Virus record (IMG/VR): IMGVR_UViG_3300044655_000707
Coordinates: 1-33,235 of that record
Length of the DNA: 33,235 nucleotides
Reading direction: 5' to 3' (one strand)
Source: a virus
Below, in pieces: positions 1 through 33,235 of this stretch (within the stretch, counting starts at the first letter, position 1; every line of letters begins with the position of its first letter). Position numbers and translations under genes: made by a program. The notes under the pieces are model-generated. The model did no database searches, was not told where the DNA came from, and saw only the letters and a program-made list of their open reading frames with translations.

Positions 1-1839
1 AACAATCTTTCCTGTATGTTCATTGGTTTCCCATGTAGCACTAGCATCTACAAGTTCAGTCGTAGATTGTGAACTTGCAGCAGTTGGTGATGCCGTAGCA
101 GACGGAGCAGCAATAGAGAAAGTAGTTGATGAACCTACACCAATATTTGCAAAGGTTGCATTGAATGAGGTATCTGTGGCACATCCTGCAATAGTTGCAG
201 ATTCACCATGACGGAAATCATGATTTGTAGCAGTTGTAACCACTGCACTTTTTCCAGTAGTTACAGTTAAAGTTAATGATGTACCACTACCACCTGTAGT
301 AGCACTACTGGTAATAGCAGCATAATTGATACCACTATTTGCAAGTTGAACAGAAGTAACGGCACCACCTGTTGTTACCCCTGTCACATAAGCAGTAGCA
401 AGAGTTCCTGTTGTCGAAAGAGTAACAAGATCACCGACAACATAATTTGTTCCTGCTGCATTCACTGCAACTGTTAAGATACCAGTGGCGTTATATACAA
501 TACCAGATATCGCATACCCTTCATGTGGTGCTCCATAGGTTGTACCAGCATATGGGGTTGCAGAAATATTTCTAGCAATTCCCGTATCACTTACATGACC
601 AGTAGACCAAATATCTGCTTCTACTCCATATTGGAACATTGCAGCACTTGCATTTCCCGATAACCATAATTTATCAGTATCTCCATATATTGCATATTGT
701 GAAGTTGCATCAGGTGTGATATCCCATTTTCTAGCAATCCACATGGTTGTGGCATTGTGTCCAACGATTCTTCTTCGTTGTCCAATACCAGTACCACTTG
801 TAATACGAACCTGATAATTCGCATAACGATCATAATCCATCGTTGCACCACTATTTACTAGTGTTCTTGTGGTTGCAGAAGATGCAGTTAGTCCACTGAC
901 ATATGCACCAGCGGCTTCACCTGTTCGATCTATAGAAAAATCAGTTCCCAGTGCAGCAGTTAGGTGACCACCAATAGGTGTCTTAGTCATCCATGTATCA
1001 GTTAAAATATCATAAAATTGCATGGAAGAAAAAGGAGTTGCTGATGCCGATGAGATTAACCACAAACCACCAGCAAGAATCATATAAACAGAACTTTCGT
1101 CTGGTGTTACAGTCCATGCAGTATCTACAGTTAATACCGATGATTCAATCACATAGTGTGCCTGTGATCCTGCTGTTGTTACAGGAACAGCATATGGAGT
1201 AATGGCAGAAAATCCCGTATTGTTGAAGGAATCGATTGCCTGAAAATTGGTATCCATGAAAGTCAATGAAGTCGTATCATTAAATGAAATTCTACGAATT
1301 TGAGTCTGCCCTGTTCCGTAAACTAAACGGCATTGATAACCATCCCATTGGTTGACTCTCCATTTCTTTGTAGAGTCTGCAATAGATACAGTTGTTGTAG
1401 TATTTGTAGTTGTGGTGATAACACCAAAGTCTGCTATTTCTGCATCTGCTAGTTCAGTAATGGTTCGTTCTTGTCCTGCCCCTTTACCTGCAATAATACG
1501 AATTTTAATATTATCAGGAAGATGCGAATGGCGACTAAATCCTGCTACAGTAATAGTAGTAGACGATGCTGCAACAGCATGACCACGATATCCAGAGTAT
1601 GCTGAATATTTCAGACTCACTGCTGTAAGTGGTGGGATATTGGGACCAGCACACTCTTGCCATGTATCAGAATAGGTATCATATCTCCACATTGCTGGAC
1701 CAACAAGATAGTACATATATCGTGCATGTGTATCACTTGCTGCAAGAGTAGAAGTTGCAATACTTGTTGCTGGAGCAAAGCGCATCCATTCAAATACTGG
1801 TTGATCTACTTGTGTTTTTAATAAATTTGTTACTGCCAT
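1..1839 (-). CDS. Phage structural protein with Kelch-like motifs (3' end beyond window)
   Basis: The reading frame stays open from the ATG at 1839 to base 1, giving 613 codons with no stop, so the C terminus lies outside the window. The start follows AAGGA with a 6-base spacer and sits 14 bases after the preceding gene. Two kinds of repeat are visible. One is Kelch/galactose-oxidase-like: MWRYDTYSDTWQ (residues 50-61), QFYDILTDTWM (274-284) and FQYGVEADIW (402-411). The other pairs an RI..G.G.GQ.R.I segment (about 112-124, 170-184, 344-359) with a TPD.(S/T)S.Y segment (245-252, 375-382). The second module is common in virion proteins of marine T4-like phages. No signal peptide or membrane segment is seen. 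It lies at the downstream end of the fiber operon. Inference: a beta-rich tail or fiber-associated adhesin. The exact family is not recognised. Confidence 0.75.
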   Translation of the reverse strand, partial: MAVTNLLKTQVDQPVFEWMRFAPATSIATSTLAASDTHARYMYYLVGPAMWRYDTYSDTWQECAGPNIPPLTAVSLKYSAYSGYRGHAVAASSTTITVAGFSRHSHLPDNIKIRIIAGKGAGQERTITELADAEIADFGVITTTTNTTTTVSIADSTKKWRVNQWDGYQCRLVYGTGQTQIRRISFNDTTSLTFMDTNFQAIDSFNNTGFSAITPYAVPVTTAGSQAHYVIESSVLTVDTAWTVTPDESSVYMILAGGLWLISSASATPFSSMQFYDILTDTWMTKTPIGGHLTAALGTDFSIDRTGEAAGAYVSGLTASSATTRTLVNSGATMDYDRYANYQVRITSGTGIGQRRRIVGHNATTMWIARKWDITPDATSQYAIYGDTDKLWLSGNASAAMFQYGVEADIWSTGHVSDTGIARNISATPYAGTTYGAPHEGYAISGIVYNATGILTVAVNAAGTNYVVGDLVTLSTTGTLATAYVTGVTTGGAVTSVQLANSGINYAAITSSATTGGSGTSLTLTVTTGKSAVVTTATNHDFRHGESATIAGCATDTSFNATFANIGVGSSTTFSIAAPSATASPTAASSQSTTELVDASATWETNEHTGKIV

Positions 1840-1853
1840 ATTATTTCCTTAAA

Positions 1854-2483
1854 TTATGTAAATGAAAGTTTAGATCGAATTGCGGATGCATAACAGGCTT
1901 GAGCGTCATTGGCTACACGCCATAACTGGTGAACTGGACCTTCTGAAACCAATCCTACTGCCTGTGATGTCGATAGAGTATATGGATTTACTGCTGAGTT
2001 GTTGAATGTTGTAGCGGTTACAGCATTGTTCACATTGGCTGTGGCTGTAACTGTTCCCGAAACAGGCATAGTTGTATTAAGTTCAAGTGAGTTGGGGTTA
2101 TTGTTTGAGCCAATTGCTTCAATCGTAACTTTTTGTCGAAGTTTGCTATCTACAACAGCATTACTTTCGAGCAATTTATTCATGCGGCGAAGAAGTGTTG
2201 CTAGGCTTTCTTCATAACTCTCTACATCAATGTAAATTTGCAATGCATCAGTTGCATTCATGGATGCTGTATTGTAATCTAAAGTCAACACATTGTTAGC
2301 AAAACTTACTGCACCATTGGTTGAATCAGCAAAATTATAAATTATTGTATTTGCTGTGGTATTTGTGATGAGAAGAATATTTGCAAGTGTAATAGTATAT
2401 TGAAGACCTGTAAAAGTTATGGTCTTGGCTGCTGGATTAAAGGTGTATCCACCTACTATATCTGTTCCTACTAATCGTTTCAT
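1854..2483 (-). CDS. Virion structural protein, 209 residues, function unknown
   Basis: The product is rich in Asn, Thr and Val with predicted beta structure. A central charged stretch (about residues 88-118, DVESYEESLATLLRRMNKLL) looks like a short helix or coiled coil between two beta-rich parts. The N-terminal GTDIVGGY (7-14) recurs near residue 350 of the gene product at 2960-4195, so the two share a module. The ATG at 2483 follows AGAGGAA with a 5-base spacer and a TATAAATA late element that overlaps the end of the upstream gene. It is followed 14 bases later by the Kelch-like gene. I do not recognise a named family. Context and composition indicate a tail or fiber accessory protein made late in infection. 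Confidence 0.7.
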   Translation of the reverse strand: MKRLVGTDIVGGYTFNPAAKTITFTGLQYTITLANILLITNTTANTIIYNFADSTNGAVSFANNVLTLDYNTASMNATDALQIYIDVESYEESLATLLRRMNKLLESNAVVDSKLRQKVTIEAIGSNNNPNSLELNTTMPVSGTVTATANVNNAVTATTFNNSAVNPYTLSTSQAVGLVSEGPVHQLWRVANDAQACYASAIRSKLSFT

Positions 2484-2496
2484 GTGTATTCCTCTA

Positions 2497-2504
2497 TATT
2501 TATA
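2497..2504 (-). promoter_or_regulatory. T4-type late promoter (TATAAATA)
   Basis: The perfect T4 late consensus TATAAATA reads on the minus strand and ends 13 bases before the ATG at 2483. It overlaps the last codons of the upstream 149-residue gene. By T4 spacing (octamer at -13 to -6) transcription would start near 2491, leaving a leader of about 8 bases. The gp55 late sigma factor that reads such elements is encoded at 21419-21991. Confidence 0.6.
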
Positions 2505-2949
2505 ACACCGTTGCCATTGCTATTACAAAAGCAGCATCTACCCCACCTGTGGCACCCGTATTACCTTGACCAGCATTACCAAATTCAACCCAAATACGAG
2601 AAGCACCATCTGTTATTGCTGTGAATAATTTTCCAGTGTTTGTATCAAACCATCTATCTCCAGCAGTTGGTCCTGCACCAACGGTAGTACCTTCCGTGAA
2701 ACTGAAATAGGTTCCACCACCTCCACCACCACCAGAAGATTCAATGGTAATCGTATTACCAACTGGAGTTAGAGTAATATTTGACCCAGCAGCAAGTGTT
2801 ACACCGCCGGTTAAACCATTGAGTCGTGTTACAACGCTACCACTTACAGTACTATAAACATCCCACGCAGTGCCGTTCCATTGCCAAGAACGACCACCAT
2901 ACGTGTAAATTTCATTCAGTGCTGGTGATGTAGGGAAATCTAGTGCCAT
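2500..2949 (-). CDS. Small tail fiber/adhesin protein, 149 residues
   Basis: The N terminus MALDFPTSPALNEIYTYGGR, followed by WQWNGTAWD, is a signature seen at the start of many tail-associated proteins of marine phages. Residues 40-72 carry the NGLTGGVTLAAGSN...GNTITI unit that recurs throughout the neighbouring long fibers. A Gly run (73-79) follows. Residues 80-120 match the short G.RWFDTNTGKLF...IWVEF module also present in the 617- and 113-residue proteins. The tail ends with a very short collagen-like GNTGATGG. The ATG at 2949 has no Shine-Dalgarno site and lies 7 bases after a CTAAATA late element, so the mRNA may be essentially leaderless. Role inferred: a minor fiber or fiber-tip protein. 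Confidence 0.75.
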   Translation of the reverse strand: MALDFPTSPALNEIYTYGGRSWQWNGTAWDVYSTVSGSVVTRLNGLTGGVTLAAGSNITLTPVGNTITIESSGGGGGGGTYFSFTEGTTVGAGPTAGDRWFDTNTGKLFTAITDGASRIWVEFGNAGQGNTGATGGVDAAFVIAMATVL

Positions 2950-2956
2950 GTGTTAA

Positions 2957-2963
2957 TATTTAG
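2957..2963 (-). promoter_or_regulatory. Late promoter (CTAAATA) abutting a start codon
   Basis: CTAAATA on the minus strand contains the TAA stop codon of the 415-frame gene upstream. It ends 7 bases before the ATG at 2949. T4-like spacing puts the transcription start near 2951, only 2 bases before the start codon. No Shine-Dalgarno site lies between. Confidence 0.55.
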
Positions 2964-4195
2964 ATGATTTCATACCATGAAAAATCTGAGAAAACATTGG
3001 AATTGGCATTAATGGGAATAAAAACTAGACAGATAACATCACTGACTCCTGCTTGAGTTCTACCTAATTGAAAATTAAAACTATTTACCTCACCAATAGT
3101 AAATGCTCCATCACTGGTAATGTACCCACCAACAATATCAGTTCCACCAGTAACTCCTGTAGCAGTAATATTATAATCAACATTTCCACTATAATGTGTT
3201 GTCCAAGTATTTCCTGTTAATGTAGGATTTAGTATAATTCTATATTGCACCGTGTTTGGTTTATTTGCTCCAGTTTCTTCTAATGCTGCAGAAACATTTG
3301 ATGGAATAATAATAGAATCGAGTCTACTAGAATTAAGTCTCAAAGAAATTAATGGATACAATACTCCTGGAGTAGTCAATGTATGTGCTAAATACCCACT
3401 ATGAGTTACGTTATGCCGTCTGCTAAAACCTTCATATCCACCATCTGAAATAACAGAAGAACAAATTTGTTTTACTTGACTGCTTCCTGTTTGACCTGTT
3501 AAATTCTCAAGTTCATAACGAATTGGAAGACATGCTGTGGTCATATAAGTCGTTGTGTTTATATTATCGTTATGGAATGTGTGTGCTATTACAGGTTTAC
3601 CATCAACAAAGAAACCTGTACGAACATCACCTACACCAAGCCATTCAAAATCCATCCATAAAATATTTGCTTTTGAAACATCTAAGTTACGTCCAGAAGC
3701 ACCAGTTCCATTAAACTTATCTCCGTTCCAGTCTGCTTGATTTACTGTAGTTGTGGTATTTAATGATGCTGATGACATTACGATACTTAATGTCAGACCA
3801 CTTTGTTGAAGATATACACCATTATATGGAACACCAGAAGTTGCACCACCAGTAAGCCCGAAGTATCCAATTCTTTGTCTTAGTCCTTCTTTTGGTTGAT
3901 TAAATGCAAATGTGTTTAGAACCAAAAGAGATTTACCAGGCTGGTATGGAAATACTCTTTTAGTCTCTCTTGAAGATTTTGAACCCAATGTAGTTCCAAC
4001 AATTAAGTTTAGTGCGCTTTCAGTAATTGCATAAGAATATGTACCACCTGTGACACCAAAGGAATCCCATTTGTCATTGGGTTGATATCTATTTTGACTG
4101 TCAAAGATTGTGAATGGGTTAGCAACTTTAAGACGATTAAATGCATCCACTGCATCTGCTTTGAACCCAACAGTATCATTAAATAAGTAACTCAT
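2960..4195 (-). CDS. Virion structural protein, about 411 residues (probable fiber/neck-associated)
   Basis: I chose the ATG at 4195, not the in-frame ATG at 4207. The 4195 ATG forms an ATGA overlap with the stop of the preceding fiber gene and has GGAG (4205-4202) 6 bases upstream. The product is soluble, beta-rich and without collagen repeats. It begins MSYLFNDTVGFKADAVDAFN and includes a long lectin-like stretch with many aromatic and Gly residues, such as WMDFEWLGVGDVRTGFFVDG (about 179-198). A GTDIVGGY segment near the C terminus is shared with the 209-residue neighbour. The overall look resembles large uncharacterised virion proteins of T4-like cyanophages. The FEWLGVG...VDGKPV pattern suggests a concanavalin-like jelly-roll sugar-binding fold, but this is inference. 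Translational coupling to the 617-residue fiber suggests the two act together. Confidence 0.75.
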   Translation of the reverse strand: MSYLFNDTVGFKADAVDAFNRLKVANPFTIFDSQNRYQPNDKWDSFGVTGGTYSYAITESALNLIVGTTLGSKSSRETKRVFPYQPGKSLLVLNTFAFNQPKEGLRQRIGYFGLTGGATSGVPYNGVYLQQSGLTLSIVMSSASLNTTTTVNQADWNGDKFNGTGASGRNLDVSKANILWMDFEWLGVGDVRTGFFVDGKPVIAHTFHNDNINTTTYMTTACLPIRYELENLTGQTGSSQVKQICSSVISDGGYEGFSRRHNVTHSGYLAHTLTTPGVLYPLISLRLNSSRLDSIIIPSNVSAALEETGANKPNTVQYRIILNPTLTGNTWTTHYSGNVDYNITATGVTGGTDIVGGYITSDGAFTIGEVNSFNFQLGRTQAGVSDVICLVFIPINANSNVFSDFSWYEII

Positions 4196-6045
4196 ATTAT
4201 TCTCCATCCATTTCTATAAATGAAATGCAACCCGGCATTATCTAAATTTATTATTGCTGAACTTTGATTATCTATCGTATGTGCTGCAGTGGCTCCGACA
4301 ATCGTAATCTGACGATTGACTCCATTACCCGCATTACCAGATTCATCTTTAACAACAATTTCTCTTCCAGTTTCTGGAGCAACTGGAAGTGTTACTGTAA
4401 CTGGTCCTGCATAACTAACACCAATATAATAATCAACCACAGATGCTGTATAAGTTGCTCCCGTGACACCAACTGTTCCTAAAATTGAAACTGGAGTAGA
4501 ATTGCTGCTTGTATTAGTTGGCTGAACCCACTGTGGACTATTGCCATCATTAACATACACATATTCAATACCAGTATCGGAAGACATCCAACGATATCCC
4601 ATAGTAATACCAGGATCTGTGGGGGCTGAAGATTGGTAATAATATGTAACACCAGATACAATTGAATTTATAGTTACATTACCAGTACCACCACTAGGAC
4701 TTATTGAAATTCCAGTTCCAGCAATAATTGATGACACCCCACTCGTACTACTTCCACCACAACCACCAGCAATACTAATATCTACATTTTTTCTTCTTCT
4801 GGTGATTGTAATATTATCACCAATAAAATTAATCGTATTGGGATTACGAATAATTTTATCACCATTCAAACTTATATCAACACCACCGCCACCAGCAGGT
4901 GTTGTCATCGCACCAATACGATCTATTGCTTTTTGAATATCATCATTTTTAAATGTATTCAGAACATTTGTAACGTGTTCTGAATGAAATGACAATACTC
5001 CATTATCTAATACAAGAGGAAATTCTGCTTCAAGTACTGGAGATTCTCCCGCAGGACCTTGAGGACCTACGATCCCATCTTCGCCTCGTTCGCCCTTTGC
5101 ACCATTAGAACCCGGAATGCCCACAGGTCCTCGATCACCTTTTTCTCCCTTTTCACCACGAAGACCTTGCAGACCAATGGAGCCTTGAGGTCCAACCGGA
5201 CCTTCAGGACCAATTCCACCTTGCTCACCTTGTGTGCCCGGAATACCTTGTGGACCAACCAATCCTTGATCGCCTTGATCGCCTTTATCACCCTTGTCTC
5301 CTTGAATTCCTTGCTTGCCTTGTAGTCCCTGTGCTCCTCGTGCACCCATATCTCCATTATCACCTTTTGGACCTTGCGGACCAACTTCTCCTTGAGGACC
5401 GATTTCACCTTGTGGACCAACTTCTCCTTGAATACCACGATCTCCACGAAGACCTTGAATTCCTTGCTTACCTTGAATACCCTCATCACCTTTGAATCCT
5501 TGAACACCCATAACAGGTGTAGATTCTTTAATTATAGTTCTTTCTATAATTTCAATTTTGGTCTTTGGTGCAACTGGCTTTACTTCTGGTGATTTTACTG
5601 GTACAATAATTTCTTCAAACAGATTTTTAATCTGATGAGAATTACCATAAAATTTAATAACTTTGTTTGTATCTTTTTGAATAAAATAATGCTCACTGAT
5701 ACCATGACCAAGTTGCATTTTTTCATCATACGGACAAGAAGAAATTTCTTTCAGTACTTGATTTTGTAATAACGAACCAATAGGTCTTTTAACCTTGAAA
5801 GAAGTTCCTTGAAGTCCTTCAAAGGTTTGTACTGGAATGAATAATTCTTTAATTTTAGAAGAATTACCTTCGATTAAATATTCTTCACCATCAGAATTTC
5901 TTAGATATAACTGTGATATACCAGAACCAACTCTTATAACTTTTGGATTTGTCAGATATTCGACAATGTGGTATTCACAGCCTTGCAGCAGTTCTGAGTG
6001 CTGTTTTGCCAGTTTTAAAGATGTTTTGTTCTTTCCGAAGAACAT
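4192..6045 (-). CDS. Collagen-like tail fiber protein, 617 residues
   Basis: The N-terminal region has an internal duplication: VIRVGSGISQLYL...GNSSKIKELF (about 36-69) and KMQLGHGISEHYF...GNSHQIKNLF (109-143). This looks like an attachment domain. Residues 180-333 are an almost uninterrupted Gly-X-Y tract rich in Gln, Lys, Asp and Glu (for example GDKGDKGDQGDQG). That composition differs clearly from the Asn/Thr-rich collagen of the two larger fibers. After it come an NITI/VDISI beta segment, the YRWMSSDTGIEYVYV...PQWVQ module (484-508), and a C-terminal VTLP...REIVVKDESG domain (550-617) typical of phage fiber tips. The ATG at 6045 lies 6 bases after CTAAATA, with no Shine-Dalgarno site. 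It is coupled by ATGA overlap to the next gene. Confidence 0.85.
   Translation of the reverse strand: MFFGKNKTSLKLAKQHSELLQGCEYHIVEYLTNPKVIRVGSGISQLYLRNSDGEEYLIEGNSSKIKELFIPVQTFEGLQGTSFKVKRPIGSLLQNQVLKEISSCPYDEKMQLGHGISEHYFIQKDTNKVIKFYGNSHQIKNLFEEIIVPVKSPEVKPVAPKTKIEIIERTIIKESTPVMGVQGFKGDEGIQGKQGIQGLRGDRGIQGEVGPQGEIGPQGEVGPQGPKGDNGDMGARGAQGLQGKQGIQGDKGDKGDQGDQGLVGPQGIPGTQGEQGGIGPEGPVGPQGSIGLQGLRGEKGEKGDRGPVGIPGSNGAKGERGEDGIVGPQGPAGESPVLEAEFPLVLDNGVLSFHSEHVTNVLNTFKNDDIQKAIDRIGAMTTPAGGGGVDISLNGDKIIRNPNTINFIGDNITITRRRKNVDISIAGGCGGSSTSGVSSIIAGTGISISPSGGTGNVTINSIVSGVTYYYQSSAPTDPGITMGYRWMSSDTGIEYVYVNDGNSPQWVQPTNTSSNSTPVSILGTVGVTGATYTASVVDYYIGVSYAGPVTVTLPVAPETGREIVVKDESGNAGNGVNRQITIVGATAAHTIDNQSSAIINLDNAGLHFIYRNGWRII
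5047..5508 (-). repeat. Collagen-like Gly-X-Y coding repeat (charged type)
   Basis: This 9-base periodic tract encodes about 51 Gly-X-Y triplets, with Gln, Lys, Glu and Asp at X and Y. Frequent GPQG, GDKG and GIQG units suggest a charged, salt-bridged triple helix. The periodicity also produces long open but meaningless frames on both strands. Confidence 0.85.
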
Positions 6046-6051
6046 TTATAT

Positions 6052-6058
6052 TATTTAG
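6052..6058 (-). promoter_or_regulatory. Late promoter (CTAAATA) abutting a start codon
   Basis: CTAAATA on the minus strand ends 6 bases before the ATG at 6045. With T4 late spacing the transcript would start at about 6046, one base before the start codon. No Shine-Dalgarno site is present, so a leaderless mRNA is predicted. Confidence 0.55.
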
Positions 6059-6070
6059 GGTCCGATTTCA

Positions 6071-9000
6071 TTAGACTGGAATACACTCAAAGTAAACACC
6101 ATTATATGTAAATCCTCCACCAGTGCGTATACTACAAGTAATTGGATATAAATCTACACCTTCACCATCACATACACTACCATCTCCTAGAGGCATTTGA
6201 TTTGGATCTGTACTACATAATGTACTACCAAATGGACCACCACGACCATCATAGGCATTATATGTAGTTCCACGTATTAACATTGCGAAACCAGCAACAT
6301 CACGATCTACACCACCTAAACTTATTGCACTATAAAATGCCGGTGAATTTAATATAGTCAAGCCACTATAGGATCCTTTAAACAGACCAGGATCTAGAGA
6401 GGCTAGACTTCCATACAGAGAATAATTTAACCACCAAGTACCAACACCTAGAGTAGTACCTCCAACATCATCACCACTTAAACTTAATTGAATTAATTCC
6501 CCAACAACTGCAGTTGCACCTTGAATCTGTAATGTACCGTTTCCAGGTATAACAACACTTGAAGACGGGTATCCATTAGAGGATGTTTTTCTTGTCTGCC
6601 ATATACTAGGTGTAGACAAGAATGTGCGTGGTGTTGGAATCCATCTATCAGATCCATTGTATGAAATTATATCACCAGCACACAATCCGTTTGCTGGAAG
6701 ATTTGGATATAATCTAGAAATTATTGCAGAACCATCTGTAACACCACTACTTCCACTACTACTACCACTAATTGTAATAGTGTTTGCTGCAACACATGAA
6801 CCGATTGTAATATTTGAACCGGCAAGTAAAGTAATATCCCCTGTCAGTCCACCAAAACCAGTTGTAAATAAACCATGAACACCTTGATTTGTAATAGTAA
6901 CATTACCTGTTGCACCTGATACTGAAATAGCGGTTCCAGCAACAGCCGTGCATACACCTTGAAGTGCTCCAGTTTTTCCATTAAAACTTCTTACAACAGT
7001 ACCAAGATAAGTTCCACTTACATTAAGATTATTACCACCAGTAACTGTGAGAGTTCCATATGCAATTGTACTAACACCTTGACTAGCACCACCAATACTT
7101 AAGACAGCATCTTTTAAATTAACATTTGAGGTAACAAAACTACCAACGTGTGATAAACCTATACTTTTAGTAGTATCTGTTGATGTAATACTATTAATAT
7201 CAGTAAGATTAGATGACAAACTTAATGTTAAATTTCCTGTTCCTCCAAGTGGACTTACATTAATTTGTGATGATGTTCCAATTATTTGACGAACACCAGT
7301 ATTCGTAATAGTTACATTACCAGTAGAACCTGATAACAGGATTCCAGATCCTTGATTAACTGATCCAACACCTACTACATTACCGGTAAGACCATTGAAT
7401 CGGTTTACAAGGTTTCCTTCAATATCATTTACAGATCCATCAAAAGATATATTAGAAGCATACACATTGATAGAATTAGTTTGATTTGTTATCTCTATTC
7501 CGGGTACTGTTTTACTTACACCAGATCCAACTTTTGTAATGTTACTACCATAAAGAGTTAATGTATCATTAGTTGTATTGATAAAAATTCCACTTGCATT
7601 ACACACACCCGTAATATAAACAATATCATCAAGAATAATTGGACCACATGAGCCACATGCTCCAGTAGATGAGAATATTATAGAATTACCTGATAAAGTA
7701 ATTCCCATATTATTTCCAGCAGCTAAAGTTACTGCACCCGTGAGACCATTAATATAATTAATAATATTTGGTGCACTTATATTTCCAGAGAATGTTGCAC
7801 CAGAAGAATTTATACCAGAATTTGCTGTAATTAATCCGCTAAAGGTTGCACCAGAAGAACTTATACCAGCATTTGCTGTAAGCAGCCCACTAAATGATGA
7901 TGCAGGTCCACTAAATCCACCAGATATACCAATAGAAGATAAAACTGTACCAGAAACGGTGGTCCAATTTGTTAAATTTGAATTTTGTGAAGTTGTACCA
8001 CGTACATCTAATGGAACATTGCCATGAATATTTTGACCATCATTTTGAATTAGTAAAGTTGGTTTTATTGTATGTTTTGCTTGAGCTGCTCCAGAATGTA
8101 TATTAATATTATTACCAGCATTAATATTTAAAGAAGCTATCGTACCAGTAATACTTCTACTAGTAAAAGTAATACCAGGAATAGGAATATTAAATATTCC
8201 TGATAGTGTACCTCCGGCTGCACTAATACCGGAACTAAATGATTGCAGTGCAAGAAAGTTGTTTGCAATTCCGGTAGTTACTCCAGTTACAGCCCCTGTG
8301 AGTCCATTAAAAGTAATAACATACGGACCACTGATACCATCTGCACCAGTAGCACCAGTATTTCCTGGTGAACCAGTAGCACCAGTATTTCCCTGACTGC
8401 CAGTAGCACCAGTATTACCAGTATTACCATTTGTTCCATTATTACCAGTATTTCCTTGAGGACCAGTTGGACCGGGAACAGTTGAATTAGCACCAGTAGC
8501 ACCGGTGTTTCCTTGATTTCCAGTAGCACCAGTGGCACCGGTGTTTCCCGTATTTCCCTGCGATCCAGTAGGACCTTGAATTCCTTGAATTCCTTGATCA
8601 CCTTGTTGACCAGGTGCGCCGTCAAGATTTACTTTCCAATTTGATCCGGTTGCACCTCCACATATACCAGTCATACTCAATGTTATTCCTGGTGGGGAAT
8701 AACTTACAACTTGTGCATTAAAATATTGTGTAATACTTACAGCCGCTAATACAGTTTGTGCGGGAGTATATGCTAGCCCCGTTGGAACTGATAAAAATAC
8801 AACAGACCCTGGTAATTTATCTGAAAGGTAAATTGATGTACCGGACGTAGTACTAAACAGATCTCCTGCTGTTCCTGTATTACCAGTAGGTCCTCTAAGT
8901 CCAGTTGCACCAGCATTACCAGTATTACCTTGAATACCCTGTTGACCAAAAAGATTTAGAGTCCAATCTATAACTGTTCCAGATCCAACAACTTCTGTCA

Positions 9001-9520
9001 GAGTTAAAGTAACAATGCTAGTTCCCGGAACCCAATTGGTAATAGTTCCAATAAGATAATTGTTGGTGGGGTCAAGATTATCAGTTATAATTAAAGTTTG
9101 ACCAATAGAATATGCTGGCAAAGGTACTGCCGTTATGGTAAAAATAATAGGATCACCAACAGAAAAATCACCTATAAATACTTCTGTCCCACTGTATGAT
9201 AGATATCCTGCACCAGTAGTACCAGTACTTCCTCGGTTCCCGGTAGCACCAGTATTACCAGTAGCACCAGTATTTCCCCGATTACCAGTGGCACCAGTAG
9301 CACCAGTATTTCCTTGAAGCCCCTGTGAACCAGGATCTCCTTGCTCACCTGGATTTCCTTTTGCTCCAGCATTACCTTGAATACCCTGTATACCCTGTGG
9401 ACCAGTGGGTCCGGGAGGTCCAGTTAAGGTACTACCCGGTCCAACAGGTCCTTGTGGTCCGGTGGCTCCGGGTACTCCATAAGGAGTTCCGTAAACTATT
9501 ACATTAATAATGTCTTCCAT
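6071..9520 (-). CDS. Collagen-like long tail fiber protein, 1149 residues
   Basis: The N terminus has a VYGTPYGVPGATGPQG motif shared with the 1466-residue fiber ([13 protein letters not shown]), so the two probably use the same docking point. Collagen tracts occupy about 16-104, 193-219 and 301-398. They are broken by two related beta domains of about 85 residues (105-192 and 220-300), each ending in a W..NL.G motif before the next Gly-X-Y run. From 400 on, NGLTGAV...AG.N...G..I.I units recur at least five times, alternating with GISSSGATFSG-type repeats. The C terminus (about 980-1149) is a Cys-containing globular domain ending YNGVYFECIPV, probably the receptor-binding tip. The ATG at 9520 lies 9 bases after a TATAAATA late element and has no Shine-Dalgarno site. 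Confidence 0.85.
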   Translation of the reverse strand: MEDIINVIVYGTPYGVPGATGPQGPVGPGSTLTGPPGPTGPQGIQGIQGNAGAKGNPGEQGDPGSQGLQGNTGATGATGNRGNTGATGNTGATGNRGSTGTTGAGYLSYSGTEVFIGDFSVGDPIIFTITAVPLPAYSIGQTLIITDNLDPTNNYLIGTITNWVPGTSIVTLTLTEVVGSGTVIDWTLNLFGQQGIQGNTGNAGATGLRGPTGNTGTAGDLFSTTSGTSIYLSDKLPGSVVFLSVPTGLAYTPAQTVLAAVSITQYFNAQVVSYSPPGITLSMTGICGGATGSNWKVNLDGAPGQQGDQGIQGIQGPTGSQGNTGNTGATGATGNQGNTGATGANSTVPGPTGPQGNTGNNGTNGNTGNTGATGSQGNTGATGSPGNTGATGADGISGPYVITFNGLTGAVTGVTTGIANNFLALQSFSSGISAAGGTLSGIFNIPIPGITFTSRSITGTIASLNINAGNNINIHSGAAQAKHTIKPTLLIQNDGQNIHGNVPLDVRGTTSQNSNLTNWTTVSGTVLSSIGISGGFSGPASSFSGLLTANAGISSSGATFSGLITANSGINSSGATFSGNISAPNIINYINGLTGAVTLAAGNNMGITLSGNSIIFSSTGACGSCGPIILDDIVYITGVCNASGIFINTTNDTLTLYGSNITKVGSGVSKTVPGIEITNQTNSINVYASNISFDGSVNDIEGNLVNRFNGLTGNVVGVGSVNQGSGILLSGSTGNVTITNTGVRQIIGTSSQINVSPLGGTGNLTLSLSSNLTDINSITSTDTTKSIGLSHVGSFVTSNVNLKDAVLSIGGASQGVSTIAYGTLTVTGGNNLNVSGTYLGTVVRSFNGKTGALQGVCTAVAGTAISVSGATGNVTITNQGVHGLFTTGFGGLTGDITLLAGSNITIGSCVAANTITISGSSSGSSGVTDGSAIISRLYPNLPANGLCAGDIISYNGSDRWIPTPRTFLSTPSIWQTRKTSSNGYPSSSVVIPGNGTLQIQGATAVVGELIQLSLSGDDVGGTTLGVGTWWLNYSLYGSLASLDPGLFKGSYSGLTILNSPAFYSAISLGGVDRDVAGFAMLIRGTTYNAYDGRGGPFGSTLCSTDPNQMPLGDGSVCDGEGVDLYPITCSIRTGGGFTYNGVYFECIPV
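8327..8620 (-). repeat. Collagen-like coding repeat (Asn/Thr type)
   Basis: A Gly-X-Y tract of about 33 triplets is dominated by GNTGATG and GPTGPQG units. The DNA is a degenerate short-period repeat (accagtagcaccagta-like on the plus strand). It encodes residues 301-398 of the 1149-residue fiber. Confidence 0.8.
9209..9475 (-). repeat. N-terminal collagen-like coding repeat
   Basis: A Gly-X-Y tract encodes residues 16-104 of the 1149-residue fiber. It begins with Pro-rich, charged triplets (GPPG, GEQGDPG) and changes to GNTGATG/GNRG units toward the first beta insert. Confidence 0.8.
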
Positions 9521-9529
9521 GTGGTAATA

Positions 9530-9537
9530 TATTTATA
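9530..9537 (-). promoter_or_regulatory. T4-type late promoter (TATAAATA)
   Basis: A perfect TATAAATA on the minus strand ends 9 bases before the ATG at 9520. T4 spacing predicts a start near 9524 and a leader of about 4 bases. The intervening TATTACCAC has no ribosome binding site. Confidence 0.6.
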
Positions 9538-9558
9538 TCAAGTGCATGTTATTTAAAT

Positions 9559-12500
9559 TTAGACTGAAGCAAAATTTTGTCCACCAATAAAGCCCAGCCA
9601 AGAAACTCCATTATCTACTGTTACAAATGAGAATACATCAACTTTTTGTACTCCAGCAGAACCTGAAGTTAGTGTAGGAGCAACTCCACCAGCCCATCTT
9701 ACTTTGGATCCCCATGTAATTGTAGAAGTTGGTGTATTCATCTGCAGTATTAAAGTAAATCCAATAGTACGGTTAGCTACTGTTGTCGGAACATTTGTTA
9801 CTACAAAATTTGTAATACTGGAAGTTAATGTCACCGTAAATACTTGAGCTTTGGATAAATCTAAAGTAAGTGTACCACTATCAATTGATACTGCTGCATA
9901 TGGTTCATTATACCACTGCAATGTTGGTTGATATATTGTATTTTTATTAAAATCTGCAGTTAAACCACCAAACGTAGCTGGACCTGTTGGTACAATTGTG
10001 AAGCCGGTGGTAAAATTCTGTGTTGCAGTAAAATTTTGAGCAACATCTAATTTAGCAACATTTGTAATTGCACCAGTAGCAGAATTGATACTCAATACAC
10101 CACTATTTGTAAATGTAAGAGTATTTCCTGTACTACTAATTGCTAATCCGGAAGAACCAGTAAATCCAACATTACCTGTTATACCTCTAACACTATTAAC
10201 AAGATTAATACCAGATATTCCACCTGATCCTACTGTTATATTTGTTGCGGTAAGATTGTTAGTAGTTATGTTTGCCGCACAGACACCAATTGTTCCAAAT
10301 TGATTTAATTCTCCTGTAAGACCTTTAGCAATATCATTAACTTTTCTATTGTTTATAGACACTAAATCTAATGCATAATTTTGATAACTACTTTGGGATT
10401 GTCTATCCATCAGTGGAACAAAATATGATGAACCATGACTATTGTTACTGAGAAATATTTTATTATAAGCTGTACCAGATACATAATCAGAAGTGCTACT
10501 TAAGAATACACCACCTGTAGATACAATACTTCCATATATTGGTGTTAAAGTTAATCCGCCTGTAAAGGGTGCTGATATTTTGGCAACATAATTATTTGTT
10601 ATTGTTGCATATAATGCAGTTTGAGATGGGGGAGCATAAGACGTAGCACCGTCAGTTTGTAGCCCTCGGGTACATAACATTGCTAATCTTTGAGATTCTC
10701 CTTTTCCAATAATAGAATTTCCATCTGCATTTACAAATAATGGTTCTATTGCTAGTGCAGGGAGTCCAGAAGCTTGGGTACCATCATTCTCAGCTACAGA
10801 TATAACACCTCCTCTATATACTCCAATAGATGCAGGAACATTATTAATAATAGTATTATTTCTAACTGTATAATACTTTGGTCTACCCATACTCATATCA
10901 GTATAAAATCCGATTGCAGTAGAACTATAATAAGGAAAACTGGTATCAGCAACTATTGGCAAACCATCGTGTGTAAATGGACTTTTTCCATCAGATGTAA
11001 CATCAAAGTGGAATGTATTATTGCTAACATTGCCAACAGCAATTTGAGGATTTATGTGCGGTGATCCTCTAGCAATCGATCTAACATTACAATAGATTTG
11101 ATTGCCAGTTATTGTGGATTCATCTCCTTGAATTTTTATTGAACGACCTTGGCAATTTGTGAATTTATTATTTGCTACAATACTGCTTGCAGGAATAGTA
11201 TTTGCACCATATGTTCTTCCACCAAATAATACCACTCCATCGGCATCAGAGTTTCTCTCAACATTTCCACCAGAAGTTCCTGTTAAAATATTTTCAAATA
11301 CATTATTTGTTACATTAACCCATTCAGCATATTGGGTTTCTGCGCCTCGGTTTGTTACAACAAAGGCTTGACAACCACCACCAGTTATTCCAGCCGAAGA
11401 TCTAAGTATATTTTTAAATAATGAATTTGTTAATGTAACACTTTCAAACCCACCCTCAATATAACATCCTAAACTCGCTGGTGTTTCAGTTGTAGCAAAA
11501 GTATTAAGAAACTGACAATTATTAATAAAAATTCTTGCAGCTGATTGAGCAGCAGAATAAGATTGAAAAATTCTAGAATTTGTATTATTTGCATCAAAAA
11601 TTATACCTTCTATATGAATATAGTTGGTATTTCCGTTTAATGTCAACATTCCAGCACCAGTAGCAGAACCCCATTGGATAGTGGCATTATCTCCTAAAAG
11701 TTTAATATCTTTATTAACAGGTTCATAACCAAGTGCTGCATTTATTTTATATCTTCCATATGGAAAATATATTGTTCCCGAAGAGATACCGCTCAATCCA
11801 AACATAGCACCCAATGCTGTTTGAATAGCGGCTCTATCATCTGTAATACCATCACCAACTGCACCAAAGTCCTTAACAGAAAATACATCTTTCAATTTAC
11901 TGTCAATTGTACGAGCTACTGCACCGCTACCAGATTGTGTGAAACAAAGACCAGAAAGCGTTACATTACCAGTAGCACCAGTATTCCCCTGAATACCGGT
12001 TGCACCAGTATTACCTGTAGTACCTTGAATACCAGTAGCACCAGTATTACCAGTATTTCCTGTAGAACCTGTATTACCAGTAGTTCCTTGTAGACCAGTA
12101 GGACCTTGAATTCCTTGATCGCCCTTTTGTCCAACAGCACCATTAAGATTTACATCCCATGAATTTGAATACGCGGTACCAGTAACAGAATTAACAACAA
12201 GAGATAATGTTACACCACTATAACTATTAACTGTTGCGATAAAATATTGAGATGCTCCAGCTGCAACTAAAACAGTTTGAACTTTACTATAGGCTAATCC
12301 AGATGGCACTGTTAATGTAACACCAGCACCAATAGATGCCAAGGTTATACCCGCTGTACCTGTTGATTTGTAAATATCACCAGCTAGCCCCGTACTACCA
12401 GTTGGACCAGCATTACCAGTAGCACCAGTGGAACCCGTTGAACCAGTATTGCCTCTAGGACCAGGAACGGTTGAATCTGCACCAGTTGCACCTGTATTAC

Positions 12501-13959
12501 CTGTTCTACCAGTTGCGCCCGTATTTCCTTGATTCCCAGTATTTCCTTGCGGACCTGTTGGGCCGGGAACAGTAGATGTTGCACCAGTTGCACCAGTATT
12601 TCCCTGATTTCCAGTATTTCCTTGAGGACCAGTAGGACCAGGAGCCGTGGAACCTGCACCAGTGGCACCAGTATTTCCTTGTGGACCAGTAGCACCAGTA
12701 TTTCCTTGTGGACCAGTAGGACCAGTTGAACCAACTCCCCCAATAGAAGAAATTTCAATATTATTACCAGATAAAGTTATACCAACATTTAAACCTGCTA
12801 CTAAATTAATACCACCACTAAGACCATTAAGTGATGAGACTCCACTAGTAATACCACCAGAAGATGCGATAGTTACACTATTTCCACTAATCCCCAATGT
12901 TACATTTTGACCAGCAAGAAAATCTATCGTTCCAGTAATGCCATTTATACTTTGTACAACAGTTCCCTGATAACTCCCACTAACACCAATATTACCATTA
13001 ATATATACTAAACCACCACTTGGTGTTAGAATCATATTTCCAGATGATGAAAGGTCTAAAGTAGCATTTGTAATAGCACCATCAGTAACATCGTTGTAAA
13101 TAAGCTTTAGAATTTTTCCATCACTTTTATTAACTTCTATAGCATGGGTTCTAGCTAAAACACTATTTCTATTAATCACAAGATTGGTATCAGGAGAAAG
13201 TGGATTTTGGTTTCGGATCTTAACCATATTAGAACTAGTTGATCCCAATACTTCTAAAACCGTTCCATAATTATTAGATTCTACATCACCCAATTGAACA
13301 AGACTACGATCTTGAAAGAATATTCCATCTTGTGCTCTAAAGTAAAAGAAACTAGTTGCAGACAACTCCGCTCCGCTTAGTTCTACTTCAAAACTTCCAC
13401 TACCTACTAATACTGAATTAAGAGATAATTGTGATGGGTTAGGAGTATATCTAAGAGGAGAGAGTCCTCCATCAATTTTTAATGCTTGGTTACCACACCC
13501 ACCAGCAAATACAAGATATTGTACATCTTCAGTATTGGTTGTAGTGAGAGCCATCTGTGTAGCAATACCATCATCTGCAGGAATAGTATCGTAAATAATT
13601 GTACCAACATTAGACGTATTACCATTAACAGCCGTACCGCTAACTTGAATAAATGTTATTTGATTACCAGAATATGCCGTAACTGTTCCATAAATATAAT
13701 TTCCAATATCTGTAAAACTTATTTTTATTGTGTGTCCAACAGATATTGCATTAGCATTCGAAGCTAAGTTAACATTTAATGTACTACTAGTACCATAATT
13801 TACAGTAATAGAACCTGTAAAATTTAATAAAAAGAAACCTTGACCTGTATTACCTTGTGGACCAGCTGGTCCAGTTGATCCTGGTACTCCAGGAACACCT
13901 TCAACAGCATAGGGAGTTGGATATACGGTTACTTGAACTGTTTTGCTTGGGCTTGCCAT
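9559..13959 (-). CDS. Collagen-like tail spike with pectate-lyase-type beta-helix, 1466 residues
   Basis: Domains in order: an N-terminal [16 protein letters not shown] docking-like segment and short collagen (12-40), a beta insert (41-115), and a mixed beta region (130-330). NGITG/NGLSG units follow (338-405), then Asn/Thr-rich collagen (410-527). Next are an 80-residue beta insert with VPSGLAY...SNSWDVNL (550-606), a second collagen run (607-664) and a right-handed beta-helix from about 692. The helix opens with the diagnostic [20 protein letters not shown] of the pectate lyase superfamily (Pfam Pectate_lyase_3 type). NN.F and SN.. turns recur to about 1170. The C-terminal 1350-1466 domain resembles fiber tip or trimerisation domains. 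Catalytic residues cannot be assigned, so it may cleave or only bind host polysaccharide. The start is one base after the preceding gene's stop, so it is cotranscribed. Confidence 0.88.
11968..12141 (-). repeat. Collagen-like coding repeat before the beta-helix
   Basis: About 19 Gly-X-Y triplets ([10 protein letters not shown] units) connect a small beta domain to the pectate-lyase-type domain of the 1466-residue spike. They probably form a thin trimeric stalk. Confidence 0.8.
12379..12732 (-). repeat. Collagen-like coding repeat (Asn/Thr type)
   Basis: About 39 Gly-X-Y triplets encode residues 410-527 of the 1466-residue spike. Three copies of a longer unit built on [19 protein letters not shown] are separated by STVPG or STAPG breaks. 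This shows expansion by tandem duplication. Confidence 0.8.
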
Positions 13960-13960
13960 A

Positions 13961-14359
13961 TTAAGTACTCTCAGTTACATCAGGAAGAGTTTCAATTCTT
14001 CCTCTTAATAGGGTGACTACACCACCATTATTTGGGTATTGAAGTTGCATATCATAAAATGATGAAGAATATTCTGAAAAACTTTTAGTGTATTCGGAGC
14101 CAATAGTAACATATATTGTTCCCCCTGTAGCACTTGCTGCCAATCCTCCAGTAATTCCATCTACAGGAACAACTACAGATCCAGCTGGTATTCCAAGCTC
14201 ATATGAGACTAAAAGACCACTTGGATGATAACTTTTTCTAACTTGCATGGATAATGTAGATCCACCCAAATCAAAGGTATTCCCCGCTGCATTAGCAAGA
14301 TTCATCACCCAAGTTAACGTATCACCTTTGACAACAACTGGATTAAAGTTATCTGACAT
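13961..14359 (-). CDS. Small virion protein, 132 residues (BppU-N-like)
   Basis: This short beta-rich protein has the pattern [19 protein letters not shown] followed by [15 protein letters not shown] (about 9-44). The pattern is reminiscent of the N-terminal domain of phage baseplate upper proteins, where a strand series ends in QVR. It closes with [20 protein letters not shown], resembling the last strands of the same fold. It is the first gene of the fiber operon after the glycosyltransferase, and its stop is one base from the start of the 1466-residue spike. GGAG lies 10 bases upstream of the ATG, behind a late element and a hairpin. Role inferred: a baseplate or tail adaptor for the spike. 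The family assignment is tentative. Confidence 0.65.
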
Positions 14360-14378
14360 TATTAGGATTCTCCAAAGA

Positions 14379-14404
14379 ATAATAGCCCTATTAAAGGCTA
14401 TTAT
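14379..14404 (-). other. Hairpin in the leader of the fiber operon
   Basis: TAATAGCC and GGCTATTA form a perfect 8-bp stem, 9 with one flanking A-T pair, around an 8-base loop. The hairpin lies between the late element at 14416-14422 and the GGAG of the gene starting at 14359. On the minus strand it is followed by TTCTTTGG, not a U-run, so a leader structure or 5'-end mRNA stabiliser fits better than an intrinsic terminator. Confidence 0.45.
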
Positions 14405-14415
14405 AGATTCTCCTA

Positions 14416-14422
14416 TATTTAG
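14416..14422 (-). promoter_or_regulatory. Late promoter (CTAAATA) of the fiber operon
   Basis: CTAAATA on the minus strand lies in the gap after the GT2 gene. Predicted transcription start is near 14410. This gives a leader of about 50 bases that holds a hairpin and two copies of GGAGAATC. It is the one late element in the window with a long leader. Confidence 0.5.
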
Positions 14423-14437
14423 AAGCTTTGAAGATTA

Positions 14438-15655
14438 TCAGAGTTTGACCGTAGCGGCTTTGGGATCCATTACCAAAGTTGTTTTATTAGTTGCTTTGGT
14501 TACCTTTTCTGCCCATTCTTTATTTTGGTTAGCAAGAGCTTCTTGCATCTTTTGCATACCTTGGCCATAAATTTTATAATTATTGGCAATTCTTTCTCTG
14601 TGTTCCTGTGGCAGATGTGGTTCCTTTAACAACTTTTCACATGTTGCAATACCAATTTCAGGTCTACCAGTGTAATATGCAGTTGTAGCAACCTCATCAA
14701 AAATTCCCCATGCATAATTTGCCTTGTCAACAAAAAGAATGTCATTTTCTGGAAGAGGAATACTAAGACCCAATGAAGCTACCAAGAATGCATTTCTAGG
14801 TCTATTATACTTTCTATAAATGCAAGAAAGATGATATAGTGGTTCTACTCGATTAGGAGCAGTCTCAAATGCCATCATAAAGGCATCTGCAATTTCATGT
14901 ACAGGTTTTCCTTGGAATTCACGACACATACCTACTCGCATCCAAGAGAAGAATACTTCTTCGTGCCAGGATTCAAGTTTAATTCGTGCCATATATTCTA
15001 CTTCTGCAACATCGTACATTCTGGCATCAAATGCCGATTGGGCGGCATAAAATTGTTTACGAGGTTGATTTGGATCTTTATCTAGGTACGACTTAAGAAT
15101 ATGATAATCTTTAGTATACTTTTCAATATCATTAGCAACGGCACGTGAACGACAACCTTCGGTACGGACTTCCCATCCATAATTACCTTCAAGCTTTTTA
15201 ACATTCATGGGCTGTTCACACATTGCATATTCATGCAACGGTTCTTCATACCACCACTTCTTTCTAGCAACATTGAAAACTTGTGCACGAAGCCACTGAA
15301 ACTCACCTCTTTTTATTTGTACAACATAACCATCTAATGTATCATCGAAGGATGCTACTGGTAGTTCTCCAACAAGAAAATCATCCGCATCAATCATCAT
15401 AACCCACTTGGTTTTACCCATGCACGCTTCCAATGCCTTGGATCGGTTGGTTCCGAAATCAGACCATTCATGATCTAGAATTTCACCAGGAATTCCCTTT
15501 TCATCAAAGAACTTCTTAATTATTTCCTTTGTGTTATCGGTTGAACCCGTATCACAAATAACATAATAATTAATAAACGGTGCGCATGAAGCTAGGCATC
15601 TTTCGATATTTGGTGCTTCGTCCTTAACGATCATAGATAGTGTCAAATTATACAT
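14438..15655 (-). CDS. GT2 glycosyltransferase with C-terminal helical repeat region
   Basis: The N-terminal 100 residues are a GT-A fold of family 2: LSMIVKDEAPNIERCL (6-21), CDTGSTDNT (34-42) and MMIDADDF (86-93) with the DAD/DxD metal site. The rest is mainly helical, with regularly spaced YHLSCIYRKYNRPRNA-like segments typical of TPR-type repeats. This two-part layout occurs in GT2 proteins of T4-like cyanophages and in bacterial protein glycosyltransferases. I chose the ATG at 15655, which has AAGGA 5 bases upstream. The alternative ATG at 15661 lies inside that site. It follows regA by 8 bases and precedes the fiber genes, which suggests glycosylation of a virion or host surface product. 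The acceptor is unknown. Confidence 0.85.
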   Translation of the reverse strand: MYNLTLSMIVKDEAPNIERCLASCAPFINYYVICDTGSTDNTKEIIKKFFDEKGIPGEILDHEWSDFGTNRSKALEACMGKTKWVMMIDADDFLVGELPVASFDDTLDGYVVQIKRGEFQWLRAQVFNVARKKWWYEEPLHEYAMCEQPMNVKKLEGNYGWEVRTEGCRSRAVANDIEKYTKDYHILKSYLDKDPNQPRKQFYAAQSAFDARMYDVAEVEYMARIKLESWHEEVFFSWMRVGMCREFQGKPVHEIADAFMMAFETAPNRVEPLYHLSCIYRKYNRPRNAFLVASLGLSIPLPENDILFVDKANYAWGIFDEVATTAYYTGRPEIGIATCEKLLKEPHLPQEHRERIANNYKIYGQGMQKMQEALANQNKEWAEKVTKATNKTTLVMDPKAATVKL

Positions 15656-15663
15656 AGTCATCC

Positions 15664-16089
15664 TTATGAATTAAAAAATTTACGTAGTGATCCGGTATTA
15701 AATTTAGGAATCAAATCCCAATTATCTTTTTCTGTGTGCTTAATAATTTTAATACCATTGATTGGCATACAATCTTTAAGTTTATCTTTATCAACTACTT
15801 CAAGAAGTTCCCATTCTTCGAGTAATTTAACGATAGCATTACGTCTTTGCAAATCTTCATCTGATACATTAGATGGAAGATCATCTAGTGCAAATAGTTC
15901 TTTGAAGTGTGCAATGATATAAACGTCATCTTTATGAATTAGATGACATGATTGGTATAAGACATTCTTTCCTTTTGGAGATACACCAATACGAGAAAGA
16001 GTTTCACGAACAACCATGAAATCTTCTTCATCCAAAAGAGTAATATGAACGCCAATATTTTTAAATGTTTTATCAGATAGATCAGACAT
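15664..16089 (-). CDS. regA: RegA translational repressor
   Basis: The product matches T4 RegA along most of its length: EEDFMVVRETLSRIGVSPK (21-39), VLYQSCHLIHKD (43-54), IAHFKELFALDD (59-70) and RRNAIVKLLEEWELL (82-96). RegA binds the start regions of early phage mRNAs and blocks their translation. At 141 residues it is somewhat longer than T4 RegA (122) because of an N-terminal extension of about 15 residues. AAGGA lies 6 bases before the ATG, 17 bases after gp62. In T4 the order 45-44-62-regA is the same and the operon is regulated by RegA itself. Confidence 0.93.
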   Translation of the reverse strand: MSDLSDKTFKNIGVHITLLDEEDFMVVRETLSRIGVSPKGKNVLYQSCHLIHKDDVYIIAHFKELFALDDLPSNVSDEDLQRRNAIVKLLEEWELLEVVDKDKLKDCMPINGIKIIKHTEKDNWDLIPKFNTGSLRKFFNS

Positions 16090-16106
16090 AACAAATCCTT
16101 ACTAAA

Positions 16107-16487
16107 TTACCTCACACCACCAGTATCAAGGGCTTTGCGTATTTCTTGCAAATCCTCGGTACTCAGTATATTTAGTACTTCTCTAGCCTTGGATTCTGTG
16201 TAACCATATGCCTGCTTTATTAGCGTTACATTCTCTTCGGTATCTTTACGTAACCAAGGAGAAAACCGCTTCTTTTTACGAACAGCAAGCCGATAGAAAT
16301 CAAATTGACTCTTGTTGTCTAACCAAGGAGAACAATTCATCTCGTTGGCATGAAATAAGGTATCTGCAAAATAAGATAAACACCGATTGACTACAAACGG
16401 TGTATATGCCTTGACCGCGCCCTCATCTGTATCGAGAAGAGGTTTCTTGTCATGGTTTATACTAGATAAAAAGTCTTTTAGTTGCAT
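16107..16487 (-). CDS. 62: Clamp loader small subunit gp62
   Basis: This is the partner of gp44 in the phage clamp loader that opens the gp45 ring. It is recognised by position between gp44 and RegA and by the segment YTPFVVNRCLSYFADTLFHA (28-47), followed by a charged RKKKRFSPWLRK (70-81). At 126 residues it is shorter than T4 gp62 (187), as in T4-like phages of marine bacteria. The start overlaps the gp44 stop by one base (TGATG), so the two subunits are translationally coupled. This suits the fixed gp44:gp62 stoichiometry. Confidence 0.88.
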   Translation of the reverse strand: MQLKDFLSSINHDKKPLLDTDEGAVKAYTPFVVNRCLSYFADTLFHANEMNCSPWLDNKSQFDFYRLAVRKKKRFSPWLRKDTEENVTLIKQAYGYTESKAREVLNILSTEDLQEIRKALDTGGVR

Positions 16488-17431
16488 CAGTTAAACTCAC
16501 AGTCCATCATAAGTTGAACAATCAATGCCATGGTGTTAATTTCTTGGTCTGCTGCAAATGCAGACTTATATTGGTATTCAGCAATAATCAGAATAGCCTG
16601 TGGTACCGAAGGATTCTTAAGAGATGTATATAGTTCAGTATATAAACGTTTATAAAAATCAGATGTATTAAGATCTAGATTCTGTACCACCCACTTACGA
16701 CACGATACAAAATCCTTATTCTTCATAAATCCTAAAAGTTCCTTGTAGGACTCACTACTACCTTGACCAAGAACTCCAATATCAATACTACCTGCAGAGG
16801 CGTATCTCTGTAGTTCATTGATAATACGGCGAAGATCAGGAAAATGCTTCTTAACAAGGTTTACAATTACTGTTTTCTCATACGGAATCTTCTCTTGTGC
16901 AAGAATATACTCCACACGCTTCATCATTGCAGATGCAACAGCAGCCTTCTCGGCATTAGGAACTGTAAAATCAATACCGGTGCAACGAGAGTGCAATGGC
17001 TCAATGATACGATTCTTGTAATTGCAAGTCATGATGAATCTGCAGTTCTTTGCAAATTCTTCAATGGCTCCACGAAGAGCAGGCTGAATTGACTGTGCGT
17101 TGGCATAATCAAACTCATCCAAAATTACAACCTTTAGATTTCCACTTAGGGAAACCGTTGAGGCATAATTACGAATCTTCGTGCGTAATGTATCAATACC
17201 ATTCTCTTCAGAACAGTTAATAATAATACTTTCGGCACCGATGTCATTGGCAAGAGCACGGGCTACGGTTGTCTTTCCCGTACCCGCCTTGCCATATAGC
17301 ATCATATTAGGAATTGTACCTTCCTTGATCATACCATTAAAAATCGTGGTAAGATCAATAGGAAGAATACAATCAGATAATGACTTGGGTCGATATTTTT
17401 CAACCCAGAGCAGACTATTAATGTCAGACAC
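16487..17431 (-). CDS. 44: Clamp loader AAA+ ATPase gp44
   Basis: Walker A is GKAGTGKT (47-54), Walker B is VVILDEFD (101-108), and the SRC arginine finger is at 148-150. WVEKYRPKSLSDCILP (9-24) is the usual clamp-loader N terminus. At 314 residues it is close to T4 gp44 (319). The protein forms the ATPase core that loads the gp45 clamp on primer-template DNA, and the loaded clamp also activates late transcription. The start codon is GTG at 17431, two bases after the gp45 stop. Only a weak purine-rich GCGGGG lies upstream, so translation may depend on coupling to gp45. Confidence 0.95.
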   Translation of the reverse strand: MSDINSLLWVEKYRPKSLSDCILPIDLTTIFNGMIKEGTIPNMMLYGKAGTGKTTVARALANDIGAESIIINCSEENGIDTLRTKIRNYASTVSLSGNLKVVILDEFDYANAQSIQPALRGAIEEFAKNCRFIMTCNYKNRIIEPLHSRCTGIDFTVPNAEKAAVASAMMKRVEYILAQEKIPYEKTVIVNLVKKHFPDLRRIINELQRYASAGSIDIGVLGQGSSESYKELLGFMKNKDFVSCRKWVVQNLDLNTSDFYKRLYTELYTSLKNPSVPQAILIIAEYQYKSAFAADQEINTMALIVQLMMDCEFN

Positions 17432-17433
17432 AA

Positions 17434-18105
17434 TTAACCCCGCTTGATAGCGATGTAGTAAGCAAGTTCCAGACTCTTATGAGTAAACTTAGAGATAATA
17501 GTATCACTCAATTCCACAGTGTAGGAACCAGGAATAAACTTAATCTCAGATACATTCAAAGTACCTTCAAAATCCTTACCAGTATAGTTTTCATCTAAAA
17601 CGATCTCAAAACTATTGGTAGTACTCTGACTAGAATCATCAACCATAATACGGAAAGAACCTTCTCCACCAATCATACGAAGATCACTTACTTGTAGAAT
17701 GCTTGCTGCCTTCAAAATTTCATTTAGATCCTTTTCATCAAGATCAAACTTAATTGTAGTCTTTGGCATCTTGAGTTCTCTAGTAGGAACCGTTAAGAGG
17801 CTTGGTTCTGAGTAATAGTATGTAACACTCGATCTGCCGTTAGAAACGACTACATGGGTATCGTGGAACTCTAAATCGGGGTTTGAGAACATACTTACAA
17901 CACCCAAAAACTTGTTCAAATCCCAAACAGGAACTTCAACATCAAAGTCCTCTGAGATTGTAGCCTCAACGTAAATATTCTTACCAGGAGAGATAGTCTT
18001 GAGGACGTTTCCTGGTGAAATAAGAATATTTGAATTGATTGCTGCAAAATTCTTGAGAATGTTATAGGTGTCTTTTGATAAACGCATTTTTGTCACAGTT
18101 TCCAT
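17434..18105 (-). CDS. 45: Sliding clamp gp45
   Basis: The 223-residue product matches T4 gp45 (228) in size and layout. It has MRLSKDTYNILKNFAAINSN (7-26), then a WDLNKFLGVVSMF segment (62-74) corresponding to DLNGFLGILSL of T4, and a C-terminal second clamp domain. gp45 is the trimeric processivity ring for the phage polymerase and the mobile activator of gp55-dependent late transcription. The ATG at 18105 has AGAAAGA upstream. The later ATG at residue 7 aligns with the T4 start but has no ribosome binding site. It heads the 45-44-62-regA run, downstream of the 50-residue ORF and its sigma70-type promoter. Confidence 0.93.
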   Translation of the reverse strand: METVTKMRLSKDTYNILKNFAAINSNILISPGNVLKTISPGKNIYVEATISEDFDVEVPVWDLNKFLGVVSMFSNPDLEFHDTHVVVSNGRSSVTYYYSEPSLLTVPTRELKMPKTTIKFDLDEKDLNEILKAASILQVSDLRMIGGEGSFRIMVDDSSQSTTNSFEIVLDENYTGKDFEGTLNVSEIKFIPGSYTVELSDTIISKFTHKSLELAYYIAIKRG

Positions 18106-18124
18106 ATATAAATCTTTCTAAAAA

Positions 18125-18277
18125 TTAATCACGTTCTTTACGATAAACGATATCGTTAAGTTGCTGCTTCTGTTCGTGGCGATCTCCACGCTTACTTCTC
18201 TTCTGTTGCTTTTTACCCAAACCTGATGGCTTATTCTTGCCTCGGTTACTAAACTTCTGAAAACTTTCCTCGTTCAT
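18125..18277 (-). CDS. Small basic protein, 50 residues, unknown function
   Basis: The ATG at 18277 opens a 50-codon frame ending in TAA at 18125, 19 bases before gp45. The product is highly charged, with many Lys, Arg and Gln residues. KPSGLGKKQQKRSKRGDRHE (17-36) is followed by a short IVYRKERD tail, and there is no hydrophobic core. It is therefore likely a nucleic-acid- or polymerase-binding peptide that is disordered alone. A sigma70-like promoter places the expected transcription start exactly on this ATG, the same arrangement as uvsY and gp55, which supports it as a real gene. In T4 the gap between 45 and 46 encodes RNA polymerase-binding RpbA, but this product is much shorter and I see no clear match. 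Confidence 0.65.
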   Translation of the reverse strand: MNEESFQKFSNRGKNKPSGLGKKQQKRSKRGDRHEQKQQLNDIVYRKERD

Positions 18278-18283
18278 AGCCCT

Positions 18284-18311
18284 AGTATATCTCCTGTATT
18301 GAAATAGTCAA
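18284..18311 (-). promoter_or_regulatory. Sigma70-like early promoter of the clamp operon
   Basis: On the minus strand the -35 box is TTGACT (18311-18306), followed by a 16-base spacer and the -10 box TATACT (18289-18284). The ATG of the 50-residue ORF begins 7 bases after the -10 box, which is the canonical +1 position. The -35 box overlaps the stop codon of the 113-residue gene. It probably drives the ORF, 45, 44, 62 and regA. Confidence 0.7.
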
Positions 18312-18649
18312 ATCTGAACCCATTGAAATCCCGAAATATCTTTATACCAAATATATAATGCACCAGTATCAGCCATCCACAATTGATTTTCTAATGGTTT
18401 TATAGGTGGTACAGAACCTTTAAATGTTTCAGACATTCCTGTAAAAGCCCAATTTGATTTATCTTGTAAAGGACTTAGAGTTGTTGCTTTTAAACACTTA
18501 TAAAATCTACCTTGGCTTGTAACGTTATCACCACGATTATAAGTTATAACAGATCCATTAACACTTTTAGCTGTATACTGTGGAGTTGTGACCGGATTTT
18601 TTGCAATCGTGTCAGTACTGAGAGATATTTCTGGCTTTTTAACACTCAT
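18308..18649 (-). CDS. Late structural/carbohydrate-binding-like protein, 113 residues
   Basis: Residues 38-71 read YNRGDNVTSQGRFYKC, then eleven residues on DKSNWAF. This fits the G..V...G..Y.C......P.....W pattern of small chitin/cellulose-binding modules (CBM5/12 type) found in tail proteins. The C terminus (about 78-113) has NQLWMADTGALYIWYKD and ends QWVQI, the same short module as in the 149- and 617-residue fiber proteins. It is thus a virion-type gene inside the replication block, between 46 and the clamp operon. Its own CTAAATA element ends 5 bases before the ATG at 18649, and no Shine-Dalgarno site is present. Inference: a fiber or capsid decoration protein made late. Confidence 0.7.
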   Translation of the reverse strand: MSVKKPEISLSTDTIAKNPVTTPQYTAKSVNGSVITYNRGDNVTSQGRFYKCLKATTLSPLQDKSNWAFTGMSETFKGSVPPIKPLENQLWMADTGALYIWYKDISGFQWVQI

Positions 18650-18654
18650 AAAAA

Positions 18655-18661
18655 TATTTAG
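18655..18661 (-). promoter_or_regulatory. Late promoter (CTAAATA) abutting a start codon
   Basis: CTAAATA on the minus strand includes the TAA stop of gp46 and ends 5 bases (TTTTT) before the ATG at 18649. T4 spacing predicts initiation on the A of that ATG. Confidence 0.55.
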
Positions 18662-20379
18662 ATATTTGTCTTTATCTTTGAAAAGTTATTTTTCTTTTCA
18701 AATTGCATACTTTGATCAAATTTATCTACCAACTGGTCTGCCTTGTGGCTGATGATATAGATAGAGCATTTGTTGGTCATCTTATTTAAAATTTTCATAA
18801 AGGCTTCAGTACCAGCAGCATCAAGAGATGAGTCTAAAATCTCATCAAAGATTAATAGGTTACAGTTAAGGCTATTTTTCATTCGTGCAACTTCACGCCA
18901 AGTCAATAGAATTGCCAAGTCAATGCGTTGTTTTTCTCCCTCAGAGAAAGAGGAATATGAGAATGCATCTCGGTATCGTGACTTAATTGTTTCCTTGAAC
19001 TCTTCATCGATGGTGAAGTCAACATAAAGATTAAGTTTTCCGAGGAACTTGTTAACGAGTCCATTGATGATGGGAACATAATGTGTAATAATGCGGCTTT
19101 TGAGACCGCCATCTTTGAGTATATCGTAGACAATATCATGGTGTATTTGTTTGGTAATTAATGCGTCCAATTGCCTAGTAGCATTTTCCTTTTCCAATTC
19201 TGCATCTTTGATTTTTTGCAATAATGTATTCTCATTTTCGTTCACCAACTTCTTATTCTTTTCTTTTTTCATAAAACTAAGAGAAGATTGATTGCTGATA
19301 ATTTGATATGAGATATCGTTATTATCAGACTGATGTTTTTGTTTGAGTGTCTTTAGTTCTTCTACTTCAGTTTGAAGTTCTAAAAGTTCTGCATTCTTCT
19401 TTGTGGCAATAACAATTGCCTTGCGACAATCTTCCAACTTAGATTCTTTATCTTGAATATGTTTTTCTTTTTGAAACTTAGGTAGATCCTGACCACAGCA
19501 CTTACATAAGGCATTTTCTTTAAGAGAAACAATCTCTTCAACCAAAGTTGCCTCTAATACTTCTGCCTTGGTTAACATAGCAGGAACATCTTTTAGAGCA
19601 CTTAGGTTTGTTAACTTCTTGGTAAGTTTAGCAGATACATCTTTTAGATTTTTTTCATGCTTTGCTTGAAGCACATTATCATCTGCAATCTTAGTTGTAT
19701 AATCTTGAATAGATGCTTCAATAGACTTGATCTCTTCTACTGCGGTAGTTTGAATTGTTTCTAATACTTCTTTCTGAGACTTAATCTTTTCATGTACAAT
19801 CTTTAACATGCTTTCTTGTTCACCAAGAGACAGTTTTAATCCTGATAGTTGACCCTTAACATATAGATTCATGTCAGCAAGAATATCAAGATTCAAAAGA
19901 CCTTCAATAATCTTACGTCTTTCAGCAGGAGTCAACTGCATGAAAGGAACAAAGTTAGACTTACCAAGAATAACTACCTGCTTGAAGGCTGCATAATCAA
20001 ATCCAAGAATGTTTTCTTCAAACATTTCTTGATAATCTTTAGTCTTAGCGTTTTGGTCAAGCATTTCTCCATCTTTATAAATCTCAAAGATTTTAGGTGC
20101 GAGACCACGGCGAACTAGAAAATGGCAGTTTGACTTCTTAAATTCAATTTCTACAACACACTGCTTGGCATTAACTGTATTGATTAGTTGTGGAATATTA
20201 ATAGGTCTGAATGGCTTTCCAAACAAACCAAAGCAGAGAGAGTCTAATAGAGCAAAAGACTTACCGTTTCCATTGGTGCCAGTAACTAATGTGGTCTTAT
20301 AATTATCGAGTTTGATCTCAGAAAAATTATTACCAAATGAACCAAAGTTTTTAAAACGAACTGTTAGAAAATCTATCAA
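18658..20379 (-). CDS. 46: Recombination nuclease ATPase subunit gp46 (Rad50/SbcC-like)
   Basis: This SMC-like ATPase works with gp47 to resect DNA ends for recombination-dependent replication. Walker A is GTNGNGKS (34-41). A long coiled coil is split by a zinc hook CKCC (292-295) near GQDLP. The ABC signature is FSEGEKQR (478-485), and Walker B is NLLIFDE (507-513), followed by a D-loop SSLD. At 573 residues it is close to T4 gp46 (560). The start codon is TTG at 20379, in a TTGA overlap with the gp47 stop and with AAGGA 6 bases upstream, so it is coupled to gp47. Its stop codon forms part of a late promoter for the next gene. Confidence 0.95.
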   Translation of the reverse strand: MIDFLTVRFKNFGSFGNNFSEIKLDNYKTTLVTGTNGNGKSFALLDSLCFGLFGKPFRPINIPQLINTVNAKQCVVEIEFKKSNCHFLVRRGLAPKIFEIYKDGEMLDQNAKTKDYQEMFEENILGFDYAAFKQVVILGKSNFVPFMQLTPAERRKIIEGLLNLDILADMNLYVKGQLSGLKLSLGEQESMLKIVHEKIKSQKEVLETIQTTAVEEIKSIEASIQDYTTKIADDNVLQAKHEKNLKDVSAKLTKKLTNLSALKDVPAMLTKAEVLEATLVEEIVSLKENALCKCCGQDLPKFQKEKHIQDKESKLEDCRKAIVIATKKNAELLELQTEVEELKTLKQKHQSDNNDISYQIISNQSSLSFMKKEKNKKLVNENENTLLQKIKDAELEKENATRQLDALITKQIHHDIVYDILKDGGLKSRIITHYVPIINGLVNKFLGKLNLYVDFTIDEEFKETIKSRYRDAFSYSSFSEGEKQRIDLAILLTWREVARMKNSLNCNLLIFDEILDSSLDAAGTEAFMKILNKMTNKCSIYIISHKADQLVDKFDQSMQFEKKNNFSKIKTNI

Positions 20380-21422
20380 TCTTCATCCTTTGACATTGCG
20401 GCATTATATGCTGAGTTTATAATATCAGCAAGCACATTTTTATTAATTGATTTTTCTGTAACTGTATCAATCTCTTCATGAAGTAACTGTAATGTATCTT
20501 TATGAATGTCAACAGCCACTAGATCCGGGTTTGCTGTTACATCTTCGGTAACGGCTAACTCTGCTACTCCTGCTTCGTAGAACTTATCCAAGTATTTCTC
20601 AAAGGCTGGACCTTTAGTTCGGTTCTTGATAAAGATCTTAACATATGTATCTTTAAACTTTGAGTAGTCTAATTTTTCTGGGTTGGTTTCATCGTAGTCA
20701 AACGTATAGAAAAGCCTTTTTGGATTCTCGATAAATTCAAGCGTTCTTGCTGCAAAATCAAAGACATGAAACCCTTTGGCTTCCCAAACGTCTGAGAAAG
20801 CCATTTGGTACTGAGATCCCAGGTAATGTATATTATCCCGGCTAGATTTAATATGATAATGCCCAGTAAGAACATATTCAAATTTGTCAAAATGTTTTGG
20901 GTCATAGCCATGCTCAATAAAGATACCACGAATACTCTGAAAGCCACACAATTCTAAATGTCCTAGTAGTAGAGAGCATCTAGTGTTGGTAATAAACTCT
21001 GCCGATTGAATCTCATTCTCTGGGTTGATCCAAGGCAATAATGCTACACAACCAGCAGAGGTTTGAATCTCTGTTGGTTCTGAATGAATCTCCCAGTTAG
21101 AATACTGTTGTGCAATTTCTTGTAAAGAATTGACCGTATTATTATTCTTGTAGTAGGTATCATGATTGCCACAGATAGCAATACACTTTACGCCAAGTTC
21201 TTGAAGGGGTTCAAAGAACCTTGTGCGAACCTGTTGAAGAGTCTTAAAATTAATATATTTTCTACGATCAAAGACGTCACCTAGGTGAAAGATGGTCTTG
21301 ATATTGTTTTCTTTAATATATGGAAATAACTGTCCTTCAAAGAAGGACATAAAGTATTCTAGGACTATTGGGGAATCTGCTTTGTACCCAAAATGGGTAT
21401 CATTAAGAATTATTGATTTCAT
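20376..21422 (-). CDS. 47: Recombination nuclease subunit gp47 (Mre11/SbcD-like)
   Basis: This is a calcineurin-like metallophosphoesterase. The metal ligands are visible in NDTHFG (7-12), HLGDVFDRR (46-54), CGNHDTYY (84-91) and later GHLELCG and LTGHYH. At 348 residues it compares with T4 gp47 (339). It is the nuclease of the gp46/47 complex that processes double-strand ends. The ATG at 21422 overlaps the gp55 stop by ATGA, and its own stop overlaps the gp46 start by TTGA, so 55-47-46 is one coupled unit. Confidence 0.95.
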   Translation of the reverse strand: MKSIILNDTHFGYKADSPIVLEYFMSFFEGQLFPYIKENNIKTIFHLGDVFDRRKYINFKTLQQVRTRFFEPLQELGVKCIAICGNHDTYYKNNNTVNSLQEIAQQYSNWEIHSEPTEIQTSAGCVALLPWINPENEIQSAEFITNTRCSLLLGHLELCGFQSIRGIFIEHGYDPKHFDKFEYVLTGHYHIKSSRDNIHYLGSQYQMAFSDVWEAKGFHVFDFAARTLEFIENPKRLFYTFDYDETNPEKLDYSKFKDTYVKIFIKNRTKGPAFEKYLDKFYEAGVAELAVTEDVTANPDLVAVDIHKDTLQLLHEEIDTVTEKSINKNVLADIINSAYNAAMSKDED

Positions 21423-21991
21423 ATATCAAGTGTATCTTTCTTTGACTTACGCTTGCGCTTAACGCCCTCTTTCTTAGGTGGATTTAGCATAACACCAAAT
21501 CTATCCATGTCAAGGTCTGTAAGTCCAAAGAAATCTCTTCGACCAATGTCTACACCAGCGTATACTTTATTAAACCAATGATGAAAGTCTTTATCATTCT
21601 GCTGTTCTGCATACTTATATTGTGTATACTTTTCTTTCTTTTCTTTGTTTATAATACGAACAAAAGAAAACCAGCAAATCTGAGTAAGATATCCGAATGG
21701 ACTTTTAGACTTTTCTGGATCAAAGTTACCAATATATGTAATACAGTTTAAAACCGCATCAGATACCATTTCTTCTCTATATGGATAGTTTGCAAAATTG
21801 GGACGGAAAGAAAGTCTTGATGCAATCTTAAGAACACATTCTCCTATAAAATCTGGAAGCTTTGGTTTCTTTCGACCTGCATTTTCTGCATCATTAGACT
21901 TTTTACGATAATCAACTAAAGCATCATATAAATCAGAGTTACTTACGTAATCTGCATCTGATGGTTTCTTTTTTTTGGATGGGTTTTTCAC
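21419..21991 (-). CDS. 55: Late transcription sigma factor gp55
   Basis: This divergent sigma70-family factor replaces host sigma and recognises the TATAAATA-type late element. It is recognised by position next to 47/46 and by conserved T4 gp55 segments: YVSNSDLYDALVDYRKK (15-31), FRPNFANYPYREEMVSDAVL (62-81), then NFDPEKSKSPFGYLTQICW (89-107) and IINKEKKEKYTQYKY (113-127), equivalent to region 2. A basic C-terminal tail (about 174-187) precedes TLDI. The start is GTG at 21991, with no Shine-Dalgarno site. The -10 box TATAAT ends 6 bases upstream, so the mRNA should begin at the GTG itself. At 190 residues it is similar to T4 gp55 (185). Confidence 0.92.
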   Translation of the reverse strand: MKNPSKKKKPSDADYVSNSDLYDALVDYRKKSNDAENAGRKKPKLPDFIGECVLKIASRLSFRPNFANYPYREEMVSDAVLNCITYIGNFDPEKSKSPFGYLTQICWFSFVRIINKEKKEKYTQYKYAEQQNDKDFHHWFNKVYAGVDIGRRDFFGLTDLDMDRFGVMLNPPKKEGVKRKRKSKKDTLDI

Positions 21992-21997
21992 TAAGGT

Positions 21998-22025
21998 ATT
22001 ATAATATAGTAATACTTAATGTCAA
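21998..22025 (-). promoter_or_regulatory. Sigma70-like early promoter of 55-47-46
   Basis: The consensus -35 box TTGACA (22025-22020), a 16-base spacer and the consensus -10 box TATAAT (22003-21998) read on the minus strand. The GTG start of gp55 begins exactly 7 bases after the -10 box. This is a perfect consensus and is predicted to produce a leaderless transcript. Confidence 0.8.
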
Positions 22026-22030
22026 GCAAA

Positions 22031-22927
22031 TTAAATATACTTATTCAAGGATATAGTTGCCTTCCAACCAAGAATTTTTTCAATTTTTGTTGTATCTGCT
22101 ATTGTATCTCGTGCTTCACCGGGTCTAGGCGCAATATTAATTATATTAGTTGGATCTGGTTCTATTTTTGATGCAATCCAATTTATTGAATAATTCTTAC
22201 CAGTTCCAACATTAAATATTTCTCCAAAAAGGTTTTCTTTATGTGTTGTTGCTAATATATTTGCTTTTACTACATCTGAGACATGTATATAATCTCTAGT
22301 TTGTTCACCATCACCAACCACAGTAAGTTTCTGTTTAGATTCTTTTTGTCTAGTAAAAATACCTATAACTGGTGCATATGGGCCTTTCTTTGGTTGGTTT
22401 GGTCCATAGACATTAAAATATCTTAAACACACAGTATCAACCCCATACATTAAACTATACATTTTACATGCTTGTTCAGCATTAAATTTGCTTAAAGAAT
22501 AAGAATTTAAACAATCTGGTAGCATTTCTTCATGTAATATTCCAGTATTTTTTAATCCATATATTGCAGAAGTTGTAGAAAGAACTAATCTCTTTACATT
22601 ATATTTCTTACATAAAGAAAGCATATTAAGAGTTCCAATTAAATTTGTCTCGTATGCTTTAATAGGATCTGCAATACAATTTTGAATCCTTGCCTCAGCT
22701 GCTGAGTGTAATACAAAATCTGGTTTAGCCCTATTAAATGCATCGGAACACATCTCATAATCAATTACACTATAGTGATAATATTTTGCTTTAAAATTAA
22801 AATAAAATTCATCATGGGCATCTGATGATAAATTGTCTATAACCACCACTTCGTGTCCATCATCAATTAGTGTATTAACTAAATTAGATCCAATAAACCC
22901 AGCCCCACCTGTAATTAAATATTTCAT
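22031..22927 (-). CDS. NAD-dependent nucleotide-sugar epimerase/dehydratase (extended SDR)
   Basis: The Rossmann motif GGAGFIGS (7-14) is followed by VIDNLSS. The catalytic Ser/Thr region is LSTTSAIYG, and the YSLSK (YxxxK) dyad comes shortly after. RYFNVYGPNQ and VVGDGEQTRDYIHVSDVVKA are typical of UDP-glucose 4-epimerase-like enzymes. At 298 residues it is slightly shorter than the usual 310-340. It would interconvert an NDP-sugar used by the surrounding transferases; the substrate cannot be read from sequence. The ATG overlaps the GT6 stop by ATGA. It is the last gene of the glycan operon, and gp55's promoter begins just 6 bases after its stop. Confidence 0.88.
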   Translation of the reverse strand: MKYLITGGAGFIGSNLVNTLIDDGHEVVVIDNLSSDAHDEFYFNFKAKYYHYSVIDYEMCSDAFNRAKPDFVLHSAAEARIQNCIADPIKAYETNLIGTLNMLSLCKKYNVKRLVLSTTSAIYGLKNTGILHEEMLPDCLNSYSLSKFNAEQACKMYSLMYGVDTVCLRYFNVYGPNQPKKGPYAPVIGIFTRQKESKQKLTVVGDGEQTRDYIHVSDVVKANILATTHKENLFGEIFNVGTGKNYSINWIASKIEPDPTNIINIAPRPGEARDTIADTTKIEKILGWKATISLNKYI

Positions 22928-23631
22928 TGCGATTTTCTTACTTGTAAATGATTTTTATCAATGTGTAATATTTTTGTAGGTCCAAATGAAGACCAACTTT
23001 CGGGCTGTGCATATGTTGGGGGCAGTACTACCGTTGGTGTATTTAAAATCATATATTTGTTCATATAGCTTTCATCATGCCACAATGCTATATAATTTTT
23101 TCTAAGATCTTCTTCAGATTGATCTCTTAAATATTTACACATATTAATAAATTCTTTGCTTTCTCCACCCTGAAAACAATTTTGATAATAATGATTCCCT
23201 TTGCCAATATCTACTCCTGAGTTTGCAGCCACATTTCTATCATATGGAAATTTTGAATTATTATCAAATGATGACATTCCTGGATGACTGACACAAACAC
23301 GATGTCCTAAAATTTCTTCACCAACCATATCTTTCATTATCATATCACAATCAATATGATATACATAATCATAATTTTGTAAAACTTCACAATTACTATA
23401 ATAATGATATCTTAGTAAAGAAATTAAAGGAAAGGGTACATGTGTTATATGTACTCCAATTGGATTTACACGACCAAAGTGATTTTTAAATAATTCAGGT
23501 TTATCTGTAAATACAAACAGGTTAACTTGATCTTGAGTATTTGAAAATGCATGTTTATTCATGCTCTCCAAAAGATTTTCTGCATATTTAATATACTTAT
23601 TAGTGGCTATTGTTACAAAAGCTATTTTCAT
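22924..23631 (-). CDS. Family GT6 glycosyltransferase (ABO/alpha-galactosyltransferase-like)
   Basis: GT6 hallmarks are clear. The N-terminal strand is MKIAFVTIATNKY. YVYHIDCDM holds a D-x-D motif (D94, D96), QNCFQGGESKEF lies at 150-161, and the acceptor/catalytic region IALWHDESYMNKY (181-193) closely parallels the vertebrate ABO transferase segment. The family transfers Gal or GalNAc in alpha-1,3 linkage with retention. Most bacterial members have NxN in place of DxD, whereas this one keeps DxD, as I recall for the cyanophage P-SSM2 member. It consists of the catalytic domain only, with no membrane anchor, so it acts in the cytosol. The ATG lies 32 bases inside the upstream GT4 gene, an unusually long overlap, but no later start preserves the first strand. 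Confidence 0.88.
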   Translation of the reverse strand: MKIAFVTIATNKYIKYAENLLESMNKHAFSNTQDQVNLFVFTDKPELFKNHFGRVNPIGVHITHVPFPLISLLRYHYYSNCEVLQNYDYVYHIDCDMIMKDMVGEEILGHRVCVSHPGMSSFDNNSKFPYDRNVAANSGVDIGKGNHYYQNCFQGGESKEFINMCKYLRDQSEEDLRKNYIALWHDESYMNKYMILNTPTVVLPPTYAQPESWSSFGPTKILHIDKNHLQVRKSQ

Positions 23632-24568
23632 TTATAAATTCTTTCACAATTTTTATATAATCATCACAGACAACATCCCAATCAAAATAATCTAAAGCAT
23701 ATTTTCGAATATCATCTCTATATTTATTGTTATCTTCAATTGCAGTTCCTATTGTTTCATTTATTGAATCATTAATAGGACCATCTATTACATGTATAAA
23801 TGGAAGCGTAGTATCAAGATTTGCTGCTGCAGTTGGAGAAACAACTAAACTTAATCCGGCAGATAAAGCCTCTGGCACCACTAGAGGTGCAGCCTCACCA
23901 TCACTCAATAAAATTAAACATTTATAATTAGTCATATTTTGATACAAATCTGGTTTAGCCCAAACACCAGCATATTTGCATGTTTCATTTTCTTTAAAAG
24001 CATAGTCAATTACTGGACCAACAAAATCTATATGATTTTTGTTTCTACATGCATTTGCTAAATCTGCCTGTCTTTTACGTGGCTCCACTTTTCCTAAACA
24101 AAGACCATGTTTACTAGGAGTTTTTATAAAATTAAATTCAGAACTTCTTGCCCCATTACGCAAAGATCTTAAAAAACCTTTATATCCAGAACCTTTAAAT
24201 AAATTGGAAATTTCTGGTGCTAAAGATATAATACCTTTGCTATTTAATACACCATTATATATATTTTTCCATCCTGGATAATCTGGATAATGTTCTTTTA
24301 TATATCCATAGTGAGTTGTGGTGCAAAATGGTTTATTAATTAATTTAGTTAAAACTTGTGCATGATCATCATAATGAAGATGAATAAAATCATAATCAAC
24401 TTCATTTACATAATTTGCAACACTTTGTAAATCTGGACTATTGATTATTTCTACATCATGTCCCTTTTTTAAAAGGTATTCATATTGATCCCATATTAAA
24501 CTTTCAACTGCACCCCAATTATTTGGGGGTATTGGCATTATACCTGGTCCTATTAAACATATTTTCAC
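23600..24568 (-). CDS. Family GT4-type glycosyltransferase
   Basis: The product has a GT-B fold with two Rossmann halves. The N-terminal MKICLIGPGIMPIPPNNWGA (1-20) contains the usual donor/acceptor loop, and HLHYDDHA lies at 63-70. The C-terminal half has GKVEPRKRQADL (159-170) and the E-x7-E element in SDGEAAPLVVPEALSAGL (222-239, E225 and E233). At 322 residues it is compact for GT4. The start is GTG at 24568, with a strong AGGAG 6 bases upstream. Its 3' end overlaps the GT6 start by 32 bases. It probably adds a hexose from an NDP-sugar to a growing glycan; specificity is unknown. Confidence 0.85.
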   Translation of the reverse strand: MKICLIGPGIMPIPPNNWGAVESLIWDQYEYLLKKGHDVEIINSPDLQSVANYVNEVDYDFIHLHYDDHAQVLTKLINKPFCTTTHYGYIKEHYPDYPGWKNIYNGVLNSKGIISLAPEISNLFKGSGYKGFLRSLRNGARSSEFNFIKTPSKHGLCLGKVEPRKRQADLANACRNKNHIDFVGPVIDYAFKENETCKYAGVWAKPDLYQNMTNYKCLILLSDGEAAPLVVPEALSAGLSLVVSPTAAANLDTTLPFIHVIDGPINDSINETIGTAIEDNNKYRDDIRKYALDYFDWDVVCDDYIKIVKEFINENSFCNNSH

Positions 24569-24597
24569 TTTATTCTCCTATTATCTGTAATATACTA

Positions 24598-25377
24598 TTA
24601 TGCCATATCTTTTAAAAATGGCAACGGTTTTCCATTTAGATTAAAATGAATATTAAACAAATTTGGATTATTTTTCCATAAAATACCAAGAATAATTTGT
24701 TCATTATTGATACACAAGTTATTTAAATAATATTCAAATTTGTTTTTTACTAAATGTGATAATTTTGTCATTATTGGTTTGCCCCCACCAAATAAACCTC
24801 CACACAACATTGTATTACAATTCCATATATATTGATCATCACCTGGCCAATTTTTATTAAACAATAAAGTATTAATATTTCCTTGAATATTTATTTTTTC
24901 TACCTGTAATAAAGAATAATTATTGGGCCAATTTTGTAAATCAATTCCATCAAAAAACCTACTAATTCCTGCATCCATCCAAAAATAATAATCAGTATCA
25001 AAATACTTATTATCTATACACTCTTGAATCCAATCAAATTTAGAATATTGTATAATATTATATAACGGCAACACGCATTCAACTCGGTCATTTGCCATCA
25101 TTTTATGTTTATATTCTTTTGAATATATTATATTTTCTATATTAGTTTTATACTTGTAATAAGGTATTTCGTTTAAAGGTTTAATTATAAGTTTAGTTTT
25201 ATTATTTATTCTATTTTCATTTATAAAAGATTCAAATTTTTTTTCAGTATAAATTACTAAATTTATATTTAATTTTAAAGTTTCTTTAAACCAGTCAAGA
25301 TATTCAGAAATGCTTCTTCCATCTCCTTTAGTTTCTCTTTCTATATCATATAATGCAGTTATTGCGGTAATAGACAT
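24598..25377 (-). CDS. HtrL/YibB-like protein (putative glycan-modifying)
   Basis: The N terminus MSITAITALYDIERETKGDG, continuing SISEYLDWFKETLKL and LVIYTEK, matches the HtrL_YibB family pattern. In that family an R near the start is followed by a Y..WF segment and a nucleotide-binding-like strand. YYFWMDAGISRFF holds an acidic D-x-G motif in the position of a GT-A metal site. HtrL/YibB genes sit in LPS core loci, but their reaction is not established. I chose the ATG at 25377, one base after the upstream stop, because the family motif starts there. The in-frame ATG at 25401 would overlap the previous gene. Confidence 0.7.
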   Translation of the reverse strand: MSITAITALYDIERETKGDGRSISEYLDWFKETLKLNINLVIYTEKKFESFINENRINNKTKLIIKPLNEIPYYKYKTNIENIIYSKEYKHKMMANDRVECVLPLYNIIQYSKFDWIQECIDNKYFDTDYYFWMDAGISRFFDGIDLQNWPNNYSLLQVEKINIQGNINTLLFNKNWPGDDQYIWNCNTMLCGGLFGGGKPIMTKLSHLVKNKFEYYLNNLCINNEQIILGILWKNNPNLFNIHFNLNGKPLPFLKDMA

Positions 25378-25378
25378 A

Positions 25379-26383
25379 TTATATTTCTTTATTGAATACA
25401 CGCATCAATGAATTAACTCTATTTAAATATGTGTGACTGTCTTTGACAAAATTCATTTGATTTTTTATATAATCATAGTCTTTTAATTTTGATAAAGATA
25501 TATCTAATAATTCTTCTTCATTATCTGAATATAAAACATTATCACCAAATAATTCATATACTGCTTTAGAATTGGTTATACCAAGTTGTCCATAACTTAT
25601 ATTTTTAAATATTCTGCAAGGAATATATCCTATTTTTTTATGGTTTGATCCAGTATCTATTTGTCCATTTACCATAGAACGATTAGCTGACCCTCTTATA
25701 TCTGGAGCAATAAATGACTTTTGAGTATATGTTTTTGCATCTTCCCAACTTAAAGGGTTTGACCAAGGATCATTGTGATGAAACCCTATTCCATGTTTAC
25801 TAAGATTGTTAATAAATTTATTTATTTCTCTATAATTACTTTCAGCTATTGAGCCAATCCAATGTATTACATTGTCTCGGTTTATATAAACATCATCATA
25901 ATTAAATTCGTGAGGTAATAAATCAGTAGCCCAACTTAAATAAAGTGCTTCATAATCTTTTATTCCTTTTTTATATTTGTCAGATAATACTGAATCATTT
26001 GCATTTTTTTCATAAAAAGAAACTTCATCTAATTTTAATAATTTTGATTTATCTACTATAATTGAATAATTACAATCATTTATTTCAGAAACATTAAATC
26101 TAATATCAATTAATCTTGCACCCTTTAAAATATATTTTTCTGGATTTACGCATATATGAACAAAATAAGTTGATGTTTCATTAATTGGAATATTTTTTTC
26201 AGCATACCCTTCTGTAATAAAAAGACAATTTGAATAATCAAAATCTATAGGATATGATTCATCGTTAAACCAATGAACATCATATCCTAAATGTTTGAAT
26301 GTTTTGTACCATGCACCATGTATATACGAGTGGGTATGGCTGTGTAGTGGATATCCCCAAATAATAACTTTTTGTTTAAACAT
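25379..26383 (-). CDS. GT-B-like glycosyltransferase (putative)
   Basis: The N-terminal part has VIIWGYPLHSHTHSYIHGAW (about 6-25), which resembles the first strand and loop of GT-B enzymes. The C-terminal half, with IGYIPCRIFKNISYGQLGIT followed by NSKAVYELFGDNVLYSD, resembles the donor-binding half of CgeB/family-1-like transferases. There a conserved R or K, a GQ.G turn and a late acidic residue bind the nucleotide sugar. The ATG at 26383 has AGGA 6 bases upstream and overlaps the upstream stop (ATGTTTAA). The more distal ATG would overlap by 38 bases. The family is not certain. Confidence 0.6.
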   Translation of the reverse strand: MFKQKVIIWGYPLHSHTHSYIHGAWYKTFKHLGYDVHWFNDESYPIDFDYSNCLFITEGYAEKNIPINETSTYFVHICVNPEKYILKGARLIDIRFNVSEINDCNYSIIVDKSKLLKLDEVSFYEKNANDSVLSDKYKKGIKDYEALYLSWATDLLPHEFNYDDVYINRDNVIHWIGSIAESNYREINKFINNLSKHGIGFHHNDPWSNPLSWEDAKTYTQKSFIAPDIRGSANRSMVNGQIDTGSNHKKIGYIPCRIFKNISYGQLGITNSKAVYELFGDNVLYSDNEEELLDISLSKLKDYDYIKNQMNFVKDSHTYLNRVNSLMRVFNKEI

Positions 26384-27086
26384 ATTGTTCCTTATATTGA
26401 TGCACAAGAGCATGATCCGAATTCATCCAATTTGGATTTCTCCGGTATTCTGTAAGTTGTTGATTAACAGTAACTTTTTTTCCACATACAAAATAAATAA
26501 GAACTAATAGTTGATCCATTGATCCATATCCAAAATTGTATTTTTTTCCAGATAAATTTTTAACAATATAATCATGATCTTCATTTATAAATTTTTTAAT
26601 TAAATCAAATTTATTAAGTAATATTTCCGTATTTAAAACAGTTCCACCACAAGCATTATACCAATTTATATTTGGAAATACATTGTATTTTTTACTTAAA
26701 TAATCTAAAACTTCATTTGGAATTATATTTCCTGGAGAATCAACACCAGCCAAATCTATATTTGTATCTAAATTAAATTTTTTTCTACATAATACATCAT
26801 CTTCCATCAATAAAAGATATTCAGATGATGAATTTATAGCACATGTTTTTAATCTGTTTATTATTTGATGTGCTTGATCTACTGTATAATAATCCATACC
26901 AATATTGTTTTTTTCAAAAATATAATTACAAGAATATTTTTTTGCTATTTCACTAAAATCTTCTCCTCCATCAGATACTAGATAATAGTCTATATTAGGA
27001 TTATGTTGTTTAAAATTTTTAATAGCAAATTCTGTTGCTTTTTTATTATTAAAACATTGATGATAAACTGTTAATTTTTTACTCAT
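26376..27086 (-). CDS. GT2-like (GT-A fold) glycosyltransferase
   Basis: A single GT-A-like domain. TVYHQCFNNKKATEFAIKNF (6-25) opens the nucleotide-binding half, YYLVSDGGEDFSEIA (34-48) follows, and LLLMEDDVLCRKKF (91-104) carries an ED-D-type metal-binding motif. NACGGTVLN and GYGSMDQLL in the second half could form the acceptor side. It starts immediately after the upstream stop (TAA then ATG), so it is coupled. It probably adds one sugar in a short glycan; donor and acceptor are unknown. Confidence 0.7.
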   Translation of the reverse strand: MSKKLTVYHQCFNNKKATEFAIKNFKQHNPNIDYYLVSDGGEDFSEIAKKYSCNYIFEKNNIGMDYYTVDQAHQIINRLKTCAINSSSEYLLLMEDDVLCRKKFNLDTNIDLAGVDSPGNIIPNEVLDYLSKKYNVFPNINWYNACGGTVLNTEILLNKFDLIKKFINEDHDYIVKNLSGKKYNFGYGSMDQLLVLIYFVCGKKVTVNQQLTEYRRNPNWMNSDHALVHQYKEQYV

Positions 27087-27857
27087 TTAAAATCTTGGAA
27101 CCTCTACAATTAAGTTATCTGAAATGGCTACAATTTCAAAATGATCTAATATTGTCTTGTGTATCATTTCGTTTGACCATGCTCCATTTTTATTTTTCAT
27201 ACATTTTTTTAAAATTGTGTCGAAAACTGAAAACACACCCATAAAAACATCCATATTACTAGAATTACTAAAATTTATCCAATCTGCAACCATATTATCT
27301 GGTTGGTTTAATATTCCTGTGTAATATAAAAAATTGCTATCGTAATTTTCAAAAATTATTTTATTATGTAATATACAATCTGATCTAATTCTGATTACAT
27401 AATCATATTTAAAATTATTTAAAAATTCATATTCTTTTTTAAGCAGACAAACTTGATTCATGCTATAAAAGTTTGATAAAGTATTATTGATCATTCTACT
27501 TCTATAGTTTGGTTCGTTATTTTCTTTCCAGTGTCTAGTCCAATTTATCAATTCGCCAGTATCTCTATAACAATACTCTGTTTTTATTGAATCATCTATA
27601 AATGTTTTGCTTTTTTCTACTTTATATAATTTTGGATTATAAATTTTAATTGCGTCATCAATAGCATTTATATCAATTCTTTGGTTAATCCATTCACCAT
27701 TTCCTCCATATTTATATGGTTTTGTAATCAAATTTTCATCAAACCAAAAATGAAAAAAACTATCTACATCATAATTATTACAAATATTTTTTAAAATATA
27801 TGGTGAAACTTCTTTTATAAATCTTGGTTGCCCTGATAGACATAATGCAATTTTCAT
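27087..27857 (-). CDS. Putative glycosyltransferase-like protein (paralogue of 28561-29292)
   Basis: I chose the ATG at 27857, 2 bases after the methyltransferase stop, so that the protein starts MKIALCLSGQPRFIKEVSPY. The longer frame from 27896 would overlap by 37 bases and adds an unrelated leader. Key segments are DVDSFFHFWFDEN and YDYVIRIRSDCILHNKIIF, the latter having an R-x-D-C-type acidic motif. The same three segments occur in order in the gene at 28561-29292 (IAICYKGLLR, NIDIFCHTWDTN, YDLVCVLRPDILFYN). The pair therefore belongs to one family of presumed GT-A surface-glycan enzymes of phages and marine bacteria. No CAZy family is assigned with confidence. Confidence 0.6.
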   Translation of the reverse strand: MKIALCLSGQPRFIKEVSPYILKNICNNYDVDSFFHFWFDENLITKPYKYGGNGEWINQRIDINAIDDAIKIYNPKLYKVEKSKTFIDDSIKTEYCYRDTGELINWTRHWKENNEPNYRSRMINNTLSNFYSMNQVCLLKKEYEFLNNFKYDYVIRIRSDCILHNKIIFENYDSNFLYYTGILNQPDNMVADWINFSNSSNMDVFMGVFSVFDTILKKCMKNKNGAWSNEMIHKTILDHFEIVAISDNLIVEVPRF

Positions 27858-27859
27858 TT

Positions 27860-28564
27860 TTAAATTGTTTCTTTTTGTATAAACATTGTCGGACATAAAC
27901 AGTCTATTGAATTCATTTTAATGTGTTTATCTTTAAAAAACCTATCAACCCCTTTTGATTCTGACCAATTGTGGTATGCATACTCATCAAAAACTACAAT
28001 GCCATTTAAACTAATTCTATCCCAGAATTGGCATAATACATCATATGTTGGGGCTTCTAAATCCAAATCCATATACAATAAAGAAATTTTTAAACCAGGT
28101 CTTGATTTTAGATATTCTTCTGATGTATGAGATACATCACCAGCAATCAATTCAAAATCCTTTTTATCAAAACCATACGATAATATTTGATCACCTAAAT
28201 TAGAAGAAAACTCTTTTTTGTGTTCAAACTCTCTTTGTTTAAACAAAACTTCCATTGCCTCTTTATCTTGACCACTTAAACTATTAATTAATTCATTTGA
28301 ATTAAAAAAATCAAATCCCAATACTTTTTTATATGAATTTGGCATTAATAATTTTTTTAATTTTAAAAATGTCAATAACCCAGTTCCTTTAAATACACCA
28401 CATTCAATAATATCTCCGGGGACATTTTTAACTTTATCTAATAATAAACTACGCATTACTAACTTATTAAAAATTTTTGTGTCTTCACTCAAAATAAAAT
28501 TATTAAAATCTGAATATAAATTTTTATTAGTTTGTACTAGTTCTATGTCTTGTAGATTTATCAA
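27860..28564 (-). CDS. TylF/MycF-type sugar O-methyltransferase
   Basis: Macrocin-O-methyltransferase family features are present. The SAM-binding DIIECGVFKGTGLLTF (51-66) is followed by VLGFDFFNS (81-89) and the metal and substrate region LLYMDLDLEAPTYDVL (162-177). FDEYAYHNW (192-200) and GVDRFF close the domain. Such enzymes O-methylate deoxysugar hydroxyls in a Mg-dependent reaction, so the likely role is capping or modifying a sugar of the glycan. The start is TTG at 28564 in a TTGA overlap with the upstream stop, with AAGGA 5 bases upstream. The next Met is at residue 37, inside the fold region, so the TTG start is preferred. Confidence 0.82.
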   Translation of the reverse strand: MINLQDIELVQTNKNLYSDFNNFILSEDTKIFNKLVMRSLLLDKVKNVPGDIIECGVFKGTGLLTFLKLKKLLMPNSYKKVLGFDFFNSNELINSLSGQDKEAMEVLFKQREFEHKKEFSSNLGDQILSYGFDKKDFELIAGDVSHTSEEYLKSRPGLKISLLYMDLDLEAPTYDVLCQFWDRISLNGIVVFDEYAYHNWSESKGVDRFFKDKHIKMNSIDCLCPTMFIQKETI

Positions 28565-29292
28565 ATTGTTCCTTCTGGTTTGAATACCGTGTGTATAGTA
28601 GACAACATATTTATTTCGATATTACTTTGATTTAAATGTGATCCAAATAATACTTCTGGTATTAAAGGTTTCTTTTGTTTAAAATATAATCCAGATACAT
28701 TTAAAAATGTCTCACAATATGTTTTTATAACTTCTGGTTTAGAAATTGCAATATGATCTATTATTGCGTTTTTACAATTTAATAAATCATCTGTTTTTTC
28801 AAACCATGAAATATTTATTTTTTCATAAATTAATTCATAAAAATTTATAGAATTGTAAAAAAGTATGTCCGGTCTCAACACACAAACTAGATCATATTTT
28901 TTATTATTTATTTGAGAATACAGATCACACAATATATATGATTGTTGTGTGGAATATAAATGGCTCAAAATATTAAATGGTTTCGAATGCAATACTATAT
29001 TATGTGATTCTACAAATTTTAAATTTTGTGAATGTAAATTATCATTTATTTTACCATCAAAAAATATAGAATCGTATGGATGATTATTAAAATTTTTAAA
29101 TTCCTCTTTAAAAATAAATTTACATTCTGGTAAATTTTTTACAAAATTATAAGTTACATCATTATTTGTGTCCCATGTATGACAAAATATATCAATATTA
29201 TTATCCCCAAATAAAAATTTTTTATGATTATCAAAAGTGCGATCTATAGTTCTCAATAGACCTTTATAACATATAGCTATATTTAATTTCAT
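28561..29292 (-). CDS. Putative glycosyltransferase-like protein
   Basis: The 243-residue protein begins MKLNIAICYKGLLRTIDRTF and includes NIDIFCHTWDTNND and YDLVCVLRPDILFYN. It shares these landmarks with the product of 27087-27857, suggesting an old duplication within the cluster. The R-P-D-I segment occupies the place of a GT-A acidic motif. The sequence is very rich in Asn, Ile, Lys and Phe, in line with the extreme AT bias here. The ATG at 29292 forms an ATGA overlap with the upstream GDPD-like gene. A glycan-related transferase is inferred from the paralogue and context. The reaction is unknown. Confidence 0.55.
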   Translation of the reverse strand: MKLNIAICYKGLLRTIDRTFDNHKKFLFGDNNIDIFCHTWDTNNDVTYNFVKNLPECKFIFKEEFKNFNNHPYDSIFFDGKINDNLHSQNLKFVESHNIVLHSKPFNILSHLYSTQQSYILCDLYSQINNKKYDLVCVLRPDILFYNSINFYELIYEKINISWFEKTDDLLNCKNAIIDHIAISKPEVIKTYCETFLNVSGLYFKQKKPLIPEVLFGSHLNQSNIEINMLSTIHTVFKPEGTI

Positions 29293-29729
29293 GCGTTTAA
29301 TAACCTATTATAATATAAAATATAATCAGTACAAATTCCAAAATATTTTTTATTTAAAATTTTTTTATCTTTATTTAAAACAACAGTTATTCCGTTTTTT
29401 ATAAATGCATTTGGAAAACACCATGGAATATTTTTATTTGTTAAAGTCAATTTGTCATTTTGGTGCCAAAAACAATGTATATTATTTTTTAACATTTTAT
29501 CCATAGCTTTAATATTTTTTGCATGACACCAAAACTTTTTATTTGTTAAAAAAGTTTTGTTTATTTTGTATAATGGTTCATCATGTCCCAAATAAAAACT
29601 GTTTTTATAAAACCACACATCTATCTCTACATCATACCCTTTATTTAAAGCTAACAAAATATATTCTGGACTATTTTCTAATACAGGATCTGAACCATTT
29701 AAATTACCTCTATGTGATACCAGCAACAT
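29289..29729 (-). CDS. Short GDPD/PI-PLC-like TIM-barrel protein
   Basis: Motifs of glycerophosphodiester phosphodiesterase-like enzymes are present: VSHRGN (4-9), ENSPEYILLAL (18-28), DVEIDVWF (33-40), LGHDEP (47-52) and H69 in WCHAKN. The His and acidic residues fit the usual metal and catalytic set. At 146 residues it is about half to two thirds of a normal GDPD (230-250), so the last barrel strands are missing or very short. It occurs next to nucleotidyltransferase and HAD genes, suggesting it handles a phosphodiester-linked polyol or sugar. This form may be a natural small family and not a truncation: the ends are clean, with the start 2 bases after one gene and an ATGA overlap with the next. 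Confidence 0.7.
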   Translation of the reverse strand: MLLVSHRGNLNGSDPVLENSPEYILLALNKGYDVEIDVWFYKNSFYLGHDEPLYKINKTFLTNKKFWCHAKNIKAMDKMLKNNIHCFWHQNDKLTLTNKNIPWCFPNAFIKNGITVVLNKDKKILNKKYFGICTDYILYYNRLLNA

Positions 29730-29731
29730 GA

Positions 29732-30454
29732 TTAATTTGCCTTATAATTGTTTATAAAATAATTAAGATCTTCTGGTGTACCTATTCCCCACATTTTGTG
29801 TACGTAGAATGGTATTAATGTTTTTTTATTGTTAATTAGTTCATTGTAAACCGGTGCTATATAAAATTCATTATTAACTCTTATATTTTTTTCAATCATT
29901 TTTTCTGCGTAACTTACAAAATCTTTTCCTTTTCTATACCAATATATTCCACATGTAGCAATATTTGATATTGGGTTTTTTTCTGCTACTTCTGTAACCA
30001 TTCCGATATCATTTATCTTTACAAATGACCATTTCGGATGTACAGCATTAAAAGAAAAAACAATTGAATCCACTGTAGTCAATAGTTTTAAATAATTAAA
30101 ATTTTCTTTTGAATACTCTACAATCTGATCAGAGTTTGCAATCAATAAATCATCGTCATTGTTAATAAATTCTTTAGCTAATAGTGCAGTACATGCTGCA
30201 CCTTCTGTCAATTTATCTACAACAACAATTTTGCAATTATTGTTAGTAATTTGTTTTAATAAAAATTTTAAACCAGAATATTTTTCTATATGTTCTTTTC
30301 TAACCAAAAATATATACTCTGCAGAAAAATTTAAATTTTCAACAATATTTTGTATCATAGGTTTACCATTAACCTCTATTAAAGGTTTTGGAAACGTATA
30401 TCCTTCTTTAGCAAATCTGCTTCCCTCTCCTGCCATTGGTATTAATATTTTCAT
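29732..30454 (-). CDS. Sugar nucleotidyltransferase (NTP_transferase family)
   Basis: The N-terminal MKILIPMAGEGSRFAKEGYT (1-20), then FPKPLIEVNGKPMI (21-34), is the nucleotide-binding signature with the G-x-G-x-R loop and PKPL lysine (K23). ANSDQ (106-110) holds the metal-binding Asp, and GIYWYRKG plus NNEFYIAPVYN (194-204) complete the sugar site. At 240 residues it contains the catalytic domain only. It activates a sugar phosphate or polyol phosphate to its NDP form. The HAD enzyme encoded immediately upstream (stop and ATG adjacent) is a likely pathway partner. The exact sugar cannot be read. Confidence 0.85.
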   Translation of the reverse strand: MKILIPMAGEGSRFAKEGYTFPKPLIEVNGKPMIQNIVENLNFSAEYIFLVRKEHIEKYSGLKFLLKQITNNNCKIVVVDKLTEGAACTALLAKEFINNDDDLLIANSDQIVEYSKENFNYLKLLTTVDSIVFSFNAVHPKWSFVKINDIGMVTEVAEKNPISNIATCGIYWYRKGKDFVSYAEKMIEKNIRVNNEFYIAPVYNELINNKKTLIPFYVHKMWGIGTPEDLNYFINNYKAN

Positions 30455-31069
30455 TTAAATACTTTCTATAAAATTTATATAATTTTTTAATGTTGTATCA
30501 GTAGCATTGTTAACAATCCAAATATTTTTTACACATGATTGTTTTGCAGACTGTATTCCATTTGGTGAATCTTCTACACACATAGAAGTTAATGGATCGG
30601 CATTTAATTGTTTAATAGCAAAATTATAACAATCCGGATTTGGTTTATTATTAACAACATCACTATTTGTAACAAGTAAATCAATAAATTCTATTTGTCC
30701 TGTTTTTATTAACATTAACTCAGCTGTAGTTTTAATAGAATTGGTAACACAAGCAATTTTTATATTAGAATTTTTTAAATGTTTATGCAATTCTATTTTT
30801 TCTGGCATTAATTTTGCTTGATTTGAAATAATATCTAATGTTATTTCTTGTTTTAATTTTTCAATTTCTTCTGAAATTGAAACATCTAATCCTAATAATT
30901 TTAATTTTATTTTTGTTGGCAATCCATTATATTTTTTAATATGATCTTCTCTATTAATTTGAAATCCAACTTTTTTTTGTAAAGCTATATTTAAAGCATC
31001 ATAATGCCAATCACACGCATCAACTAAAACTCCATCTAAATCAAATAATACAAAATTTATTTTTTTCAT
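30455..31069 (-). CDS. HAD-superfamily sugar phosphatase/phosphomutase-like
   Basis: The motifs are FDLDGVLVD (9-17, nucleophile D10 and D12), CVTNS (107-111), the NKPNPDCY lysine (K142) and CVEDSPNG (164-171). A helical cap of beta-phosphoglucomutase type lies between motifs I and II. At 204 residues it is a normal size for the subfamily. It would dephosphorylate or isomerise a sugar phosphate feeding the nucleotidyltransferase that follows directly. A 51-base AT-rich gap with TAATAATAAAAAAATGGG separates it from the fucosyltransferase-like gene, the only non-trivial gap in the cluster. No clear ribosome binding site is visible. Confidence 0.85.
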   Translation of the reverse strand: MKKINFVLFDLDGVLVDACDWHYDALNIALQKKVGFQINREDHIKKYNGLPTKIKLKLLGLDVSISEEIEKLKQEITLDIISNQAKLMPEKIELHKHLKNSNIKIACVTNSIKTTAELMLIKTGQIEFIDLLVTNSDVVNNKPNPDCYNFAIKQLNADPLTSMCVEDSPNGIQSAKQSCVKNIWIVNNATDTTLKNYINFIESI

Positions 31070-31120
31070 AAATTAACCCATTTTTTTATTATTAACAACC
31101 ATATCATTTAGTTTGTTTGT

Positions 31121-31909
31121 TCATAGTATAATCCACTCTTTACAATAAATGTCAGACCAATTTTTTGGAGCACTTGGTGCAGACCCAAACCACTTTGAAG
31201 GTGCGATAGTTTTCTTAGAATCACTCAACCAAGATCCCCACCAACTAAAAGAACTGTTAGCAATAATATGATAATTGCATAAAGTCATCAAACACATATC
31301 AACATACTTATCATTACTTTCAGTAAATACAACTTTACGATTTAACGATTTAAAAAATTCAGTTGCCTCTGGAATATCATCACTAAAGACATAAATTAAA
31401 ATATCATCAGGCAATAACTTCAGTGCTTCTGCATAATATTCTAAAGAACAAATTGGATGATTGTCTTGCAACTGAACATAATCACCTAATCTTAGATGTA
31501 TCGATATAGTTGGTAACCTTGTTAACGAACGAATATCTACTGCTTGCTTATAAATTCTATCATTAAAAGCAAATTCTTTTAATAATTGTTCTCTATAATC
31601 TACAAAATATTTTTCACTTTGAAAATAACCAGTAATATCCGTATTATCTTGGATTCCAAAAATACCAGCATTATATGTAAACTGACGTTCCTGAGCTTTA
31701 TTTAAAGCAGCATAATCACTACTATCAGCTGCAGATAGATTTGAAAAACATTCAGGTAAACAAAAATTATAGTATTCATTATTAGTTTTTAACTTATATG
31801 GAACACCAAATTGATATTTTCTAGTTTTAGCAATAGAATATAATGTAGCATATTGAAACATCTGATTTCCAAATCTACCATTTGTTCCAATTCTATTATA
31901 TGTAATCAT
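31121..31909 (-). CDS. Family GT11 glycosyltransferase (alpha-1,2-fucosyltransferase-like)
   Basis: GT11 motifs are GRFGNQMFQYA (11-21), GYFQSEKYF (94-102), HLRLGDYV (138-145, the HxRxGDY donor motif), FSDD (176-179) and NSSFSWWGSWL (218-228). At 262 residues it is close to bacterial family members (about 280-300). The family transfers fucose from GDP-fucose in alpha-1,2 linkage. No GDP-fucose synthesis genes are in the window, so the donor would come from the host or from genes outside. The start overlaps the GT25 stop by ATGA. Base composition is less AT-extreme than the genes that follow it. Confidence 0.9.
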   Translation of the reverse strand: MITYNRIGTNGRFGNQMFQYATLYSIAKTRKYQFGVPYKLKTNNEYYNFCLPECFSNLSAADSSDYAALNKAQERQFTYNAGIFGIQDNTDITGYFQSEKYFVDYREQLLKEFAFNDRIYKQAVDIRSLTRLPTISIHLRLGDYVQLQDNHPICSLEYYAEALKLLPDDILIYVFSDDIPEATEFFKSLNRKVVFTESNDKYVDMCLMTLCNYHIIANSSFSWWGSWLSDSKKTIAPSKWFGSAPSAPKNWSDIYCKEWIIL

Positions 31910-32541
31910 AGATACGCTGAATCCCTATCTTCTAGTGTATTATCAGTAAAGTGTTGCCACTTGTTAGCTGAATCTCTATTATCTGATTGATAAAAAAATG
32001 GTTTATTTGGTGTATACACTTTAGTTTGAAACTGCAATGATGCTGCCCCTACATCCCATGGTTGTTTTAAATCATGGATACAATGCTTGGCTATACGAGA
32101 CATATAATCTCTATAGATGGGTGTTACATATAAAATCGCATGAGTGGCTAGTATTCCACCTATTCTCATATATTCTGGTGTATATCGCTTAGTTTGATAA
32201 CCACGATTACCACTAGAAATACCAAGGTAAATGCCATCTGTATCGTCTGGAATATCCATAATTGGATTAAATGAATCTGTAAATTCTGCGTCATCTTCTA
32301 AAATTAGAAGTGGCGTTGTATACTGCACATCATCCAAAATATCAATATGGGATTGTGCACAGCCAACATAATGTGCATTACTTGGTATAGTGCCTTCGGG
32401 AGCTGGAATGATTCTAGCAGATTTTCTATAAGTATGTTTAAACCCATACTTTAGAAGATTGTCTTGCATAATTTCAGCATTTTTAGTTGCTGAATCCAAA
32501 TTAATCCATACGACTGGAATTTCACGTAAATCAATAATCAT
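31906..32541 (-). CDS. Family GT25-like glycosyltransferase
   Basis: PVVWINLDSATKNAEIM (9-25) resembles the opening strand of LPS beta-1,4-galactosyltransferase-type GT25 enzymes (V.NL....R). GCAQSHIDIL (60-69) equals the G...SH... motif, and LLILEDDAEF (78-87) is the E-D-D metal motif. At 211 residues it lacks extra domains. It is the first gene of the 14-gene glycan operon. Its ATG at 32541 follows GAGG with a 4-base spacer, within a very short predicted leader of 8 bases. Confidence 0.82.
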   Translation of the reverse strand: MIIDLREIPVVWINLDSATKNAEIMQDNLLKYGFKHTYRKSARIIPAPEGTIPSNAHYVGCAQSHIDILDDVQYTTPLLILEDDAEFTDSFNPIMDIPDDTDGIYLGISSGNRGYQTKRYTPEYMRIGGILATHAILYVTPIYRDYMSRIAKHCIHDLKQPWDVGAASLQFQTKVYTPNKPFFYQSDNRDSANKWQHFTDNTLEDRDSAYL

Positions 32542-32555
32542 ATAACCTCGTGTTA

Positions 32556-32583
32556 AATATAATACAACTTATAAAGATGTCAA
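32556..32583 (-). promoter_or_regulatory. Sigma70-like promoter of the glycan operon
   Basis: TTGACA (32583-32578), a 16-base spacer and TATATT (32561-32556) read on the minus strand. Predicted start is near 32549, so the mRNA would begin GAGGTTAT directly before the ATG, with the Shine-Dalgarno site at its extreme 5' end. It is back to back with the uvsY promoter. Confidence 0.7.
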
Positions 32584-32585
32584 GA

Positions 32586-32592
32586 TATTTAG
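32586..32592 (-). promoter_or_regulatory. Possible late element (CTAAATA) between divergent promoters
   Basis: CTAAATA on the minus strand lies in the 9 bases between the two -35 boxes. If used by gp55 it would start transcription near 32580 with a leader of about 39 bases to the GT25 gene, giving late expression of the glycan operon. Chance occurrence in AT-rich DNA cannot be excluded. Confidence 0.35.
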
Positions 32593-32620
32593 TTGACATT
32601 TTCTTGACTTCTACTATACT
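32593..32620 (+). promoter_or_regulatory. Sigma70-like early promoter of uvsY
   Basis: TTGACA (32593-32598), a 16-base spacer and TATACT (32615-32620). The ATG of uvsY begins 7 bases after the -10 box, the canonical +1 position, and no Shine-Dalgarno site lies between. A second TTGACT at 32604-32609 is too close to the -10 box to serve as a -35. Confidence 0.8.
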
Positions 32621-32626
32621 GTCTTT

Positions 32627-33064
32627 ATGAATCTAGAAGACCTTAAACTCAATATTTCCAAAGACGCTTCTGTTGACTCCTCAGAACTAGGAAATGAGGC
32701 TATTAGAACTCCTCAACTGCATAGTAAGTACCTGTGTCTTCATGCAGATTTTAAACTGATTCTCTGTAAGCAGGTAAATGACTTAGCAATTCTTAAACTT
32801 CGTAAGTGGAAGATTTTTACCGGTAAGGCTAGTCGTGAAGAATTAGAAGCATGGGGAGAAGATCCAAATGGACTAACTCTACTAAAGACTGATGTAGAAA
32901 AGTTCATAGAGGCAGATCCCAAGATTATTGAACTAAAATTAAAGATTGCTGTAATTGAAGTTAAGGTTAAGATGGTTGAAGAATTTTTAAAAGTTCTCAA
33001 TAATAGAAACTTCTCTATTAAGTCCGCTATTGAGTGGTTCAAGATGACTCAGGGTATCGTATAA
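32627..33064 (+). CDS. uvsY: UvsY recombination mediator
   Basis: This protein loads the phage recombinase UvsX on single-stranded DNA covered by the phage SSB. The N-terminal MNLEDLKLNISKDASVDSSE aligns with T4 UvsY (MRLEDLQEELKKDVFIDSTK). The Ser-Lys-Tyr region (SKYLCLHADFKL) and the C-terminal RNFSIKSAIEWFKMTQG parallel SRGFAIKHIQDMRAFEAG of T4. At 145 residues it is close to T4 UvsY (137). It is helical, as expected for a hexameric mediator. It stands next to uvsW as in T4 and is transcribed divergently from the glycan operon. The ATG coincides with the predicted transcription start. Confidence 0.93.
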   Translation: MNLEDLKLNISKDASVDSSELGNEAIRTPQLHSKYLCLHADFKLILCKQVNDLAILKLRKWKIFTGKASREELEAWGEDPNGLTLLKTDVEKFIEADPKIIELKLKIAVIEVKVKMVEEFLKVLNNRNFSIKSAIEWFKMTQGIV

Positions 33065-33070
33065 TCTTAC

Positions 33071-33078
33071 CATAAATA
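33071..33078 (+). promoter_or_regulatory. Late-type element (CATAAATA) before uvsW
   Basis: CATAAATA differs from the T4 late octamer at one base and ends 4 bases before the GTG start of uvsW. In T4, uvsW is known to be expressed from a late promoter, so the position agrees with established biology. The predicted start falls on the start codon. Confidence 0.5.
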
Positions 33079-33082
33079 TTGA

Positions 33083-33235
33083 GTGGATGTAGAAGTTGAA
33101 TCTGTAGACGAAGTTCGTTACTATATAAAAACAGAAAAGGGCGTTAAACAAGAACTGAGAGATTATTTCTCGTTCATGATTCCCGGTGCTGAGTATATGC
33201 CATTGTTTAAACGGCGTATATGGGATGGTAAGATA
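33083..33235 (+). CDS. uvsW: UvsW RNA-DNA helicase, N-terminal fragment (runs off window)
   Basis: The frame opens with GTG immediately after an in-frame TGA (33080-33082), so GTG at 33083 is the first possible start. It stays open to the last base, giving 51 codons. The start MDVEVESVDEV and then LRDYFSFMIPGAEYMPLFKR, ending RIWDGKI, parallel T4 UvsW (MDIKVHFHDF, LRDFFSFEADGYRFNPRFR, NWDGRI). UvsW unwinds R-loops and branched recombination intermediates, which switches replication from origin- to recombination-dependent initiation. The helicase motifs lie beyond the window. No Shine-Dalgarno site is present; a late-type element ends 4 bases upstream. Confidence 0.85.
   Translation, partial: MDVEVESVDEVRYYIKTEKGVKQELRDYFSFMIPGAEYMPLFKRRIWDGKI

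Follow-up and report, generated by a model that had tools for sequence, protein, structure and literature searches.

A conserved small basic gene ahead of the sliding clamp gene in uncultivated T4-like viruses and the promoter geometry at its start codon

What is encoded directly upstream of the sliding clamp gene (gp45) of an uncultivated T4-like virus, how would it be expressed, and what could its product do? These questions were raised by a short frame in a stretch of viral DNA of 33,235 nucleotides (IMG/VR record IMGVR_UViG_3300044655_000707), referred to below as the window. A sequence-only reading had described the frame, with no strand given, as an overlooked gene for a basic protein of 50 residues directly preceding gp45. 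The frame is present on the minus strand at 18125-18277, starts with ATG and comprises 50 codons plus a stop codon; it is named p50 here. Its translation is MNEESFQKFSNRGKNKPSGLGKKQQKRSKRGDRHEQKQQLNDIVYRKERD, with 15 K/R (9 K, 6 R), 7 D/E (3 D, 4 E) and 6 Q and a pI of 10.3.

The reading frame, its neighbours and its relatives

The window is part of a T4-like virus. Its genes stand in the order gp55, gp47, gp46, an ORF of 113 aa, p50, gp45, gp44, gp62 and regA, with uvsY farther away, and PHROG matches were obtained for all of them except the 113-aa ORF and p50. On the minus strand these are gp55 (late sigma factor, GTG start; 21419-21991; phrog_234, E 7.2e-49), gp47 (20376-21422; phrog_100, E 1.3e-94), gp46 (18658-20379; phrog_77, E 5.5e-145), gp45 (17434-18105; phrog_223, E 1.1e-65; PF09116), the clamp loader gene gp44 (16487-17431; phrog_168, E 3e-118), a gp62-type clamp loader subunit (16107-16487; phrog_225, E 1.2e-38) and a regA-type translation repressor (15664-16089; phrog_242, E 7.7e-45). 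On the plus strand, uvsY (32627-33064; phrog_231, E 2.3e-34) has an ATG start. Among the matches listed, the closest cultured gp45 was that of a cyanophage (42% identity), and the closest cultured gp44 that of Pelagibacter phage Mosig (54%). The 113-aa ORF (18308-18649, minus strand) had no PHROG match at 0.001 and a weak CBM_5_12 match below the Pfam cut-off (E 3.9e-4); this is an odd location for a carbohydrate-binding module protein.

Relatives of p50 were collected from IMG/VR viral contigs. A search with the single sequence gave 48 loci. A profile search matched 84 uncultivated viral contigs, 80 of which were listed, and a second profile again matched 84 with 80 listed, L201 and L202 being new relative to the first list. 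The set of 80 loci used below is that of the first profile; it is without L048 from the one-sequence search, L201 and L202 from the second profile, and the four unlisted contigs. With the window added there are 81 copies of p50; they fall into 65 different coding sequences that encode 47 different proteins. Each of the 81 begins with ATG and has 50-55 codons, and the net charge of all 47 proteins lies between +7 and +9. When 12 large contigs were scanned with the p50 profile, each gave exactly one match.

The sequence-only reading had named conservation of the frame and its substitution bias as a check, and both were found. In the real frame pN/pS was 0.165 (63 distinct sequences, 46-codon stretches), and the five other frames of the same DNA gave 1.54, 2.74, 1.08, 2.89 and 0.27; the last value, from an antisense frame, is the expected mirror of third-position variation. 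Variability by codon position was 0.17/0.09/0.47. Since pS was 0.81 and thus near saturation, the true dN/dS is probably below 0.165 and the constraint is not one at the RNA level. Stops interrupt both alternative frames of the same strand, and one of the antisense frames, in all distinct sequences; the other antisense frames have them in 38% and 62% of cases. Invariant residues numbered 24 in an alignment of 25 members; in another, with 23 members of greater diversity, there were 18. The C-terminus was variable and mostly charged as judged by eye from the aligned members. Selection on p50, as read from these substitution patterns, is at the protein level.

The link to gp45 was also constant. 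In all 80 listed relatives (of 84) gp45 is the next gene; the gap measures 19 nt in the window and usually does not exceed about 25 nt, and in the 55-aa variants (e.g. L109, L118 and L122) the p50 frame overlaps the start of gp45. Starting from the gp45 side, 63 loci were found, 62 of them with upstream DNA, and an intact p50 of 50-55 residues was present in 61 of the 62. This test is hardly independent, as 60 of the 63 contigs are shared with the 80-contig set; the other three are L146 (found in the one-sequence search), L184 and L188, which begins inside gp45. The single exception, L184, has an intact gp45 and a p50 whose frame is lost beyond residue 26 or so (42-residue frame), and in L189, which bears the same sample number, gp45 is broken (open frame 85). 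Both breaks are likely assembly or sequencing errors. At 59 of the 80 loci the 113-aa ORF separates p50 from gp46. Two loci, L098 and L123, have no gp46 match within 3.5 kb upstream, and p50 still adjoins gp45 there. Five further loci (L066, L080, L087, L089 and L115) differ on the other side of gp45: gp44 starts about 630 nt past the end of gp45 instead of directly after it, and an extra gene seems to have been inserted there.

From these data p50 is judged to be a genuine small gene that is conserved and had been overlooked. Small phage genes are easily missed, and this one has been retained beside the clamp gene throughout a virus clade. That the frame arose by chance and has no product could be argued from its lack of a family in Pfam, PHROGs and NCBIfam and from the frameshifted copy in L184. 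Its relatives, the linkage to gp45, the conserved promoter described below, the pN/pS value and the single match in each of 12 contigs speak against this, and we regard a chance frame as practically negligible. A different alternative accepts translation and gives the peptide little importance: p50 would mainly be a leader cistron acting in cis, whose leaderless start loads ribosomes, with gp45 translated by coupling. The position directly before gp45 at all 80 loci, the short gap and the overlapping 55-aa variants fit such a role. However, a pure leader ORF needs no protein constraint of the kind seen in the invariant positions, the low pN/pS and the narrow charge range, and this explanation is considered quite unlikely.

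The promoter at the p50 start codon

The good sigma70-type promoter reported by the sequence-only reading was recovered on the minus strand as TTGACT-16-TATACT-6-ATG. The -35 box TTGACT (18306-18311) is separated by a 16-nt spacer from the -10 box TATACT (18284-18289), which lies 6 nt from the p50 ATG and is conserved across relatives. A GGAG at 18291-18294 (-17 to -14) was found in 46 of 56 distinct upstream sequences; it could extend the -10 box upstream or be a distant Shine-Dalgarno sequence. In 50 distinct 45-nt upstream sequences three blocks were conserved, namely TTGA[TC]T at -34 to -29, GGAG at -17 to -14 and TATAAT at -12 to -7, and the sequence between them was poorly conserved.

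At least five of the six positions of TATAAT were found exactly 6 nt before the p50 ATG in 46 of 56 distinct 60-nt upstream sequences, 31 of them with a perfect box, compared with about 1.3 expected from shuffling. As a control, 25 distinct, hand-picked upstream sequences of gp45 were inspected, and a -10 box at 6 nt occurred in none. A pyrimidine at -1 was present in all 56 p50 upstream sequences; it would agree with a start at the ATG but is no specific sign of one, because gp45 starts show it almost as often (24 T and 1 A of 25).

Part of the -35 conservation is confounded, because the TGA of the 113-aa ORF, on the same strand, falls within the -35 box of p50. At loci without this ORF the -35 box is still TTGACA or the weaker TTGTAT. 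The earlier description of p50 as the first gene after the promoter is correct for this promoter; the unit is not an isolated block, as the 113-aa ORF ends in its -35 box. Shorter patterns were not enriched. A promoter scan of 16000-21000 gave 24 sites against 18.6 +/- 4.1 in shuffled sequences, which is not significant. Across the whole window, TATAAT-N6-ATG with one mismatch occurred 38 times (36.0 expected), and GGAGWTATAAT with one mismatch 6 times against 2.7, a number that was reached in 7 of 100 shuffles and is not significant. The p50 promoter is thus credible from its conservation among relatives and not from the window scan, and the case for it relies on the full geometry with the -35 box together with this conservation.

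With a gap of 6 nt after the -10 box, transcription is expected to start at the A of the ATG. The p50 mRNA should therefore lack a leader, and it probably does begin at its start codon, as far as promoter geometry can indicate. A Shine-Dalgarno sequence at normal spacing is absent from the DNA upstream of p50: no conserved G-rich run was seen at -12 to -4 in 50 distinct upstream sequences, and the AGGG of the window copy at -6 to -3 is too near the ATG and is not conserved.

A second signal was found in part of the clade. The motif TATAAATA, the T4-type late promoter, lies 45-46 nt upstream of p50 in 16 of the 17 loci that have gp46 and lack the 113-aa ORF (among the loci with the motif are L057, L061 and L074-L081). 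Within 60 nt upstream it occurred in none of the other 64 p50 copies. In members bearing this motif, p50 and the clamp block may thus also be expressed late.

The same geometry at other genes of the clade

The ATG of p50 had been said to sit at the predicted +1 exactly as for uvsY and gp55. Within the window this arrangement was found at both genes, as TTGACA-16-TATA[AC]T-6-start. For gp55, TATAAT (22003-21998, minus strand) lies 6 nt upstream of the start codon and TTGACA at 22025-22020; for uvsY, TATACT (32615-32620, plus strand) is again 6 nt upstream and TTGACA is at 32593-32598. Among 8 distinct upstream sequences of gp55 from relatives, compared by eye, the geometry was kept in 5 (L057, L077, L079, L080 and L119), and the exceptions were L094 with a weak box, L086 with a poor box and L095 with a shifted start. 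A generally leaderless uvsY was rejected: the -10 box was at 6 nt in only 11 of 43 distinct upstream sequences, at 9 nt in 9, at 11-12 nt in 8, elsewhere in 8 and missing in 7. The 6-nt form of uvsY recurs in close kin of the window virus.

For a clade-wide count, 12 contigs (1.16 Mb in total; those behind L003, L047, L113, L046, L119, L030, L117, L026, L128, L125, L035 and L027) were chosen for length and presence of p50; they are related, so that matches in them are not independent. The pattern TTGAC-N17-TATANT-N6-RTG with one mismatch gave 78 matches in these contigs against 5 for the reversed pattern; the start codon was intact in 58 of the 78, and 22 were exact. With 16 nt to the RTG, the same search gave 29 matches against 5 reversed, several of them being the same promoters with a second ATG or GTG downstream. 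When the boxes were kept exact and the distance to ATG was left free between 0 and 26 nt, 72 matches were obtained against 4 reversed, some sites being counted at two distances. Their distribution peaked at 6 nt, with 20 at 6, 18 at 7-9, 11 at 13-14 and 8 at 0. With the distance fixed at 6 and the spacer between -35 and -10 box free, there were 31 matches against 1 reversed. Applied to 12 genomes of cultured T4-like phages (2.06 Mb), the search with exact boxes and free distance gave 5 matches against 3 reversed; one of the five was at 6 nt, in Mosig.

In 30 fetched loci, a closed reading frame of 44-189 codons starts at each of the 17 exact sites, several of these frames being homologues of one another. 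Among the exact sites is that of gp55 (L366); p50 (L358) has a site with one mismatch, as does a gp33-like gene (L373 and L374) that matches phrog_254, late promoter transcriptional regulator (E 7e-15). Many matches open short ORFs without an assigned product, some of them basic (44 and 57 codons in L371). The geometry can therefore serve as a rule for spotting further missed genes in the clade.

The rows with an intact start codon were also used to judge the GGAG of p50. All 58 were taken, 57 of them distinct and 51 without p50, and the 51 non-p50 promoters show a weaker purine run at -16 to -13. This suggests that the GGAG at p50 belongs to the promoter, as a strong version of one of its elements, and is not a Shine-Dalgarno sequence. 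An alternative would have p50 translated from an mRNA with a leader, the GGAG acting as a distant Shine-Dalgarno sequence and the -10 match serving some other purpose. The GGAG indeed occurs as often as the -10 box (each in 46 of 56 upstream sequences) and could act in this way on read-through transcripts. However, 13 nt separate it from the ATG, whereas the runs of other genes in the window, where visible, are at about 4-10 nt (by eye); a -10 match found at 6 nt in so many upstream sequences (46 of 56) cannot be incidental, and the purine run marks other promoters of the class as well. A leadered p50 mRNA is hence regarded as rather improbable.

From the sigma70-like boxes and the gene content we infer that the class is an early one. 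Overall, it appears somewhat probable that the clade has a distinct class of early promoters, TTGAC-N17-TATANT-N6-ATG/GTG, with the start codon fused to the promoter; that many early transcripts, among them those of p50, gp55, the gp33-like coactivator and many short genes, are leaderless; that the first wave of phage translation would depend on ribosomes recognising the 5' AUG; and that p50 represents a new family of basic early proteins tied to the clamp. If this is true, infection by these T4-like viruses would begin with leaderless mRNAs, as the promoter geometry suggests. The clade-wide promoter class outranks in interest any guess at the function of p50.

Known systems resemble this arrangement in part. 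In leaderless genes of Deinococcus-Thermus the ORF is preceded by a '-10 motif' at a distance of 6-7 bp (PMC12340547); the -10 box of p50 in 46 of 56 upstream sequences is likewise about 6 nt before the start codon. In contrast to those genes, the present promoters belong to a phage, have a clear TTGAC -35 box and occur in a T4-like clade. The cI mRNA of phage lambda is counted among leaderless mRNAs in the relevant part of a review (PMC9031893), which makes it a phage precedent, although it concerns a single gene of a temperate phage, whereas many genes of a T4-like clade are predicted to be leaderless here. For Melnitz, one of the cultured phages nearest to the clade, 31 early and 15 late promoters were predicted and no middle ones could be identified, according to the promoter passage of PMC9004378; in the available text of that paper the word 'leaderless' occurs only within a reference. 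In the search listings from open-licence PubMed Central, no account of T4-like phages with a class of leaderless promoters appeared. The host markers WhiB and bS21 (PF01165) were each found in none of the 12 contigs.

The RpbA position and the possible role of the product

No relative of known function was found for p50. There was no match in Pfam, PHROGs (none at E<=1) or NCBIfam, and the lack of a Pfam match extends to the bS21 family PF01165, to which p50 does not belong by this search. Searching PHROGs with 23 members at E up to 10 gave weak unrelated matches and no RpbA family. Among cultured phages, tblastn gave nothing but a single Erwinia phage, present in two records, at E 2, and a consensus query gave no match. 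The p50 profile had no match in 13 cultured T4-like genomes and none in T4, Mosig, Melnitz and HTVC008M, while all 12 positive-control contigs matched. A pattern search of the genome_contigs collection gave 65 matches, none of them a relative of p50. Against PDB sequences only a cullin was returned (E 0.3), which was taken as chance, and a Foldseek search of the p50 model against predicted viral structures gave no match.

The place of p50 had been compared with that of the RNA polymerase-binding protein RpbA of T4. This comparison is borne out as to position: T4 has rpbA and 45.2 upstream of gp45, and Lazarus and Aeromonas phage 31.2 likewise carry genes annotated as RpbA or 'RNA polymerase' there; T4 rpbA, like p50, lies directly ahead of gp45 within the replication block. 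Kinship was not borne out. T4 RpbA, with 129 aa, is 2.5 times as long as p50 and gave no BLASTP alignment with it, and the RpbA profile phrog_1285 matched none of the 12 large clade contigs while finding T4 and Lazarus, in a scan at E up to 1 that was loose enough to match 3 of 14 well-known control genomes as well. T4 gp45.2 (62 aa) resembles p50 in being a small ORF between gp46 and gp45, but it too showed no BLASTP alignment with p50, and its family phrog_1045 was not among the matches of p50 or of 23 members. On this evidence RpbA is a positional parallel of p50 only and not a relative.

The slot as such implies no function, because other genes occupy it in the sampled cultured relatives without an annotated RpbA. 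It is filled by a DUF3310 protein in Melnitz and, as judged by eye, by similar-looking proteins in four cyanophages (e.g. T4-GC_152 in S-MbCM7), all of about 94-153 aa and unlike p50; Mosig has a 31-residue ORF there, and in IME-SM1 the slot is taken by gp46 itself. This varied occupation and the lack of similarity between proteins of 50 and 129 residues weigh against p50 being a functional replacement of RpbA that binds host core RNA polymerase. In favour of such a replacement are the shared slot in T4, Lazarus and Aeromonas phage 31.2, the binding of RpbA to core polymerase as stated in part of PMC8076793, the absence of RpbA profile matches from the 12 contigs, and the position of the clade's gp55 and gp33-like coactivator behind promoters of the same class. 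The replacement is considered unlikely.

A ligand of the clamp, or an aid in clamp loading specific to this gp45 lineage, was considered as well. Such a role would agree with the linkage of p50 to gp45, which is stricter than that to gp46 (L098, L123), and with the intact p50 at 61 of 62 gp45 loci. The known epitope by which gp55, gp33 and gp43 bind the clamp is at the C-terminus and in gp55 short, hydrophobic and acidic, as given in the epitope passage of PMC2988020, whereas the p50 tails are variable and mostly charged (by eye) and do not resemble it. A clamp ligand is thus considered quite unlikely.

An AlphaFold2 model of p50 computed from 25 sequences shows a short helix at residues 3-10 and a long, basic one at 19-49 with a linker between them (mean pLDDT 77.7, pTM 0.35). 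From the charge and the helicity predicted in this low-pTM model, binding to a polymerase or to nucleic acid is plausible. The constant charge, the helix prediction and the type of promoter together favour an early protein that binds nucleic acid or a nucleic-acid machine. In the explanation preferred here, p50 would be the first cistron of the clamp/clamp-loader/regA block in a clade of uncultivated T4-like viruses. Host sigma70-type RNA polymerase would start at the A of its ATG, the early mRNA would be leaderless and read by ribosomes binding the 5' AUG, and p50 would be made early together with the clamp. With less support, the product may act in trans as infection begins, by attaching to nucleic acid or to a machine that works on it, candidate partners being host RNA polymerase, the phage replisome and the ribosome; it would be the positional counterpart of T4 RpbA and not its relative. 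For this explanation as a whole, from real first-cistron gene through leaderless early mRNA to nucleic-acid- or machine-binding early protein, we consider the chances to be evenly balanced.

Two further regions of the window were noticed. Beside the replication genes, 22031-32541 (minus strand) carries a long series of ORFs that, on reading their sequences, appear related to sugar metabolism or glycosyltransferases; its segment 22031-22927 (minus strand) gave a nucleotide-sugar epimerase family match (phrog_540, E 2.8e-78). At 4192-13959 (minus strand), ORFs of 617, 1149 and 1466 aa contain collagen-like G-x-y stretches and, by their appearance, probably encode tail or fibre proteins.
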